Shown piece by piece: positions 1-64,000 of a DNA stretch of 64,000 nucleotides. The notes beneath the pieces were generated by a model. That model saw only the letters and a program-made list of their open reading frames with translations, ran no database searches and was not told the origin of the DNA. The stretch comes from Streptomyces hygroscopicus. GTDB lineage: Bacteria; Actinomycetota; Actinomycetes; Streptomycetales; Streptomycetaceae. Each line of letters begins with the position of its first letter. The first letter of the stretch is position 1. The stretch is taken from NCBI RefSeq assembly GCF_026168105.1, contig NZ_LBMW01000004.1, positions 1 to 64,000 on the forward strand. Direction: 5' to 3'. The translations under genes were made by a program, and so were the position numbers.

Positions 1-3000
1 GCCCATGCCCCGGCCCGACCGCCTCCCGCTCTCCTACGGACAGCGTCGGCTGTGGATCATCAACAAGATGGACGGGCCCAGCAGCACCTACAACATCCCC
101 GTCACCACCCGGCTGGCGGGCGACGTGGACGCACAGGCGTTGAACGCGGCGTTCCGCGACGTGATCGGGCGGCACGAGGTCCTGCGCACCGTGTTCGCGG
201 TGGCCGACGGCGAGCCGTACCAGCGGATCCTCGAGCTCTCGGACGTGGACTGGGCGCTGCACACGGCCGACATCGACCCGGCGGCGCTGGACGACGCGGT
301 GGTCGAGGCCGAGCAGCACCGGTTCGACCTGTCCGCCGAACTCCCGATCCGGGCGTCGCTGTTCCGGAGCGCCCCCGGCGAGTGCGTGCTGGTGGTCGTG
401 GTGCACCACATCGCCGGTGACGGCTGGTCGTGGGGGCCACTGGAGCGCGACCTGTCGGTCGCCTACGCGGCGCGCAGAGGAGGCCGGGAACCCGAGTGGG
501 AGCCGCTGCCGGTTCAATACGCGGACTTTGCGCTCTGGCAACGGGAGCTGCTGGGCGACACCGAGGACCCGGACAGCCTGATCGCCCGTCAGGTGTCGTA
601 CTGGCGTGAGGCGCTGGCCGGGGTGCCGGAGGAGCTGGAACTACCGACGGACCGGGTACGTCCGGTGACGGCGAGTCACCGCGGACACCGGACGCACCTG
701 GAGATCCCGGCCGAGGTGCACGCGCGTCTGGCCGAGGTGGCGCGGGCCGAGGGCGTGACCATGTTCATGGTCCTGCACGGCGCCTTGGCGGTGCTGCTGA
801 ACCGCCTGGGTGCCGGCACCGACCTGCCGATCGGGTCGGCGATCGCGGGGCGGTCCGACGAGGCGCTGGACGACCTGGTCGGGTACTTCGTCAACACCTT
901 TGTGCTGCGCACGGATCTGTCGGACGACCCGACGTTCAGCGAGGTCCTCAGGCGGGTCAGGGAGGCCGGGCTGGGGGCGTTCGCACATCCGGACGTGCCG
1001 TTCGAGAAGCTGGTCGAGGAACTGGCGCCGGCCCGCTCGATGGCCCGCCACCCGCTCTTCCAGGTGATGCTGCTGGTGGAGAACGCCATCGACGCGTCGC
1101 CGGACACGTCCGCCGACCGGACCGCCGACCGGCGCGGCCTCCAGGGCGACGACCAGCTCGACAACCAGGCCTCCGGTGGCGCTGTTCTCCCCACCAGCCT
1201 CGCCGTGGCCAAGTTCGACCTCGACGTCAGCATGGTCGAGGTACATGATGCGAACGGCGCACCGGCCGGGCTCCATGGCGCGGTCATCGCGGCGGCGGAC
1301 CTGTTCGACGCCGAATCGGGCGCCCGCATTGCCGAGCGGCTTGCCCGGGTGCTCGAAGCGCTCGCGGCGGACCCGAGTGTCCGGCTCAGCGAGGTGGACG
1401 TGCTCGGCGCGGACGAGCGGCACCGCATGCTCACCGAGTGGAACGCCACCGAGGCACCGGTGCCCGACGCGACGGTGGTGGAGCTGTTCGAGGCACAGGT
1501 CGGCCGGACGCCCGACGCGGTCGCGCTGGTGCAGGGCGACGTCGAGCTCAGCTATGCCGAGCTGGACGCCCGGGCGAACCGGCTGGCGCGGCTCCTCGTG
1601 GGCCGGGCGATCGGCCCGGAGTCGGTGGTCGCGGCGGTCTTCGAGCGTACGGTCGACCTGGTGGTCGCGCTCCTGGCGGTGATCAAGGCCGGTGCCACCT
1701 ACCTGCCGATCGACCCGGCGTACCCGGCGGACCGGATCGCGTACGTGATCGCCGACTCGGGTGCGGTCTGCCGACTCACCAGCGAGAGCCTGGGCGAGCG
1801 GCCGGCGGAGCCCGAAGGCCGGCCCCTGGACGAGGCCGACGCGGCGGACGAGGTCCCGGTGGTGCTGCTCGACTCGGCCCCGGTCGTGGCACAGCTCGCT
1901 GCCCTGGCGGACGGCCCGCTGACGGACGGCGAACGCACGGCGGCGCTGCGGCCCGAGCACCCGATGTGGGTGATCTACACCTCCGGGTCCACCGGGCGGC
2001 CCAAGGGGGTGCTGGTGGAGCATCGGGCGATCGTCAACTTCCTTTCGGCGATGCAGGACCGCTTCGTTCTCGACTCCGAGGACCGGCTGCTCGCGGTGAG
2101 TACGCACGGCTGCGACATGGCGGGTTTCGAGTTCTACCTGCCGCTCCTGAACGGGGCCCGGATCGTGCTGGCCTCGCAGGAGCAGGTGCTCGACCCGTGG
2201 GCGCTGCGTGGCCTGATCCGGGACACCGGCGCGACGATGGTGCACGCCACGCCGAGCCTGTGGCGCGGCCTGGTGGCCGACGCGGACGACCCGGTGGACT
2301 GGACCCGGGTGCGGGCGATGATCGGTGCCGAGGCGCTGCCGGCCGATCTGGCCAGGACGCTGCTGGCCCGGACGCCGACCCTGACGAATCTGTACGGCCC
2401 GACCGAGACCACGGTCTGGTCCACCGGCAAGGAGCTGTCAGGGGAGAACGCGGACGTGTCGTCGATCGGCGGTCCGATCGGGAACACCCGCGTCCATGTG
2501 CTGGACGACCGGATGGCGCCGGTGCCCGTGGGAGTGGCCGGTGAGCTGTACATCGCGGGTCGCAGCGTGGCGCGCGGTTACCTGGGCCGGCCGGATCTGA
2601 CGGCGGGCCGCTTCGTGGCGGACCCGTCCGGCGGTGCCGGTGAGCGGATGTACCGTACCGGCGACGTGGTGCGGTGGACCGCGGCGGGCGACCTGCAGTA
2701 CGTCGGGCGCTCGGACGACCAGGTGAAGGTGCGCGGTTTCCGGGTGGAGCTCGGGGAGATCGAGGCGGTGCTTGCCGAGTATCCCTCGGTCGGCCAGGCC
2801 GTGGCGCTGGTGCGCGAGGACATCCCCGGTGACCAGCGGCTGGTGGCGTACGTGGTGCCGAACCGCGGTCTCGCGCAGGAGGAGCTGGAGCAACTCGGCC
2901 AGGCGGTGCGCGCGGTGGCACAGGACCGGCTGCCCGGGTACATGGTGCCGTCGGCGGTCGTGGTGATCGAGAAGCTGCCGCTGATGCCGAACAGCAAACT

Positions 3001-4033
3001 GGACCGCAAGGCTCTGCCGGTGCCGGAGGTCGTGGTGCGCGAGGAGGCGCACCACTCGGTCACTTCCTTCGAGGCGAACATCGGTGCGGCGTTCGCCGAA
3101 GTCCTCGGCGTGGAAAGCGTCGGCGTGGACGACGACTTCTTCGTCCTCGGCGGTCACTCACTGCTCGCGGTCCGGCTGGTGGAGCGGTTGCGGGAGCGCG
3201 GAGTGGCGATCACGGTGCGCGATCTGTTTGCGGCGCCGACCGTGGCCGAGCTGATGAAGCGGATGAACCTGTCCTCGGTGCGGGACGCCCTGGACGTGCT
3301 GCTGCCGATCCGGGCGCAGGGCGAGCGACCGCCGATCTTCTGCTTCCACCCGGCGGGCGGCGTGAGCTGGTGCTACATGCCGCTGGTGCGGTACGTGCCT
3401 GCGGACGTCCCGCTGTACGGCCTGCAGGCTCGAGGGCTTGACGGCACCGGACAACTCGCCGGATCCATAGGGGAGATGGCCGCGGACTACATTGCGCAGA
3501 TGCGGTCGGTGCAGCCGAGCGGCCCGTACCATCTGCTGGGCTGGTCGTACGGTGGGGTGATCGCCCATGAGATCGCCGTCCAGCTGCAGGCGGCCGGCGA
3601 GGAGGTCGGGGCGCTGGTGATGCTCGACCAGTACCCGTGGGACAGCGCGGCGGAGGCAGCCCTGGCGGCGCAGGAGGAGGAGCTCGATCCGGAGGCCGAG
3701 ATCGACCAACTGGTCGACCTGGTGCGGCTGGAGGCCGGCGGCGCGCTGGGGGCTGTCACCGACGAGGAGTACCGGACCTTCGCGAGGGTGCTGCACAACG
3801 GCCGCAGGATCCGGCGCACCCATGTGCACGGGCGGTTCGACGGCGATGCGCTGCTGATCGTCGCCAAGGTCGGCCGTGAGGAGGAAGGGCCGACCGCGGA
3901 CCGATGGGCGGCGCATGTGACCGGCGTGGTGTCGGAGGCCGGTGTGCCGTGCACCCACTACGACCTCGCGAAGCCGGAGAACCTCGGCCTGGTCTGGGCC
4001 GAGGTGGCCGCCTGGCTGGGCTGGGACGACTGA
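1..4033 (+). CDS. Non-ribosomal peptide synthetase, terminal module C-A-T-TE (5' end outside window)
   Basis: The product adds the last amino acid of a peptide and releases the chain. Counting from the ATG at position 5, the condensation domain covers about residues 5-440, with HHIAGDG at 134-140. The adenylation domain covers about 480-1000 (YTSGSTGRPKG near 657; A10 lysine K998). The carrier domain has GGHSL with the pantetheine serine at S1052, and the type I thioesterase has GWSYGG with S1181 plus later Asp and His. My alignment of the pocket gives D-M-F-H-I-A-L-V-W from D704; the D-x-F-H start resembles hydroxyphenylglycine codes, but this is tentative. There is no epimerase domain. The frame is open to the window edge and starts inside a condensation domain, so upstream modules are expected. 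It converges on the PLP gene with a 26-bp gap. Confidence 0.93.
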   Translation, partial: PMPRPDRLPLSYGQRRLWIINKMDGPSSTYNIPVTTRLAGDVDAQALNAAFRDVIGRHEVLRTVFAVADGEPYQRILELSDVDWALHTADIDPAALDDAVVEAEQHRFDLSAELPIRASLFRSAPGECVLVVVVHHIAGDGWSWGPLERDLSVAYAARRGGREPEWEPLPVQYADFALWQRELLGDTEDPDSLIARQVSYWREALAGVPEELELPTDRVRPVTASHRGHRTHLEIPAEVHARLAEVARAEGVTMFMVLHGALAVLLNRLGAGTDLPIGSAIAGRSDEALDDLVGYFVNTFVLRTDLSDDPTFSEVLRRVREAGLGAFAHPDVPFEKLVEELAPARSMARHPLFQVMLLVENAIDASPDTSADRTADRRGLQGDDQLDNQASGGAVLPTSLAVAKFDLDVSMVEVHDANGAPAGLHGAVIAAADLFDAESGARIAERLARVLEALAADPSVRLSEVDVLGADERHRMLTEWNATEAPVPDATVVELFEAQVGRTPDAVALVQGDVELSYAELDARANRLARLLVGRAIGPESVVAAVFERTVDLVVALLAVIKAGATYLPIDPAYPADRIAYVIADSGAVCRLTSESLGERPAEPEGRPLDEADAADEVPVVLLDSAPVVAQLAALADGPLTDGERTAALRPEHPMWVIYTSGSTGRPKGVLVEHRAIVNFLSAMQDRFVLDSEDRLLAVSTHGCDMAGFEFYLPLLNGARIVLASQEQVLDPWALRGLIRDTGATMVHATPSLWRGLVADADDPVDWTRVRAMIGAEALPADLARTLLARTPTLTNLYGPTETTVWSTGKELSGENADVSSIGGPIGNTRVHVLDDRMAPVPVGVAGELYIAGRSVARGYLGRPDLTAGRFVADPSGGAGERMYRTGDVVRWTAAGDLQYVGRSDDQVKVRGFRVELGEIEAVLAEYPSVGQAVALVREDIPGDQRLVAYVVPNRGLAQEELEQLGQAVRAVAQDRLPGYMVPSAVVVIEKLPLMPNSKLDRKALPVPEVVVREEAHHSVTSFEANIGAAFAEVLGVESVGVDDDFFVLGGHSLLAVRLVERLRERGVAITVRDLFAAPTVAELMKRMNLSSVRDALDVLLPIRAQGERPPIFCFHPAGGVSWCYMPLVRYVPADVPLYGLQARGLDGTGQLAGSIGEMAADYIAQMRSVQPSGPYHLLGWSYGGVIAHEIAVQLQAAGEEVGALVMLDQYPWDSAAEAALAAQEEELDPEAEIDQLVDLVRLEAGGALGAVTDEEYRTFARVLHNGRRIRRTHVHGRFDGDALLIVAKVGREEEGPTADRWAAHVTGVVSEAGVPCTHYDLAKPENLGLVWAEVAAWLGWDD

Positions 4034-4051
4034 CCCCGGGCGCGCCGTGCG

Positions 4052-4075
4052 GAGCGGCCTCAGACGGGGCCGCTC
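4052..4075. terminator. Hairpin between convergent genes
   Basis: GAGCGGCC and GGCCGCTC form a perfect 8-bp stem around a short loop. It overlaps the stop codon of the PLP gene and lies just after the NRPS stop, so it is a plausible bidirectional terminator. There is no T-run. Confidence 0.4.
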
Positions 4076-5076
4076 TGTGCGGCAAGCATCGAGGCGATCA
4101 GGCTGGGCTCGACGTTGCCACCACTGAGCAGGACACCGACCTCGCCGCCGTGGTCGGCGGCGTGAGCCAGCGCCGCGGCGAGCGCGGTGGCCGCGGCCGG
4201 TTCGACGACCAACCGGGCGTGCAGGAACGCGGCCCGCAGAGCGTCGGCGATGGATGCCTCCGGGACGGTGACCACCGAGGTGACCGCCCGCCCGGCAAGG
4301 TCGAAGGGTAATGCGCCGATCCGGTCGGGGCGCAGTCCGTCGGCGACGGTGTGCCGGGCGGGAACGGTCACCGGCCGGCCGGCGCGCAGTGCGGCCGTGA
4401 GCGCCGGTACGGCCTCGGGTTCCGCGCCGATCACCGCCGTGCCGGATCCGGAGGCGGCCAGGCAGGCGCCCGCGATGGCGCTGCCACCGCCGACGGGGAC
4501 GACCACGGCGTCCAGTCGGGCGCCCTCCGCGGCCACCTGGCCGAGCAGTTCGGCGGTGGCGGTGGCCTGGCCAAGCACGACCCGGGGGTTCTGGTAGGGG
4601 TCGACCGTGTCGTAGCCGTACCTCTCCCGCAATTCCTCGACGACGGCGACCCGTTCGGCCAGAAGGGTGCCGGTGGTGACCACCCCGGCGCCGGTGTCGC
4701 GGATCCGCCGGATCTTGGCGGGTGGTGCGTCGGAGGGCAGGACGAGGACGGCGGGCAGCCCGTGTTCGCGAGCGGCGAGCGCGACGGCGATCGCGTGATT
4801 GCCGGTGCTCTGCGCGACCACGCCCCGGGTTCCGGCGCGAGCGAGTTCGTCGACGGCCAGCAGGGCCCCGCGGACCTTGAACGATCCGCCGCGCTGGAGG
4901 TTCTCGGCCTTCAGCCACAGGCGGGCGCCGGCAGTCGCGTCCAGCGGGTCGCAGCGCACCACCGGAGTGCGCCAGACGCGGCCGGCGAGTTCGTGTTCGG
5001 CGCGCTCGACGTCGGCACGGTCGAGCGGTGCTTCGGCCATCAGGCCGGGGGACGGTCCGACAGGGCGTTCAGACAT
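4060..5076 (-). CDS. PLP-dependent threonine/serine dehydratase- or serine racemase-like enzyme
   Basis: This is a 338-residue fold-type II PLP enzyme. GSFKVRGA carries the Schiff-base lysine, STGNHA is the substrate carboxylate loop, and VPVGGGSAIAG is the phosphate-binding loop. Family members deaminate L-Thr or L-Ser or racemise serine, and the length fits catabolic dehydratases or serine racemase without a regulatory domain. The ATG at 5076 was chosen over an upstream start because AAAGG precedes it at suitable spacing and the family N-terminus begins nearby. It is convergent with the NRPS, so a role in precursor supply (2-oxobutyrate or D-Ser) or in processing a beta-hydroxy amino acid is possible. 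The true substrate cannot be read from the sequence. Confidence 0.8.
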   Translation of the reverse strand: MSERPVGPSPGLMAEAPLDRADVERAEHELAGRVWRTPVVRCDPLDATAGARLWLKAENLQRGGSFKVRGALLAVDELARAGTRGVVAQSTGNHAIAVALAAREHGLPAVLVLPSDAPPAKIRRIRDTGAGVVTTGTLLAERVAVVEELRERYGYDTVDPYQNPRVVLGQATATAELLGQVAAEGARLDAVVVPVGGGSAIAGACLAASGSGTAVIGAEPEAVPALTAALRAGRPVTVPARHTVADGLRPDRIGALPFDLAGRAVTSVVTVPEASIADALRAAFLHARLVVEPAAATALAAALAHAADHGGEVGVLLSGGNVEPSLIASMLAAQSGPV

Positions 5077-5680
5077 TCCGCGCCGCCTTTCCGCCGGCGC
5101 CGCCGATTCCATTTCGGCCGACCGGGCCGACGTATTTTTTCCACGCCGATCTATTGCCCATCGGGGCCTCCTCAAAGGGGCTGTCTGTGGACAGTGCAGA
5201 AGTGTCCGTCATCCTTGCAGGGAGGGTTCTTTGGCCGAAAGGCTCGAACAATGGGCCGGTGGCCTGTCGGCCCGGGCCCGGAATTGACCTGCGCGACGGA
5301 CGCCTCGAAGATCCGCACTGGCACCGCAACTCGCGTCATGACACCATGCGCAACGCCGTCACAGCCCTGGGCGCATGGCGCAGCCTCGCAGTTGCCTTCG
5401 ACCACGGCGGTCCACACCTCTACCACGCAGTCGACCTGATCAAGCCCGGAAGCCGAGAAAGCAAGCCGTGCGTACCGGCAGCCGATGCGCCGGGTGACGG
5501 AGCGCCGAGTGACGGAGCACCGGATGGCGAGGTGAGTACGGCCGACGGCGACCGTCGCGGCGACAAATATCAAATCCGCTCGTGTGCGGCATCGGGCCGA
5601 GGGGGTAATCCCGCGGTTGGCAGGTTTCCCGGCGATTGGATCCGGTGGCCCGATGCGGCACGGGCCCGGTCCACTCCACC
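5077..5680. other. Non-coding stretch with a 15-bp tandem repeat
   Basis: No convincing gene is seen between the PLP gene and the ABC ATPase. At 5489-5518 there are two copies of a 15-bp unit (CGCCGGGTGACGGAG, then CGCCGAGTGACGGAG), followed by a third degenerate copy. I found no GTTCAACTG-type operator here. Confidence 0.4.
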
Positions 5681-6550
5681 ATGGTGATCATGATCGAGAT
5701 CAGGGAACTGACGAAGCGCTACGGCGACGTCACGGCCGTCAACGGCCTCAGCTTCACGGCCGGGGCCGGGCGCGTCACCGGGCTGCTCGGACCGGCCGGC
5801 GCCGGCAAGAGCACGACGCTGCGGTTACTGCTGGGCCTGAACAGCCCTACCGCCGGCAGCGCTGCGATCGGCGGCCGGGAGTTCCGGGACTGCCCGCCCG
5901 GCCCGCGCGAGGTCGGCGCGCTGCTGGACACCCACAGCGTGTACTGCCCCCACGTCGGCGACACCGCGCGGGAATTCCTGACCGGGCTGGCCCGGCGGCA
6001 CGGCATCCAGCACGGCCGCGTGGACACGGTGCTGGACGAGACCGGGCTGACCGAGGCGGGGCAGCGCAGGGTCGGCACCTTCTCGCTCGGGATGCGGCAG
6101 CGGCTGGGCATCGCCTGCGCGCTGCTCGCCGACCCGCCGGTCCTGGTGCTCGACGAACCGCTGGGCGGGCTGGACCAGCCGGGTCTGGTCTGGGCACGCG
6201 CCCTGTTCCAGCGGCTGGCCGCAGAGGGCCGTACGGTGCTCGTCTCCGGCCAACTGCCCGTCGAACTGGCCGACGTGGTGGACGAGCTGGTGGTCATCGC
6301 GCGGGGCGAGCTGGTCGCGGGCCAACGTGCGGCACGACTCGCCGTCCGTGGCGGCCGGGCGCGGGTGTCGGTGCGGACGCCCGATGTCGCGGTGCTCAGC
6401 GCCCTGCTGGCCGACGAAGGGGCGTCGGTGGAGGTGAACGACGACAACTCGTTGACCGTGACGGGTCTGAGCGCGCAGCGCATCGGCGATGTCGCCTTTC
6501 TGAACATCGTGCCGCTGCATGAGCTCGCCCCGGAGGCTCCCGTGCGGTGA
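5681..6550 (+). CDS. ABC transporter ATP-binding protein (DrrA/BcrA type), no permease alongside
   Basis: This is a 289-residue ATPase subunit with Walker A GPAGAGKST, signature SLGMRQR and Walker B LVLDEPLGGLD, plus the C-terminal extension typical of drug-efflux ATPases such as DrrA and BcrA. These normally pair with a six-helix permease encoded next door, but none is present on either side here. Leu codon 49 (5825-5827) is TTA, so translation should depend on the bldA tRNA. The ATG at 5681 or the one at 5690 could start the protein; neither has a good ribosome-binding site. In an antibiotic cluster the expected role is export or self-resistance with a permease encoded elsewhere. Confidence 0.82.
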   Translation: MVIMIEIRELTKRYGDVTAVNGLSFTAGAGRVTGLLGPAGAGKSTTLRLLLGLNSPTAGSAAIGGREFRDCPPGPREVGALLDTHSVYCPHVGDTAREFLTGLARRHGIQHGRVDTVLDETGLTEAGQRRVGTFSLGMRQRLGIACALLADPPVLVLDEPLGGLDQPGLVWARALFQRLAAEGRTVLVSGQLPVELADVVDELVVIARGELVAGQRAARLAVRGGRARVSVRTPDVAVLSALLADEGASVEVNDDNSLTVTGLSAQRIGDVAFLNIVPLHELAPEAPVR

Positions 6551-6799
6551 GGTCCGACCAACCCCGCTGCTGCGCAGGGGTGTTCAGGGTGCACGGTATG
6601 CCGAGGGCCGTCACCCTTTTCCTATGATGACGGCTCGTCGACATCCCTGCGCACCTCCACGAGTCGTGCGCGGACGCCCGAGCCGGCGGCCGGATCCCGC
6701 TGGGCATGCGTCACGACCGTCGGTCCTTCCCGACGGCGCCCATCTGCCTACGGAGGAACGGTGTACCGCCGTCCACGCTGCCCCCGAACCGCCGTCGCC

Positions 6800-6859
6800 C
6801 GCCCTGCAAAGGGACCACAGGGTCCCGTCCGCCCTGCAAAGGCCCCACAGGGGCCCGTC
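6800..6859. repeat. Two tandem 30-bp units, each able to form a hairpin
   Basis: Units 6800-6829 and 6830-6859 share CGCCCTGCAAAGG and CCCGTC. Each holds a self-complementary core: GGGACC-ACAG-GGTCCC in the first, GGCCCC-ACA-GGGGCC in the second. One stem pair changes on both sides (A-T to C-G) so pairing is kept. They lie 31 bp before the YbaK-like start codon, in its likely leader. Confidence 0.55.
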
Positions 6860-6890
6860 CGGCCCGCTGCCCGGCTCGGGGAGGCCCCGG

Positions 6891-7379
6891 ATGCCTGAGG
6901 ACCGCGACGTCTTCGAGCGCCTCAAGGACCTCCTCGATTCCGGCGCGGCGTCCTACCGGACCATCCGTCACGAACCCGAGGGCCGTACCGAAGCCGCCAG
7001 CCGGCTGCGCCGGCACCCGTCGGCGCAGGCCGCCAAGTCCATCGTGGTCCGGGTGGCGACCGGCAAACGCTCGCGCCGCTATGTGCTCGCGGTGGTCCCC
7101 GGTGACCGCCGGGTCGACCTCTCCGCCCTGGCAGTGCGCTACGGCGGCCGGGAGGCCTCCTTCGCCGCCAGGGAGGTGGCCGAGCGCCTGGCAGGCAGCG
7201 TCAGCGGGTCCATCACCCCGTTCGCCTTCTCCGCCGAGCTGGACCTGCTCGTCGACGAGGGCCTGCTGGTCCACGACGAGATCTACTTCAACGCCGGGCG
7301 GCTGGACGTGTCCGTCGCCCTGTCCGTCGCGGACTACGTGCAGTTGGCCAGGCCGGCCGTCGCGGCGATCGCGGTCTGA
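6891..7379 (+). CDS. YbaK/EbsC-type aminoacyl-tRNA editing protein
   Basis: This is a 162-residue single-domain protein of the YbaK/ProX/PrdX deacylase family, which hydrolyses wrongly charged aminoacyl-tRNA. Recognisable parts are AAKSIVVRV (the conserved lysine strand), YVLAVVPGDRRVD, the glycine-rich segment SGSITPFAF and the C-terminal DEIYFNAG. The ATG at 6891 follows GGGGAGG with 7-bp spacing. The gene sits among genes that make the non-protein amino acids Dap and Hpg. A self-protection role, clearing tRNA mischarged with pathway amino acids, is therefore attractive but is inference. It could instead be a housekeeping editor trapped in the cluster. Confidence 0.78.
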   Translation: MPEDRDVFERLKDLLDSGAASYRTIRHEPEGRTEAASRLRRHPSAQAAKSIVVRVATGKRSRRYVLAVVPGDRRVDLSALAVRYGGREASFAAREVAERLAGSVSGSITPFAFSAELDLLVDEGLLVHDEIYFNAGRLDVSVALSVADYVQLARPAVAAIAV

Positions 7380-7410
7380 CCGCTTTCCCCGAGCCGACTT
7401 CCCGCCGGCC

Positions 7411-7439
7411 GTTCAAGCGCCGCGCCGATGCAGTTGCAC
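7411..7439. promoter_or_regulatory. Imperfect StrR-type palindrome
   Basis: GTTCAAGCG-N11-CAGTTGCAC matches 15 of 18 positions of the cluster palindrome GTTCAACTG-N11-CAGTTGAAC, with the same 11-bp spacer. It sits between convergent genes, so there is no obvious promoter for it to control. It may be a relic of rearrangement. Confidence 0.45.
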
Positions 7440-7667
7440 AGCGGACGGCGGGCGTCGCAGCCTTCGTGGCGCGCCCCGCCGCCCGACCGTACTCAACGAC
7501 CGTGCCCCGCTGCCGATGCGCCGACCCGGAGGCGACGATCCTCGTCGAGCGGGCATGCGTGCGCCGCCCATGCCCGGGGGCGTTCCCTGTGCTCGCGGAC
7601 CACTCCGACCCGTGCGCTGCGTCATCCGTCTGAGGCGGCCCTGAGCGAGACCGTGCTCCGCACCCAC

Positions 7668-7702
7668 CACGAAGGGCCCGCCGGACAGGCGGGCCCTTCG
7701 TG
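7668..7702. terminator. Bidirectional terminator with a perfect 15-bp stem
   Basis: CACGAAGGGCCCGCC and GGCGGGCCCTTCGTG pair perfectly around a 5-base loop, and TTTCC follows. It lies just beyond the 3' end of the sbnB-like gene. Confidence 0.85.
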
Positions 7703-7722
7703 TTTCCCCGGTGGAATCGGGT

Positions 7723-8748
7723 TCAGCCGTAACGCTTCATCTCGTGGAAGAACCCGGGGACGGTGTGCAGTGCGCCGACCGCGGCGACTTCGTCGTAGAC
7801 GTACTTGGCGACGGCCAGATCGAGTACGCCCAGGCCGAAGGGGGAGAACACGACGGGGCGGTCGGCCGGGGGCGTGGTCCGGCCCTCCAGCAGGTCGTAG
7901 AGGGTTCCGTCGACGAAGTCCCGGGAGCCGGTCCGCTGTTCCGCCAGGTGCGGCGAGGTGTTGGCCTTCAGACAGTGGTCGATGTCGTCGACGAGGTTGT
8001 AGGAGGACAGGATGATCTCCGGGGAGAGATCGCGCAACGAGACGTGCAGGACCATAGGGTTGTGGGAGAACAGCCCCGGGTCGAGGATGTGCGGCTCGCC
8101 CGCCACCGTGGCCAGCACGATCAGGTCCGATTCGGCGATGAGCGACTCGGCGCTGTCGTGGATCGTCACCGAGCCGGCTCCGGAGCGGGTCAGGTACTCC
8201 TCGAAGCCCTCCGCGTGCTCCCGCGCCAGGTCGAAGACGCCCACTTCGTCGAAGGTCAGCCCGTTGGCCACCAGGTAGGTGTGCAGATAGCGGGCGATCA
8301 ACCCGACCCCGATGAACCCGACCCGGCGCGGCGCCACCCCCCGCCGGTCGGCGATCGTCACTGCCGCCAGCGCCGCGGATGCTGCCGTGCGTGAGGCGCT
8401 GATGACGGAGCTCTCCAGGCATGCCAGCGGGTAGCCGGTTGCCGTGTCGTTGAGGACGACCACCGCGGAGGCCCGGGGGATACCGGCGGCGACGTTCTCG
8501 GGGAAGGAGGAGATCCACTTGATGCCGTGCACGTCCACCTCGCCCCCGACCGAGGCGGGCAGCGCGATGATGCGCGAGGAGGGCTGCTCGGGGAAGCGGA
8601 GGAAGTACGAGTCCGGATTCACCGTCAAGCCCTCGCCGTGCAGCCGGTACGCCTGCTCGACCATCGCGGTGACCTGCTTCTCGCGGCCGCGCAGGACGTC
8701 GACGACCTGCTCGCCGGAGATGACGGAGAACGTGGGGGCCTGGGTCAT
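7723..8748 (-). CDS. sbnB: SbnB-type N-(2-amino-2-carboxyethyl)-L-glutamate dehydrogenase
   Basis: This is a 341-residue member of the ornithine cyclodeaminase/mu-crystallin family with the Rossmann motif GFIGVGLIARY and the family segment DDIDHCLKANT. SbnB oxidises ACEGA, the product of SbnA, with NAD+ to L-2,3-diaminopropionate plus 2-oxoglutarate. The start ATG at 8748 overlaps the SbnA stop by 4 bp (ATGA), so the pair is translationally coupled. The N-terminal FSVISGEQVVDVL is typical of Dap-pathway SbnB proteins rather than true cyclodeaminases. With SbnA it supplies Dap for the peptide. Free ornithine cyclodeamination is the alternative, but the pairing makes it unlikely. Confidence 0.9.
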   Translation of the reverse strand: MTQAPTFSVISGEQVVDVLRGREKQVTAMVEQAYRLHGEGLTVNPDSYFLRFPEQPSSRIIALPASVGGEVDVHGIKWISSFPENVAAGIPRASAVVVLNDTATGYPLACLESSVISASRTAASAALAAVTIADRRGVAPRRVGFIGVGLIARYLHTYLVANGLTFDEVGVFDLAREHAEGFEEYLTRSGAGSVTIHDSAESLIAESDLIVLATVAGEPHILDPGLFSHNPMVLHVSLRDLSPEIILSSYNLVDDIDHCLKANTSPHLAEQRTGSRDFVDGTLYDLLEGRTTPPADRPVVFSPFGLGVLDLAVAKYVYDEVAAVGALHTVPGFFHEMKRYG

Positions 8749-9728
8749 GGGTGTCGGCTCCGGTGGGGATCGGTGGACAGGTCGGTTTGGCCGAAGTGTT
8801 CGCGCAGCCAGCTCTCGTCGTAGATGGAGGCGAGGTAGCGCTCGCCGAGGTCGGGGGAGATCGCGACCGCGACGGGCTCCTCGCCCGGGTATTTCTCGCC
8901 GAGCCACCGGGTGGCGCCGCTCACCACCGTGCCGCTCGAGCCGCCGAGCACGAAGCCTCGGGCGGCCATGGCATGGCAGGCGCGGATGGTGTCCGGCTCG
9001 GAGACGTGTACGACGTCGTCGATGCACGATTCGTCGACCAGCTCCGGACGGGTGCTGGTGCCCAGGCCCGGGACGACCCGGCGCTCCGGGATACCGCCGA
9101 AGGTGACCGAGCCGACGGCGTCGACGGCCACGATCGTGACGGGTCTGAGCTGCTCCTTGAAGTAGCGCGCGCACCCCATCAAGGTGCCCGTGGTGCCCGC
9201 GCCGACGAACAGCACTTCCAGGTCGGGGAAGCTGCGGGCGATCGCCGGCGCGGTGTGCTCGTAGTGCGCCCGCCAGTTGTTGGGGTTCGCGTACTGGTTG
9301 AGCCACACGTAGCGGTCGTCGGACGCGCACAGGTCGCGGACGTACCGGATCCGGCTGTGGAGGTAGCCCAGGTTGGCGTCCTGCGTCGAGATCACCCGGA
9401 CCTCCGCGCCCAGTGAGCGCATCAGCCGCTGGGTGGTGGAGTTGCACCGGGGGTCGGTCACGCACACGAAGCGGTAGCCCCGGTCGGCCGTGATGATGGC
9501 CAGCGCGATGCCCAGGTTGCCCGAGGACGACTCCACCAGCACCGAGCCCGGGCCGAGCAGGCCGTCCCGCTCGGCAGCGTCGACCATCTCGGCGGCAGCC
9601 TTCAGCTTGATGGATCCCGCGAAGTTGAACCCCTCGCATTTGAGGTACAGCGGAGTGCCGTTCACCCTGCGCAGATCTATGTAGAGGTCCTCGACGTTGA
9701 ATTCATGAGGAGAGCTGATAATGGGCAT
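8745..9728 (-). CDS. sbnA: SbnA-type N-(2-amino-2-carboxyethyl)-L-glutamate synthase
   Basis: This is a 327-residue PLP enzyme of the cysteine synthase superfamily. NFAGSIKLKAA contains the Schiff-base lysine, ESSSGNLG the substrate loop, and GAGTTGTLMG the phosphate-binding loop. SbnA condenses O-phospho-L-serine with L-glutamate to give ACEGA, which SbnB then cleaves to L-Dap. The ATG at 9728 is preferred because the conserved N-terminus begins there; an upstream in-frame extension looks non-homologous. It is the first gene of a two-gene operon and faces the stand-alone adenylation gene across 278 bp that contains one StrR half-site. Confidence 0.9.
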   Translation of the reverse strand: MPIISSPHEFNVEDLYIDLRRVNGTPLYLKCEGFNFAGSIKLKAAAEMVDAAERDGLLGPGSVLVESSSGNLGIALAIITADRGYRFVCVTDPRCNSTTQRLMRSLGAEVRVISTQDANLGYLHSRIRYVRDLCASDDRYVWLNQYANPNNWRAHYEHTAPAIARSFPDLEVLFVGAGTTGTLMGCARYFKEQLRPVTIVAVDAVGSVTFGGIPERRVVPGLGTSTRPELVDESCIDDVVHVSEPDTIRACHAMAARGFVLGGSSGTVVSGATRWLGEKYPGEEPVAVAISPDLGERYLASIYDESWLREHFGQTDLSTDPHRSRHP

Positions 9729-9829
9729 GGTGCCGGACACCTCGGCAGGACGGTAAATGGGTGGGAAAACGGTCGGCAAGAGGACCGAAGAGTCTGCGTC
9801 AAGAAAGATGCTTTGACCACCTGTCCGGC

Positions 9830-9838
9830 GTTCAACTG
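9830..9838. promoter_or_regulatory. StrR-type half-site in the sbnA/adenylation divergent promoter region
   Basis: This is a perfect GTTCAACTG half-site. The position 11 bp on, where the second arm should lie, matches only 3 of 9. The 9729-10006 region separates two divergent pathway genes, so the location suits a regulator, but a single half-site is weak evidence. Confidence 0.4.
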
Positions 9839-10006
9839 CCGCCGCCCAAGTGCAAATCCGCAGTGTCTTCCATCGGGCGATGAAAGCGGTACCCGATCGC
9901 CCCCAACGTCGATTACCGTACTTCAAGGAAACTTGCCCCGGCAAGATCCGGTTATTTCCTGAGCAGTCAATAGCGGATATTGGCGCCGATCACAAGGAGC
10001 GGATTC

Positions 10007-11479
10007 ATGACGATCGTGGACGGCCTGCTCGGCCCCGCGGAACTGCCGGAACTGGCGATCTCCCCGGGGGAACTGCGGCGCGCCCGCGGGCTCGCGGTGA
10101 GCCGGGACCACGCGGTCGACCTCGCGGACGCCGTGATCACCTGGGTGGAGCGCTTCGCCGGGGACGGCGACCGGCCGGCCGTCAGGGATGCCCGCGGGCG
10201 CCTCAGCTACGCCCAACTTGCCCTGGAGGCACGCCGACTGGCCACGCTGATGGAACGCTCCGGCGTCACCCCCGGCACTGTCGTCGCGGTCGGCGGCGAG
10301 CGCGGCAGCACCGTCGTCGCCGCCTTCCTCGCCACCGAGCTCCTCGGTGCGCTCTATGTGCCCGCCGACGGGAACTGGCCGGCCCGCCGAGTGGCGGACG
10401 TCCTCGCCCGAGCCGGAGCCGTCCTGCTCCTCAACACCGACCCGGAGACCGTCTCCCCCTCGCTCGCCCAGGGCGCCGAGCAGGCCGGCGTACCGGTCAT
10501 ACGCGCCGCCGAGGCGTCCTCCTGCGACCCGTGGCAGGGCCCTGCCCGGCTGGACGGCCCCGACCAGCCCCGGTACGTGCTGTTCACCTCCGGCTCGACC
10601 GGATCGCCCAAGGGTGCGGTGGTCGAGCACCAGGGCATGCTCAACCACCTCCACGCCAAGGTCATCGACCTCGGGCTCACCGACCGCGACGTCGTCGCGC
10701 AGACCGCCCCGCTCGGGTTCGACATCTCGATCTGGCAGATGCTCTGCCCGCTGATCGTCGGCGGTGAGGTCACCGTGGTCGGTGACGAGACGGCCCATGA
10801 TTCGGTGGCGTTCGCCCGGCTCGTCGACGAACAGGGAGTCACCGTCGTCGAATTGGTGCCCACGATGGTCCGCCTGCTGCTGGACGACCTGGCCGACGCT
10901 CCGACGGCGAGTCGGCTGGAGGGGCTGCGGTGGATGCTCGCCACCGGCGAGGAGCTGCCTACCGAGGTCGCCCGGCGCTGGCTCCAGGAGATGCCCCAGG
11001 CCGGGCTGATGAACGCCTACGGCCCGACGGAGTGCTCCGACGACGTCACCCACCACACGGTGCTGCCCGAAGATCTCGACCTGCTGCGCCTGCCCATCGG
11101 CACCCCGGTCGTCAACACCCAGCTCTACGTCCTGCGTCGCGAGGACGAAGGCTGGCACGCCTGCGAGCCGGGGGAGACGGGGGAGTTGTTCGTCGGCGGG
11201 ATCTGCGTGGGGCGCGGCTACGTCGGCGACCACGACCGGACCCGGGACGCGTTTTTCCGCGACCCGTTCCGCGACACTCCCGCCGGGCGGCTCTACCGGA
11301 CCGGTGACGCGGTGACGGTCCTCCCGCAGGGAGCGCTGCAGTACCTCGGCCGTGTCGACCGCCAGGTCAAGATCGCAGGAGTGCGGATGGAGCTGGGCGA
11401 GATCGAGGCGGTCCTGCAGCGTCACCCTGCCGTCGGCGCCGTCGCGGTAGTTGTGCACGACTTCGCCCGGGAACGCTAG
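10007..11479 (+). CDS. Stand-alone NRPS adenylation protein, C-terminally truncated (Dap-type pocket)
   Basis: These 490 residues carry adenylation motifs FTSGSTGSPKG (A3), FDISIW (A4), NAYGPTE (A5), GELFVGG (A6), YRTGD (A7) and GRVDRQVKIAGVRMELGE (A8). The protein then stops about 25 residues after A8. The A9/A10 subdomain with its catalytic lysine, and any carrier domain, are missing. My pocket reading from D239 is D-I-W-E-L-T-A-D-D; the paired acidic residues suit a diamino acid, in keeping with the neighbouring Dap genes. AAGGAG precedes the ATG at 7-bp spacing. If functional it would load a carrier in trans and need the missing lysine from elsewhere; it may be a remnant. RGRVVAVP occurs in the same frame after the TAG, so a nonsense change is possible. 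Confidence 0.85.
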   Translation: MTIVDGLLGPAELPELAISPGELRRARGLAVSRDHAVDLADAVITWVERFAGDGDRPAVRDARGRLSYAQLALEARRLATLMERSGVTPGTVVAVGGERGSTVVAAFLATELLGALYVPADGNWPARRVADVLARAGAVLLLNTDPETVSPSLAQGAEQAGVPVIRAAEASSCDPWQGPARLDGPDQPRYVLFTSGSTGSPKGAVVEHQGMLNHLHAKVIDLGLTDRDVVAQTAPLGFDISIWQMLCPLIVGGEVTVVGDETAHDSVAFARLVDEQGVTVVELVPTMVRLLLDDLADAPTASRLEGLRWMLATGEELPTEVARRWLQEMPQAGLMNAYGPTECSDDVTHHTVLPEDLDLLRLPIGTPVVNTQLYVLRREDEGWHACEPGETGELFVGGICVGRGYVGDHDRTRDAFFRDPFRDTPAGRLYRTGDAVTVLPQGALQYLGRVDRQVKIAGVRMELGEIEAVLQRHPAVGAVAVVVHDFARER

Positions 11480-11539
11480 GACGAGCCCCGCGGCCGGGTC
11501 GTGGCAGTGCCCCAGCCAACCCGTGGTCGTCCGACGGCT

Positions 11540-11568
11540 GTTCAACTGTCGCGCCGCCGCGGTTGGCC
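11540..11568. promoter_or_regulatory. Degenerate StrR-type palindrome
   Basis: A perfect GTTCAACTG half is followed after 11 bp by CGGTTGGCC, 6 of 9 matches to the second half. It lies after the truncated adenylation gene and before a convergent exporter gene, where no promoter is expected. Confidence 0.4.
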
Positions 11569-11651
11569 GGGTACGCGCATCGCGCTGCCGTGCGGGTGCG
11601 CGCACCCGCACGGCGGGGGGCTCACCACCGCGGCGCGGGACAGGCCCGAGA

Positions 11652-11733
11652 CATGACGAAGGTGCCGTCCGCACCGGCCTCGGCCGAGCCCTCGAGGGGC
11701 TGCGCCGGGCAGGCGGACGGCACCTTCGTCATG
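11652..11733. terminator. Long inverted repeat, 21-bp perfect arms
   Basis: The arms at 11652-11672 and 11713-11733 are exact complements; the left arm begins CATGACGAAGGTGCC. A 40-bp spacer separates them. Lying between convergent genes, it is probably a bidirectional terminator, although the arms are unusually long. Confidence 0.65.
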
Positions 11734-11752
11734 CGCACCGCGCGGGCAGGCG

Positions 11753-13690
11753 TCAGCGCGGGTCCGGGCTGAACACCGCCTTCTCCAGCGGGTCGTGCTT
11801 GGCGAACTGTGTCTTGTACAGGTCGGCGTACAGGCCGCCGGCGGCCAGCAGCTCCTCGTGCGTCCCGCGCTCGCTGATCCGCCCGGCCTCCACGACCAGG
11901 ATCTGGTGGGCCTCGCGGATCGTGGAGAGCCGGTGGGCGATCACCAGCGAGGTGCGCCCGGCCAGGGCGGTCCTGAGCGCGCGCTGGATCGCCGCCTCCG
12001 CCTCCGAGTCGAGGTGGGCGGTGGCCTCGTCGAGGATGACCACGGGCGGCGCCTTGAGCAGCAGCCTGGCCAGCGCGATCCGCTGCTTCTCGCCACCGGA
12101 CAGGCGGTATCCGCGGTCGCCGACCACGGTGTCGAGGCCGTCCGGCAGAGCGCGGACCGTGTCCCAGATCAGCGCGGCTTCGCAGGCCTCGATCAGCTCC
12201 TGCTCGCTCGCACCCGGCCGGGCGTACTCGAGGTTCGCCCGCAAGGTGTCGTGGAACAGGTGGGCGTCCTGGGTGACCACACCGATCGTGTCGCGCAGGG
12301 ACTGCAGTGTCAGTTCCCTGACGTCGTGACCGTCGATGCGCACGGCGCCCTCGGTGGGGTCGTACAGTCGCGGCAGGAGCTGGGTGATCGTGGTCTTGCC
12401 CGCACCCGAGGGGCCTACCAGGGCGGTCAGCCGACCTGCCGGGGCATCGAAGCTGAGGTCCCGCAGGGTCCACGCCTCCTCGGACCGCTCGGGGCGCCGG
12501 GCGGCCGGGTGCCCCAGCGAGGCGAGGGAGTCCTGGTCACCGTTCGGGTAACGGAAGGACACCCGCTCGAAGGTGACGGAGGGAGCGTCCCCGGTGTTCC
12601 GGGCGGAGCGGAGTTCGGCCAGGTCCCGGGCGTCGGAGCGCTCCGAGACGTTCGGCCGCAGGTCCAGGATCTCGAAGACGCGGTCGAAGCTGACCAGGGC
12701 CATCATGGCGCTCGCCTGCATCCCCGACAGTTGGTCGATCGGGCTGTAGAGCCGCATCAGAAGGGCGACCAAGGCGACCAGCGTGCCGAGCTCCAGCGAA
12801 CCGTGAATGGTCAGGACGCCGCCCACGCCGTAGACAAGGGCTGCGGTGATCGCGGTGAGCACGGTCCCGATGACACCGAGGATCCGGCCGTGGACGACCG
12901 CCGAGACGGCGGTCTCGCGCACTTGGGCCGCCTTGCGCGCGAACATGCCCGACTCGTTCTCGGCTCGGCCGTAGAGCTTGGTGAGCATGGCGCCAGCGAC
13001 GTTGAACCGTTCGCTCATCAGCGTGCTCATGTCGGCGTCGAGTTCCATCCGCCTCCGGGTGATCCTCTGGAGCCGGCGCGCGATCAGTCGCACCGGCAGC
13101 AGAAAGAACGGGATCATCACCAGCGCGGCGAGGGTGACCTGCCACGACAGGTAGAACATCGCGGCCAGCACCAGGCCTATCGAGAGAACGACGGAAAGCG
13201 ACTGCGACAGCAGGCCCGCCACGGCCTGCCGGGCGCCGACCACATCGGTGTTCAGACGGCTGACCAGGGCTCCGGTCTGCGTCCGGGTGAAGAACGCCAT
13301 CGACTGCCTCTGAATGTGCGCGAACACCTTGTTGCGCAGGTCGTAGACGACACCTTCGCCGATCCGTCCGGAGCACCACGCCTGCACGTACATGGCGCAG
13401 CCCTCGACCAGCGCCAGGCCGGTGACGGCCAGGCACAGCCACACCACCGTTGCGGTCCGTCCGGGCAGGATGCCGTCGTCGATGACCTTCTTCAGCACCA
13501 GCGGGCCGGAGGCGGTGACCACGGCGTCGACCACTGTGCTGAGCAGCAGCAGCGCCATGCTCCAGGGGTAGCTCAGGGCGTACGGGACGATCCGTCGAAC
13601 CGTTCCCTTTCTGATCCGGCCGCCGGTGGCCGGGGCGTCGTCGGACCCTGCCTGGGCTCGGTGCCGCGCCGACCCCTTGATCCTTGCCAT
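11753..13690 (-). CDS. MsbA-type ABC exporter (fused TMD-NBD)
   Basis: The protein has 645 residues. An N-terminal six-helix exporter domain (about 35-330, including PLVLKKVIDDGILPG and STLMSERFNVAG) is followed by an ATPase domain with GPSGAGKTT, LSGGEKQR and VVILDEATAHLD. Such half-transporters dimerise to export hydrophobic or peptide products, and homologues occur in glycopeptide and lipodepsipeptide clusters. The ATG at 13690 has GGAG upstream; a TTG three codons earlier is less likely. It lies 31 bp downstream of the alpha/beta hydrolase on the same strand, probably in one operon driven from the operator region at 14780. Two degraded pieces of a close relative lie at 20.9 and 24.7 kb. 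Confidence 0.9.
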   Translation of the reverse strand: MARIKGSARHRAQAGSDDAPATGGRIRKGTVRRIVPYALSYPWSMALLLLSTVVDAVVTASGPLVLKKVIDDGILPGRTATVVWLCLAVTGLALVEGCAMYVQAWCSGRIGEGVVYDLRNKVFAHIQRQSMAFFTRTQTGALVSRLNTDVVGARQAVAGLLSQSLSVVLSIGLVLAAMFYLSWQVTLAALVMIPFFLLPVRLIARRLQRITRRRMELDADMSTLMSERFNVAGAMLTKLYGRAENESGMFARKAAQVRETAVSAVVHGRILGVIGTVLTAITAALVYGVGGVLTIHGSLELGTLVALVALLMRLYSPIDQLSGMQASAMMALVSFDRVFEILDLRPNVSERSDARDLAELRSARNTGDAPSVTFERVSFRYPNGDQDSLASLGHPAARRPERSEEAWTLRDLSFDAPAGRLTALVGPSGAGKTTITQLLPRLYDPTEGAVRIDGHDVRELTLQSLRDTIGVVTQDAHLFHDTLRANLEYARPGASEQELIEACEAALIWDTVRALPDGLDTVVGDRGYRLSGGEKQRIALARLLLKAPPVVILDEATAHLDSEAEAAIQRALRTALAGRTSLVIAHRLSTIREAHQILVVEAGRISERGTHEELLAAGGLYADLYKTQFAKHDPLEKAVFSPDPR

Positions 13691-13720
13691 GGGAACCAAC
13701 TCCGCGCTCGTGAGGGGCTG

Positions 13721-14518
13721 TCAGTGCTTGTCGAGGAACTCGATGATGGCCGTGTTGACCGCGTCCGGGTTCTCCAGGTTTCCGAGGTGGCCGCAGCCGG
13801 GGATCTCCACGTAGTCGCAGTCCGGGATGGCGTCCGCCACCTCGGCTACCAGGTGGGGAGGGCAGATGAGGTCGTCGGAGAAGGAGATCGCACGGCACGG
13901 CACCCCGAGTCCGCGCAGGGCCTCTCGACGGTCGCCGACGGTGTCGACGGCGTGCTGGCCGGGGGCACTCTGACCTGTGGTCAGTTCGAAGAGCTCCAGC
14001 CATCCGGACACGGTTGCGTCGTCGTTGAGTGTGGTGGGAGACAGCATCTCCAGCACGGTGCGCACGGCCTCGTACCTGGGTGGGAGGGCGATGCCGTCGG
14101 CACGCAGCTCGCGCTCCGCCGCCAGCAACATCCGGCGGGTGGCGTCCGAGCGGGCCTTGGTGGCCATGAGGACGGCGCAACGCACCAGATCGGGCCGGAC
14201 GAGCGCCAGCTCCTGGGCGATCATGGCTCCCATCGAGGTCCCGACGATGCGGCAGGGCCCGACGTCCAGCGCCTCGATCAGCCCGAGGGTGTCCGCGGTC
14301 ATGTCGGCGAGCGAATAGTCGCCGGGCGGCGTGGAGGAGGGGGCGATGCCCCGGTTGTCGAAGACGATCGTCTCGTAGCCCGCCCGGTTCAGAGCCGGTG
14401 TCTGGTGCATGGTCCAAACGCGGCCGGCGGCGCCCGAGCCCATGACGAGGAGAACCGGCTCGCCCTGCCCCGACCGCTGGTAGGAGAGCCTGATCCCGTT
14501 GGCGCTCACGAACGGCAT
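13721..14518 (-). CDS. Alpha/beta hydrolase, copy 1
   Basis: This is a 265-residue alpha/beta hydrolase with nucleophile elbow GTSMGAM, DDLICPPH (acid region) and GCGHLGN (catalytic His). GAGGGAG lies 7 bp before the ATG at 14518. It is very similar over its length to copy 2 at 21 kb. Related hydrolases in glycopeptide clusters (Bhp type) release a beta-hydroxylated amino acid from its carrier protein, which would fit the CmlA-type hydroxylase nearby. Type II editing thioesterase or hydrolytic tailoring are alternatives. It is divergent from mbtH copy 1 across a perfect StrR-type operator and is likely co-transcribed with the exporter. Confidence 0.85.
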   Translation of the reverse strand: MPFVSANGIRLSYQRSGQGEPVLLVMGSGAAGRVWTMHQTPALNRAGYETIVFDNRGIAPSSTPPGDYSLADMTADTLGLIEALDVGPCRIVGTSMGAMIAQELALVRPDLVRCAVLMATKARSDATRRMLLAAERELRADGIALPPRYEAVRTVLEMLSPTTLNDDATVSGWLELFELTTGQSAPGQHAVDTVGDRREALRGLGVPCRAISFSDDLICPPHLVAEVADAIPDCDYVEIPGCGHLGNLENPDAVNTAIIEFLDKH

Positions 14519-14779
14519 GACGGTGCTCCCTCGTTGGGCGTGGGCAGCGGCAAGACAGCCTCCTGGGAGTCGAAGGAGAAAGGGTCCGGGGCGGACCGTC
14601 CGCAGCCGGAAGTGAGATGTGCCCCGGTACTCCTGGCGCCGGCCGTCGCCGGCTCGGGCGGTCGGTGCCGACGGGCAGGGCGCGGCGTTGATGCGGCGTG
14701 GGAGCATTCCACGATGACACCGGGTCGGCGCGCCGATCAAGGGCGCACCGGTCCCGGCCGCGCGGGCGCCGCGGGCCTC

Positions 14780-14808
14780 GTTCAACTGGGGCGCAGGGGC
14801 AGTTGAAC
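14780..14808. promoter_or_regulatory. Perfect StrR-type operator
   Basis: GTTCAACTG-N11-CAGTTGAAC is a perfect palindrome with the same architecture as the published StrR site (GTTCGACTG-N11-CAGTCGAAC). It lies in the divergent region between hydrolase copy 1 and mbtH copy 1, 29 bp upstream of a candidate -35 box. Confidence 0.85.
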
Positions 14809-14837
14809 AGCCGGACGGGTCAGGAGCCGGGTTCCGG

Positions 14838-14868
14838 TTGACGCGCCGAGGCGGCATTTGGCCATAGT
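14838..14868 (+). promoter_or_regulatory. Candidate promoter for mbtH copy 1
   Basis: TTGACG and CATAGT are separated by 19 bp. The same pair with the same spacing recurs before mbtH copy 2 (22036-22066) although the spacer sequence differs, which supports selection on it. The leader to the GTG is about 120 bp. Confidence 0.6.
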
Positions 14869-14989
14869 GGGTCCTCAGGGGGCCCGGCACCGCGCCGGAC
14901 GGCCACCGGCGGTGGGGTGAGGCCGGGCGAACCGCCTGAGAGCTGCCACCGATGCGATGCATCTCCCGTACCCAAGAAAGGACGGCGTG

Positions 14990-15205
14990 GTGACGAATCC
15001 GTTCGAGGATCCCGATGCCGAGTACCTGGTCCTGGTCAACGACGAGGGCCAGCACTCGCTCTGGCCTGTCTTCATCGACGTGCCCGACGGCTGGGAGTCG
15101 GTCTTCGGGAAGGCGGGGCGTCAGGAGTGCCTCGACTACATCGAGAAGTCCTGGACCGACATGCGGCCCAAGAGCCTGATCGAGGCCATGGCTGCGCAGA
15201 AGTAG
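14990..15205 (+). CDS. MbtH-like protein, copy 1
   Basis: These 71 residues have the MbtH signature: TNPFEDPD, then [14 protein letters not shown], then PDGW. MbtH proteins bind NRPS adenylation domains and are needed for their folding or activity. The GTG at 14990 was chosen because AAGAAAGGA ends 7 bp before it and because family members begin MTNPF; an ATG at 14957 would add 11 unconserved residues. It is transcribed alone between an operator-promoter region and a strong terminator. It is nearly the same as copy 2. Confidence 0.93.
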
Positions 15206-15213
15206 CCTGTGGC

Positions 15214-15255
15214 GCCGATGCCGCCGGTCGTCCACGGATGGCCGGCGGCATCGGC
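15214..15255 (+). terminator. Terminator after mbtH copy 1
   Basis: GCCGATGCCGCCGG and CCGGCGGCATCGGC form a perfect 14-bp stem with a 14-base loop, starting 9 bp after the stop codon. Confidence 0.75.
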
Positions 15256-15463
15256 ACGACGGGCACCGGGCGGAGGGTCCGCGGACGGTGGGCAAGCTCA
15301 GTCGGAGGGGGCGACCGGGCCCCTCGTGAATTCCTCCGCAGCGAAATCACAGATGTGCACCTCGCTCGCGCTTTCTCCTTGCTGAATTCCCGGGACTTGA
15401 CGTCTCGCGGACGGCCGAGGTGTATCGGCGAGACCATCACGAACCTCGCGCGACGAGGCCGTT

Positions 15464-15492
15464 GTTCAACTGCGGCATCGCGGCGTTTGAAC
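15464..15492. promoter_or_regulatory. StrR-type operator upstream of the CmlA-type gene
   Basis: GTTCAACTG-N11-CGTTTGAAC matches 16 of 18 positions. It lies in the 569-bp gap between mbtH copy 1 and the hydroxylase, 283 bp before the latter's start, and beyond a terminator. It therefore probably drives the hydroxylase-Hpg operon separately. Confidence 0.75.
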
Positions 15493-15774
15493 GCGTGACC
15501 GCGGCCCGACGTGGTCCCTTCGGCGTTCACCGGTGCTCAAAAGCCGTGCGGTGCCGCAGAGTATTGATCAACCGCGTGCCCCGGAGTCATTCTGATGCTG
15601 AAGAGCACCCTGTGGAGCGAGGCGGGTGTGTTCGGTTCGACGCCCTGAAATTCAGGCTTCGTTGTTTCTTCGCGGTTTTTGTCTCCACGGTCCGGTGTGG
15701 TGGCGCCCGGTGCACAGGCGCAGTGAATCGCGGGCCGGTCGATTTTGTAGGTATCCCTGAAAGGAGGGGCGGAG

Positions 15775-17361
15775 ATGGCTGACGAGCAGTTGTTTCTGCG
15801 GTCCAAGGTCATAGTTGAGCCGATGGTGGACAGGTTCATCGCCCAGCCACACACGATTGCTCCGGTGCAGGCGGCGATGAATCTCGCGTTCCTGCACGTG
15901 CCACTGCTCGAGTCGTATCTGCAGTCCCCGCAGGTGCACGTCGCGGCCAGCAACAACCCCGAGCTGCGCGGCGGTTACTTCATCAACATCCCCGAGGAGC
16001 GCGCCGACGAGGTGCGTGACCTGCTCGCCGCGATCAAGCGGGACCGGGCGGACATGCTGCGGTTCGCCGAGGCGATCGCGGCCGGCCAGGAGCTGCTGCG
16101 GACGAACGCGACCGGGTTCGACCTCACCCCGCTCTACCCGAAGCTTCCTGCGGAGCTCGGCGGCCTGGTCGAGCTGGCCTACGACACGGACAACCAGGCG
16201 CAGCTGCGCGTCATGGAGCCCTTGGTCTACCAGAGCCCCGTCTACACCGAGGCACGCCAGTCGGTGCAGCTGTCCTTCGAGACCGGCATCGAGCGCCCGT
16301 TCATCCTGAGCACTCCGCGACTGACCTCGCCGGACGTCCTCGAGATCGACGTTCCGTTCCGTCACGAGGGGCTCGCGGAGCTGTTCAAGACCCGCGTGCG
16401 GCCCACGACGCTCGGCCACCTGCGCGAGGCCCTGGGTCTCGACGACGCCCAGACGGCCCAGCTGTCCGGGATGCTCAGCGACAGGCCCAGCCTGGCGGAG
16501 GACCGCCACATCGAGAACGGAGGCCGGATCCGGTACTTCGGCCACGCCTGTCTTGTGCTGCAGACGCCCCAGGCGGCCATCGTCACCGACCCGTTCATCA
16601 GCGCGGACAGCGACGCCGACGACCGCTACACGCTCGACGACCTGCCCGACTTCATCGACCTCGTCCTCATCACCCACGGCCACCAGGACCACATCGTCAT
16701 GGAGACGCTGCTGCAGCTCCGCGGCCGCGTCGGGGCGATCGTGGTGCCGCGCTACTCCAAGGGCAACCTGGCCGATCCGTCGATCAGGCTGATGCTCGAA
16801 AACCAGGGCTTCCCGGTGATCGAGGTCGACGACTTCGACGAGGTCGAGTTCCCCGGCGGCAAGATCACCGCGACGCCGTTCCTCGGTGAGCACTGCGACC
16901 TGGACATCCGCGCCAAGTCGACGTACTGGGCCGAGCTCGCCGGCAAGAAGGTCTTCATCGGCGCCGACTCCTCCGGTATCGAGCCGCAGCTCTACCGCTA
17001 CATCAAGAACCACCTGGGTACGGCCGACTACGCCTTCCTGGGCATGGAGTGCGACGGAGCGCCGCTGACCTGGCTCTACCAGGCGCTGCTGACCATCCCG
17101 GTCACCAAGAAGATGAGCAACTCGCGCAAGCTGTCGGGCTCCAACGCGGAACAGGCCGCCGCGATCATGACCGAGCTCGGTGCCAAGGAGGCGTACGTCT
17201 ACGCCATGGGCGAGGAGGACTGGCTCGGCCACGTCATGGCCACGACGTACAACGAGGACACCTACCAGATCAAGCAGATCGAGGAGTTCCTGAAGTGGTG
17301 CGCGGACCGCGGCATCAAGGCGGGCCACCTCTTCAAGCAGCAGGAGTGGCGCTGGCAGTGA
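15775..17361 (+). CDS. CmlA-type di-iron beta-hydroxylase acting on carrier-bound amino acids
   Basis: The protein has 528 residues, close to CmlA (about 532). A family-specific N-terminal domain (about 1-245) is joined to a metallo-beta-lactamase-fold domain. The metal motif THGHQDH gives H301, H303, D305 and H306; E372 (LGEHCDLD) and D398 (GADSSG) are further ligand candidates. These lie 4-5 residues from the CmlA positions I recall. CmlA oxidises the beta-carbon of an amino acid tethered to an NRPS carrier, so this is not a beta-lactamase. AAGGAGG precedes the ATG. It heads a probable operon with the Hpg genes. The substrate is unknown. Confidence 0.88.
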   Translation: MADEQLFLRSKVIVEPMVDRFIAQPHTIAPVQAAMNLAFLHVPLLESYLQSPQVHVAASNNPELRGGYFINIPEERADEVRDLLAAIKRDRADMLRFAEAIAAGQELLRTNATGFDLTPLYPKLPAELGGLVELAYDTDNQAQLRVMEPLVYQSPVYTEARQSVQLSFETGIERPFILSTPRLTSPDVLEIDVPFRHEGLAELFKTRVRPTTLGHLREALGLDDAQTAQLSGMLSDRPSLAEDRHIENGGRIRYFGHACLVLQTPQAAIVTDPFISADSDADDRYTLDDLPDFIDLVLITHGHQDHIVMETLLQLRGRVGAIVVPRYSKGNLADPSIRLMLENQGFPVIEVDDFDEVEFPGGKITATPFLGEHCDLDIRAKSTYWAELAGKKVFIGADSSGIEPQLYRYIKNHLGTADYAFLGMECDGAPLTWLYQALLTIPVTKKMSNSRKLSGSNAEQAAAIMTELGAKEAYVYAMGEEDWLGHVMATTYNEDTYQIKQIEEFLKWCADRGIKAGHLFKQQEWRWQ

Positions 17362-17437
17362 CGCGCTTCTGACTCCTGGCGGATCCCTGACGAAACACCA
17401 CCGACTCCGGCCACCAGCACCTTCAGGAGGTACTCCC

Positions 17438-18457
17438 GTGGTTGCGCACGACATCGCCTACGTCGAGCTCTACACCAGAGACAAAGTGTCCACCGTCGAC
17501 TACTTCGTCTCGGCCATGGGCTTCACGCGGGTCGCTGACTCCGTGGAGGTCGACAGGAGTTCGGTGTTGCTTCGTCAGGGGGAGGTGCAACTGGTCGTCA
17601 CCTCCGGCCGGGGTATCTGGAAGTTCCTGGACGAACACGGCGATGGCATCGCTGACATCGCGATGACCTGCGACGACGTGGAGACGAGCGCCGACGCCGC
17701 GGCGGCGGCCGGTGCTCGGGTGACCCGCTCGGCACAGGGCCTTCCCCTCGTGTCGGGGTTCGGCGACGTCTCCCACACCCTCATCCCTGCCGAGGGCCCC
17801 ACGATCGGGCTGCCCGTCGGCCGCAACTGGGTCGCCACAGCGGGGGCGCCCCTGAGGCCGGCGGGCCGGATCCAGCTCCTCGACCATGTCGCGATTTGTC
17901 TGGAAGGGGGCAGCCTGGGGAAGTACGCCGACTTCTACCGCGACGCCTTCGGGCTCTCCCGGTACTCGTCGGAGTATGTCGCCGTCGGTGGGCAGGCGAT
18001 GGACTCCATCGTCGTGCGCAGCGGATCCGGCCGAGTCATCTTCACGCTGGTCGCCCCCGACCCGGGCAAGGACGCCGGCCAGCTCGATGCCTTTCTGGAG
18101 CGCAACGGCGGCCAGGGCGTGCAGCACCTGGCGTTCCTCGTGGAGGAGATCATTCCCGCGGTGCGGGAGTTCCGGGACGCCGGTGTGGACTTCCTCTCCA
18201 CCCCGAGCACGTACTACGACATGCTCACCGAGCGCATCGCCGATCTGCGGGGTGAGATCGACGCACTCAAAGACGCCCAGGTTCTCGCCGATCGCGACGA
18301 GTGGGGCCACCTCCTGCAGCTGTTCACCCGCTCGCCGTACCAGCGCAACACGCTTTTCTTCGAACTCATACAGCGCCGGGGCTCCCGCGGATTCGGCAGC
18401 GCCAACATCCGGGCCCTGTACGAAGCGGTGGAGCGCGACCGGCTGACCGCCGGATGA
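17438..18457 (+). CDS. hmaS: 4-Hydroxymandelate synthase
   Basis: This 339-residue two-barrel Fe(II) dioxygenase converts 4-hydroxyphenylpyruvate to 4-hydroxymandelate, the first step to 4-hydroxyphenylglycine. The facial triad is readable as H150 (LLDHVAI), H230 (VQHLAFL) and E309 (LFFELIQ). All three are offset by exactly 11 from the H161/H241/E320 triad of Amycolatopsis HmaS as I recall it. Its length is that of HmaS rather than the somewhat longer 4-hydroxyphenylpyruvate dioxygenases, and the HmO-HpgT partner settles the assignment. AGGAGG precedes the GTG start. Its stop overlaps the next gene's start (ATGA). Confidence 0.92.
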   Translation: MVAHDIAYVELYTRDKVSTVDYFVSAMGFTRVADSVEVDRSSVLLRQGEVQLVVTSGRGIWKFLDEHGDGIADIAMTCDDVETSADAAAAAGARVTRSAQGLPLVSGFGDVSHTLIPAEGPTIGLPVGRNWVATAGAPLRPAGRIQLLDHVAICLEGGSLGKYADFYRDAFGLSRYSSEYVAVGGQAMDSIVVRSGSGRVIFTLVAPDPGKDAGQLDAFLERNGGQGVQHLAFLVEEIIPAVREFRDAGVDFLSTPSTYYDMLTERIADLRGEIDALKDAQVLADRDEWGHLLQLFTRSPYQRNTLFFELIQRRGSRGFGSANIRALYEAVERDRLTAG

Positions 18458-20883
18458 GCGTCACCGGATCGTCCGCCCGCCTGCTCACCCTGGCCGACTA
18501 CGAGACCAAGGCCCGCCGGAGCTTCGATCCCGGTGTCTGGGACTTCCTGGCGGGAGGCGCGGGACAGGAGCGTACCCTCGCGGCCAATCTGGAGGCGTTC
18601 GGGCGGACGCGGCTGAGACCACGGGTACTGACCGGTCTCGGAGTGCCCGAAACCAAGTCCACGCTCCTGGGCCGTACCTGGTCGCTGCCGGTCGCCGTCG
18701 CGCCCGTGGCCTACCACGCACTGGCTCACCTGGACGGCGAGGTCGCGACGGCCCGCGCCGCCGGGGCGGCCGGTGTCCCGTTCGTCGTCAGCACCTTCGC
18801 AAGCCGGAGCTTCGAGGACATCGCGGAGGCGGCCACGGGTCCGCTCTGGCTCCAGGTGTACTGCTTCCGCGACCGTGCGACGACACGGCGCCTCGTGGAA
18901 CGTGCCGAGCGGGCCGGGTTCGAGGCGCTGGTGCTCACCGTGGACGCCCCCCGGCTCGGACGCCGGCTGCGGGACCTGCGCAATGACTTCAGGCTGCCGC
19001 CGGGTGTGGTGCCGGCCAATCTCGCGGGCGGCGACTACTCCTCGCCCAGCGGCCACGCCCTCACCGAGTTCGATCCGTCGCTCGACTGGTCGGTCATCGA
19101 GTGGCTGCGGTCCATCAGCTCACTCCCCGTGCTGGTCAAGGGAGTTCTGGCTGCCTCTGACGCCCGGCGGGCCGTCGCCGCGGGCGTCGACGGCGTCGTG
19201 GTGTCGAACCACGGCGGCCGGCAGCTGGACGGCGCCCCCGCAACGCTCGACGTGCTCCAGGACATCGCCGTGACGGTCGACGGCGCCTGCCCGGTTCTCG
19301 TCGACGGGGGAGTACGCTGCGGTGCGGACGTTCTGGCGGCCCTGGCCCTGGGCGCCGATGCCGTCCTTCTGGGCCGCCCGGTGCTGTACGGCCTCGCGGT
19401 GGCCGGACAGCAGGGCGTTGCGGACGTCCTGGGCATCGTCACCGAGGAACTGACCGAGGCGATGACGCTCACCGGAACACGTTCGACCAGCGAGGCTACG
19501 CGCCAACTTATATGGAAAGAGGGGGAGTTGGAGCCGTCGTCCGAAACCGCGGCCGACCGTCCGGCCCCGCGGCCCGGGACGCAGCGTGGCCCCGGACTAC
19601 GGAAGGAGGACCTGCACGGCAGTGTCTCCGACCCGGTCCTCGACACCATGAACTTCCTCAACGAGGTCACTCACCGCTATCCCGAGGCGATCTCGTTCGC
19701 TCCGGGCAGGCCGTACGACGGATTCTTCGAGACAGAGCAGATCTTCACGTATCTCCGTCGCTACCTGGACCATCTGGAAGCGGGCGGTGCTTCGCCCGCC
19801 CAGGTTCGCTCGGCACTCTTCCAGTACGGCCCGACCGGCGGCCAGATCCGCGAACTCGTCGCCGAGTCACTGCGCCTGGACGAGGGCATTGATGTGCTGC
19901 CGGAGGCCATCGTGGTCACTGTCGGCGCGCAGGAGGCGATGCTCCTCGCGGTGCGGGCGCTCATCTCCGGTCCGGAGGACGCGCTCCTCGTCTCCAGCCC
20001 CTGCTATGTGGGCATCACCGGCGCCGCCCGTCTGCTCGACGTCGTACCGACCGCGGTCGCGGAAGCCGAGGGCGGATTCCGCTGCACCGACCTTGAGACG
20101 GCCATCCACGCCGAGCGTGCGCGCGGGCGCAGACCCCGAGCCTTCTACGTCGTGCCCGACCACTCGAATCCGTCCGGGACCACCATGTCCCTGGAAGCCC
20201 GTCGGGAGCTCCTCGATCTCGCGGAGCGGGAGGACATCCTGATCCTGGAGGACAGCCCCTATCGCATGGTCAGTCCGGGCGAGCAGTTGCCGACGCTCAA
20301 GTCCCTCGACCGGAGCCGCAGGGTGCTGCACCTCGGCTCGTTCGCCAAGACGCTCTTCCCTGGTGCCCGGATCGGCTTCGCCGTCGCGGACCAACTCGTC
20401 GTCGACGGCGACGGGCGCAGCGGACTCCTTGCGGACGAACTCGCCAAGATCAAGAGCATGGTGACGGTGAACACCTCCCCGGTGAGCCAGGCGGTGGTCG
20501 GGGGCATGCTCGCCGCCGCCGGCGGGCGAGCCTCGGAGTTCACCACCGAGACCGCCGCCTACTACGGCGACGCGATGCGGGTCACCCTGGAGCAACTGGC
20601 GGTCCGCTTCCCGGAGGACGAACAGGCCGAGCTGGGCGTGCGCTGGAACGAGCCCAGCGGCGGTTTCTTCCTCACGGTCACGGTGCCGTTCCGCGCGGAC
20701 AACGCCGCGCTGGTGCGCTCGGCGGAGGAGTTCGGGGTCATCTGGACTCCGATGTCGTACTTCTATCCCGAGGGCGGAGGGGAACACACCCTTCGACTGT
20801 CCGTCAGCTACCTGACGCACACCCAGATCACGGACGGGGTCGCGCGGCTGGCACGGTTCATCAGGGCCCACGCCCGCGCATGA
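18454..20883 (+). CDS. Fused hydroxymandelate oxidase-hydroxyphenylglycine aminotransferase (HmO-HpgT)
   Basis: This single 809-residue protein does the last two steps to 4-hydroxyphenylglycine. Residues about 1-350 are an FMN alpha-hydroxy-acid oxidase (LVKGVL; SNHGGRQLDG with active-site H253) that makes 4-hydroxybenzoylformate. A Pro/Arg/Gly-rich linker of about 40 residues follows. Residues about 395-809 are a fold-type I aminotransferase (DHSNPSGTTM, EDSPYR, SFAKTLFPGAR with PLP lysine K632). In most clusters these are separate genes; I recall a comparable fusion in the enduracidin pathway. Overlap with hmaS by ATGA shows an operon. The 3' end abuts a fragment of an ABC exporter on the other strand. 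Confidence 0.9.
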   Translation: MSVTGSSARLLTLADYETKARRSFDPGVWDFLAGGAGQERTLAANLEAFGRTRLRPRVLTGLGVPETKSTLLGRTWSLPVAVAPVAYHALAHLDGEVATARAAGAAGVPFVVSTFASRSFEDIAEAATGPLWLQVYCFRDRATTRRLVERAERAGFEALVLTVDAPRLGRRLRDLRNDFRLPPGVVPANLAGGDYSSPSGHALTEFDPSLDWSVIEWLRSISSLPVLVKGVLAASDARRAVAAGVDGVVVSNHGGRQLDGAPATLDVLQDIAVTVDGACPVLVDGGVRCGADVLAALALGADAVLLGRPVLYGLAVAGQQGVADVLGIVTEELTEAMTLTGTRSTSEATRQLIWKEGELEPSSETAADRPAPRPGTQRGPGLRKEDLHGSVSDPVLDTMNFLNEVTHRYPEAISFAPGRPYDGFFETEQIFTYLRRYLDHLEAGGASPAQVRSALFQYGPTGGQIRELVAESLRLDEGIDVLPEAIVVTVGAQEAMLLAVRALISGPEDALLVSSPCYVGITGAARLLDVVPTAVAEAEGGFRCTDLETAIHAERARGRRPRAFYVVPDHSNPSGTTMSLEARRELLDLAEREDILILEDSPYRMVSPGEQLPTLKSLDRSRRVLHLGSFAKTLFPGARIGFAVADQLVVDGDGRSGLLADELAKIKSMVTVNTSPVSQAVVGGMLAAAGGRASEFTTETAAYYGDAMRVTLEQLAVRFPEDEQAELGVRWNEPSGGFFLTVTVPFRADNAALVRSAEEFGVIWTPMSYFYPEGGGEHTLRLSVSYLTHTQITDGVARLARFIRAHARA

Positions 20884-20940
20884 GAAGCGTGGTCCCGGAC
20901 GCGTTGAACCGCTCGCGCATCATGCGCAGCAGACGGGTCC
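20882..20940 (-). pseudogene. Fragment of an MsbA-type exporter
   Basis: The reverse strand reads LLRMMRERFNASGTTLL, which aligns with STLMSERFNVAGAML of the exporter at 11.7-13.7 kb (near its residue 230). The flanking codons are not conserved. It lies just downstream of hydrolase copy 2, where the exporter stands relative to copy 1, so it looks like the decayed exporter of the duplicated block. The match is short. Confidence 0.5.
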
Positions 20941-21003
20941 GCGCTCGGCCCTGACCCGGGCGTACCGCCGCACGGTGCCGGGTTCGATCCGCTGACGCGT
21001 GTG

Positions 21004-21807
21004 TCAGTACTTGTCGAGAAATTCGATGATCGCGGCGTTGACGGCGTCGGGGCGCTCCAGATTGCCGAGGTGCCCGCTGTCGGGAATCTCCATCAAGTCG
21101 CAGCCGGGGATGGCGTCGGCCACCTCGGCGACCAGGTGCGGCGGGCAGATCAGGTCGTCGGCGAAGGCGATGGCCCGACAGGGCACGGTGATCCCCCGCA
21201 GAGCCTCACGTCGGTCACCGGTGTGGGAGACCCACGCCTGCCCCTCCGCGGTGGTGTCGTTGCCGGCGGTCAGTTCGAATATCTCCAGCCAGGACGCGAC
21301 GGAGGCGTCGTCGTCCAGCGTCGCCGGGGACAGCATCTCGAGGACCGTTCTGGCTGCCTCGTACTTGGGGGGCAGCCTGATTCCGCTCTCCCGCACCACT
21401 TGTTCCGCCACCTGCAGTGCTCGCCGCGTCGTGTCCGAGCGCGCCCTGGTGGCGAGCAGAACCGCGGAACGGACCAAGTGCGGGCAATCAAGGGCCAGTT
21501 CCTGGGCGATCATGGCGCCCATGGAGGTCCCGACGATGCGGCACGGTCCGAGCTGCAGGGCCTCGATCAGCCCCCTGGTGTCGGCGACCATGTCGGCGAG
21601 CGAGTACTTCCCCTCAGGGGCGTCCGACGCCCCGATGCCCCGGTTGTCGAACACGATCGTCTCGTATCCCGCTTGCTGCAGCGCCGGTGTCTGGTACATC
21701 GTCCAAACGTGGCCCGCGGCTCCCGAGCCCATGATGAGGAGGACGGGCTCCCCACGGCCCGCGCGCTGGTAGGAGAGGCGGATGCCGTTCGTGCTCACGA
21801 AGGGCAT
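21004..21807 (-). CDS. Alpha/beta hydrolase, copy 2
   Basis: This 267-residue paralogue of the hydrolase at 13.7 kb shares the start MPFVS, elbow GTSMGAM, acid region DDLICPPH and end GHLGN. Identity by eye is about 70%. The ATG at 21807 follows GAGGG at 7-bp spacing. As with copy 1 it is divergent from an mbtH gene across a perfect StrR-type operator. The exporter that follows copy 1 is missing here and only a short fragment remains. Two copies may process two different carrier-bound residues, or one may be redundant. Confidence 0.85.
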   Translation of the reverse strand: MPFVSTNGIRLSYQRAGRGEPVLLIMGSGAAGHVWTMYQTPALQQAGYETIVFDNRGIGASDAPEGKYSLADMVADTRGLIEALQLGPCRIVGTSMGAMIAQELALDCPHLVRSAVLLATRARSDTTRRALQVAEQVVRESGIRLPPKYEAARTVLEMLSPATLDDDASVASWLEIFELTAGNDTTAEGQAWVSHTGDRREALRGITVPCRAIAFADDLICPPHLVAEVADAIPGCDLMEIPDSGHLGNLERPDAVNAAIIEFLDKY

Positions 21808-21965
21808 GGCGCGCCCTCGTTGCAGATGATCGTGTGCATGGGGGTCTCCTGATCGACGTAGGGGAGGCGGGAGGACGCGCCGGGGGCCCTTCGGGCTCGC
21901 AGGACCACCATGGCACCGGGCCGTCACGCTGATCAAGACACGCCCGTACGGCCCTGGTCGGGGTC

Positions 21966-21994
21966 GTTCAACTGAGGCATCGCCGCAGTTGAAC
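21966..21994. promoter_or_regulatory. Perfect StrR-type operator, duplicated block
   Basis: GTTCAACTG-N11-CAGTTGAAC has both halves perfect and the same 11-bp spacing as the site at 14780, but a different spacer sequence. It is centred between hydrolase copy 2 and mbtH copy 2. Confidence 0.85.
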
Positions 21995-22035
21995 GCGTAT
22001 CAGGCGGCTTCGCGAACCCGGCGGAGCGGGTGTGG

Positions 22036-22066
22036 TTGACTGGCCGGCCAGGCCCTGGTCCATAGT
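22036..22066 (+). promoter_or_regulatory. Candidate promoter for mbtH copy 2
   Basis: TTGACT-N19-CATAGT is the counterpart of the copy 1 promoter. Sequence after the -10 box also resembles copy 1, consistent with a shared origin. Confidence 0.6.
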
Positions 22067-22196
22067 GGATCTTCAGTGGGGCCGACCGGTGTCCGAGGCA
22101 GCCACCGCACCCGGACGACGGCGTGAGCCGGAACCCCGGCCGCTCGCTGCCCGCCACCGACGCGAACCACATCAAACCCCGAGAGAGGATGACGTG

Positions 22197-22409
22197 GTGA
22201 CGAACCCGTTCGAAGACCCCGATGCCGACTACCTGGTCCTGGTCAACGAGGAGGGCCAGCACTCCCTGTGGCCGGTCTTCGTCGATGTGCCCGACGGCTG
22301 GAAGTCGGTGTTCGGGCAGGCGGGACGGCAGGAGTGCCTCGACTACATCGAGAAGAACTGGACCGACATGCGTCCCAAGAGCCTGATCGCGGCGATGGAG
22401 CAGAAGTAG
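22197..22409 (+). CDS. MbtH-like protein, copy 2
   Basis: These 70 residues begin [16 protein letters not shown] and keep the family signature HSLWP. They differ from copy 1 at only a few positions (for example K for E before SVFG). The second GTG of GTGGTG is chosen as start, 7 bp after GAGAGAGGA. It acts as a chaperone-like partner of adenylation domains. Two near-identical copies in one cluster are unusual and follow from the block duplication. Confidence 0.93.
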
Positions 22410-22427
22410 CGGCCGTCCTGTGCCACC

Positions 22428-22497
22428 CATGGCTTCGCACCCCGGACCGCACCGGATGCGAAGCCATGTGTGCATCTCAGGGTTGACCCTGAGATGC
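22428..22497 (+). terminator. Two tandem terminator hairpins after mbtH copy 2
   Basis: CATGGCTTCGCA pairs with TGCGAAGCCATG (22428-22468), and GCATCTCAGGGT pairs with ACCCTGAGATGC (22472-22497, two-base loop). Both stems are perfect 12-mers. They separate mbtH from the methyltransferase operon. Confidence 0.8.
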
Positions 22498-22619
22498 CTC
22501 TCCATCTGTGGGTGGATGAGATCCCGATGCGTCGGATGATGTGATGGTAGGCCGAGCTCAGATGGCGTCGCTCCGGAACCGGACGTTCGCCGTGTTCGTG
22601 TTCTATCGAAAGGCTTGTG

Positions 22620-23429
22620 ATGAGCGGCAGGTTGACGCGTCGGGTGCGTGCCTTACCTCTGCGTTCCGGCGGGCGTCCGTCCGCGGGAGCCCGCGTGACC
22701 TCGGTGGCGTCCGGGCTCCGCTGGGCGTCCTCGCGGTGGTCCTTCGTGGAGCAGGAAGTGGCCGGCCTGCGTCAACTCGTGCGGCCGGGAGCCGTGTGCC
22801 TCGACATCGGGGCCGAGTACGGCCTGTACACGTGGAGCCTTTCCGCGCTGGTGGGGCCGTCCGGGCAGGTGCACTGCGTCGAACCGCTGCCAGGCCCTGC
22901 GACGTGGCTGCGAACCACGGCCGCCGCTCTGGGCTGTGACAACGTCATCGTGCACCGTATGGCTCTGGGGGAGCGGGCCCACGAAGGGACGATGAGCCTG
23001 CCGCGGCGGCGCCTGCTTCCGGTGCACGGACGCGCCTATCTCACCGAGGGTGCTTCGGGGCCGGGCCCGAACGTCGAGTTCCCCGTCTCCCGTCCGGTTC
23101 CCACGGCGGTGCGGACGGTGGACGGGTTGTGCCGGCACATGGGGCTGGAGCGGGTCGACTTCATCAAGGCCGATGTCGAAGGGGCGGAGGCGGCCGTGCT
23201 GTCCGGGGCGCGGCGCACGCTGCAGGAGCACCGGCCCGTTCTGCTGCTGGAAATCGAGGACCGTCATCTGGCCAAGTACGACATGAAGTCGAGGGACCTG
23301 GTCGACCGGCTCGCCGACCTCGATTACGACATGTACCGATGGCGCGAGGGGGGTTGGGAGCGCGTGGCGTATGTCACGGACGACTGCCGTAACTACCTGT
23401 TCTCGGCGTCTTCGATTTCCCTCGGCTGA
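22620..23429 (+). CDS. FkbM-family SAM-dependent methyltransferase
   Basis: This is a 269-residue class I methyltransferase of the FkbM family. The SAM loop is CLDIGAEYGLYTW (the family often has DVGANxGxY), followed by HCVEPLP and the family motif DFIKADVEGAEAAVL. FkbM proteins usually O-methylate sugars or polyketide/peptide hydroxyls. The ATG at 22620 follows GAAAGG at 6 bp; an in-frame GTG one codon earlier is possible. It is 16 bp upstream of the glycosyltransferase, so the two probably form an operon that adds and methylates a sugar, or methylates the peptide. The acceptor is unknown. Confidence 0.82.
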   Translation: MSGRLTRRVRALPLRSGGRPSAGARVTSVASGLRWASSRWSFVEQEVAGLRQLVRPGAVCLDIGAEYGLYTWSLSALVGPSGQVHCVEPLPGPATWLRTTAAALGCDNVIVHRMALGERAHEGTMSLPRRRLLPVHGRAYLTEGASGPGPNVEFPVSRPVPTAVRTVDGLCRHMGLERVDFIKADVEGAEAAVLSGARRTLQEHRPVLLLEIEDRHLAKYDMKSRDLVDRLADLDYDMYRWREGGWERVAYVTDDCRNYLFSASSISLG

Positions 23430-23445
23430 AGGATCCGACTCATCC

Positions 23446-24600
23446 ATGGGTTCCACCCTTGTCATCACCAACGACTTCCCGCCCCGTCAGGGAGGGATCG
23501 AGACGTTCGTGCATGCCATGACCACGCGTATGCCGGACGACGACGTCGTGGTCTACACCTCGCACGAGCCCGGCGACACCGCCTACGACGCGACCCTCCC
23601 CTTCCCCGTGGTACGGGACGGTACGCGCACGCTGCTGCCGACCCGCCGTGTCACCAGGAGGGCCGTCGAGATAGCCCGGGCTCATGGCTGCGACCGGGTC
23701 TGGTTCGGGGCGGCGGCGCCCCTGGCCTTGATGGCACCGGCCCTGCGCCGGGAGGGCATCCGACGCATCGTGGCCACCACTCATGGTCATGAGATCTGGT
23801 GGGCCCGGACTCCCGGTGCGCGCGGGATGATGCGCCGGATCGGCAACGGCGTGGACGTCGTCACCTACCTCGGCCAGTACACACGCGACCGGATCGCACC
23901 CGCCCTCGGGCCCCGTGCGCAGCTCAGCCGCCTGGTCCCCGGGGTGGACGCGCAGGTGTACCGGCCCGACGCCGACGCGCGCGACGAACTGCGCGCACAG
24001 CTTGGCCTGCACGGCAAGCGCGTGATCCTCTGCGTGGCGCGCATGGTCCCGCGCAAGGGCCAGGACATGCTCATCCGGGCCCTCCCGCTGATCAGGCGGC
24101 AGGTGCCCGAAGCGGTGCTGCTCGTGGTCGGCAAGGGGCCGGACGAAGCCCGGCTGCGGAAGCTGGCGCGCCGCCACGCCGAGGGCGCGGTCTGGTTCGC
24201 GGGCGGCAAGGCGCACACCGAGACACCGCGGTACTACGCGGCGGCGGACGCCTTCGCCATGCCGTGCCGTACCCGTAAGGCGGGGCTGGAGGCGGAGGGG
24301 CTCGGGATCGTGTTCCTGGAAGCGGCGGCGAGCGGGCTGCCGGTGGTCGTCGGGGACTCCGGCGGCGCCCCGGACACGGTGCTCGACGGCACGACCGGCC
24401 GGGTCGTGGACGGCACCGATGCCACGGCGATTGCCGAGGCGCTGACCGGGATACTGCTCGATACCGACCGGGCCGCGGCGATGGGTACCGCGGGCCGCAC
24501 GTGGGTTCAGGACTCCTGGTCCTGGGACGCCTCCGCCCGCCACCTGATGCAGTTGCTGACACCCGAACACATGCCGGTGGTGACCCCCGCCAAGGAATAG
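23446..24600 (+). CDS. GT4-family (GT-B fold) glycosyltransferase
   Basis: This 384-residue protein has the GT4 N-terminus NDFPPRQGGIETF, the donor-site strand VARMVPRKGQDMLI and the retaining-GT motif EGLGIVFLEAAASGLP. It resembles mannosyltransferases of the PimB type, so a GDP-mannose donor is possible but not proven. The ATG at 23446 is 16 bp after the methyltransferase stop. In context it likely decorates the peptide. A housekeeping lipid mannosylation role is the alternative, since PimB-like enzymes are universal in actinomycetes. Confidence 0.82.
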   Translation: MGSTLVITNDFPPRQGGIETFVHAMTTRMPDDDVVVYTSHEPGDTAYDATLPFPVVRDGTRTLLPTRRVTRRAVEIARAHGCDRVWFGAAAPLALMAPALRREGIRRIVATTHGHEIWWARTPGARGMMRRIGNGVDVVTYLGQYTRDRIAPALGPRAQLSRLVPGVDAQVYRPDADARDELRAQLGLHGKRVILCVARMVPRKGQDMLIRALPLIRRQVPEAVLLVVGKGPDEARLRKLARRHAEGAVWFAGGKAHTETPRYYAAADAFAMPCRTRKAGLEAEGLGIVFLEAAASGLPVVVGDSGGAPDTVLDGTTGRVVDGTDATAIAEALTGILLDTDRAAAMGTAGRTWVQDSWSWDASARHLMQLLTPEHMPVVTPAKE

Positions 24601-24614
24601 CCGAGGGACTGCTT

Positions 24615-24738
24615 CTCGCCCGAACACCTTGTTGGGTTCGGGCGTGGACGGCTCCACGGCCGCGTACGGCCACAGGGTCGCTCCGGTCCGGCGCGGCACG
24701 ATGCCGTCATCGATGAGGGCCTTCACGGGCCGCCGCAC
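24615..24738 (-). pseudogene. Fragment of an MsbA-type exporter N-terminus
   Basis: The reverse strand encodes PVKALIDDGIVPRRTGATLW, which aligns with PLVLKKVIDDGILPGRTATV of the exporter at 11.7 kb. A few codons later NKVF and its DNA (CGAACACCTTGTTG) match a site about 60 residues further on in that exporter, implying an internal deletion. There is no full-length frame. It marks a lost second or third exporter gene. Confidence 0.6.
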
Positions 24739-24750
24739 TTGCCACGAATG

Positions 24751-24783
24751 CCGTCCCGCCGGTTCTCGGACTCGGCGGGACGG
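24751..24783. terminator. Bidirectional terminator
   Basis: CCGTCCCGCC and GGCGGGACGG pair perfectly around a 13-base loop, between the convergent glycosyltransferase and StrR-family genes. The rest of 24784-24938 shows no feature. Confidence 0.7.
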
Positions 24784-24938
24784 TCGCTTGTCGGGGGGAT
24801 TGCGCTGTTGATCTCAAGCATCAGAAAGGTGAGGCGACCGCCCGAGTACGCGCGGGTTCTCATTCCCTCCGTGAGCTGCCGAGGCAATCCGTAACGCGGA
24901 AGCGAGGACCCGGGGCAGGCGAAGTCGACATGCGGTCG

Positions 24939-26054
24939 TCAGCCGGCCGTCCTGCGCGTGAGAGGCTGGTCGCGTTCATCGAGGTGCTGTGCGAACTTCA
25001 GCCAGGTGTCGGCGTATTGGCGAGCGAGGCTCCCCACCAGTGCTCCGCAGTGCGGCGGTACAGCCGCGGTAAGGCCGGACCACTCCGCCAGCGCGTTCTG
25101 TTGCAGGAGTCGCAGTAGATGCCGCCCCTCCTCCTTGAGCCGCAGCGAGGGGTCACGCAGGAGCTTTTCGAGCACCTGGACCGGATCGGGCTGTGCCGGC
25201 CGCGTGAGGCGTTCATCTCGTCGCCGGCCACCCCCGAAGGGGACAGTGACGTCACCCTCGCCCTCCCCTTGCGTCGCGGCCGCCACAGCGGGCCCGGGGG
25301 CCGGTGCCGGCGCCGTAGAAGGCCTGAGGGCCTCCGGCCGCACTGCCGAGGGTAACTCACCGGCCTGGAGGCGCTTTCGGACATCGCTCGCGGTAGCGGG
25401 CGAGATTCCCGCGATCCGCGCAACCTCGCGCAACGAGGCCTGAGGGTTCTGGGCCATTACTTCGGCGGCTCGCCAACGGCCCTTCGCGCTGCTGAGCGGG
25501 CGCACTCGCCCGTCGCGGCCAACCCGTGCGTTCAACTGCGGAACGGAGTCAGTGGCACGGCGTCGGATGGAGGCCACGGCCTTGGCCCCCAGGCCGGAGG
25601 CCCGTGCTATGGCCCGGTCCGACATGTGTGGATGCGATGCGACGATCCGCGACGCGGCGGCGCGCCGATCGGCCTGCGACAGCGGCAGACCGTGCGCGAT
25701 GTTGGCTTGGACCGCGCGCAGGAAGGCGTCTTCCGCGGAACCTTCGAAGAATTCGACGTCGACGGTGTCCTGCCCTCGGGCCAATGCGGCCAGGAGCCGG
25801 TGCGTGCCATCGATCACGCGCATGTCTGAACGGCGGACGAGTATGGCGGGCAGGGGCCCGTCGACGTCGGCCAGCCGCGCGACGTGCTCCTGGTCGGGAC
25901 CCTGTGACCGGGGGGACTCACCGGGCAGGAGGGCTGCGATCGGAACGGGAGTGGTTTTCGGCCCGCGGGCTACGGCGGGCGCGGAAGCGCTCTCCTGACG
26001 GCTGATGGCTCTGCTGTGCGCCGGAACGGGTATTCCGTCGTCTGCCTGATTCAT
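24939..26054 (-). CDS. StrR-family (ParB-like) pathway-specific activator
   Basis: This 371-residue protein has a ParB/sulfiredoxin-like N-terminal domain (about 35-130, with VIDGTHRLLAA), a middle DNA-binding part with helix-turn-helix LREVARIAGISPATASDVR (about 207-226) and a basic, Pro-rich C-terminal part. StrR, Bbr and NovG have this layout and activate antibiotic genes from GTTCGACTG-N11-CAGTCGAAC sites. Near-identical palindromes at 14780, 15464 and 21966 are its probable targets. Leu codon 234 (25353-25355) is TTA, so it should be made only when the bldA tRNA is present. It is probably the last gene of the peptide cluster. The start at 26054 follows GGGG. Confidence 0.9.
   Translation of the reverse strand: MNQADDGIPVPAHSRAISRQESASAPAVARGPKTTPVPIAALLPGESPRSQGPDQEHVARLADVDGPLPAILVRRSDMRVIDGTHRLLAALARGQDTVDVEFFEGSAEDAFLRAVQANIAHGLPLSQADRRAAASRIVASHPHMSDRAIARASGLGAKAVASIRRRATDSVPQLNARVGRDGRVRPLSSAKGRWRAAEVMAQNPQASLREVARIAGISPATASDVRKRLQAGELPSAVRPEALRPSTAPAPAPGPAVAAATQGEGEGDVTVPFGGGRRRDERLTRPAQPDPVQVLEKLLRDPSLRLKEEGRHLLRLLQQNALAEWSGLTAAVPPHCGALVGSLARQYADTWLKFAQHLDERDQPLTRRTAG
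25530..25558. promoter_or_regulatory. StrR-type palindrome inside the activator gene
   Basis: GTTCAACTG-N11-CAGTGGCAC matches 16 of 18 positions with exact spacing, inside the coding region of the activator. It could give feedback control by a roadblock, or could be chance within codons for PQLNA. Confidence 0.45.
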
Positions 26055-26861
26055 TCATTTACCCCGTTTGTCGATACTCATGAGCTGCTGGCCGCTGCAT
26101 TTTCAGTGAGCTGAGCCGTCGTTGCCCTGGTCGCGGGAGACGAGTACGGCCGGATCGCGAAGGAGAGCGGCATCGTTTTGCGCCTGGTTCGGAGCGTCAT
26201 CGCATCGGAAGACACCGTAGGTTCACCCTTCCGGGAAGTTGCGTCGTACAGTGCTGTTGCCGATCTTGCGCTGCCCCGCGATCGACCCGTATACGGGGTA
26301 GTCGATCGGCTGGGAATGCACTCATGATCATGTCTCGTCACGATGCTGTCGAGACGTTCAAGGCCGCACGTTTCGGCCGCTGCGTGTGGCCGCCACATGC
26401 GAATCGGAGCCCTCAAAGTCGGAGCCCTCAAAGAGTGACCGCTTTGCCGTGGAACGGTAAAGAGTCACCGGAGGCGCCGGTTGTCGATCAGAGCGCGTAC
26501 GCGGGCGCGGCTGAATACCTGGCTCATTCTCAGCCATTTATGGGGCGGGAGAGCGAGTAGGGATCGGTACCGCGCGGACAGACATGGGCCCTGGCCGGGA
26601 TTCCCCTCCCGACGTGCGGAAACACTTGGCGGCGTTCGAGGTTCAGCTACCTCGCACCTTGCGAGCGGCTGCTCATGATGTCTGAAAGGCACCCTTCACT
26701 GGCCAGTGGAATGGCGCGTTTGCTGCCGCCTCGCTGAGCGTCAGCACCTCTGCAGTACGCCGCTCTGGCCGATTCCCGCCTTCTGCTTCAGGCTGCTCGG
26801 ACCGACAGGTCCCGCTGCGGACGCCGGTACCCCGGCGAACTTCCGGAAGAAGTCGAATTGT
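26055..26861. other. Gene-poor stretch at the edge of the peptide cluster
   Basis: No credible gene is seen in these 807 bp. They contain a 15-bp tandem duplication TCGGAGCCCTCAAAG (26404-26418 and 26419-26433) and a 12-bp perfect palindrome CACTGGCCAGTG (26697-26708). The activator's promoter must lie in the left part. Composition is less GC-rich than the neighbours. Confidence 0.4.
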
Positions 26862-27827
26862 TCAGCTGCGCGGATGTGCCGCGTGCGGGTGCCGTTCCCG
26901 CCAGCGTGCATACGCGGTGCCGGTCGCGCAGCTGCTCAGATGGCCGTCGTGGACCCGGCGCAGGATCGCCTCGCCGTGCGGGACGAGGGGGCCGTCCACG
27001 CGCCAGGCGAGTACATGGCGGTACCAGAGCGGATTGCCCGCCAAGGGACGGACGGCGACGCCGGGGACCTCGATGAAGGTGGCCTGGCAGAGGCTGACGG
27101 CCAGTCCCGCCCGGACGATCTCGATCAGCTGACGCCCCTCTGCCTCGTAGGGGGTACGCGGACGGCGGTCGGTGACGGCGAAGACGGACGTCCAGTACTC
27201 GTGGGTGCGGTCGCTGCCGGGTCGAGGCACGGCCCAATCCTCCTCGGTGAGCCGGGCCAGACTCACTTCCTCCCGCACAGCCAGGGGGTGGTCGGCGGGG
27301 AGCAGCGCGAAGACGGGCTCCGTGACGAGCGGGTGCAGGATCACGCCGTCCCGCGGTGCGAGTTCCTGGCCCGGGTGGTCGCCGAGAACCGCGGCCTCCA
27401 GGCGGCCGGCCGTGAGGTCGTCGAGGAGCGGAGCGGGCGCGTACCGGCAGCGGGAGGTCACCTCGGCCTGCGGCACCACGTCGCGTACGGCCCGCAGGAG
27501 ATGGCCCAGGAGCGGGGCGCCGACCGAGCCGACGCGGACACGGGCGGGGGAGGTCGCGCGGCGGGTGGCGCGGTCGGTGTCCGCGATGAGCTGGTCGATG
27601 CCCGGAAGGATGGCATGGGCCCGGGCGAGCACGAGCTCGCCCAGCGAGGTGGGCACGGCTCCGGCGTGGCCACGCTCGAACAGCGTGCCTCCCAGGAGCC
27701 TTTCGACGCGCCGCACCTGGGCGCTCAGGCCCGGCTGGGTCATCCCCAGCGACGCCGCGGCGCGGGTGAGGCTGCCGGCTTCCGCGACGGCGCACACCAC
27801 GCGCAGATGCCGTATCTCCAGATCCAT
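26862..27827 (-). CDS. LysR-family transcriptional regulator
   Basis: The 321 residues start with a LysR winged HTH (HLRVVCAVAEAGSLTRAAAS, then LGMTQPGLSAQV) and continue as a periplasmic-binding-like effector domain (about 95-300). It is divergent from the secreted M6 protease with 99 bp between starts, the usual layout for a LysR regulator and its target. A separate palindrome at 27886, shared with the hydroxyproline genes, lies in the same gap, so the protease may have two inputs. The effector is unknown. Confidence 0.88.
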   Translation of the reverse strand: MDLEIRHLRVVCAVAEAGSLTRAAASLGMTQPGLSAQVRRVERLLGGTLFERGHAGAVPTSLGELVLARAHAILPGIDQLIADTDRATRRATSPARVRVGSVGAPLLGHLLRAVRDVVPQAEVTSRCRYAPAPLLDDLTAGRLEAAVLGDHPGQELAPRDGVILHPLVTEPVFALLPADHPLAVREEVSLARLTEEDWAVPRPGSDRTHEYWTSVFAVTDRRPRTPYEAEGRQLIEIVRAGLAVSLCQATFIEVPGVAVRPLAGNPLWYRHVLAWRVDGPLVPHGEAILRRVHDGHLSSCATGTAYARWRERHPHAAHPRS

Positions 27828-27885
27828 GCGCGGATGTTATGGACCACTGGGAGGTTCCCGACAGTGTGCGGCACCCACAGTCTTA

Positions 27886-27900
27886 TGTGAAATGTCACAT
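27886..27900. promoter_or_regulatory. TGTGAmAT operator before the first M6 protease
   Basis: TGTGAAATGTCACAT is nearly palindromic and matches sites at 35061, 35239, 38373 and 41760. It lies 26 bp before the protease start, within the LysR/M6 divergent region. Confidence 0.65.
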
Positions 27901-27926
27901 GTCGTAGTTATGGAGGTGGTGAATCC

Positions 27927-29144
27927 ATGAGAGCGACCCTCCACGCGCCGAGGAGGCGAGGCGCGCTGCTGCCGGCGGTGCTCGTCGGCCTCCTTCTCTT
28001 CTTGCTCGGCGTTCCCGGCGCGCCGTACGCCCGCGCGGTGACGGCGGCCCGGACGGCGGACAGCGCCTCGGACTGCGCGCTGCCCGGCACCACCGGGTGG
28101 ACGGACGAAGGCCATGACACCGACTTCTCCGCCTTCCGGCGCCCCGCCGGAACCATCGAAGTCGCCATGATCTTCGTGGACTTCCCGGACGCCCCCGCCA
28201 CCGAGTCCGCCGCCGACGACGCGGCCCGGCTCACGCCCGGCGCGGACTGGGTGTGGAACGCCTCCTACGGCAAGACGTGGCTCGCCATCACCCAGTACCG
28301 GCACTGGGTGCGGATGCCGCACAACTCCACGGACTACGGATTCGACCGCGGCCTCAGCCACGAGGCGCACGAGGCCTATCTCAAGGACGCCGTGACGGCC
28401 GCGGATGCGGCCGTGGACTTCTCGCGCTACGACATGGTGTACGTCGTGCCGACGAGGAACGCGGCGGCCATCTCCTTCACGCCCACCTATGTGTACGAGC
28501 CGGGGACGGCCGGGGTGGTCGCCGACGGCACCCGGATCAAGTGGGCGGTGACCTTCGGTCAGGACATGTGGCATTGGGGCTACAAGCTGGTCGGCCACGA
28601 GACCGCGCACACCTTCGGCTTGCCCGACCTGTACGCCTTCGACACGGGCGGTGACGCGCATCGTTTCGTGGGCGGCTGGGACGTGATGGGCCTGATCGGC
28701 GGGGCCGGGCCGCAGTACTTCGCCTGGCAGTCGTGGAAGCTCGGCTGGATCGACGACAGCCAGGTCGTCTGCCGGGCCTCGGCGGGCAGTGACACGGTCA
28801 CCCTGACAGCGGTCGAGTACGGCGGCGGAACCAAGATGGCCGTCGTCCGCACCGGACCCACGACGGCGTATGTCGTCGAGTCGCGGAGGGCGGTCCTCGC
28901 GGACGTGGGCCTGTGTTCGACCGGTGCGCTGGTGTACCGGGTCGACTCGTCCGTCGAGACCGGCGGCGGACCGATCCAGGTGATGGACGCCAAGCCGGAC
29001 GACACTCCGGCAGGCCGCTGCCGCCCGCTGGACGACGCACCGTACTGGGCCGGGGAGTCGTTCACCGACGCGGCCGCGGGGGTGCGGATCGACGTCCTGA
29101 GCGCGGCCGGAGACTCGGACACCGTCCGCATCACCAGGTGGTAG
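27927..29144 (+). CDS. Secreted M6-family zinc metalloprotease, copy 1
   Basis: The 405 residues open with a Sec signal peptide (LLPAVLVGLLLFLLGVPGA, cleavage near 37-45). The catalytic site is HETAHTFGLPD with H224, E225 and H228, followed by GGWDVMG (Met-turn region). M6 (immune inhibitor A-like) enzymes are extracellular endopeptidases. GGAGGTGG precedes the ATG. The protein is a clear paralogue of the M6 gene at 44 kb. An operator shared with the hydroxyproline genes lies just upstream, so it probably feeds the peptide importer and catabolic genes that follow. Confidence 0.88.
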   Translation: MRATLHAPRRRGALLPAVLVGLLLFLLGVPGAPYARAVTAARTADSASDCALPGTTGWTDEGHDTDFSAFRRPAGTIEVAMIFVDFPDAPATESAADDAARLTPGADWVWNASYGKTWLAITQYRHWVRMPHNSTDYGFDRGLSHEAHEAYLKDAVTAADAAVDFSRYDMVYVVPTRNAAAISFTPTYVYEPGTAGVVADGTRIKWAVTFGQDMWHWGYKLVGHETAHTFGLPDLYAFDTGGDAHRFVGGWDVMGLIGGAGPQYFAWQSWKLGWIDDSQVVCRASAGSDTVTLTAVEYGGGTKMAVVRTGPTTAYVVESRRAVLADVGLCSTGALVYRVDSSVETGGGPIQVMDAKPDDTPAGRCRPLDDAPYWAGESFTDAAAGVRIDVLSAAGDSDTVRITRW

Positions 29145-29170
29145 GCGCCCGACACGTTCGGCCGCCCGAG

Positions 29171-29215
29171 CACGGCTGTGTCCTGGACCCACCGGCGGTC
29201 CGGGACACGGCCGTG
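29171..29215. terminator. Terminator between convergent protease and importer genes
   Basis: CACGGCTGTGTCCTGGA and TCCGGGACACGGCCGTG pair at 15 of 17 positions across an 11-base loop. Confidence 0.7.
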
Positions 29216-29220
29216 TCCCT

Positions 29221-30264
29221 TCAGGCGGCCTCGGGGAAGTGGCAGGCCACCTGACGTGTCCCGCCGTGCGCCGCAATGCTCAGCACCGGCGCCTCGGACC
29301 GGCAGATCGCCTGGGCCTTGAGGCAGCGGGGGTGGAACGTGCAGCCGGGCGGAGGAGCCGCCGGGCTCGGCGGGTCGCCGAGCAGGGTGATCCGCTCCCG
29401 GCTCCGCTCGGCGACCGGATCGGGCAGGGGTACGGCGGACAGGAGGGCCCGGGTGTAAGGGTGAGCGGGAGCCGTGTACACCCTCTCCCTGGGGCCGATT
29501 TCCACGATGCGCCCCAGGTACATCACTGCGACCCGGTCGCAGACCCGCTTGACCACCGAGAGGTCGTGCGCGATGAACAGGTAGGCGAGACCGAGTTCGC
29601 CCTGCAGACGCTCCATCAGGTTGACGATCTGTGCCTGCACGGAGACGTCGAGCGCCGAGACCGGTTCGTCGGCGACGACCAGGCGGGGGCTCGTGGCCAG
29701 TGAGCGGGCGATGCCGATGCGCTGTGCCTGGCCGCCGGAGAACTCGTGCGGATAGCGGTCGATGTGCTCGGGGATGAGCCCGACGAGCTCCATCAGCTCC
29801 GCGGCCCTGCGCCGCGCGTCGGCCGCCGGGCTCCCCTGTACCAGAAGCGGATCGGCGATGATCCGGGCCACGGTCTGGCGCGGGTTGAGGGAGGAGTGCG
29901 GATCCTGGAAGACCATTTGGATCTCCCGCCGCAGCGGTCTGAGTTCGCGCTGGGCGAGGTGGCTGATGTCGCGGCCGTCGTACGAGACCGAGCCGCCGGT
30001 CGGTTCCAGGAGCCGCACGATCATCCGGCCCGTGGTGGACTTGCCGCAGCCGGACTCCCCGACCAGGCCGAGGGTCTCGCCCGCCGCCACGTCGAAGCTG
30101 ACGCCGTCGACGGCCCGTACGGCGGCCGAACGGCCTCGTCGGCCGGGGAAGGTCATTGTCAAGTTCCGTACGGACAGCAGCGGATCGGTGTGAGGAGGCG
30201 CCGGTTGGGCGGACTGGCCGGCGGGGGTGCCGGCCGAGAAGGCCGGCCTGTCGGTGGGTGTCAT
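29221..30264 (-). CDS. Oligopeptide ABC importer ATPase, OppF/DppF type
   Basis: The 347 residues have Walker [10 protein letters not shown], signature [11 protein letters not shown], Walker [12 protein letters not shown] and the C-terminal Cys-containing segment [15 protein letters not shown] of peptide-importer ATPases. The ATG at 30264 overlaps the stop of the upstream ATPase (ATGA). It is the last gene of a five-gene importer operon (binding protein, two permeases, two ATPases) read leftwards from 34997. Confidence 0.92.
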
Positions 30265-31295
30265 GGGATGACCTTCCGGGTGCGGTCCGTGGGGGCGATG
30301 GCCGGACTCAAGGGCAGGTGGCAGGCCACCGCGCGCCCGTCGGACGCGACCAGGCGGGGCCTGACCCGCTCGCAGCGCTCGCTCGCATCGGTGCCGGCCG
30401 CGGCGGCCCGCGGGCAGCGCGGCACGAACGCGCACCCCGGGGCGGGCGCGAGCAGCGATGGCGGGCTGCCGGGGATCGCCCGCAACGGGGCGTCGTCGGC
30501 GTCGTCGAGGCGGGGCAGGGAGTCGAGGAGACCCCGCGTGTAAGGGTGGGCCGGGGCGGCGAACACGGCCTCCACCGGAGCTTGTTCGGCCGCTCGGCCG
30601 CCGTACATCACCAGGACCTCGTGCGCGACGCGGGCGACCACCCCGAGGTCATGAGTGATCAGGACGACGGCGAGGGACCGCTCCTGCTGGATCCGGGCGA
30701 TCAGTTCCAGGATCTGGGCCTGCACGGTGACGTCCAGGGCGGTGGTCGGCTCGTCCGCGATCAGCAGTTCCGGCTCGCAGGCCAGCGCCATGGCGATCAT
30801 CACTCGCTGGCGCATGCCCCCGGAGAACTGGTGCGGGTACTCGCCCGCCCGGCGTTTCGGTTCCGGAATGCCGACCTCGGCGAGCATCTCCACGGCGCGC
30901 CGCCGGGCGGCGGCGCGACGGGAACCGAAGTGGACCCGGTGGTGCTCCGCTATCTGTTCGCCGACCGTGTAGTAGGGGTGCAGGCTGGAAAGCGGGTCCT
31001 GGAAGACCATGGCCATCTTCCGGCCGCGCAGCCGGTTCAGGTCGCGCTCCGCGAGTCCGACCAGTTCACGGCCGTCCAGGGTGATCGAGCCGGTGACCTG
31101 TGCGCCGGTGTGCAGACCCATCACCGCCATCGAGGTGACGGACTTGCCGGAGCCGGACTCGCCGACGATACCGAGGGTCCGTCCGCGATGGACCTCGAAG
31201 CCGAGGGAGTCGACGGCGCGTACGGGTCCGCCCTCGGCCTGGAAGGTGACCGACAAGTCTCTTACGGACAGAAGTGTTTCGGGTTCGGCGGCCAT
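30261..31295 (-). CDS. Oligopeptide ABC importer ATPase, OppD/DppD type
   Basis: The 344 residues have Walker [10 protein letters not shown], signature [12 protein letters not shown], Walker [12 protein letters not shown] and the C-terminal [11 protein letters not shown] segment. It forms the ATPase heterodimer with the OppF-type protein. Overlapping starts and stops on both sides show translational coupling in the operon. Confidence 0.92.
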
Positions 31296-32281
31296 CACAG
31301 CCTCACTCGCGGGTCGACGACGGCGTACAGCAGGTCGACGGCCAGGTTGGCGACGACGATGAAGGCGGCGGCGAGCAGGGTCACGCCGAGGATCACCGGC
31401 TGGTCGCCGGTGGACAGGGCCCCGTAGAAGAGCCGACCGATCCCCGGCAGGCCGAAGATGGACTCGGTGATCACCGCACCGGCGAGCAGGCCGCCCAGGT
31501 CCATTCCGAAAAGGGTGAGGATCGGCGTCATGCCGGAGCGCAGGCCGTGCTTGACGACGACGGTGCGGCGCGGCAGGCCCTTCGCGCGTGCGGTGCGGAT
31601 GTACGGCTCCGCCATCGTCTCGATCATCGAACTTCGGCTCTGGCGCGCGTACATGGCCGCGTAGAGGATGGCGAGGGCCAGCCAGGGCAGCAGCAGGTTC
31701 GACGCCCAGCTCGCAGGGTCGTCGCCGAAGGACACGTACTGCGGATAGGGGAGCAGCCCCGCCACCCGGATGAGCCCGTAGATCAGCATCATCGAGGTGA
31801 AGTAGACCGGCAGCGAGGCGGCGCCCACCGCGCCGACCATCAGCACGCGGTCGGTGAGGGTGTCCTTGCGCAGGGCGGCTGTCACGCCGGTGCTCAGGCC
31901 GAGCGCGAGCCACAGTACGGCGGCGCCCAGGGCCAGCGACGCTGAGACAGGGAGCCGGTCCATCAGCAGGTCCCAGACGGCCTCGCTGTTCTGGTAGGAG
32001 TAGCCCAGGCAGGGGAAGTCGCAGCGCAGCGCGTACTGACCGCTGCCCATGGTGCGGCCGGTGAAGATGCCGCTGACGAAGTCCCAGAACTGCCGCCACA
32101 GCGGACGGTCGAGACCCATATGGGCGCGGATCGCCGCCAGGCGTTCGGTGCTGCACGCCTTTCCGCAGGCCGCGGCGGCGGGGTCGGAGGGAAGGACGTA
32201 GAAGATGGTGAAGGTGACGGCGGCGACGGCGATCAGCACACCGATGACGCCGGCCAGCCGCCGCAGCGTGTAGAGGATCAT
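31295..32281 (-). CDS. Peptide ABC importer permease, OppB/DppB type
   Basis: The 328 residues have an N-terminal helix (GVIGVLIAVAAVTFTIFYV), a long periplasmic segment and five further helices. The permease motif is near EPYIRTARAKGLP, and the end PRVRL is typical of DppB. Its stop overlaps the OppD start and its start overlaps the OppC stop (ATGA). It forms the channel with the OppC-type permease. Confidence 0.9.
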   Translation of the reverse strand: MILYTLRRLAGVIGVLIAVAAVTFTIFYVLPSDPAAAACGKACSTERLAAIRAHMGLDRPLWRQFWDFVSGIFTGRTMGSGQYALRCDFPCLGYSYQNSEAVWDLLMDRLPVSASLALGAAVLWLALGLSTGVTAALRKDTLTDRVLMVGAVGAASLPVYFTSMMLIYGLIRVAGLLPYPQYVSFGDDPASWASNLLLPWLALAILYAAMYARQSRSSMIETMAEPYIRTARAKGLPRRTVVVKHGLRSGMTPILTLFGMDLGGLLAGAVITESIFGLPGIGRLFYGALSTGDQPVILGVTLLAAAFIVVANLAVDLLYAVVDPRVRL

Positions 32282-33231
32282 GTGCGGCCTCCCCTCGGGT
32301 CGAGGATGTCCCGCAGGGCGTCGCCGAGCAGTGTGAACGCGAGCACGGTCAGGAACAGGCAGGCACTCGGGATGACGAAGTACATCGGGTCGGTGTCGTA
32401 GAAGGAGACACTCTCGGCGATCATCTGGCCCCAGGACGGAGTGGGTGGGCGGACGCCGACGCCCAGATAGCTCAGGGCGGCCTCGGTGGCGATCATGCCC
32501 GGGATGATCAGGGTCGTGTACGCGATGACGGGGCCTGCAACGCCCGGCAGGATGTCGCGGGTGAGAATCCGCCACGAGCCGGCACCGCCGACGCGGGCCG
32601 CGTCGACGTACTCGCGGTGTTTGAGCGAGAGTGTCTGTCCGCGCACCACGCGGGCGATGCCGGGCCAGCCGAACAGGCCGATGACCAAGGTCATCAGCAC
32701 GATCCGGTTGACGTCCTTGGCCACCGACATCATCGCGATCATGAAGATGAGCGACGGGAAGGACATGGTGAGGTCCATGAGACGGGAGAGCACGGCGTCC
32801 GTGCGGCCCCCGAAGTAGCCGGCCGCGATCCCGGCCGCCGTTCCGGCGACGACGACGATCGCGGTGGCCGTCAGGGCGATGAGGAGGGAGACCTGGGCGC
32901 CGTGTACGACACGGGCGAACAGGTCGCGCCCGGTGACCGGTTCGACGCCGAGCCAGTGGTCGGCGGAGACCCCGCCGAGCGGCCCGATGGGCTTGCCGCC
33001 CAGGTAGGGGTCGATGGCGGACTTGTCGAACTCGTCGGGCGACCGGCCGCCGAGCGCGCTCAGCAGCGGGGCCCCCGCCGCCATGAGCAGAAAGGCGGCG
33101 ACGATGGCCAGGGAGACCTTCACGGAGGCCCGGCGGCGCAGTTCCCGGCGGGCGAGCTGCCAGGGGCCGCTGCCCGTGGGGGCCGTCGCGGTGGTTGACG
33201 TGGCGGCGGAGTCCGGTGCGGTGGAGGACAT
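32278..33231 (-). CDS. Peptide ABC importer permease, OppC/DppC type
   Basis: The 317 residues contain the OppC N-terminal domain followed by a BPD_transp_1 permease domain. The coupling motif is near REYVDAARVGGAG and the C-terminus DALRDILDPR is typical of this subunit. It lies 17 bp after the binding-protein gene. Confidence 0.9.
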   Translation of the reverse strand: MSSTAPDSAATSTTATAPTGSGPWQLARRELRRRASVKVSLAIVAAFLLMAAGAPLLSALGGRSPDEFDKSAIDPYLGGKPIGPLGGVSADHWLGVEPVTGRDLFARVVHGAQVSLLIALTATAIVVVAGTAAGIAAGYFGGRTDAVLSRLMDLTMSFPSLIFMIAMMSVAKDVNRIVLMTLVIGLFGWPGIARVVRGQTLSLKHREYVDAARVGGAGSWRILTRDILPGVAGPVIAYTTLIIPGMIATEAALSYLGVGVRPPTPSWGQMIAESVSFYDTDPMYFVIPSACLFLTVLAFTLLGDALRDILDPRGGRT

Positions 33232-33248
33232 GGTGATCGGAGGCTCCG

Positions 33249-34997
33249 TCAGTTCTGACTCGCGGCCGGGTTCTTGAGGCCGACGGAGGCGTAGTCGAGC
33301 TGTCCGCCGAACGAGGTCTGTCCGTACGCGCCCGCGATGTTGCTGCCGAGCACCAGCGGCCAGCGGCGCACGAGGACCGGGACGGCCGGCGCCTTCTTGA
33401 GGATCTCGCCGTCCAGCTTCTGCCAGGCTCTGTTCGCCGCCTTGGCGTCGGTCATCGCGGCGATCTCGTCCATCCGCTCCATGGTCGCCTTGTCGCGGAA
33501 GAGCGAGTGGTTGCCGGAGTTGCCCTTCTCCTTGATGTAGCGACCGTCGAAGACGAAGGGCAGGAACGTCGAGCCGGAGGGGTAGTCCGGGCACCAGCCC
33601 GTATAGACGAGGTCGGTGCGATGAGTGGTGTCTCCGATGGTGGCGTAGAACGCGGAGGGGTCGACGGTGTCGATGGTGACCTTGATGCCGGCCTTGGCGA
33701 GGGACTGCTGGATCGCCTCGGCACGCCCCTTGTCACCGGAGGAGACGGTGATCTCGGTGGACAAGCCGTTCGGCCTGCCCGCCTCCTCGAGCAGTTGCTT
33801 GGCCTTGGCCGCATCGCCCGTGGTGGGGATCTTCAGGGTGTCGGGCTGCCTGCCGCCGAAGAGAGTGGCGGGCATGTACGCGGTGGACAGGTCGTTGAAG
33901 GCGGGCCCGCCGGACGCGGTCAGGACGGCGTCCTTGTCGAGGGCGTACTGCACCGCCCGGCGGATCCTGACGTCGTTGAACGGCGCGCGGCCCGTGTGCA
34001 TCTGCACCATGTCGGTGCAGTTGGTCGACTCCGCGAGAAGGCGCTTTCGCACCTCGGTGTCCGGCAGCACCTTGGCCGCGCTCTCCGGCCGCAGCGCCCC
34101 CCAGGAGACGGCGGAGGCGTCCGCGCCCTGGCTCGCGATGAGGCGGTCGTCGATCTGGTCGCCCTTCAGTCCCATCAACACGACCAGCCTGTCCGGATAC
34201 GCCTTGCGGACCTCGTCGGTCTTCGGATCCCAGTACTGATTGCGGACCAGGACGAGTTGCTTGTCGCGCCCGTACGACTGGATCTTGTACGGGCCCGAGG
34301 AGAACGGCCGGTTGTCGTATCGGGGTCCCGTATCCCGCGCCTTCGGCACGGGCGCGAAGGTCGGCATTACGGTCGCGTCGGGGAACTCGGCGAACGGCTT
34401 GCGCAGTTCGAAGACGATCGTGTGGTCGTCCGGCGTCTTGATGGAGTCGAGATGCTTGCCCTGCGCCGGCCCCTGGTAGCCCTCGGCTCCGGCGAGGTAG
34501 CGGGCAGCGTAGTCGGCGCCACCCGGCAGGTCGGGCGAGAAGGACCGCTCCACGTTGTACTTCACGTCCTGCGCGGTGACGGGCGTGCCGTCCTCGTATC
34601 TGATGCCCTCCTTCAGGTGGAAGGTCCAGGTCTTGGCGCCGTCGGAGGACCTGCCCAGATCGGTGGCGAGGTCGGGGACCAGCTCACCGCCACCGGTGCC
34701 GGGGGCCGCCTTGTAGGTCACCAGGGTGCGGTAGAGCAGCCGGGTGCCGAACTCCATGTCGCTCATGACCCAGTTGCGGGCGGGATCGAGGTGGGTGAAG
34801 TCCTGGTTGGACAGGACGGTCAGGGTGCCGCCCTTCTTCGGGGTGCCGCCGACGACGGCGCCCTGGTTGGCGAGGGCGGGGTTCTCGCCGCGGCCTTTGC
34901 CGTCCGTGGAGTGCGTGCCGCCGGAGCAGCCCGCCGCGCCCAGGGCGAGGGCCGCCACCAGCGCGGAGGCGGTGGCGGTACAGGTGCGCTTGTTCAT
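33249..34997 (-). CDS. Peptide-binding lipoprotein, OppA/DppA family
   Basis: The 582 residues start with a lipoprotein signal (ALALGAAGCSGG, lipidation at Cys 24) and continue as an SBP_bac_5 domain, including the family-typical WTFHLKEGIRYEDGTPVTA. It captures extracellular oligopeptides for the importer encoded downstream. The gap to the divergent dehydrogenase gene (265 bp) carries two copies of the TGTGAmAT operator, one near each promoter. Confidence 0.92.
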   Translation of the reverse strand: MNKRTCTATASALVAALALGAAGCSGGTHSTDGKGRGENPALANQGAVVGGTPKKGGTLTVLSNQDFTHLDPARNWVMSDMEFGTRLLYRTLVTYKAAPGTGGGELVPDLATDLGRSSDGAKTWTFHLKEGIRYEDGTPVTAQDVKYNVERSFSPDLPGGADYAARYLAGAEGYQGPAQGKHLDSIKTPDDHTIVFELRKPFAEFPDATVMPTFAPVPKARDTGPRYDNRPFSSGPYKIQSYGRDKQLVLVRNQYWDPKTDEVRKAYPDRLVVLMGLKGDQIDDRLIASQGADASAVSWGALRPESAAKVLPDTEVRKRLLAESTNCTDMVQMHTGRAPFNDVRIRRAVQYALDKDAVLTASGGPAFNDLSTAYMPATLFGGRQPDTLKIPTTGDAAKAKQLLEEAGRPNGLSTEITVSSGDKGRAEAIQQSLAKAGIKVTIDTVDPSAFYATIGDTTHRTDLVYTGWCPDYPSGSTFLPFVFDGRYIKEKGNSGNHSLFRDKATMERMDEIAAMTDAKAANRAWQKLDGEILKKAPAVPVLVRRWPLVLGSNIAGAYGQTSFGGQLDYASVGLKNPAASQN

Positions 34998-35060
34998 CGT
35001 GGTCGCTCCGTGAACAGTCGGACAGCCGGAGAGGCTGGAATGTGACCCGTAACATAGTAA

Positions 35061-35075
35061 TGTGAAATTGCACTG
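35061..35075. promoter_or_regulatory. TGTGAmAT operator near the importer promoter
   Basis: TGTGAAATTGCACTG lies 64 bp upstream of the binding-protein start in the divergent intergenic region. Confidence 0.65.
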
Positions 35076-35238
35076 ACAAGGTGTCACCCGCTCCTTTACC
35101 CAGCTGTGTCCATGACCGCCGGTTTCGGCGACGTCGTACGCGGCCCGTCGCTCGCGTCGGCGCAGTCGCTGCTTTCGCGAGGCCCCGGCCGAACTGCGCG
35201 GGGCCGGCGTGTGTGTCTCTTGGCAAGCCGAAGTGCAA

Positions 35239-35253
35239 TGTGAAATATTACTG
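35239..35253. promoter_or_regulatory. TGTGAmAT operator next to the dehydrogenase start
   Basis: TGTGAAATATTACTG ends 9 bp before the ATG at 35263. The operator must overlap the promoter or transcript start, and the transcript is likely almost leaderless. Confidence 0.65.
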
Positions 35254-35262
35254 CACGTGCCC

Positions 35263-36423
35263 ATGAGAACCTCTGCCGATCTCGTCGTCGTCGGAGCGGG
35301 CGTGGTCGGCGCCGCCTGCGCCTACTACGCCGCCCGGTCCGGCCTCCGCGTCACCGTGATCGACCGTGGCCCCGTCGCCGGCGGGACCACGGGAGCCGGT
35401 GAGGGCAATCTGCTGGTCTCCGACAAGGAGCCGGGCCCCGAACTCGACCTGGCCCTGCTGTCCACGCGGTTGTGGCGCACGCTGTCCGACGTCCTGTCGC
35501 CCCACATCGAGTACGAGGCGAAGGGTGGCCTGGTCGTCGCATCCGACGACGCGGGGATGACGGCCCTGCGGGACTTCGCCACACGCCAGCAGCGGGCGGG
35601 GATGACGACGGAGGAGGTCACCAGCGACCGGCTCCGCGATCTGGAGCCCCACCTCGCCCCGGGCCTGGCGGGCGGCTTCCACTATCCGCAGGACGCCCAG
35701 GTACAGCCCGCGCTGGCCGCGGCGCATCTGCTGCGGGCCGCGGGCGAGCAGGCCTCCGGCCGGGTGCGGCTGCGGCTCGGCGAAGAGGTCACCGGTGTGC
35801 TGACGGGTGCGAACGGCGCGGTGCGGGGCGTACGGACGGTGAGAGGTGACCTGCACGCTCCGTATGTCGTGAACGCGGCCGGGACCTGGGGCGGTGAGCT
35901 GGCCCGGCTCGCGGGCGTGCACCTGCCGGTGCTGCCCCGGCGCGGCTTCGTGCTCGTCACCGAACCGATGCCGCGACTGGTGCGACGCAAGGTGTACGCG
36001 GCCGACTACGTCGCCGATGTCGCCAGTGGCTCGGCGGCACTGCAGACCTCCGCCGTCGTCGAGGGCACCGTGGCGGGTCCGGTTCTGATCGGCGCGAGCC
36101 GGGAACGGGTCGGCTTCGACCGCACACTGTCGGTGGAGGTGCTGCGCCGCCTCGCGGCCCAGGCCACACGCCTGTTCCCGGTGCTCGCCGGGGTGCGGGC
36201 GATCCGGACGTACGCTGGATTCCGCCCGTATCTGCCCGACCATCTGCCCGCGATCGGGCCCGACCCGCGCGTTCCCGGACTGCTGCACGCCTGCGGTCAC
36301 GAGGGCGCGGGGATAGGACTCGCCCCGGCGACAGGGGTGATCGTCGTCCGGATCCTGACAGGGGAGCAACCTCCGTTGGACATCGAGCCGTTCAGGCCGG
36401 ACCGGTTCGGCAGCGGGCGATGA
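35263..36423 (+). CDS. FAD-dependent D-hydroxyproline-type dehydrogenase, catalytic DAO-family subunit
   Basis: The 386-residue DAO-family flavoprotein has the dinucleotide motif VVVGAGVVGAACAYYAA near its N-terminus and GHEGAGIGLAPATG at the C-terminal FAD site. With the ferredoxin-like and BFD-domain subunits that follow it forms an HcnABC-like heterotrimer; in hydroxyproline pathways such enzymes oxidise cis-4-hydroxy-D-proline. The assignment rests on the epimerase, deaminase and semialdehyde dehydrogenase in the same gene set. The ATG at 35263 fits the family start. No strong ribosome-binding site is seen, in keeping with a very short leader. Confidence 0.82.
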   Translation: MRTSADLVVVGAGVVGAACAYYAARSGLRVTVIDRGPVAGGTTGAGEGNLLVSDKEPGPELDLALLSTRLWRTLSDVLSPHIEYEAKGGLVVASDDAGMTALRDFATRQQRAGMTTEEVTSDRLRDLEPHLAPGLAGGFHYPQDAQVQPALAAAHLLRAAGEQASGRVRLRLGEEVTGVLTGANGAVRGVRTVRGDLHAPYVVNAAGTWGGELARLAGVHLPVLPRRGFVLVTEPMPRLVRRKVYAADYVADVASGSAALQTSAVVEGTVAGPVLIGASRERVGFDRTLSVEVLRRLAAQATRLFPVLAGVRAIRTYAGFRPYLPDHLPAIGPDPRVPGLLHACGHEGAGIGLAPATGVIVVRILTGEQPPLDIEPFRPDRFGSGR

Positions 36424-36465
36424 GGCGACCGGCCTCCATGCCCTTTCCCAGGAAGGAGCCGCGCC

Positions 36466-36786
36466 ATGGCGCGTGACCGCAGCGCCGCCGAACTCGTCGG
36501 CGCGGCGCCCGAGGCCCCGTTCGAAATCACCTTCGACGGGCGCACGCTCACCGCGCTGCCCGGACAGTCGGTCGCCGCCGCGCTCTGGTCGGCCGGCATC
36601 CTCGCCTGGCGCACCACACGCCGCGGCGGTCGTGCGCGCGGAGCGTTCTGCGGCATCGGCCAGTGCTACGACTGCCTCGCCACGATCAACGCTCAGTCCA
36701 ACAGGCGAGCCTGCCTGGTGCCGGCCCGCCCCGGCGACACGATCACCACCCAGGAAGGGCACGGTCATGCCGAACTCGCCGTCTGA
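36466..36786 (+). CDS. [2Fe-2S] ferredoxin-like subunit of the dehydrogenase (HcnA type)
   Basis: The 106 residues have the cluster ligands in FCGIGQCYDC and a fourth Cys in RRACLV. It is the small electron-transfer subunit of HcnABC-type amine dehydrogenases. AGGAAGGAG precedes the ATG. Its 3' end overlaps the next gene by 20 bp, so the subunits are made together. Confidence 0.85.
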   Translation: MARDRSAAELVGAAPEAPFEITFDGRTLTALPGQSVAAALWSAGILAWRTTRRGGRARGAFCGIGQCYDCLATINAQSNRRACLVPARPGDTITTQEGHGHAELAV

Positions 36787-38329
36787 CGAGGCGACCGACC
36801 ACGCGTACCGGGAACCGTACGACCTCGCGGTGGTCGGCGCGGGCTGCGCGGGCCTGGCAGGCGCCGTCACTGCTTCCGAACTGGGGCTCTCCGTCGCCCT
36901 GTTGGACACCTCCGGCCAGATCGGCGGCCAGTTCTACCGCAGGCCCGCCCCGGCCCTCGGCGCGGTGCGCCCCGAAGCCCTGCACCATGACTGGTCCGCC
37001 TTCGTCGACCTGCGCCGACGACTGGAGGCCAGTGACATCGTCCATCTCGCCGGGCACCACGTGTGGACCGTGACGCGGGTGAGCGAAGGAGACACCGCGT
37101 GGTCGGTGCACGCGGTCACCGGCGCGGACGGTTGTGGGGAGCGCCCGGTCCGTGTGCGCGCCCGCACGGTCCTGCTGGCGACGGGCGCATACGAACGCCA
37201 CCTTCCCTTCCCCGGCTGGACGCTGCCGGGAGTCGTGGGCGCCGGGGGAGCGCAGGCGATGCTGAAGTCCGGTCTCGTCCTGCCCGGCAGGCGTGTCGTC
37301 GTGGCAGGCAGTGGCCCGCTGCTCCTCGCCGTCGCCTCGTCACTTGCCGCGGCCGGGGCGCGTGTCCCCGCGGTGGTGGAGGCGTCCGGCTATCTCGGCT
37401 ACGCCCGCCGCCCGAGCGCCCTCGCCGCCAACCCGCACAAGCTGGCGGAGGCCCTGGTCCATGGCGTGGCGCTGTTGCGCCACGGCGTGCGCCTGCGCAC
37501 GCACAGCGCGGTGACCCTGGTCCACGGCACGGACCGGGTGGAGGCGGTCACCGTCTCCCGTGTCGACCGCGACTGGCGCCCCCTGCGGGGGACGGGCCGC
37601 CGGATCGCCTGCGACGCGCTGGCGGTCGGGCACGGTCTCGTCCCACAGGCGGAGCTGGCCACCAGCCTGGGGTGCGCGACCCGGCGCACCCCGGACGGAA
37701 CGTACGCCCTCGAACTGGACGGACTCCAGGAAACCTCGGTACCCGGTCTCTGGGCTGCGGGCGAGACCGGCGTCGGCGGCGCGCAACTCGCCCGTGTGGA
37801 AGGCGACATCGCGGGCATCGCGGCCGCCGCCCGGGTGTACGGGAAGCCCGCGCTCACCCGCAGCGGGCGCGTGCGGGATCTTCAGCGCCGCCGCGACCGG
37901 ATGCGGGCCTTCGCCGACGCCATGGCCGCGGCGCACGCTCCGGGGCCGGGCTGGGTGCAGTGGCTCGACGACGCAACGGACGTGTGCCGCTGCGAGGAGG
38001 TGACCGCCGGAGCCATTCGTGAGGCGGTGGCCGACTACGGTGCCCGTGATGCGCGCACCGTCAAGCTCCTCACCCGCGCGGGCATGGGCTGGTGCCAGGG
38101 GCGGATGTGCGGAGCGGCCGTGACGGCCCTCGCGGCCGGGCCGGGCGCCGCATCCGTGCCACCGTCCTCCGAACGCCGGCCACTCGCGGTGCCGGTCCCG
38201 CTCGGGGTGCTGGGTGCGCTCGACCCGGGTGACGCGCCCGCCGAGCCCGCCGCCCCCCTCGCACCCACCGACCCGGGCGGGCGGCCCCTCGTGGCCGGTG
38301 CGGAGGAGGCCGACACGCCGGCCTCCTGA
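36767..38329 (+). CDS. FAD/NAD(P) oxidoreductase subunit with BFD-like [2Fe-2S] domain (HcnB type)
   Basis: The 520 residues have an N-terminal FAD motif (VVGAGCAGLAGAV), a second Rossmann motif (VVVAGSGPLLLAVA), and near 405-450 a BFD-like cluster domain with CRCEE and CQGRMC. The last 70 residues are Pro/Ala-rich and look disordered. It is the electron-accepting subunit of the three-part dehydrogenase. The start at 36767, inside the ferredoxin gene, was chosen because the conserved N-terminus begins there. Confidence 0.83.
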   Translation: MPNSPSDEATDHAYREPYDLAVVGAGCAGLAGAVTASELGLSVALLDTSGQIGGQFYRRPAPALGAVRPEALHHDWSAFVDLRRRLEASDIVHLAGHHVWTVTRVSEGDTAWSVHAVTGADGCGERPVRVRARTVLLATGAYERHLPFPGWTLPGVVGAGGAQAMLKSGLVLPGRRVVVAGSGPLLLAVASSLAAAGARVPAVVEASGYLGYARRPSALAANPHKLAEALVHGVALLRHGVRLRTHSAVTLVHGTDRVEAVTVSRVDRDWRPLRGTGRRIACDALAVGHGLVPQAELATSLGCATRRTPDGTYALELDGLQETSVPGLWAAGETGVGGAQLARVEGDIAGIAAAARVYGKPALTRSGRVRDLQRRRDRMRAFADAMAAAHAPGPGWVQWLDDATDVCRCEEVTAGAIREAVADYGARDARTVKLLTRAGMGWCQGRMCGAAVTALAAGPGAASVPPSSERRPLAVPVPLGVLGALDPGDAPAEPAAPLAPTDPGGRPLVAGAEEADTPAS

Positions 38330-38372
38330 CGGGCCCCGCCGATCCCGTACCTGTTGTACGCGGCGCCGCCAA

Positions 38373-38387
38373 CAATAAAATGTCACA
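38373..38387. promoter_or_regulatory. TGTGAmAT operator before the deaminase gene
   Basis: On the reverse strand it reads TGTGACATTTTATTG. It lies 21 bp before the DapA-family start, suggesting a second promoter inside the catabolic gene set. Confidence 0.65.
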
Positions 38388-38408
38388 CGCTACATAAGGA
38401 GCTGCTGC

Positions 38409-39329
38409 ATGACCGCCACCACCGCCTGCGCCACGTGGCAGGCCGACCGCCCCTGGCGCGGCATCATGGTCGCCACCGCGCTTCCCCTGCGCGAGGACCT
38501 CTCCGTCGACTACGACGCCTACGCCGAGCACGTCCGCTGGCTCATCGGCAACGGCTGCGACGGCGTCGTGCCCAACGGCTCCCTGGGCGAGTACCAGACG
38601 CTCACCGGGGAGGAGCGTGCCCGCGTGGTGCGCACAGCCGTCGAGGCCGCGGGTGACGGCGCGCGTGTGATGCCCGGGGTGGCCGCCTACGGCAGCGCGG
38701 AATCCCGTCGCCTGGCCGAACAGGCCGCCGAGGAAGGCTGCGGCAGCGTCCTGCTGCTTCCGCCGAACGCCTACCGTGCGGACGAGAAGGCTGTGCGCGC
38801 CCACTACGCGGAGGTCGCACGGGCGGGGCTGCCCGTCGTGGGCTACAACAACCCCATCGACACCAAGGTCGACCTCACCCCCGCCCTCCTCGCGGGACTC
38901 CACGGCGACGGCAGCATTGTGGCCGTCAAGGAGTTCAGCGGCGATGTGCGCAGGGCCTACGAGATCGCCGAACTCGCCCCCGACCTCGACCTGCTGATCG
39001 GAGCGGACGACGTCCTGCTGGAGCTGGCTCTCGCGGGGGCGGTCGGCTGGATCGCCGGCTACCCGAACGCCTTCCCCGCCACCTGCGCCGAGCTGTACCA
39101 CGCAGCCGTCGCCGGGGACCTCGGCACCGCACTGCCGCTCTACAGGTCACTGCACCCGCTGCTGCGCTGGGACTCCAGGACCGAGTTCGTGCAGTCCATC
39201 AAGCTGTCCATGGACCTCGTCGGCCGCCGAGGCGGAACCACCCGCCCGCCGCGCCTGCCGCTGCCCGCCGCGATCGGTGCCGCGGTGCGCGCGGCGACCG
39301 AGAAGGCCGTCGCCGAGGGCCACCACTGA
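38409..39329 (+). CDS. DapA-family lyase, probable pyrroline-4-hydroxy-2-carboxylate deaminase
   Basis: This is a 306-residue TIM-barrel of the DHDPS/N-acetylneuraminate lyase family. The Schiff-base lysine is in IVAVKEFSG and the catalytic Tyr in VVGYNNP. In hydroxyproline degradation a DapA-like enzyme converts pyrroline-4-hydroxy-2-carboxylate to 2-oxoglutarate semialdehyde and ammonia, and the neighbours fit exactly. AAGGAG precedes the ATG. True dihydrodipicolinate synthase is unlikely in this context. Confidence 0.85.
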   Translation: MTATTACATWQADRPWRGIMVATALPLREDLSVDYDAYAEHVRWLIGNGCDGVVPNGSLGEYQTLTGEERARVVRTAVEAAGDGARVMPGVAAYGSAESRRLAEQAAEEGCGSVLLLPPNAYRADEKAVRAHYAEVARAGLPVVGYNNPIDTKVDLTPALLAGLHGDGSIVAVKEFSGDVRRAYEIAELAPDLDLLIGADDVLLELALAGAVGWIAGYPNAFPATCAELYHAAVAGDLGTALPLYRSLHPLLRWDSRTEFVQSIKLSMDLVGRRGGTTRPPRLPLPAAIGAAVRAATEKAVAEGHH

Positions 39330-39359
39330 CCGCAAGCCGACTCACAGGAAAGGACGTTC

Positions 39360-40364
39360 GTGCGTACCCGTCATGTCTTCCACGCCGTCGACTCACACAC
39401 CGAGGGCATGCCCACGCGCGTGATCACCGGAGGTGTCGGGGTGATCCCCGGCGCCACGATGGCCGAGCGCAGGCTCCACTTCATCGAGCACATGGACCAC
39501 CTGCGCACGCTCCTGATGTACGAGCCGCGCGGCCACGCCTCCATGAGCGGCGCGATCCTCCAGCCGCCGACCCGCCCCGACGCCGACTTCGGAGTGCTGT
39601 ACATCGAGGTGTCGGGCCTGCTCCCGATGTGCGGGCACGGCACCATCGGCGTGGCCACCGTGCTCGTCGAGACCGGCATGGTCCCCGTCACCGAACCGGT
39701 CACCACCATCCGCCTCGACACCCCCGCCGGGCTCGTCTCCGTCGACGTACACGTCGACAACGGGGCGGCGAAGGCGGTCACGTTCACCAACGTTCCCGCC
39801 TTCTGCGTCGGCCTCGACCGCAAGGTGGACGTGCCCCGGTACGGAACAGTGACGTACGACATCGCCTTCGGCGGCAACTTCTACGCCTTCGTCGAACTCG
39901 ACGCGCTGGGGCTGCCGTTCGACCGGTCCCGCAAGGACGACCTGCTGGCCGCGGGGCTCGCCGTCATGGACGCGATCAATGCGTCCCCGGACCGCCCCGT
40001 CCATCCGGTTCAGCCCGAGATCGCCGGGGTCAAGCACGTCTACCTCGCCGCGCCCGGCTCCGACGCGCATCGCTCACGCCACGCCATGGCCATCCACCCG
40101 GGCTGGTTCGACCGCTCCCCGTGCGGCACCGGCACCTCGGCGCGGATGGCGCAGCTGCATGCCCGAGGCGCGCTGCCGCTGCACGAGGACTTCGTCAACG
40201 AGTCCTTCATCGGTACCGAGTTCACCGGCCGTCTCGTGACGGAGACCGAGGTCGGCGGGGTTCCCGCCGTCGTTCCCAGCATCACGGGACGTGCCTGGAT
40301 CACCGGAACCGCCCAGTACTTCCTCGACCCGGACGACCCCTTCCCCGGAGGTTTCCTCCTGTGA
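39360..40364 (+). CDS. 4-Hydroxyproline 2-epimerase (proline racemase family)
   Basis: The 334 residues have both catalytic cysteines of the epimerase subtype: C91 in PMCGHGTIG and C255 in SPCGTGTS. A Ser or Thr at the first position would mark a trans-3-hydroxyproline dehydratase instead. It interconverts trans-4-hydroxy-L-proline and cis-4-hydroxy-D-proline, the first step of the pathway. AAAGGA precedes the GTG start. Its stop overlaps the next gene's GTG. Confidence 0.9.
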   Translation: MRTRHVFHAVDSHTEGMPTRVITGGVGVIPGATMAERRLHFIEHMDHLRTLLMYEPRGHASMSGAILQPPTRPDADFGVLYIEVSGLLPMCGHGTIGVATVLVETGMVPVTEPVTTIRLDTPAGLVSVDVHVDNGAAKAVTFTNVPAFCVGLDRKVDVPRYGTVTYDIAFGGNFYAFVELDALGLPFDRSRKDDLLAAGLAVMDAINASPDRPVHPVQPEIAGVKHVYLAAPGSDAHRSRHAMAIHPGWFDRSPCGTGTSARMAQLHARGALPLHEDFVNESFIGTEFTGRLVTETEVGGVPAVVPSITGRAWITGTAQYFLDPDDPFPGGFLL

Positions 40365-41764
40365 CCACCGCCCTTGCCCAGGTCGTCTCGCGCAACCCGG
40401 CCGATCCCTCCGAGGTTCTGGTGCGGGTACCCGCCCCGGGTGCCCTCGCCGCCGTCGACGCCGTGGAGCGGGCCCGCGCCGCCCAGCCCGGCTGGCTCCT
40501 GGTCGGCGCGACCGCACGCTCGGCCGCGCTCGGCGCCGTCGCCGCCGCCATCGACTCCGCCGCGGACGAACTGGCGGCCCTCGCCGTGCGCGAGGTGGGC
40601 AAGCCGGTCAGCGAAGCACGCGCCGAAGTGACCCGCACCGCCGCCATCTGGCGGTACTACGCCCAGGCCCCCTTCGAACCCACCGGTGCCGTCCACGAGA
40701 CGGGTGACGGTGCTGGGCTCCTGCTGACGCGCCGCCGCCCGCACGGAGCCGCGGCCCTCATCACCCCGTGGAACTTCCCCTTCGCGATCCCCAGCTGGAA
40801 GGCGGCACCTGCGCTCGCGACGGGCAACACCGTCGTCCTGAAGCCGGCACCGGAGGCGACCGCGTGCGCCCAGCGCCTGGCCGAGATCGTCCACCAGGCG
40901 GTGCCGGCCGGGGTCTTCACCGTGCTGCCCGGCGGACCCACCGAGGGCAACGCCGTTGTCTCCGCCGCCGACGTCGTCTCCTTCACCGGCTCCACCACCG
41001 TGGGCCAGGCGGTCGTCCGCACCGCCACCGCGCGGGGCGCCCCCGTGCAGGCCGAGATGGGCGGGCTGAACGCGGCGATCGTCCTGCCCGACGCGGACAT
41101 CCCCCGGGCCGCCGCGCACATCGCCGCCGCGATCGCCGGATACGCGGGACAGAAGTGCACCGCAACCAGCCGCGTGATCGCGGTCGGCGCCGCCCTCGAC
41201 CCCCTGCGCGAGGCCCTCGCCGAGGCGCTGCGAGCGCTCCCGGTGGGTGACCCCGCCGACCCTGCAACGGTGTGCGGACCGGTCGTCGACGAGCAGGCTC
41301 GCGACCGGGTGACCCAGGCGAGAGAGGGTCTGTCAACAGTCGCGGCCGCCGCCGTCCCCGAGGGGGCAGACGGCTGGTACGCGGCCCCGGCCCTGGTCGA
41401 GAAGGTGCCGCCCGGCCACCGGCTGCTGCGCGAGGAGGTCTTCGGACCGCTGGCGGCGCTGCTTCCCGCCGGCGACCTGGCTCACGCGGTCCGGATCACC
41501 AACTCCGTCCCGTACGGCCTGGTCACCTCGGTGCACACCGCCTCGCTCGACGCGGCACTGCACGGGCTCGACCACCTCGACACCGGCATGATCCGCGTCA
41601 ACGCCCCGTCCACCGGGGTGGATTTTCACCTGCCCTTCGGCGGAGCCAAGGCCTCCAGCCACGGTCCACGCGAACAGGGACGCGCGGCCCTGGCGTTCTA
41701 CACCTCCGACCGCACCTACACTCTGGCCCCCGCACACCCAGGGGCACCTGCGAAAACAACGTGA
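40361..41764 (+). CDS. Aldehyde dehydrogenase, probable 2-oxoglutarate semialdehyde dehydrogenase
   Basis: The 467 residues have the NAD(P) ALDH motifs ITPWNFPF, the catalytic Glu in QAEMGGLN and the catalytic Cys in GQKCTATS. In this operon it should oxidise 2-oxoglutarate semialdehyde to 2-oxoglutarate, the last step from hydroxyproline. The GTG start overlaps the epimerase stop (GTGA), so it is translationally coupled. Confidence 0.88.
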   Translation: MTTALAQVVSRNPADPSEVLVRVPAPGALAAVDAVERARAAQPGWLLVGATARSAALGAVAAAIDSAADELAALAVREVGKPVSEARAEVTRTAAIWRYYAQAPFEPTGAVHETGDGAGLLLTRRRPHGAAALITPWNFPFAIPSWKAAPALATGNTVVLKPAPEATACAQRLAEIVHQAVPAGVFTVLPGGPTEGNAVVSAADVVSFTGSTTVGQAVVRTATARGAPVQAEMGGLNAAIVLPDADIPRAAAHIAAAIAGYAGQKCTATSRVIAVGAALDPLREALAEALRALPVGDPADPATVCGPVVDEQARDRVTQAREGLSTVAAAAVPEGADGWYAAPALVEKVPPGHRLLREEVFGPLAALLPAGDLAHAVRITNSVPYGLVTSVHTASLDAALHGLDHLDTGMIRVNAPSTGVDFHLPFGGAKASSHGPREQGRAALAFYTSDRTYTLAPAHPGAPAKTT

Positions 41765-41774
41765 CATTGTACGC
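41760..41774. promoter_or_regulatory. TGTGAmAT operator before gntR
   Basis: CGTGACATTGTACGC overlaps the stop codon of the dehydrogenase gene and lies 53 bp before the GntR start. It points to autoregulation. Confidence 0.6.
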
Positions 41775-41826
41775 TGGTGATCCGCTCGGCCACGAGGGCA
41801 CAGGGCACGAAGGGAACACCACCACC

Positions 41827-42552
41827 ATGGGCCACCTCAAGCAGCGCAACCTCATCACCACCAGGGAGCGGCTGCGCGACCAGGTCGCCCACGCCCTGCG
41901 CGCCGCGCTGATCTCCGGCGAACTGCGACCCGGCGAGGTCTACTCGGCGCCCGGCCTCGCGGAGGACTTCGGCATCTCCGCGACACCGGTGCGCGAGGCG
42001 ATGCTCGACCTGGCCCGCGAGGGCCTTGTCGAGCCCGTTCGCAACAAGGGCTTCCGCGTCACCGAGGTCAACGAGCGCGACCTCGACCAGTACACCGAGA
42101 TCCGCACCCTGATCGAGGTCCCCATGGTCGGCCGGATCACCCGCAGCGCCGCCCGCGAAGACCTGGAGGCGCTGCGCCCGGTCGCCGAGGAGATCGTGCG
42201 CGCGGCTCGTGAGCACGACCTCATCGGCTATCTGGAGGCCGACCGCCAGTTCCATCTCTCCCTGCTCGCGCTCGCCGGCAACGACCGGCTCGTCGAGACG
42301 GTCGGCGACCTGCGCAAGCGTTCGCGCCTGTACGGACTGACCGCCCTGGACGAGCGTGGACAGCTGATCCCGTCGGCCGAGGAGCACATCGAACTCCTCG
42401 ACCTGATGGTGGCGGGTGATGTGAAGGGCGCCGAGAAGTGCATGACCCGCCACCTCGGACATGTGCGCTCGCTGTGGGCCAAGGGCGTCCAGGAACAGCA
42501 GGAGAAGCCCGCCAGGCGCGTCACCGGGAGGAAGCTGGGCGCGTCCCGCTGA
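41827..42552 (+). CDS. GntR-family regulator (FadR/FCD type) of the hydroxyproline genes
   Basis: The 241 residues have an N-terminal winged HTH (EDFGISATPVREAMLDLA) and a C-terminal all-helical FCD domain (about 85-220, with the HLSLLALAGNDRLV helix). FCD regulators bind small acids or amino acids and usually repress. It ends the catabolic gene set and is the natural candidate to bind the TGTGAmAT sites, one of which lies in front of its own gene. The ATG at 41827 begins the conserved region. Confidence 0.88.
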   Translation: MGHLKQRNLITTRERLRDQVAHALRAALISGELRPGEVYSAPGLAEDFGISATPVREAMLDLAREGLVEPVRNKGFRVTEVNERDLDQYTEIRTLIEVPMVGRITRSAAREDLEALRPVAEEIVRAAREHDLIGYLEADRQFHLSLLALAGNDRLVETVGDLRKRSRLYGLTALDERGQLIPSAEEHIELLDLMVAGDVKGAEKCMTRHLGHVRSLWAKGVQEQQEKPARRVTGRKLGASR

Positions 42553-42735
42553 GCCGGCTCCGCGAAACAAGCGCGCGCTTCCTCGCATAACGCGGGGTTA
42601 TGGTCAAGCGGGGGCTGCCGCGGGCGGATCGGGCCGCCACACACTGGGCGGTACACGTCACACGTCATCCGGCACACTGCCGCCCTCCACTCACCTGCCT
42701 GTCGGCCCTGCCGCGCAGGTTCGGGAAAGAGCGCC

Positions 42736-44001
42736 ATGAACCCCGCGTACGCGACCGTCGACCACTCCTTCACCGCCCCTCTGGACCACGCTGACCCCGG
42801 CGGCCCCACCCTCCAGATCTTCGCCCGACAAGTCGCCGATCCGGCCCGCGCCGAGGACGACCAGCCCTGGCTGCTGTATCTCCAGGGTGGACCGGGCGGC
42901 AAGTCGCCCCGCCCGTCGGCCGATTCGCCCGGCTGGCTGGCCCAGGCGCTGAAGACCCACCGCGTGCTGCTCCTCGACCAACGCGGCACCGGCCGCTCCA
43001 CACCCGTGACCGCCAAGGCCGCCACCCGGTTCCCGGATCCCGGCCGACTCGCCGCGTACCTCGCCCACTTCAGGGCCGACTCGATCGTCGCGGACGCGGA
43101 GCTGATACGCCGCGAGCTGTGCGGCGAGCGGCCCTGGGAGACGCTCGGCCAGAGCTACGGCGGCTTCGTCACCCTCACGTACCTCTCCCAGGCCCCCGAG
43201 GGGCTGTCGGCATGCCACGTGGCCGGGGGCCTGCCGGGGCTCACCGCCACCGCCGACGACGTCTACGCCCGCACACATCCGCGCGTACGCGACCGCGTCC
43301 TGGAGTACTACGACCGCTACCCCGACGACGCCAAGCTCCTTCGCCGTGTCGCCGACCGCCTCGCCACAGGTGACGTACGCCTGCCCGACGGAGACCGTCT
43401 CACCGTCCGGCGGTTGCGTACCCTCGGCCTCGCCCTCGGCATGGGCGACGGATTCGAGCGCGTGCACTGGCTGCTCGACGAATCCCTCGACGAGCGCGGC
43501 GAGTTGACCGACACCTTCCTCCACCAGGTGATGGGCCTGACCGGTTTCACCGACAACCCACTGTTCGCCGTGCTGCAGGAGACGCTGTACGGGCAGGGGG
43601 CCGCACCCACGGGCTGGGCGGCCCACCGGGCGCTTGCCGCCTTTCCCGAGTTCGCCGAGGACGCGGAGACACTCCTGCTCACCGGCGAAATGATCTACCC
43701 CTGGATGTTCGAGGACATCCGGACCCTGCGCCCCTTCACGCAGGCTGCCGACCTCCTCGCGCGCCGGACCGACTGGCCGCCGCTGTACGACGTCGGCCGC
43801 CTGGCCGCCAACGAGGTTCCGCTGGCCGCCGTCGTCTACCACGACGACATGTACGTGGACGCGGACCTGTCCCTGCGTACCGCGCGGCACGTCGGTGCCA
43901 CCCGCGTCTGGGTCACCAACGAGTGGGAGCACGACGGGCTCACCGCGTCCGGCGGGCGCGTTCTCGCCCGCCTCATGGACCTGGCCGCCGGCCGCGTCTG
44001 A
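42736..44001 (+). CDS. Proline iminopeptidase-like S33 alpha/beta hydrolase
   Basis: The 421 residues have the S33 hallmarks LQGGPGG (oxyanion loop), DQRGTGRS and GQSYGGF (nucleophile). Length and motifs fit the larger proline iminopeptidases, which release N-terminal Pro (and hydroxyproline) from peptides in the cytoplasm. It follows the hydroxyproline genes and would liberate imino acids from imported peptides. A weak match to the operator (TGTGACGTGTACCG on the reverse strand near 42650) lies upstream. Confidence 0.83.
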   Translation: MNPAYATVDHSFTAPLDHADPGGPTLQIFARQVADPARAEDDQPWLLYLQGGPGGKSPRPSADSPGWLAQALKTHRVLLLDQRGTGRSTPVTAKAATRFPDPGRLAAYLAHFRADSIVADAELIRRELCGERPWETLGQSYGGFVTLTYLSQAPEGLSACHVAGGLPGLTATADDVYARTHPRVRDRVLEYYDRYPDDAKLLRRVADRLATGDVRLPDGDRLTVRRLRTLGLALGMGDGFERVHWLLDESLDERGELTDTFLHQVMGLTGFTDNPLFAVLQETLYGQGAAPTGWAAHRALAAFPEFAEDAETLLLTGEMIYPWMFEDIRTLRPFTQAADLLARRTDWPPLYDVGRLAANEVPLAAVVYHDDMYVDADLSLRTARHVGATRVWVTNEWEHDGLTASGGRVLARLMDLAAGRV

Positions 44002-44085
44002 CGAGCCGCCTGCTGCCTCACCGAGCGCACAAGGTCCTGACCGCACACAGGCGTGCTGAACGCACAGAACAGACACAGGAGAGAC

Positions 44086-45285
44086 ATGCGTACCTCGCCA
44101 CTTCGTACCCGCACTCGGTCCCTCGCCGTGGCCGCCGCCCTCGCCGCCTGCCTGACCACCGCCACCACGGCGACAGCGCAGGAGCAGGAGCCCGACTCGC
44201 CGTCCACCGCGGCCGAGTGTGCGCTGCCCGGCAGAACCGGCTGGACCGACGAGGGTCACGACACCGACCGCGCCCAGTTCCAGCGCGCCACCGGTACCCA
44301 CCGGGTGCTGACCCTGTTCGTGGACTTTCCGGACGCTCCGGCCACCGACTCCACCGACGCCTACGCGGCTCACCTGGCGCCCGCCGCCGACTGGATGCGC
44401 ACAGCCTCCTACGGCCGTTCGCGGCTCGACATCGCAACGCCGTACCGCCAGTGGATCCGTATGCCCTCGGACTCCACGTCCTACGGCTTCGACCGGGGCA
44501 TCACCTTCGAGACCCACGAGCGCTACGTGCGCGACGCGGTGGCGGCGGCCGACCCCTTCGTGGACTTCTCCCGCTACGACATGGTTTACATCGTCCCGGC
44601 CAAGGCGGCGCGCGCGATCTCCTTCTCCCCGACCTACCTCTACGATCCGGCCACCCCCGGCATCACCGCCGACGGCACACGCCTGAAGTGGGCCGTCACC
44701 TTCGGCCAGGACATGTGGCGCTGGGGGTACAAGGTCGCCGACCACGAGACCGGCCACACCTTCGGCCTGCCCGACCTGTACGCCTTCACCGGTGAGACCC
44801 ATCGGTACGTGAGCGGCTGGGACCTCATGGGCAACATCGCCGGTCCCGCGCCGCAATACCTCGGCTGGCACTCCTGGAAACTCGGCTGGATCCGCGACAG
44901 CCAGGTCGCCTGCCTCCCCGCGAGCGGCACGCGGACCGTGCGACTCACACCGGTGGAGCGCCCCGGCGGCACCAAGATCGCCGTGATCCGCACCGGCGAG
45001 ACGACGGCCTACGTGGCGGAGTCCCGCAGGGCCGAGCACAACGACCGCTCGGCCTGCTCCACAGGGGTACTGATCTACAAGGTCGACTCGGCGACCCAGA
45101 CCGGCGACGGCCCCGTCCACGTCATCAACGCCAACCCGGACACCACGCCGCCGAGCGGCTGCGCGCCCCTGGACCTGGCCGCGTTCGCACCCGGCCAGTC
45201 CTTCACCGATCCGGCCACCGGCATCCACATCGACGTACGCAGGGGCGGTCCCTCCGGCGACACGGTGCGCATGGGCAAGCCGTAA
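44086..45285 (+). CDS. Secreted M6-family zinc metalloprotease, copy 2
   Basis: This 399-residue paralogue of the M6 gene at 27.9 kb has a signal peptide (LAVAAALAACLTTATTATAQ) and the catalytic HETGHTFGLPD with H220, E221 and H224, then SGWDLMG. Most of the length aligns with copy 1 without large gaps. CAGGAGAG precedes the ATG at 44086. It is 84 bp after the iminopeptidase gene and probably co-transcribed. The pair brackets the importer and catabolic genes. Confidence 0.88.
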   Translation: MRTSPLRTRTRSLAVAAALAACLTTATTATAQEQEPDSPSTAAECALPGRTGWTDEGHDTDRAQFQRATGTHRVLTLFVDFPDAPATDSTDAYAAHLAPAADWMRTASYGRSRLDIATPYRQWIRMPSDSTSYGFDRGITFETHERYVRDAVAAADPFVDFSRYDMVYIVPAKAARAISFSPTYLYDPATPGITADGTRLKWAVTFGQDMWRWGYKVADHETGHTFGLPDLYAFTGETHRYVSGWDLMGNIAGPAPQYLGWHSWKLGWIRDSQVACLPASGTRTVRLTPVERPGGTKIAVIRTGETTAYVAESRRAEHNDRSACSTGVLIYKVDSATQTGDGPVHVINANPDTTPPSGCAPLDLAAFAPGQSFTDPATGIHIDVRRGGPSGDTVRMGKP

Positions 45286-45494
45286 CGCCACTCTGGAGGT
45301 CGGGGCTGTCGCCGGTACCGTCGCCGGGTGCGGGTGACCCCCACCACGCCGCGGGTCTGTGACTTCCGGAAGCTGCCGGTCACAGGACAGCCGTGGGAGA
45401 GCCCGGGAGGTACCCCGCGAGCAGGGCCCTGTTGGCGCGCAGGTTCGCCGCGGGCGAGGCCGGACGGCACCGACCGCGGCGAACGGGTGCCGCG

Positions 45495-47342
45495 TCAGCC
45501 GTCGATGCGGTGCTGGGTCCAGAACGAGGTGAGGTCCGTGGTCGTGGCGGCCTGGGCGGCTGCCTTGAACTCGGACGTGGTCGAGACGCCGTACCAGTGC
45601 GAAGTGGCGTAGTCCTTCAGCAGTTTGGCCATGGCGGTGTCGCCGAGGAGGCGCCGCAGGTCGTGCAGGGCGCACTTGCCGTATCCGTAGACGACGGTGG
45701 AGTACCGGGACGAGTGGGCGTCCCAGTAGGCCATCGAATTGGTGATCTTCTCCGCCGTCGAGGCCCACGAGACGCTGTTCCAGCAGTTGGTGCCGGTCCT
45801 GTTCAGTGCCAGGTCGGTGGCGTAGTCGGCGAACGCCTCGTCGAGCCAGGGGCTGTTGTACTCGTCGTCGCCGACGATTCCGTACCACCACTGGTGACCG
45901 ATCTCGTGGGTGAGTGCAGTGGTGCTGACGAGGTCGAGGACGAAGCCCGGGTACTCCATGCCGCCGAACCAGAAGTTGTTGTCGATCACCGCGTCCAACT
46001 CGCCGTACGGATAGGCGCCGAACCGCGATGCGTGGGCGTCGACGGCGGTCTTCGCGGTGGTGAGCATCGACTGTGCGTCGGCCGAGCCGATGCCCGAGAC
46101 GGAGTAGATGTTCACCGCAGTGCCGGCGGTCGAGGTGCCGGAGATCTTGGTGAAGGGGCCGGCGGCCCAGGCGAAGTCACGGACGCGGGAGGCGGTCGCG
46201 GTCGTGACCGTGCGTCCGCTGGAGCCGGGGGTGTCGACCGAACTGCCGGTGGCCGGTACCAGCAGGGTGCTCGGGTGGTCGAGGGTCACCTTGAAGTCGG
46301 CGGCCAGCGAGTAGAACGACTCGCCGTTGTCGGTGTACGGATCCAGGTGCCAGCCGGCCGTGTCCTTGACCGCGAGGGCAGGCAGGGCGTTGCCGATGAA
46401 GCTGAAGGCCCCGTCGTATCCGAAACGGTCGGCGCCGCTGGGGACGGTGATGCCCAGATCGAAGCCGATCGTGGCGGTCTGTCCCTGTGCCAGTGGCGTC
46501 GGCAGGTCGATCCTGAGGGCCGTACAGCCGACCGACAGGGCGCCCGCGGTGCCGCCGGTGACGTTGCTGACCGTGATCGGCGTGGCGGAGCAGGTGCCGT
46601 GGTAGTTGTCCCACAGCCTCAGGTAGACCTCACCGAGCGCGGTGGAGGAGGCGTTGGTGAAAGCCGCGCTCTCGTGGCCGGTCCAGACGGTGCCGCTGGT
46701 GTTGCTGCTCAGGCTGACGGTGTACGAGGGTGCGGCCGGGGTGCGGGCGGGGTCCATCGGCGGTGTGGTGTCGCCAGAGGTGTTGAGGGCGATGTCGTCG
46801 AGGACGAAGCTCGATTGGAGGCTGGAGTCCTCGGTGCCGATGAAGGCGACGTCCACGGTCCGGCCCGCGAACGCCGCCACGTCGAACGACTTCTGCACGT
46901 AGCCGGTGTTCTTGTCGAGATTCGAGTACGTCGCCAGTGTCGTACTGCCGATCTTCGCCGTCAGCTTGTCGTACGCGGTGGACGAGGTCGTCTCGGCGGT
47001 GTCGATGTGGAGCCAGAAGGTGAGGGTCGCGCTGGCGCATCCGGACGGGATGGTGACGCTCTGCGAGAGGGTGTCTGTGTGCCTGCTGCCGACACCGTTC
47101 AGCCAGGCGAAGGTGGTTCCGCCGTGGGCTGTCTGACCGACGCGGTTGGTGATCACACCGGTCGACGACTGGCTCCAGGGCGAGATGCCGCCTTCGAAGC
47201 CGCCGTTGGCGACCACTTGGCTCGGGGTACAGACTGTTGCGGACGGCGCGGCTGCCGCCGGGGTGACGGGGAGCGAGGCGGCGGCCCATGCGGCGAGGGC
47301 GAGTGCGCTCGCGGCCAGGGTCTTGTGGGGGGTCGATCTCAC
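45495..47342 (-). CDS. Secreted M1-family aminopeptidase with N-terminal beta-sandwich domain
   Basis: The 615 residues have a Sec signal peptide (ASALALAAWAAASLPVTPAAA). A Ser/Thr-rich carbohydrate-binding-like domain (about 35-170, NGGFEGGISPW) precedes an M1 peptidase with GGMEYPG and HEIGHQWW (H479, E480, H483; third zinc ligand E502, the HEXXH-X18-E pattern). AAAGGAG precedes the GTG start. It extends the extracellular peptide-degrading set, although no TGTGAmAT operator was found in front of it. Confidence 0.88.
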   Translation of the reverse strand: MRSTPHKTLAASALALAAWAAASLPVTPAAAAPSATVCTPSQVVANGGFEGGISPWSQSSTGVITNRVGQTAHGGTTFAWLNGVGSRHTDTLSQSVTIPSGCASATLTFWLHIDTAETTSSTAYDKLTAKIGSTTLATYSNLDKNTGYVQKSFDVAAFAGRTVDVAFIGTEDSSLQSSFVLDDIALNTSGDTTPPMDPARTPAAPSYTVSLSSNTSGTVWTGHESAAFTNASSTALGEVYLRLWDNYHGTCSATPITVSNVTGGTAGALSVGCTALRIDLPTPLAQGQTATIGFDLGITVPSGADRFGYDGAFSFIGNALPALAVKDTAGWHLDPYTDNGESFYSLAADFKVTLDHPSTLLVPATGSSVDTPGSSGRTVTTATASRVRDFAWAAGPFTKISGTSTAGTAVNIYSVSGIGSADAQSMLTTAKTAVDAHASRFGAYPYGELDAVIDNNFWFGGMEYPGFVLDLVSTTALTHEIGHQWWYGIVGDDEYNSPWLDEAFADYATDLALNRTGTNCWNSVSWASTAEKITNSMAYWDAHSSRYSTVVYGYGKCALHDLRRLLGDTAMAKLLKDYATSHWYGVSTTSEFKAAAQAATTTDLTSFWTQHRIDG

Positions 47343-47845
47343 ACGGAACTCCTTTGCGGCGGCCGGGATTCCGGCCTGCTCGGTGGCCGCCCGGCCGACC
47401 TGGGTGCGCCGGAGGGCTGCCGCGGGTTGCGCGATCGGTGGGGTGAGTCTTCCGCTGGTCGCCCTGGGGCAGGGCGACGTCTGCCGGTAGCCTGCAGATT
47501 TGATCGGAGCATGCCAGAGCGGTGCAAAGGTGTCCATGCTCGTGAGTTCCGCTGTCCCGCCACGGATGTCGAGCTGGCGGGAGGCTCCCGCACCCCGGTG
47601 ACCTCCCGCTTCCTTGCGGCGACGGCTGACGCCGATGGGTCCGGCGGCCGGAGTGCGCTCGCGTCGACCGGCCCCGGGCATCCGCAGTGGCCGACCACGG
47701 CCAGGTTGGACGGCGTCCTGCCCTGGTGCGGCTGCCCGCAGAGTGGCCGGCCGGCGACAGCAGGCCGACCCGCTTTTGGCTGTCCGACCTGCTCGAAGAC
47801 ACCCCGACGGCTCCTTGCCGCGATATGCGGGGGCAAGCGCGGCGG
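47343..47845. other. Upstream region of the M1 gene
   Basis: No gene is supported here. It must hold the M1 promoter; TTGCAC and TCAAAT about 18 bp apart on the reverse strand near 47500-47530 are a weak candidate. No terminator is recognised for the gene to its right. Confidence 0.3.
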
Positions 47846-48565
47846 TCAGGGGGTTGGGATCCCGCCTGGACGGGCGGGCCGTCCGAAGCGCACGGGAACG
47901 CCTGGCGAGTAGAGCACGCTCGCCGGTGTCCCGCTCTGCTCGGGAAGCCCCGCGGCCGTCACCAGGTTCTCGTCACACTCGATCAGCTCGGCGCGGTGCA
48001 GTGGCCACCGTGGGTGGGTGTTCGGCAGGTACATCGACTGCCCGAAGAAACTGTTGTGCATACCCCAGCGTGCCGTCAGGAAGTGTTCGAGTGCGGTCGG
48101 TTCCTCGATCTGCTCACCTATGCCTATCGTCACCCTGCTGTGCGCGCCGCGCGGTCCGGGCCAGCGGCGGCTGCTGTGATAGCTGATGGTGTCGGCGCGG
48201 CGGCTGATGCTCATACGGGACCACAGATACGGCAGTCGGAAGACGGTCCGTGCGATCGCCACGGGGATGAGACGGGAGGCGTCGAGCGAGCGGAAGACGA
48301 CACCTCGGCGCCCGAGGGAATCCACGGAGTACAGGCGGACGTTCGTCTCCGGGAAGGTGCCGAGATACGGTATGCCGGGCAGCCGGAACCAACCAACGCG
48401 ATGCATGCGAAAAGCGACCAAACCGATGTAGGTGGCGCCATCGAAGGTATCGGGGACGGTACCGGCGGGCAGGAACGGCGCAACATCCGCCGGGTCGGTG
48501 GCCCAGTGGACGAAGGCCAGATCGAGCCACGACTGGGTGAGGAGGGGGCGCTGCGTCAAGTGCAC
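47846..48565 (-). CDS. DUF2071 (YqjF-like) family protein
   Basis: The 239 residues from a GTG at 48565 cover a DUF2071 domain: SWLDLAFVHW, PFLPAGTVPDTFDGATYIGL, then NVRLYSVDSLGRRGVVFRSL. The fold is related to acetoacetate decarboxylase but the function is unknown. The frame is open upstream without a stop into a broken alpha/beta hydrolase, so the true start is uncertain and a chimeric protein of up to 481 residues could be made. No good ribosome-binding site precedes the GTG. Confidence 0.65.
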   Translation of the reverse strand: MHLTQRPLLTQSWLDLAFVHWATDPADVAPFLPAGTVPDTFDGATYIGLVAFRMHRVGWFRLPGIPYLGTFPETNVRLYSVDSLGRRGVVFRSLDASRLIPVAIARTVFRLPYLWSRMSISRRADTISYHSSRRWPGPRGAHSRVTIGIGEQIEEPTALEHFLTARWGMHNSFFGQSMYLPNTHPRWPLHRAELIECDENLVTAAGLPEQSGTPASVLYSPGVPVRFGRPARPGGIPTP

Positions 48566-49291
48566 CGGATCCGGGGTTACTGGCTCAGGACCGATACGCG
48601 TAGTCGACACTTCGACAGGATCGCACAGCCCCAATGTCCTGTGCTGGGGCGGTCCGTGTGCGACCTCAGGCAGGCCTGTGGCCTCGGCGTCCCCTTCGTC
48701 GCCGCCGAACCCCGTGTGCAGCACCAGGGTCGGGGCGACGATGCCGGGCAGCGCGTCCCACGCGTCGTGCCCGTCGCTCGCGACCAGGTGCCCGCGCCTG
48801 GCATGTGCCGGCATGCTCCGGTCGCCGAGCGTGTGGTACGGGCCCGGGTGCATCGCGAGCCAGGCGGGCGTGTACATCAGCTCCAGCAGAGCCTGTCGCG
48901 CCGCGACCGGATCGGGCTGGATCAGAGATCTGCGGACTTCGCCGCCGCGGTCGATGCTGTGCCGACCGCCGGCCGAGGTGCAACCGAGCACCAGGGCGCG
49001 CACCCGCCGGGAGTGGCGGACGGCCAGACACTGGGCGACGCGCCCGCCCATGGAGGTGCCGTACACGTCCGCGCGGTCCACGGCCAGTTCGTCGAGGACC
49101 GCGACCACGTCGTCGGCGAACCGCTCGGTGGAGTAGGGCGGGTGAGGCCTGTCGCTGTGCTCTGCGGAGCCGGTGTCGGTGGAGCGGTTGAGCCCTGCGC
49201 GGTGGAAGCGGCTGGAGCGGGAGTTACGGCGTGGTTCCGCTCGCGCACGGCTTTGACGACGAGTCACCCCCGTACGGCAACCGGGGCCCAC
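48566..49291 (-). pseudogene. Truncated alpha/beta hydrolase fused in frame to the DUF2071 gene
   Basis: The sequence contains the end of an NRGTGRS-like loop (LNRSTDTGS), YSTERFADDVVAVLDEL, the elbow YGTSMGGRVAQ and the start of the acid strand APTLVLHTG. The first strands of the fold and the catalytic His region are missing. It then runs in frame into DUF2071. The layout suggests deletions at both ends. Confidence 0.6.
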
Positions 49292-49342
49292 AGCCGCTGC
49301 ACGGCTGGCCCTGGTTGTCGCCGGCCGCAGGCGCCGCCCGCT

Positions 49343-49717
49343 CTATTGGGTCTCCAGTTCCCCGATCCGCGCCACCGTCGTTCCCCTCTTCGGGCATACC
49401 CACACCGCCGTGTCCCTGCGGACAGTTGCCGTCAGCGGATGCGTGTCAGGGTGGGTCGGACACTGTGGCCAGACCGCCGATGCGCCTTCGGACCATAGTG
49501 CCTCCACCGCCCAGTCCTGGACCTGATCTGCCAGGTGCGCCAGCAGCTCTGCGGCGGTGCCACCCAATGGTGAAGTCAGGCCCTGGGCTGAACGGTCCGG
49601 GGCCCAGAGCATGATCCCGTACCTGTCGTCCGTACGTATGTCCGGCTGCACCGCGCACTGTGCTCGGAGGTCCCGCAGGACGGTCTCCAGAGCATCGGCG
49701 AATTCCATGTCGTCCAC
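49343..49717 (-). CDS. Hypothetical protein with a possible C-terminal zinc ribbon
   Basis: The 124 residues have an acidic helical start (FADALETVLRDLRAQ) and a C-terminal CPTHPDTHPL ... VWVCP pattern that could bind zinc, a layout seen in small uncharacterised actinobacterial proteins. The start could instead be the second Met, four codons on. No function is assigned. Confidence 0.55.
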   Translation of the reverse strand: MDDMEFADALETVLRDLRAQCAVQPDIRTDDRYGIMLWAPDRSAQGLTSPLGGTAAELLAHLADQVQDWAVEALWSEGASAVWPQCPTHPDTHPLTATVRRDTAVWVCPKRGTTVARIGELETQ

Positions 49718-49799
49718 TGGTGCTCCTGATCACATCGGGGAGGGCTGTCCCACAGTTTCCACTGTCCTTGAAGCTTGCGGACGATCTTTTCCGGTCGAG

Positions 49800-50149
49800 G
49801 AGGCTTATTCACAGGGCTTCACCAGCCCTTTTGTAGAAGGCGAGGGCGGTGACGGTTTTGGCGACGAGGGCGAAGCGGTTGAGGGGGCCGCGGTAGCGGG
49901 TGGCGAAGATCTTCCAGTCCTTCAGGTGTGCATGGCCCGTTCCACTGGCGGGTCCGCATCCTCCAGGAGCTCTTGATGAACCCGTGCGACCAGCTCATCA
50001 AGCCGATCAGTGTCCAGCCCTGTCGCAACGCTCCAGCTCAACGTCCCTGCCTCGGTGGTCCATTGATGCTCTCTCGAATGCCACGCTACCGAGCAGGGCC
50101 GCCCTCCTGATGCAGAACGCCAAGCCGAAAACTTCCGTGAAGAGGCCTC
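49800..50149 (-). mobile_element. IS5-like element remnant, copy A (reverse orientation)
   Basis: This 350-bp deletion derivative has ends GAGGCTTATTCAC and (reverse complement) GAGGCCTCTTCAC, forming imperfect terminal inverted repeats. It keeps the transposase N-terminal part (GLDTDRLDELVARVHQELL) joined to the C-terminal region. Loss of one base in the codons for ERAIAHLK gives ERAMHT and a stop. Its two ends are nearly identical, inverted, to those of the remnant at 58.2 kb. It is not mobile by itself. Confidence 0.8.
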
Positions 50150-50361
50150 ACGGAATCCAAGATTCGGCAAGCCACTTTGACGCTCGTCTCAGATATGATC
50201 GAGCGGCGCGTAAGGTCGGGGAGCCGAGCTCCAATGCCGACGAGGATACGGTCCCATGGAGCATGTCCAAGGGCGAGGTGTTGAACCGCATTGCCGAGGA
50301 TATGGCCATGCGTGATGATCCGAGTGATTTCATCGAGATCTGCTGGTTCAGATCCGGCTGA
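50150..50361 (+). pseudogene. 3' remnant of an unknown gene cut by the IS remnant
   Basis: A frame open from the IS edge to TGA at 50361 encodes SKGEVLNRIAEDMAMRDDPS and then FIEICWFRSG, with lower GC and natural-looking codon use. It looks like the C-terminus of a small acidic protein whose 5' part was removed by the insertion. No family is recognised; it could be a former immunity gene. Confidence 0.4.
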
Positions 50362-50405
50362 CCCAGCCGACCTGCGCATCTGTACCCGTGCTGGCGGGGA
50401 ATTTC

Positions 50406-50846
50406 TCAGTTCGACAGCTCCTGGCGTGCCTCGGCGTAAGAATTTCCCGGGGCCAGCTCGGACATTTTCTCGAAGAATCGGGTGCCTGCCGTCTTGACGG
50501 CCTCCAAGAAGGCGGCGGACGAAGCGCTTGCCCTCCTGACTTCCTGGCCGATCTCTGCGGTCACCGAGACGCGCGTCCCCGCGGACTGGAAGGACAGTTT
50601 GATGGACTGGTCTGGGAAATACGTCTCCGCGTAGCCTGTCGTGCTCAGTTGCGTCACCATGTCGGCGACATAGCACCAGAGCTGGTCAACATAATCCCAT
50701 TCTTCAAGGCCTATGATCGGCAGACCATCGAGGGACACCCGGACAGCGCCCTCGATGTAGTCGAGGTCGTTCGGTGGGGTGTGGCAGGCTCCCAGTGGCA
50801 CGAACTCGCCGTCCGGCCCCTTCAGAAATGTCTCTACTTCGACCAC
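50406..50846 (-). CDS. Hypothetical protein, candidate immunity protein
   Basis: The 146 residues are acidic and soluble, with no signal peptide (for example IIGLEEWDYVDQLWCYVADM). Base composition is less GC-rich than the flanking chromosome. It lies two genes downstream of the polymorphic toxin on the same strand, a usual place for immunity genes. A strong hairpin separates it from the DUF5958 gene, so it may have its own promoter. The function is not established. Confidence 0.55.
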   Translation of the reverse strand: MVEVETFLKGPDGEFVPLGACHTPPNDLDYIEGAVRVSLDGLPIIGLEEWDYVDQLWCYVADMVTQLSTTGYAETYFPDQSIKLSFQSAGTRVSVTAEIGQEVRRASASSAAFLEAVKTAGTRFFEKMSELAPGNSYAEARQELSN

Positions 50847-50891
50847 GTCTTATTCTCCCGTCATCAAGGCTCGCACGGCCGCGCAGCGAAG

Positions 50892-50921
50892 GCCCTCACC
50901 AAGTGCGGACTTGGTGAGGGC
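50892..50921. terminator. Terminator hairpin, 13-bp perfect stem
   Basis: GCCCTCACCAAGT and ACTTGGTGAGGGC pair perfectly around a 4-base loop, between the DUF5958 gene and the 146-residue gene. Confidence 0.75.
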
Positions 50922-50965
50922 TTCCGAACCGTCCCGGGGCCTCGTACCTCAGGCGTCGCCCGTGG

Positions 50966-51361
50966 CTACGACAGGTTGTGCCAGGCGTGGCTACAAGCCC
51001 CTCGACATTCCGTCTCCCTCCGTCGCGTGTCAGCCACTGCGAACGTGGACAAAAGAACGCGGAAGGCCTTCAAGTGTTCGTTTGGGGGCAGCCCTGCAAT
51101 CTTTCCCATCTGTTGGAGGATCGGCTCCCGGAGAATGAGGACCGCGGGGGTCATGGTTGCCTTGACTCCCGATCTCGCGAGGCCTTCGCGTCCGTCTTCT
51201 GCAGTGACGTGTGCCTGAATCGAGTAAAGAACGATCTCACGCAGTACCGAATCCTGTTCCCCTTGCTGCAGCGATGAGAACCAGTCCACCGCCTCGTCCA
51301 GGCTGCGCGTCCCCTGAGCTACCTCGTTGATGATCCGCTCTGAGCTCCGCAATTCATTCAC
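50966..51361 (-). CDS. DUF5958 family protein, candidate immunity or accessory to the toxin
   Basis: The 131 residues have INEVAQGTRSLDEAVDWF, TAEDGREGLARSGVKATMTP and the end CSHAWHNLS, the pattern I recognise as DUF5958. The GTG start at 51361 follows AGGAG by 6 bp and lies one base beyond the toxin stop codon, so it is almost certainly translated together with the toxin. That coupling makes it the leading immunity candidate, although the family has no established function that I know of. Confidence 0.7.
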   Translation of the reverse strand: MNELRSSERIINEVAQGTRSLDEAVDWFSSLQQGEQDSVLREIVLYSIQAHVTAEDGREGLARSGVKATMTPAVLILREPILQQMGKIAGLPPNEHLKAFRVLLSTFAVADTRRRETECRGACSHAWHNLS

Positions 51362-51362
51362 G

Positions 51363-54300
51363 CTAACTCCTGGGCTCGAACACCACGTACGGTTTGTCCC
51401 TATCCAATACTGTGTAATCCCTGCTGGGGCTGTTCGGGTTGTAGGTCTGCCAGAAGTCCCTGCCGCGCCCACTCCCTTCACCGTCCCCGGTTCCTCTCGG
51501 CAGGGAGTTCTTGATTTTGTTACGGAGTCTGGACGGTCCGGACAGGATGTAGTCCCAGTCCGAAGCGGCGTGCGCCGTTCCGCCTGCGCGACTTCCTACC
51601 ACAATGATCGGCTGTCCAATCCTGTCGGCAGCGTTCTGGATACGCTGCGCATCGTTCGGACTGATACCAGCCTCTGCCGCCGTTCTGAATCCCGGCCCGC
51701 ACCACCCATTCGAATTGTGCACCAGGACCGGGGTCTTCCCCGCCAGCACGTAGTACGTGTGCAGGTCGGCAACGGTGAGGTTGTACGTCCGGGCGGTCTT
51801 CTCGAACGAGCGGTTCTTTTGGACGGTGATGGTCCTGCCGTCGACCGTTCGGAGGGTTGCCCCTGTTCGGAGGTTCTGGGCTTCCACCCATCTCCCGGAG
51901 GAAGGGGACCAGAAGGGGTGCTCGTTGGTGGCGGTGAGGTGCTCGAGGCCGTAGCGAGTGTGCAGGGTCAGTTCGTCGAACCGCTTGTCATGTTCGGTGA
52001 CTATGCGGTTGGTGACAGTGCGCGGCCCGGTGAGCCCGGTCAGGGGGTCGGTGGCGAGCACCGTGTCGCCTGCCTTGACGGACTCGATGTTCTTCGTCGA
52101 ACGGTCCGCCATGAGTACCTTGGTGCCGGCGAGGAAGCACTTGAAGCACTTCCCTACGGCTTTTGCGGCCTTTTCGGCACGGGAGGCTTCGGCGATTTCC
52201 TCGACGCCGTCGGCGGCCTTCTTGAGCAGCTTCAGCTTGCCCCATGGGAGGACACCGGCCACGGCGAAGGTGCATTTGCCGAGGGTGGGGTTCTTGGCGC
52301 AGTCGATGAGGTCGGTGATGCCGAGGACCTCCATGCCGCCCTTGAGTAGGAGCTTGGCCAGGTCCGGGGAGGCCTGGGGCAGTTCGAGGGGCTGGCCGGC
52401 CAGCGCGCAGGGCGGGAGGCTGTCCCGGGACATGTAGGCGATGCAGTGCTTTTTGTCCTTGGCCTGCTGTTCCTTCTCGCGCTGCTGCTTGCGCTGCTCC
52501 TCGGCCTGCCTGCGGGCCGCGGCCTCTTCGGCCCGGCGCTTGGTCACCACGTCCGACCAGGCCTTGGACGCCTCCGTTTTGGCCTCCGCGGCGCTCTTGC
52601 CTGCTGCGACGGCGTCCTGCTGGGCGGCGTCGGCTGCGTCGTCGGCGTCGTGTGCCGAGTCCCGTGCGTAGGTTGCGGACCATTCTGCTTGGGCGGCGGA
52701 TTCGTCGGCGTTGGTGGCGTCCTGGTCGGCTCGGTCGGCGGCGCTGCGGGCGGTCCTGGCGGAGTCGGCTGCCTGGTTGGCGCTGTCCTGCGCCTGGGTG
52801 GCGGATTTCTTCGCGTCCTCGGCGTACTTGCCTGCCTGGCGGGCGTTCCGCTCTGCGTCGGCCGCCGCCTTGTTCGCTTCGTCCTTGGCGTTCTTGGCGG
52901 TCGCCGCGGCCTTGGCGGCCAGGCAGCTGTCCTTGCGCGCGTCGGCGGCGATGCCGTCGGCCTCGTCGAGCAGCCGTTGCATCTGCGCGACGTGGGTCTG
53001 GGCGAGCTTGTCCTTGCGATCGGCCATGTACTGGCCCACCTGGAGGAACTCGTGCAGCTGGTCGGCGGGGCCGGTCAGCGCGATCTTCGCGGCTGCCTGT
53101 ACCTCCGGACCGCCGTCGTTGACCAGCTTGGACGCCAGCACCCGCTCGTCCTGGTTGCGGGCCTGGTACTGGCCGCCGTTGAGGAACGCCATCATCGCCT
53201 GGGGGCTGCCGTCCGCCAGAGCGGCCTTGGAGGCGTCCTTCACGGCCGGGCCGCCGGCGTTGTCGATCTGGGAGACGAGCACCCGGTAGTCAGCCGTGGC
53301 CACCGTGTACTGGCCGGTGGTGTAGAAGTCCCGGATCTGCTGGTCGCTGCCCTTCAGCGCCTCCGTGGCGCCGCTGCGCACGCTTTCATACGGGCTGGAC
53401 TCGGCGAGGTCGGTGACCTGCTGGCGGATCTCGTCCGTCTCGGCCTGCCCGGCGCCGGTGCGCAGGTAGTCCAGGACCGCGTCGTCGTCGCCGGAGAGGG
53501 CCCTGGCGGCGGCTTCCTGTCGCCAGACTCCGTACTGCTTCAGGGCCCGCAGGGCGACGGCGCGGCCCTTGGCGGCGATGGCCTTGGTGTCGGCTCCGGG
53601 CTTGTCGGCCTCGGTCGCCAGAGCGGCGGTGTCCTCTCCGATCTGCTTGTCCTCCAGCGCGACCTTTGCCAGTTGCGAGGTGAACTCGTCGGCGCCGTCC
53701 TTCTGCGACTGGGCGACCTCCATCGCCGCATTGGTCCGGGTCGCAAGGTCCTCGGCCTCGGTCTTGCGGGCGATGGTGAACACCTTGTGCGCGGTGGCAG
53801 CAGCCTTGGTCGCGGTGTCGGCCGCTTCCTTGGCCTTGGCAGCCTGCTTGGCCGCCTCGTTGGCCGCGTTCGTCGCCTTGCCCGCCTGCTTGGCGGCTTC
53901 CTCGGCCGCATCCGCGGCGTTGTCGGCGTGCGTGGCTGCCGAGTTCGCCGCGTCGCGCGCCTCGTAGGCGGCCTGGGCGGATTCGCCTGCCAAGGCCTCG
54001 GCCGCGTTCGCCGCCCGGTTCGCCTCACGGGCATGACGCCGTGTCTCGGCGGCGGCCGCCTGCGCTTCGGCGGAGTGGGCCCCGGCGGCGTCCGCGGCTT
54101 GGTTGGCCTCGTCGGCCGCGTCAGCGGCCGCGTTCGCGTCGTCGGTCGCGCTCAGCGATGCCCTGGCGGCAGCGCCCGCGGCCAGAGAGGCTCTGCCGGC
54201 CTGCTCGGCGGCCGCCGCCGAGGACTTCGCCAGGGCGCCGGCGGCACGGGCCTGCTGGGCGGAGGTCCGTGCGTCGTCGGCCTTGTTCTTGTCGGTGGCC

Positions 54301-55406
54301 GCATCAGCGGCGGCCTTGTAGGCGGCTCCGGCCGCATCGGCGGCAGCGGTCGCCGCCGCGGCCGTCTGCGCGGCAGCCAGCGCCGCTGTACGGGCCGAAC
54401 GGTCAGCGGCGTTCGCCGCGCTGATCGCGGTCTGCGCGGCCTCGGCGGCGGCCCGTGCCGCATCTGCTGCCTGCCGCGCCTTGGACGCGGCCCGCAGCGA
54501 GTCGTTCTTCGCGGCCGCGGTCTCCTTCGCAGCTGTCTGCGCCGCGGCTTTGGCCAGCGCAGAGGCCGCGACAGCCTTGGCCGACGCCTCCTGCGCCGCC
54601 TTGGTGGCGTCGTCGGCCTGCGCGCCGGCCCGTTCGGCCTGCTCGGTCAGCTGCGCGATCGTGGCGTGTTCCTGGTCACGGTCTCGCGCAGTGAACTGTC
54701 CGACCTCCAGGAACTCGACGATGTCGTCCGGCGTCCCCTGCAGGGCGGCCTTCCCGGCCGCCTTCATCGCCGGACCACCCGAGCCGATCAGCTGGGAGAC
54801 CTTGACCCGGTTGTCCGTCTCACGCGCCGTGTACTGGCCCTCCGCCAGGAACTTCGCCACATCCTCCGGCGAGCCCTGCAACGCCGTCTTGCCGGCCTGC
54901 TGCACACCCGGACCTCCGAGGTTGATGACCCTGGAGGCCTCGACGCGCTGGTCCTGCTCCAGGGGAGCCTTCCAGCCGCCGAGCAAGAACGCGGTCACTT
55001 GCTCCGGGTTCTGCGACGCAAGCGCCGTCTTCGCCGCCTCACGCACCGCCGGACCACCACTGTTGATGATCCGGCTGACGTCCACCCGGTCATCCACGGC
55101 CTGCAGCGCCGGCTTGTCGTGGATGAATGCGCGAATCTCGTCGTCACCACCGAGCAGGGCCCGCTCGGCGGCCTCTTTCACACCACTGCCACCGTCACGC
55201 CAGTACTCGACTGCCACCTCTCGGTTGAGCAGAGGGTCGGAGTCATCGGCTGTTGCGGTGGTCGGCGAGATGCCGAGGAGCCCCGCCGCCAAGGCCAGCG
55301 GCAGCAGTCCGGCGGTTGCACCGCGCAATGCGGCGCGGCTTCGTGCCCGTATGGGCTCGCCGACCCGATCGTGCGACGCCCACACGGGACGCCAACGTCT
55401 CTTCAT
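51363..55406 (-). CDS. Secreted polymorphic toxin: ALF repeats, Ala-rich helices, HINT, nucleotidyltransferase-like C-terminus
   Basis: The 1347 residues open with a signal peptide ending near TTATADD. Blocks of ALF-type helical repeats (about 60-250 and again 610-830) alternate with long Ala-rich coiled-coil-like stretches. A HINT autoprotease domain runs from C1090 (CFLAGTKVLM) to N1231 (VLVHNS). The last 116 residues contain GSRAGG (G1271, S1272) then SDWDYIL (D1283, D1285), the GS-x-DxD pattern of polymerase-beta-type nucleotidyltransferases. HINT is expected to free this toxin tip. A DUF5958 gene follows within one base. Delivery would be contact-dependent or secreted competition; the target (tRNA, protein or nucleotide) is unknown. 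Confidence 0.88.
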   Translation of the reverse strand: MKRRWRPVWASHDRVGEPIRARSRAALRGATAGLLPLALAAGLLGISPTTATADDSDPLLNREVAVEYWRDGGSGVKEAAERALLGGDDEIRAFIHDKPALQAVDDRVDVSRIINSGGPAVREAAKTALASQNPEQVTAFLLGGWKAPLEQDQRVEASRVINLGGPGVQQAGKTALQGSPEDVAKFLAEGQYTARETDNRVKVSQLIGSGGPAMKAAGKAALQGTPDDIVEFLEVGQFTARDRDQEHATIAQLTEQAERAGAQADDATKAAQEASAKAVAASALAKAAAQTAAKETAAAKNDSLRAASKARQAADAARAAAEAAQTAISAANAADRSARTAALAAAQTAAAATAAADAAGAAYKAAADAATDKNKADDARTSAQQARAAGALAKSSAAAAEQAGRASLAAGAAARASLSATDDANAAADAADEANQAADAAGAHSAEAQAAAAETRRHAREANRAANAAEALAGESAQAAYEARDAANSAATHADNAADAAEEAAKQAGKATNAANEAAKQAAKAKEAADTATKAAATAHKVFTIARKTEAEDLATRTNAAMEVAQSQKDGADEFTSQLAKVALEDKQIGEDTAALATEADKPGADTKAIAAKGRAVALRALKQYGVWRQEAAARALSGDDDAVLDYLRTGAGQAETDEIRQQVTDLAESSPYESVRSGATEALKGSDQQIRDFYTTGQYTVATADYRVLVSQIDNAGGPAVKDASKAALADGSPQAMMAFLNGGQYQARNQDERVLASKLVNDGGPEVQAAAKIALTGPADQLHEFLQVGQYMADRKDKLAQTHVAQMQRLLDEADGIAADARKDSCLAAKAAATAKNAKDEANKAAADAERNARQAGKYAEDAKKSATQAQDSANQAADSARTARSAADRADQDATNADESAAQAEWSATYARDSAHDADDAADAAQQDAVAAGKSAAEAKTEASKAWSDVVTKRRAEEAAARRQAEEQRKQQREKEQQAKDKKHCIAYMSRDSLPPCALAGQPLELPQASPDLAKLLLKGGMEVLGITDLIDCAKNPTLGKCTFAVAGVLPWGKLKLLKKAADGVEEIAEASRAEKAAKAVGKCFKCFLAGTKVLMADRSTKNIESVKAGDTVLATDPLTGLTGPRTVTNRIVTEHDKRFDELTLHTRYGLEHLTATNEHPFWSPSSGRWVEAQNLRTGATLRTVDGRTITVQKNRSFEKTARTYNLTVADLHTYYVLAGKTPVLVHNSNGWCGPGFRTAAEAGISPNDAQRIQNAADRIGQPIIVVGSRAGGTAHAASDWDYILSGPSRLRNKIKNSLPRGTGDGEGSGRGRDFWQTYNPNSPSRDYTVLDRDKPYVVFEPRS

Positions 55407-55671
55407 GCGAAGTCCTTACTCATACCTGGTGAGTTCCACGGCGTCTTGACCACCGGTCGGCGGAATTGCGCGTGCGGCTCCCGAGCAACGACGGGAGCGG
55501 GCATGCGCGCGATCCAGCAGGCTGTCCGACGATCAGGCGACCCGGCCTGACATGTCGTCAACTCAGTTGAAACTCAAAGTAATTGGGGGGGTGCTTCGCA
55601 AGTACTTTACATATGCTTCACTTGTGCAGCCCCGTCGGGGTTGAGCAGGTTCGCGTCAATCGGAAGGAATC

Positions 55672-56175
55672 ATGGCGATGTCTCGTGCCGGAAGATCCCT
55701 CGTCGTAGGAGCTGTAGCCGCTGTCGTAAGTTCCGTGGGCTTTGTCACATACGCGTCAGCCGTGGGCGCCTCGCCGGCCACGCCCGCGCCCTCCGACACC
55801 GACATGCCGTCCGCCGTTGAGACGTTCGACTATCCCGGAGCCGCGAAGATCCAGGCCGAACGCAAGATCACCCTCAAGCGCGGCGACGGCCACATCATGC
55901 TCACGGACTGCACCTCGGCCTACGACATAAAGGTCGAGTCCCGCACCGCGGGCATGTACTACTGCTTCAAGGTCAGCGGCAAGCAGGGGTACCTGACCAT
56001 GGAACTGCCCGACGCATACGGCATCTGGACCCAGGACCACCCGGTCCAGGCCACACTCACCACCGACGGCAAGGAGACCGTCGTCAACGCCCCCAAGAAC
56101 GACTACACGCCGGTCGGCGAGGCAGGCGACGCCAGCAAGCGGTCCGTCCTCGTCGAACTCCGCGTCACCGGCTGA
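55672..56175 (+). CDS. Small secreted protein of unknown function
   Basis: The 167 residues have a signal peptide (LVVGAVAAVVSSVGFVTYASA) and a mature part rich in beta-strand (ITLKRGDGHIMLTDC, GMYYCFKVSGKQGYLTM) with two Cys that could form a disulphide. AGAAGGAATC precedes the ATG. The upstream gap (55407-55671) is less GC-rich and includes a 7-G run. It is divergent from the toxin. No family is recognised. Confidence 0.7.
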   Translation: MAMSRAGRSLVVGAVAAVVSSVGFVTYASAVGASPATPAPSDTDMPSAVETFDYPGAAKIQAERKITLKRGDGHIMLTDCTSAYDIKVESRTAGMYYCFKVSGKQGYLTMELPDAYGIWTQDHPVQATLTTDGKETVVNAPKNDYTPVGEAGDASKRSVLVELRVTG

Positions 56176-56485
56176 ACCCCCGGACGAGTCCTTGCCGCTA
56201 CGGATCGGCCAGTCGCCGGTCCCGCGCGCCGCACGCCCGGCCTTCACCGGCAGCACGACAGCCTGCCTGCCCTCTCTGACCGACCACTGTCGCCACCGGC
56301 ACAGCAGACGCCGAAGCCGGCTCCTCAACCGAGCCGATGCCCGTCTGGTGTGTCAGCGGCAGTAGACGGGGGCTGCTGAACGGCGCCGCAGGCGCGCCGA
56401 ACCTTCTGTCGGTGCTGCCCCTCGTGAGCTGACCGCGCTCACGTGTCTTTCTTCTCACCGACCTCACATGAAACGGGGAATGTTC

Positions 56486-58057
56486 ATGTCCGGCTTTCGT
56501 CCGCCCATTGCGCGGACCAGTGGCCTGATCACCGCTGCGACTCTGGCTGCCGCCGGTTTGTCGGCCGCGCCCGCGGCCGCCGTGTCGGGTCCGCAGGCTC
56601 CCGCCGCCACAGCGGCCGCCACCGCACGGCTCGACATCGGTGGCCAGCGGGGCTGTTCGGCCACACTGGTGGCGCCGCAGTGGCTGCTGACGGCGGCGAG
56701 CTGTTTCACCGACACCCCGGGCGCCGCCCTTGCCCCCGGCGCGCCGAAGCTGAAGACGACAGCCACCATCGGCGGCGCGGCGCAGCAGGTGGTGAACCTC
56801 GCTCCTCGCGCCGACCGGGATGTGGTGATGGCGCAGTTGGCCAAGCCCGTCGGCGGTGTCACGCCGATCCTGGTGGCGGGCGCAGCGCCCGGTGTGGGGG
56901 ACGAAGTGCAGGCTGCGGGCTATGGGCGCACGAAGGACGAGTGGGTGCCCGATCAGGTGCACGCGGCCGCCTTCACCGTCCAGAACGTCGGTGCCACCAC
57001 CGTGGACCTGGCGGCGAAGACTGATGGCGCCGCCGTCTGCAAGGGCGACACCGGCGGCCCCGCGCTGACCACCACCGACGGCCGCACCACGGTCGTCGGC
57101 GTCAACAGCCGCTCCTGGCAGGGCGGTTGCCTGGGCGCCGACCCGTCCGAGACCCGCACGGGGGCGGTGGCGGCCCGGGTCGATGACCTGGCGGGCTGGG
57201 TCCAGCAGGTCGCCTACAGCACGACCTTCGCGAATGCGCCGTGGAAGGACGCCGTGCAGATGACCGCCGGCTACTACACCGGCGGCTCCGCAGGCGGCAG
57301 CCGCCACATGGACCTGATCGTCCTGTGGAACGACGGTGAGGTCACCCTCTACCAGGGCGGCGACAGCAACGACGCCGCCCACCCCTTCGCCGCCGAACAC
57401 CGGCTGGCCCCCCGCAAGAGCATCTGGGCCAAGGCCCTGGCGATCACGAGCATCAATGCCGGTGGCGACACGGACGGGCTGGTGGTGCGGTGGGTCGACG
57501 GGGAGATGACCCAGTACACGACCGTGGATGCCAAGGGCTTTCACGGTGAGAAGCAGCTCGCCCCTCGGCAGACTCCCGAGTGGCAGAACGACGCGCGTCT
57601 GCTGACCGGCGGCCGCTTCACTCCGGGCGGCCACCGCGACGACCTGCTGGTGGAGTGGAAGGACGGCCACGTCTCGGTCTTCAGTGACCTGGCGGCCAAC
57701 GGGCTGAAGAAGCAGACCCAGATCGTCGCCAAGAACACCACCACCTGGCCCTACGCCGAGAACCTCACCACCGGGTCCCTCACCGGCAAGAGCACCGACG
57801 ACCTGCTGGTGCGATGGGTCGACGGCGAGACCACGATCTACCCGGGCCTGACCGGCAAGGCCCTGCCGGGGGAGATCAAGGTCCGGCCGAGGAACTCGGA
57901 GTGGAAGGACGCCGCCGTGGTCGCCGCTGGCGCCTTCACCGCCAACACCACCACCAACGACATCCTCGTCCGCTGGAACGACGGACACGTCAGCCTGCTC
58001 ACCGGCGTCGACGCCAAGGGCCTGCACGACGAAGTCCAACTCGCTCCCGCCAACTGA
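56486..58057 (+). CDS. Secreted S1-type protease homologue with replaced catalytic residues, plus W-D-G repeats
   Basis: The 523 residues (from the ATG at 56486, GGGGA 6 bp before; ATGs at 56468 and 56480 are alternatives) have a signal peptide and a chymotrypsin-fold domain (about 40-235). At the catalytic positions the His motif TAAHC is TAASC (S72), Asp is present (D112), and GDSGGP is GDTGGP (T189). It should therefore be inactive as a serine protease and may be a binding or scaffold protein. Residues about 250-523 are five repeats of about 50 residues with RWVDGE or RWNDGH cores and KGLHDE-like turns, resembling a beta-propeller. Confidence 0.85.
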   Translation: MSGFRPPIARTSGLITAATLAAAGLSAAPAAAVSGPQAPAATAAATARLDIGGQRGCSATLVAPQWLLTAASCFTDTPGAALAPGAPKLKTTATIGGAAQQVVNLAPRADRDVVMAQLAKPVGGVTPILVAGAAPGVGDEVQAAGYGRTKDEWVPDQVHAAAFTVQNVGATTVDLAAKTDGAAVCKGDTGGPALTTTDGRTTVVGVNSRSWQGGCLGADPSETRTGAVAARVDDLAGWVQQVAYSTTFANAPWKDAVQMTAGYYTGGSAGGSRHMDLIVLWNDGEVTLYQGGDSNDAAHPFAAEHRLAPRKSIWAKALAITSINAGGDTDGLVVRWVDGEMTQYTTVDAKGFHGEKQLAPRQTPEWQNDARLLTGGRFTPGGHRDDLLVEWKDGHVSVFSDLAANGLKKQTQIVAKNTTTWPYAENLTTGSLTGKSTDDLLVRWVDGETTIYPGLTGKALPGEIKVRPRNSEWKDAAVVAAGAFTANTTTNDILVRWNDGHVSLLTGVDAKGLHDEVQLAPAN

Positions 58058-58093
58058 CGTACCGGGACGCGGTTTTCACCGACACGGCTCACC

Positions 58094-58128
58094 AGGGGCG
58101 GCCCCACGACAAACGGTGGACCGCCCCT
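58094..58128 (+). terminator. Terminator after the protease homologue
   Basis: AGGGGCGG and CCGCCCCT form an 8-bp stem with possible extension by the loop. It starts 37 bp after the stop codon and the transcript continues CG-rich. Confidence 0.5.
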
Positions 58129-58177
58129 CGGCCGCCGCCGCGGCCTCACCGTGGCTGTCGGCGCCGCAGCGCCCGAG

Positions 58178-58670
58178 GAGGCCTGTTCACGGAAGTTTTC
58201 GGCTTGGCGTTCTGCATCAGGAGGGCGGCCCTGCTCGGTAGCGTGGCATTCGAGAGAGCATCAATGAACCACCGAGGCTGCAGGTCGCCGCCACCCTCGC
58301 CGGGGACCTCCTCGCGGTCTCCGCGCCCGTCCCGGGCTCCCGCCACGACATGCACGCCTGGCGCCAGTCCGACTACCCCGACGCCTTCGCACAACGGGGG
58401 GGCATGGGCGATCTGGGCTACGTCGGTTCCGGACTGCTCACACCAAGGCGCAAGCCACCCGGCCAGGAGCGATCCACCGGGGACAAGATCGCCAGCCGCT
58501 CCATCAGCACACTCCGGGCCGCGGTGGAACGGGCCATCGCACACCTGAAGGAGTGGAAGATCTTCGCCACCCGCTACCGCGGCCCCCTCAACCGCTTCGC
58601 CCTCGTCGCCAAAACCGTCACCGCCCTCGCCTTCTACAAAGGGGCTGGTGAAGCCCTGTGAATAAGCCTC
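58178..58670 (+). mobile_element. IS5-like element remnant, copy B (forward orientation)
   Basis: The ends GAGGCCTGTTCAC and (reverse complement) GAGGCTTATTCAC form imperfect inverted repeats. Inside, a frame to 58661 gives the C-terminal half of a DDE transposase (PGSRHDMHAW, GDLGYVGSGLLTPRRKPPG, STLRAAVERAIAHLKEWKIF) without its N-terminal part. It is complementary to copy A, which keeps the N-terminus and lacks the middle. The shared ends are almost identical and inverted relative to 49800-50149. Confidence 0.82.
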
Positions 58671-59059
58671 CAGGCCCCCGTTTCAGCAGGCTCCTCAATC
58701 CCGGCGCCGCTGGTCTGCTGTCCGGCGATTGACGCCCAACCACACGGCCGGGGCTGCAACGCCTCCTTGCGCGTCAGCCCACATCCATGCGCGTACCGCA
58801 TGAGGACCTCCTACCGCAACGATCAAGAACCGTCACCAGCCCAGGGACACGGCGAGTTCAACCTGAGTCAGTGAGGTTCTGCTCGGTCTCCAAGGATCGG
58901 GCATACGGTTCATCGAACTGGGTCACGGGCTCGGTCTCAACGCCGCGGAGGCGCTGTACAAGCCCGCTCCGGTGTCCGGCGAGCGGCGCTTCGAAACAGC
59001 TTCAGAGTTCTGGCAGTTAAAACGTAAACCGGGCCCCGCTCTGGGTGGGCCCGGCGGAA
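58671..59059. other. Intergenic stretch right of the IS remnant
   Basis: No gene or repeat of note is recognised here. The right edge has a GC-rich hairpin-like sequence (CCGGGCCC ... GGGCCCGG) just before the aldehyde dehydrogenase terminator. Confidence 0.3.
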
Positions 59060-59097
59060 GGCGCCTGACGAGCAAAAGCCGGAGTCAGGCGCCTTTT
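59060..59097. terminator. Intrinsic terminator
   Basis: GGCGCCTGAC and GTCAGGCGCC pair perfectly around a 14-base loop and are followed by TTTT on the + strand. It lies 10 bp past the aldehyde dehydrogenase stop (the - strand gene), so it is probably bidirectional. Confidence 0.75.
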
Positions 59098-59106
59098 CTC
59101 GTGCGT

Positions 59107-60630
59107 CTAGAAGAAACCGAGCTTCTTCGGCGAGTACGAGACGAGAAGGTTCTTCGTCTGCTGGTAGTGCTCCAGCATCATCTTGTGGGTCTCGCGGCCG
59201 ATACCCGAGCCCTTGTATCCGCCGAACGCGGCGTGTGCCGGATACTGGTGGTAGCAGTTCGTCCAGACGCGGCCCGCCTGGATGGCACGACCCGCGCGGT
59301 ACGCGGTGTTGACGTCCCGCGTCCAAACGCCGGCGCCGAGCCCGTAGAGCGTGTCGTTGGCGGTCTTGATGGCGTCGTCGAAGTCGTTGAACGATGTGAC
59401 CGACACCACCGGGCCGAAGATCTCCTCCTGGAAGATGCGCATCCTGTTGTCGCCCTCGAAGATGGTCGGCTGGACGTAGTAGCCGCCCTTCAACTCGCCA
59501 TCGTGCTCGATGCGTTCACCGCCCGTGAGGACCTTCGCGCCTTCCTGACGGCCGATGTCCAGGTACGAGAGGATCTTCTCCAGCTGGTCGTTCGACGCCT
59601 GGGCGCCGATCATGGTGTCCGTGTCCAGCGGATGCCCGGTTGTGATCCGCTCCGTGCGGGCGACGGCCGCCTCCATGAACTCGGCGTAGTGGCCCCGCTG
59701 CACCAGCGCCCGCGACGGACACGTGCACACCTCGCCCTGGTTGAGCGCGAACATCGTGAAGCCTTCCAGCGCCTTGTCGCGGAAGTCGTCGTTCGCCGAC
59801 CAGACGTCGTCGAAGAAGATGTTCGGGGACTTGCCGCCGAGTTCGAGCGTCACCGGAGTGATGTTCTCGGACGCGTACTGCATGATCAGCCGGCCCGTCG
59901 TGGTCTCGCCCGTGAACGCGACCTTCGCCACGCGCGGACTGGATGCCAGGGGCTTGCCCGCCTCCACACCGAATCCGTTGACGACGTTCACCACGCCCGG
60001 CGGGAGCAGGTCGGCGACCAGGCTCAGCCAGACGTGGATGGACGCCGGCGTCTGCTCCGCGGGCTTGAGGACGACCGCGTTGCCCGCCGCGAGTGCCGGT
60101 GCCAGCTTCCAGGTGGCCATCAGAATGGGGAAGTTCCAGGGGATGATCTGGGCGACGACGCCGAGCGGCTCGTGGAAGTGATATGCCACGGTGTCGTCGT
60201 CGACCTCGCCCAGCGAACCCTCCTGCGCACGGATCGCCCCCGCGAAATAGCGGAAGTGGTCGATCGCGAGCGGGATGTCCGCGGCCAGGGTCTCCCGGAT
60301 GGGCTTGCCGTTCTCCCAGCTCTCGGCCACCGCCAGCTGCTCCAGATTGGCCTCCATCCGGTCGGCGATCTTCCGGAGGATGTCGGAGCGCTCGGTCACC
60401 GAGGTACGGCCCCACGCGGGGGCGGCGGCATGCGCCGCGTCCAGCGCACGTTCCACGTCCTCCGCGGTGCCCCGCGCGATCTCCGTGAACGGCTGCCCGT
60501 TCACCGGAGTCGGGTTCTCGAAGTACTGGCCGTGCGCCGGAGGAACGTACTCGCCACCGATGAAGTGGTCGTAGCGCGCCTGGTAGGAGACGATCGCGCC
60601 CTCGTTGCCGGGCGCTGCGTAACGGGTCAT
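59107..60630 (-). CDS. NAD-dependent aldehyde dehydrogenase (acetaldehyde/ExaC-AcoD type)
   Basis: The 507 residues have the ALDH motifs [32 protein letters not shown] (catalytic Glu) and [10 protein letters not shown] (catalytic Cys). Starting with MTRYAAPG and ending [10 protein letters not shown] are hallmarks of the ExaC/AcoD class that oxidises acetaldehyde and related short aldehydes. The ATG at 60630 was chosen by family length. The GAF-domain regulator is encoded just upstream on the same strand. Confidence 0.92.
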
Positions 60631-60748
60631 GCGAGTCTGCCTCCCGGGAAAGCGCTGCCCGCCGTTGGGCAGCTCTCGGTGCGAGGCTAGGAACGGGGAC
60701 GTTGCGAGTACGTTGCGTCGCGGGCCGCACCGGGCGGAACAGCCGGGG

Positions 60749-60820
60749 GAGGCCCGCACGGAGGCCCGCACGGAGGCCCGCACGGAAGCCCGCACGGAGG
60801 CCCGCACGGAGCGCCGCGCG
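60749..60820. repeat. 12-bp tandem repeat, five copies plus a degenerate sixth
   Basis: The unit GAGGCCCGCACG starts at 60749, 60761, 60773, 60785 (one change) and 60797, then a diverged copy follows at 60809. It lies in the 216-bp gap between the GAF regulator stop and the aldehyde dehydrogenase start. Confidence 0.85.
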
Positions 60821-60846
60821 AGGAAGCCGCCGTGCCGCGCCGCGTG

Positions 60847-62160
60847 TCAGCGAGGCGCCGGGCGTGCCCACCCCACCGGTGCCGCGAGTTCCGACTCCAA
60901 CTCGTCCAGCCGCGCCTGTACGGCCGCCGTGGGCCGCACCGCCGCGAGCGCCCGCCAGATGTCGAGGTCGTCCTCGCCCCAGGGCGTGTGTGCCCAGTCG
61001 GCCAGCAGATCGGGGTCGCGGCGGGCGATGAGCGCGGTCCGCAGTCCGTCGCTGAGTCTACGGCGCAGCCGGGCCACAGTCGGTGCCTGCGACCCGGGCA
61101 GCAAGGGACCCGTGTACGCGGTGGCGGCCTCGGCGACCGACCCCGACGCCAACCGTCGCTCCACGACCGAGACATCCGACTCGACCGCAGCCGTCAGACG
61201 ATAGGGGCGCGAGACCAGCAGACCCGAGCCGAGGATCCGGCGCAGCCGCGCCAGTTCGGCGCGCAGTGTCACCGGTGTCACCGACTCGTCCTCGTAGAGC
61301 GCGCACAGCAGCTCGTCCCCTGTCAGCCCTTCCGGATGTCGGGCCAGCAGCACCAGGATCTCGCTGTGCCGACGACTGAGCCTGATCTTCCGGCCATCGA
61401 CGAGCAGATGCGCCTCGTCGCGGCCCAGCGCGGTCAGCTCCAGCCTGCCCGCCGCGGCCTCGGCCGGTGACAGCAGCGCCAGGTGGGACTCGGCGGCCCG
61501 AGCCACTGCCTGCACGAACCCCAGGCTGTGCGGATGCGCGAGCCTGTCCCCGCCGGTGATGTCCAGCGCGCCGAGCACCCGTCCGGTGCGCGGATCGTGC
61601 ACCGGTGCCGCCGCGCACGTCCACGGCTGGACGCGACGGATGAAATGCTCGGCCGCGAACACCTGCACCGGCCGGTCCATGAGGACGGCCGTCCCCGGCG
61701 CATTCGTTCCCACCGCTGACTCCGCCCAGCTCGCGCCCGGAACGAAGTTCATCCGGTCAGCACGCCGCCGTGTCACCGGATGACCCTCGACCCACAGCAG
61801 CCTGCCCTGAGCGTCGCACACAGCCAGCAGATGTTCCCCGTCCGCTGCGAACGGCCCCATCAGCTCACGGACGAGCGGCATCACACGCGCCAGCGGATGC
61901 TCCGCGCGGTACGAGCCGAGGTCGCCGTCCGTCAGCTCCACAAGCGCTGTGCCCTCCGGCCCGACACCCGCCCGCGCGGAACGCCGCCATGAGTCGGCCA
62001 CCACGGGACGCACCCGCCGCGCCACGGTGCCCACCGCCGTGAACGTCTCATGTGCGCGGCGCAGCTCACGCACCCGTTCGACGGGATCGGCCCCTGGTTC
62101 CAGGGCCACCCACGGTTCGGTCAACTCGGCCTCCCGGGGACGGCGATGCGCTGGGAACAT
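60847..62160 (-). CDS. GAF-domain transcriptional regulator of the aldehyde dehydrogenase
   Basis: The 437 residues have an AcoR-like N-terminal region with a GAF sensor (about 70-230, GASWAESAVGTNAPGTAVLM), then a winged-helix part (about 255-325, LSRRHSEILVLLARHPEGLT) and a helical C-terminus. It lacks the sigma-54 ATPase of classic AcoR, as usual in actinomycetes. It is encoded directly upstream of the aldehyde dehydrogenase, so control of that gene in response to alcohol or aldehyde is likely. The ATG at 62160 follows GGGAG. Confidence 0.82.
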   Translation of the reverse strand: MFPAHRRPREAELTEPWVALEPGADPVERVRELRRAHETFTAVGTVARRVRPVVADSWRRSARAGVGPEGTALVELTDGDLGSYRAEHPLARVMPLVRELMGPFAADGEHLLAVCDAQGRLLWVEGHPVTRRRADRMNFVPGASWAESAVGTNAPGTAVLMDRPVQVFAAEHFIRRVQPWTCAAAPVHDPRTGRVLGALDITGGDRLAHPHSLGFVQAVARAAESHLALLSPAEAAAGRLELTALGRDEAHLLVDGRKIRLSRRHSEILVLLARHPEGLTGDELLCALYEDESVTPVTLRAELARLRRILGSGLLVSRPYRLTAAVESDVSVVERRLASGSVAEAATAYTGPLLPGSQAPTVARLRRRLSDGLRTALIARRDPDLLADWAHTPWGEDDLDIWRALAAVRPTAAVQARLDELESELAAPVGWARPAPR

Positions 62161-62281
62161 CGTCACTCCCGGGATGGGCGCCGACAACCGTTTCGACCGT
62201 CATCGAGCTGAAGGGCGCACCGGGGAGGCGTCTGGCCCGGTCGGCTCCTCTCGCCCAACCGCTCGGGGCGGGCGCCCTCGG

Positions 62282-62902
62282 TCAGGCGAAGCTGACCAGC
62301 CGCATGTAGTGCGCCCAGTCCCAGTCCGGTCCCGGATCGGTGTGGTCGGTGCCCGGCACCTCGTAGTGCCCGATGATGTGTGCCCGATCCCTCGGAATGC
62401 CATATCTGGTGCAGACCGCCGCCGTGAGCTTGGCCGACTCCTCGTACAGGGCGCTTGTGAAATAACCCGGCCGATCCACCCACCCTTCGTGTTCGATGCC
62501 GATGCTGCGTGTGTTGTAGTCCCAATTGCCCGCGTGCCAGGCAATGTCGTGCTCGCGTACGCACTGCGCGATGTGCCCGTCCGCCGACCGGACGACATAG
62601 TGCGCGGACACCTTCTTCCTCGGGTTCTGGAAGATGCCCAGGGCGTTCGTGTACGTCGTCTGTGTCACATGGATGACGACGAACTCGAGCGGGTAGGTCC
62701 ACGGCCGGTCGGAGGCCGTGTAGTTGGCCCGGTCCGCCGACATCCAGTCGGCGCCGGGGTGATCGACGACGCGTGGCCGGGCACCGGCCGGTGTCGAGGG
62801 GAGCAGCGCGTAGGGAACCGCCGCGAGGGCCACGCCCTTCAGTAACCGCCGCCTGCTGGTGAGGGGTCTCGTTCGCCCGGATTCGGCTTGTTCCACGGAC
62901 AA
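62282..62902 (-). CDS. Tat-exported N-acetylmuramoyl-L-alanine amidase (Amidase_2)
   Basis: The 206 residues have a twin-arginine signal (SRRRLLKGVALAAVPYALL) and an Amidase_2 domain with zinc-ligand regions FVVIHVTQ and GHYEVPGTDHTDPG, plus SIGIEHEG. It cleaves the bond between MurNAc and L-Ala in peptidoglycan outside the membrane. The frame begins with a TTG at 62902; a GTG two codons later is equally possible. AGGAG lies about 13 bp before the TTG. Confidence 0.88.
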   Translation of the reverse strand: MSVEQAESGRTRPLTSRRRLLKGVALAAVPYALLPSTPAGARPRVVDHPGADWMSADRANYTASDRPWTYPLEFVVIHVTQTTYTNALGIFQNPRKKVSAHYVVRSADGHIAQCVREHDIAWHAGNWDYNTRSIGIEHEGWVDRPGYFTSALYEESAKLTAAVCTRYGIPRDRAHIIGHYEVPGTDHTDPGPDWDWAHYMRLVSFA

Positions 62903-63248
62903 GGCGTCTTACGCTCCTGATCTTCCGAGATGTGCAGGTCTTGTTCCTTCCTACTCAACGCCTCAGCGCGGCGGCCGTTTCGCGCAACCGGGCGTGGATT
63001 CCTCGGTGCGTCTCGCGCTCGGGCAGCCGCTCCCCGCCCGGTCGGGCACCAGCCGCTGCCTCGGATCGAGCCGCGACATCCAGTCTCTCCCGTCATGCGA
63101 ATCCCCCGATTCGAATCGCACACAGCCACCGCCCACCCGAAGGCTGCGCCTCACGTGAATCACAGTACGGCGCTGGGAGGTTGGGCAGGATGCGCGCGGT
63201 GTCGTCGGTGGACAACGAGGAGACTGTGGATAACCCCCTCACCCGTTC

Positions 63249-63333
63249 GAGGAGGAATTCGAGGAGGAATCCGAGAAGCAGTGCGAGAAGCAGTCCGGGA
63301 AGCAGTCCCGGGAAGCAGTCCGAGAAGCAGTCC
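63249..63333. repeat. 12-bp imperfect tandem repeat, seven units
   Basis: Two GAGGAGGAATyC units are followed by five GrGAAGCAGTsC units (one with an extra C). It lies in the 482-bp gap between the amidase and the ROK gene, where no gene is supported (62903-63384). Confidence 0.8.
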
Positions 63334-63384
63334 TAGGAGAGTGGCTCATGCGAAAGAGCCCGGCGGCGACGGAATGGCACCGCG

Positions 63385-64000
63385 CTATGTCCGCTCGGCG
63401 ACCGCTGCCGGATCGTCCAGCACCGTACGCACCACCGAGTGCGCGGCACCGAGCAGTGGCCCTTCGGACCCCAGCCGCGAGACGGCGACGGCACAAGCCG
63501 TGCCGGCTGTCCGCCGTGCCAACTCCCGCTCCAGCGAAGGCAGGAGCCAGGGCGCGAGGGCGGCCAGCGCCCCGCCGAGCACCACAGCCTCCGGGTCGAG
63601 CAGATTGACCGCCCCAGTCAGCGCGATGCCGAGCGCGGTCCCAGCGCCCCCCAGGGCCCGGCAGACGTCCGTCTCACCCCGTGCGGCACGCTCGGCCAAC
63701 TGGCCGACGGAGTCCTCGCCCGGCGTCAGACCGGCCGCTCGCAGCACCGCCTCCTCCCCGGCGTACTGCTCCAGACAGCCGCGCCCGCCGCACGCGCACC
63801 TGGGCCCTTCCGGATCTACGGGCACATGCCCCAGCTCGCCCGCGAAGCCACGCGTCCCGCGCAGCAACCGCCCATCCACGACCACCGCGCCGCCGATGCC
63901 GATCTCCGCGGAGACATGCAGGAAGTCGCGGGGAGTGTCGTCGCCGAGCCAGAGTTCCGCCAGCGAGCCGAAGTTGGCCTCGTTGTCCACGGTGAGCGGC
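63385..64000 (-). CDS. ROK-family protein, C-terminal part (5' end outside window)
   Basis: About 205 residues of the ROK (repressor, ORF, kinase) family are visible: DNEANFGSLAEL, IGGAVVVDG, then the signature GELGHVPVDPEGPRCACGG followed by RGCLEQYAG with the zinc-binding His and Cys residues. It ends AVAERT at 63385. Whether it is a sugar kinase or a NagC/XylR-type repressor depends on an N-terminal HTH that lies outside the window. Confidence 0.88.
   Translation of the reverse strand, partial: PLTVDNEANFGSLAELWLGDDTPRDFLHVSAEIGIGGAVVVDGRLLRGTRGFAGELGHVPVDPEGPRCACGGRGCLEQYAGEEAVLRAAGLTPGEDSVGQLAERAARGETDVCRALGGAGTALGIALTGAVNLLDPEAVVLGGALAALAPWLLPSLERELARRTAGTACAVAVSRLGSEGPLLGAAHSVVRTVLDDPAAVAERT

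Follow-up and report, generated by a model that had tools for sequence, protein, structure and literature searches.

The window analysed here is the whole stretch of 64,000 nucleotides, located on contig C73 of a Streptomyces hygroscopicus genome (8,647,062 bases in 159 contigs). The following genes are found around the palindromes described below:

5-4033 (+): terminal NRPS module with the domain order C-A-T-TE (domain search)
7723-9740 (-): SbnB/SbnA-like 2,3-diaminopropionate pair (above NCBIfam cut-offs)
13721-14518 (-): alpha/beta hydrolase 1 (domain search)
14957-15205 (+): MbtH-like protein 1 (PF03621)
15775-17361 (+): CmlA-type diiron beta-hydroxylase (PF18456)
17438-18457 (+): HPPD-like protein (TIGR01263), from its context probably the 4-hydroxymandelate synthase HmaS of the Hpg pathway
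18301-20883 (+): fused FMN dehydrogenase-aminotransferase, probably Hmo-HpgT-like, with an uncertain ORF start
21004-21936 (-): alpha/beta hydrolase 2; its actual start probably lies near 21807
22194-22409 (+): MbtH-like protein 2 (PF03621)
24939-26054 (-): StrR-family transcriptional activator of 371 aa (P0001), with a ParB-like N-domain, HTH units and a C-terminal helical domain

Beside the NRPS gene lie a threonine/serine dehydratase-like gene (4060-5175) and a gene encoding an aminoacyl-tRNA editing domain (6519-7379). Two regions lie outside the cluster. The genes at 29.2-42 kb resemble a catabolic operon for amino acids, in which an oligopeptide-type ABC transporter comes first and FAD oxidoreductases and an aldehyde dehydrogenase come after it. 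The product of 51363-55406 has ALF repeats and a pretoxin HINT domain.

A first-pass annotation of this DNA had described palindromes of the form GTTCAACTG-N11-CAGTTGAAC, two of them perfect (14780 and 21966) and one at 16/18 positions (15464), in front of the mbtH/hydrolase pairs and the CmlA-type gene. All three were recovered by a scan of the window, and the gene contexts agree. At up to three mismatches (numbers in brackets) the window contains six palindromes, at 14780 (0), 21966 (0), 15464 (2), 25530 (2), 7411 (3) and 11540 (3), compared to none in 100 dinucleotide-shuffled replicates:

7411-7439 (no strand): weak 15/18 copy where two convergent genes meet (3'-3')
11540-11568 (no strand): weak 15/18 copy where two convergent genes meet (3'-3')
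14780-14808 (no strand): perfect StrR-type predicted operator, with the divergent hydrolase (13721-14518, -) and mbtH (14957-15205, +) genes on either side
15464-15492 (no strand): 16/18 predicted operator upstream of the cmlA-type gene
21966-21994 (no strand): perfect predicted operator, with the divergent hydrolase (21004 to about 21807, -) and the second mbtH gene (22194-22409, +) on either side
25530-25558 (no strand): operator-like palindrome, 16/18, within the strR coding sequence, +497 to +525 relative to the start codon

The distance from the end of the palindrome at 15464 to the cmlA-type gene is 283 nt. The half-site GTTCAACTG occurs eight times in the window, at six places (9830, 11540, 14780 twice, 15464, 21966 twice and 25530), with 0.14 occurrences expected. 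This bears out the earlier count of six half-site places between 9.8 and 25.6 kb, one of which, 25530, turned out to be part of the 16/18 palindrome inside strR. The place at 9830 was considered as a full site and rejected, its second half being unrecognisable by eye. There are two copies of the hydrolase-operator-mbtH module, at 13.7-15.2 kb and at 21.0-22.4 kb, which share 75% (827 bp) and 88% (236 bp) DNA identity. The two weak copies flank the SbnA/SbnB-adenylation block, and a promoter would be unexpected at either.

The whole genome was scanned for the palindrome, with the pattern read backwards as control. At up to three mismatches nine places were found (three perfect, one with one mismatch, three with two and two with three) compared to one for the control. 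Six of the nine are on C73, all of them in the window, and contigs C93, C100 and C102 carry one each; the sites are thus not spread evenly over the chromosome. Sites upstream of NRPS genes outside the window, which the first-pass annotation had proposed to look for, were found at C93:5078 and at C100:79672, the latter with a P450 gene on one side and an NRPS gene on the other. The third place, C102:37701, is located inside a second strR gene. Promoter positions are occupied by five of the nine places, namely the two hydrolase/mbtH sites, the cmlA site and the two NRPS sites outside the window. The three additional contigs carry NRPS genes or the second strR: NRPS genes are found near the places on C93 and C100, acyl-CoA dehydrogenase, ACP and P450 genes near that on C100, and prephenate dehydrogenase, two-component and transporter genes near that on C102. 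Genes of the kinds known from ramoplanin/enduracidin-type lipodepsipeptide clusters (Hpg genes, NRPS, acyl-CoA dehydrogenases with ACP, a StrR-like regulator) are present on C73, C93, C100 and C102; these contigs are not joined in the assembly and may be parts of one cluster.

Five other genomes, chosen for large contigs with a strR relative, contain 5, 7, 2, 2 and 6 places at up to two mismatches, and the control pattern gave none in any of them. All sites of S. seoulensis fall within 69 kb and those of Nonomuraea thailandensis within 98 kb; the two sites of Streptomyces sp. CB01881 are 307 kb apart. N. thailandensis has a related cluster. We compared 42 query proteins drawn from the window, C93, C100 and C102 with this genome, where 18 match at 50% identity or more within a single 100-kb stretch (2.758-2.857 Mb); the two hydrolases, the two MbtH-like proteins and the two StrR proteins each match one N. 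thailandensis gene per pair. The remaining 24 stay below this threshold in the stretch, including acyl-CoA dehydrogenase (ACAD), ACP, MMPL and two-component proteins; neither the ACAD and ACP proteins nor the products of 4060-5175 and 6519-7379 have a match there at E<=1e-10. Six of the seven N. thailandensis sites are located at counterparts of sites found here: before cmlA (at 2759302, about 200 nt upstream), before the hydrolase gene, in the P450/NRPS gap, before the NRPS gene best matching that on C93, in the gap that separates an ABC gene from mbtH, and within the strR gene. The seventh is at 2799980. The matching positions across genera support a function of the sites.

The promoters of the cluster (in the window, the genome and N. 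thailandensis) carry palindromic targets of the form GTTCRACTG-N11-CAGTYGAAC. The consensus for NovG, the regulator of novobiocin biosynthesis, is GTTCRACTG(N)11CRGTYGAAC, in which R covers the A variant seen here. The window motif also resembles the published StrR consensus, GTTCGActG(N)11CagTcGAAc (PMC8306873). The A in place of G that had been noted as a departure from classical StrR sites is indeed present, at half-site position 5, and it is common in relatives. In the named strR loci (the best 80 of 551 relatives) we found 118 sites of at least 15/18 in 1.54 Mb, compared to 9.5 in shuffled sequence, where any site occurred by chance in 6/80 loci. Among the extragenic sites of these loci, pair 5-25 is A/T in 72/87 and G/C in 7/87, and the A form is present in 54/80 loci.

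The regulator gene, placed at 25 kb by the first-pass annotation, was confirmed as a StrR-family gene by alignments with relatives and by a ParB-type fold with HTH. P0001 aligns over most of its length with 55 relatives, with 30 invariant columns, and a plasmid homologue with 43% identity is annotated as 'streptomycin biosynthesis operon regulator'. An NCBIfam search assigned no family to P0001; Pfam gave one HTH above cut-off (HTH_24) and listed no ParB domain. An AlphaFold model of the protein (pLDDT 82.8, pTM 0.51) was compared with solved structures using Foldseek, with Noc, ParB and KorB as best matches, mostly over about 200 columns. There were 26 matches at E<=0.001 (best 3.4e-6), with query-normalised TM-scores of 0.17-0.30 and target-normalised scores of 0.30-0.52; the low query-normalised scores perhaps reflect domains that are placed differently. 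A second strR gene in the same genome (C102:37211-38323) is 79% identical and likewise has an intragenic palindrome of 16/18. Streptomyces sp. ISL-100 has a similar strR pair, with 17/18 (locus L052) and 14/18 (locus L044).

Protein family, StrR-like motif, confinement to four contigs and the site positions in N. thailandensis together support the StrR-type regulon that had been proposed from the first-pass annotation. The palindromes very probably mark genes switched on by a StrR-type activator, and a regulon of this type is ordinary for StrR/CmlR-type activators. The StrR-family activator (24939-26054, -), probably together with its paralog on C102, would bind the 29-bp palindromes and switch on the mbtH, hydrolase, cmlA and NRPS transcription units, which, judging from their genes, probably belong to one peptide cluster using Hpg and diaminopropionate.

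The palindrome inside strR (25530-25558) covers the codons CGT GCC ACT GAC TCC GTT CCG CAG TTG AAC, encoding residues 166-175 (RATDSVPQLN). In the model, helix 157-168 (block pLDDT 88) ends within this segment and is followed by a loop (block pLDDT 66) leading to strand 176-178. We investigated how often strR-family genes carry such a palindrome with the pattern GTTCRRCTG-N11-CAGYYGAAC, requiring at least 15/18. Set one comprised 110 strR-family ORFs. Of these, 30 loci came from a group of 41 related genomes, and 80 were the best of 551 confirmed relatives in named genomes, a choice that favours the closest relatives. Positions were counted from the glycine of the GxDG motif (G in 108/110), and 109 ORFs could be anchored. 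The palindrome is present in 37/109 at exactly offset -38 and at no other ORF position; at a threshold of 14, 41 were found at -38 and two elsewhere. Set two, scored afterwards with a text-pattern anchor, consisted of 85 loci: 24 new ones from a search of 101 genomes of the genus, 60 stretches from matches in these 101 and in the 41 related genomes, and the plasmid homologue. Seven without the anchor pattern were dropped and 78 kept. In 23 of these the palindrome is at -38, in five it is shifted to -41, -44 or -47, and in two it is at +204 (at a threshold of 14: 24 at -38, seven at shifted offsets and four elsewhere). The shifted offsets correspond to in-frame linker indels. Three genes duplicate set one, leaving 75 new genes with 22 at -38 (27 with indels). 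Altogether, 59/179 distinct anchored genes carry the palindrome at -38, and 12 named actinobacterial genera are represented among carriers. The homologue on the S. globisporus C-1027 plasmid, which adjoins SgcE6, has a palindrome of 16/18. In some loci (L097, L172 and L187 among others) the 11-nt spacer is itself symmetric by eye, approximately GGA-N3-TCC, extending the palindrome to nearly 29 bp.

A palindrome within an ORF might simply result from a conserved stretch of protein (R-S-T-x5-Q-L-N) combined with codon bias, the regulon being an ordinary StrR regulon and nothing more. Some observations fit this explanation: the segment begins with the last residues of a well-predicted helix, and a mild protein consensus (P-Q, ARVGRDG) is also found in palindrome-free genes. 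The protein sequence alone does generate palindromes, since redrawing synonymous codons yielded on average 12.2 of the 109 genes in set one (maximum 20 in 500 shuffles) and 4.0 of the 75 new genes in set two (maximum 9 in 500). The observed numbers, 37 and 22, nevertheless exceed all 500 shuffles in both sets. In addition, the palindrome survives in-frame linker indels in five genes, and about two thirds of the genes (120/179) do not have it at -38.

The codons of the two arms were then compared in the 179 distinct genes, not chosen by the tested arm, contrasting genes in which the other arm matches at 8/9 or more with those at 6/9 or less (7/9 omitted; relatedness ignored). CGT, TCA and TTG, otherwise rare codons, appear when the other arm is intact. 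The left Arg is CGT in 35/41 genes with a right arm of at least 8/9 and in 6/52 with 6/9 or less (p 2e-13, ignoring relatedness), and the left Ser is TCA in 36/50 compared to 2/24. Similarly, Thr is ACT in 15/35 compared to 0/11, and the right Leu is TTG in 24/31 compared to 3/18, relatedness again being ignored. Asn AAC and Gln CAG showed no arm dependence in this test; both are preferred codons anyway. Codon choice in one arm thus tracks the other arm, which argues for selection on the DNA and not only on the protein. On a tree of 107 rows, with linker columns excluded, presence of the palindrome changes 18 times, at least seven of these on supported branches (mean for shuffled labels 30.9), so that effects of a few founders are limited, if not excluded. 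Covariation at pair 5-25 (21/5/3/11, p 0.0005) was discarded as standalone evidence, being too confounded by relatedness. Genes without the motif do not on average contain an alternative self-complementary sequence (3.1/9 pairs compared to a background of 2.8, 68 genes). Taken together, both gene sets and the arm comparison show that an operator sequence inside the regulator ORF is conserved at the DNA level, and a mere by-product is very improbable.

Inverted repeats of this length could also fold in RNA, and the palindrome might act as a hairpin in the strR mRNA with a 9-bp stem and an 11-nt loop, for which the symmetric spacers of some genes (GGA-N3-TCC, by eye) could be taken as a sign. 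The pair counts fit poorly with a stem: the most frequent departure from the palindrome, C-A at pair 8-22 (19/41), breaks the stem pair but keeps a NovG-type half-site, and A-C is found at pair 5-25 in 5/41. The Y at position 8 of the NovG consensus would match this most frequent departure. The letters follow the StrR operator instead of varying freely, and on these counts we rejected the hairpin as very improbable.

StrR-type sites usually serve downstream promoters, and the palindrome might therefore serve the next gene, as an upstream activating site whose promoter lies within strR or just downstream of it. A co-directional downstream neighbour is indeed present in 18/29 site-bearing named loci (determined with a crude gene caller), but the same arrangement is found in 23/44 site-free loci. 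In the window the gene downstream of strR, a glycosyltransferase gene (23371-24600, +), is convergent and leaves no close next-gene target. Since neighbour orientation is not clearly different between the two groups, activation of the next gene was rejected as decidedly unlikely. The same observations favour autoregulation through the ORF.

We therefore consider it likely that the StrR-type regulon on 29-bp palindromes includes an operator embedded in strR that is under selection at the DNA level and is most likely autoregulatory, probably by negative feedback. The sequences suggest that strR carries a built-in switch for its own control: the palindrome would be a true operator within protein-coding sequence, maintained by selection on DNA, and the regulator would most likely bind inside its own gene and adjust its own expression. 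Feedback is probably negative, with elongation blocked by a roadblock, the sign being a guess; binding, autoregulation and sign are all inferred from sequence. An operator inside the ORF moves with the gene to any new promoter.

Comparison of intragenic sites with sites up to 800 nt upstream gave one gene with both, 36 with the intragenic site only, 15 with the upstream site only and 57 with neither (Fisher p 0.010); this exclusion was not significant when paired on the tree (7 pairs). Looping between an upstream and an intragenic site was rejected because the two rarely co-occur. Among the named loci (best 80 of 551), an external site of at least 15/18 is absent from the flanks examined in 16/31 that carry the intragenic palindrome, compared to 15/49 of those lacking the intragenic one, and the link to a regulon is thus unseen in half of the intragenic-site loci. 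As counterpoints to an embedded operator, both paralogs studied here reach only 16/18 and one ISL-100 gene only 14/18, the palindrome is missing at -38 in 120/179 genes, and the encoded segment is partly ordered protein.

The fold of P0001 allows a further reaching interpretation, which we regard as unlikely: StrR-family regulators might be ParB-type nucleotide-gated clamps whose genes contain an intragenic loading site, in analogy to parS in spo0J, with autoregulation portable between clusters and sliding that would counter nucleoid silencing over kilobases. In Bacillus, parS sits within the parB-type gene spo0J. The GxxRxxA motif is kept in StrR relatives, with G83 and R86 invariant and A89 almost invariant. 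Box III (N118..HGLP) differs from the ParB motif, and VirB is absent among the 50 Foldseek matches listed. A term search for StrR in the main text of a PNAS 2025 survey of the ParB-CTPase fold gave no hit (PMC12704722). Were the clamp interpretation true, sliding would help StrR-type activators to counter nucleoid silencing over kilobases.

The regulon is of a familiar kind, and its palindromes help to show which genes are targets in an unstudied peptide cluster. The embedded operator has wider relevance, being found at the same position in a third of the strR-family genes sampled (59/179), and it predicts self-control in a regulator family that is used to awaken silent antibiotic clusters. 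Overexpression constructs with a native, palindrome-bearing ORF would also carry the operator, and recoding could raise yields in laboratory producers. Searches limited to promoters would overlook it. In the open-access literature searched, we found no paper describing an operator within a strR-family gene; an earlier description may exist, the key papers dating from 1995 and 2005. Retzlaff and Distler reportedly described 'multiple recognition sites' of StrR in 1995, which might include a site in strR. According to part of a meta-analysis, 92% of validated sites in such clusters are located between -371 and +94 nt (PMC12527672). A StrR operator inside strR is not mentioned in the available parts of PMC10886168, PMC10135024, PMC6022936, PMC7852140, PMC2657911, PMC5840217, PMC7230496, PMC13379591, PMC8406272, PMC12704722, PMC13170358, PMC12527672, PMC8306873 and PMC7567792.

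Among known systems, the CTP-dependent DNA clamps (ParB, Noc, KorB and VirB) resemble P0001 in that Noc, ParB and KorB are the best structural matches of the model and in that StrR relatives retain the GxxRxxA motif. A close parallel in regulation is StrR of Streptomyces griseus and S. glaucescens, which belongs to the same protein family and has the same half-site, N11 spacing and multiple sites per antibiotic cluster; the system described here differs in the A at half-site position 5 and in serving a peptide cluster. CmlR of S. venezuelae is a StrR relative with an operator between divergent operons, as at the hydrolase/mbtH pairs in the window. The StrR motif led to that site, and EMSA confirmed it (PMC8406272); as far as the available part of that study goes, CmlR sites were sought in intergenic and promoter regions only, whereas one of the palindromes here is intragenic. 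Bbr, Dbv4 and AoStrR1 of glycopeptide clusters are StrR-like activators whose sites have a similar overall span but a different half-site, GTCCAR-N17-TTGGAC or the same with N18 (PMC6022936; PMC7852140). Bbr and AoStrR1 have been reported to bind upstream of their own genes (PMC6022936; PMC7852140); their autoregulation thus acts via the promoter, whereas the autoregulation proposed here would act via the ORF.
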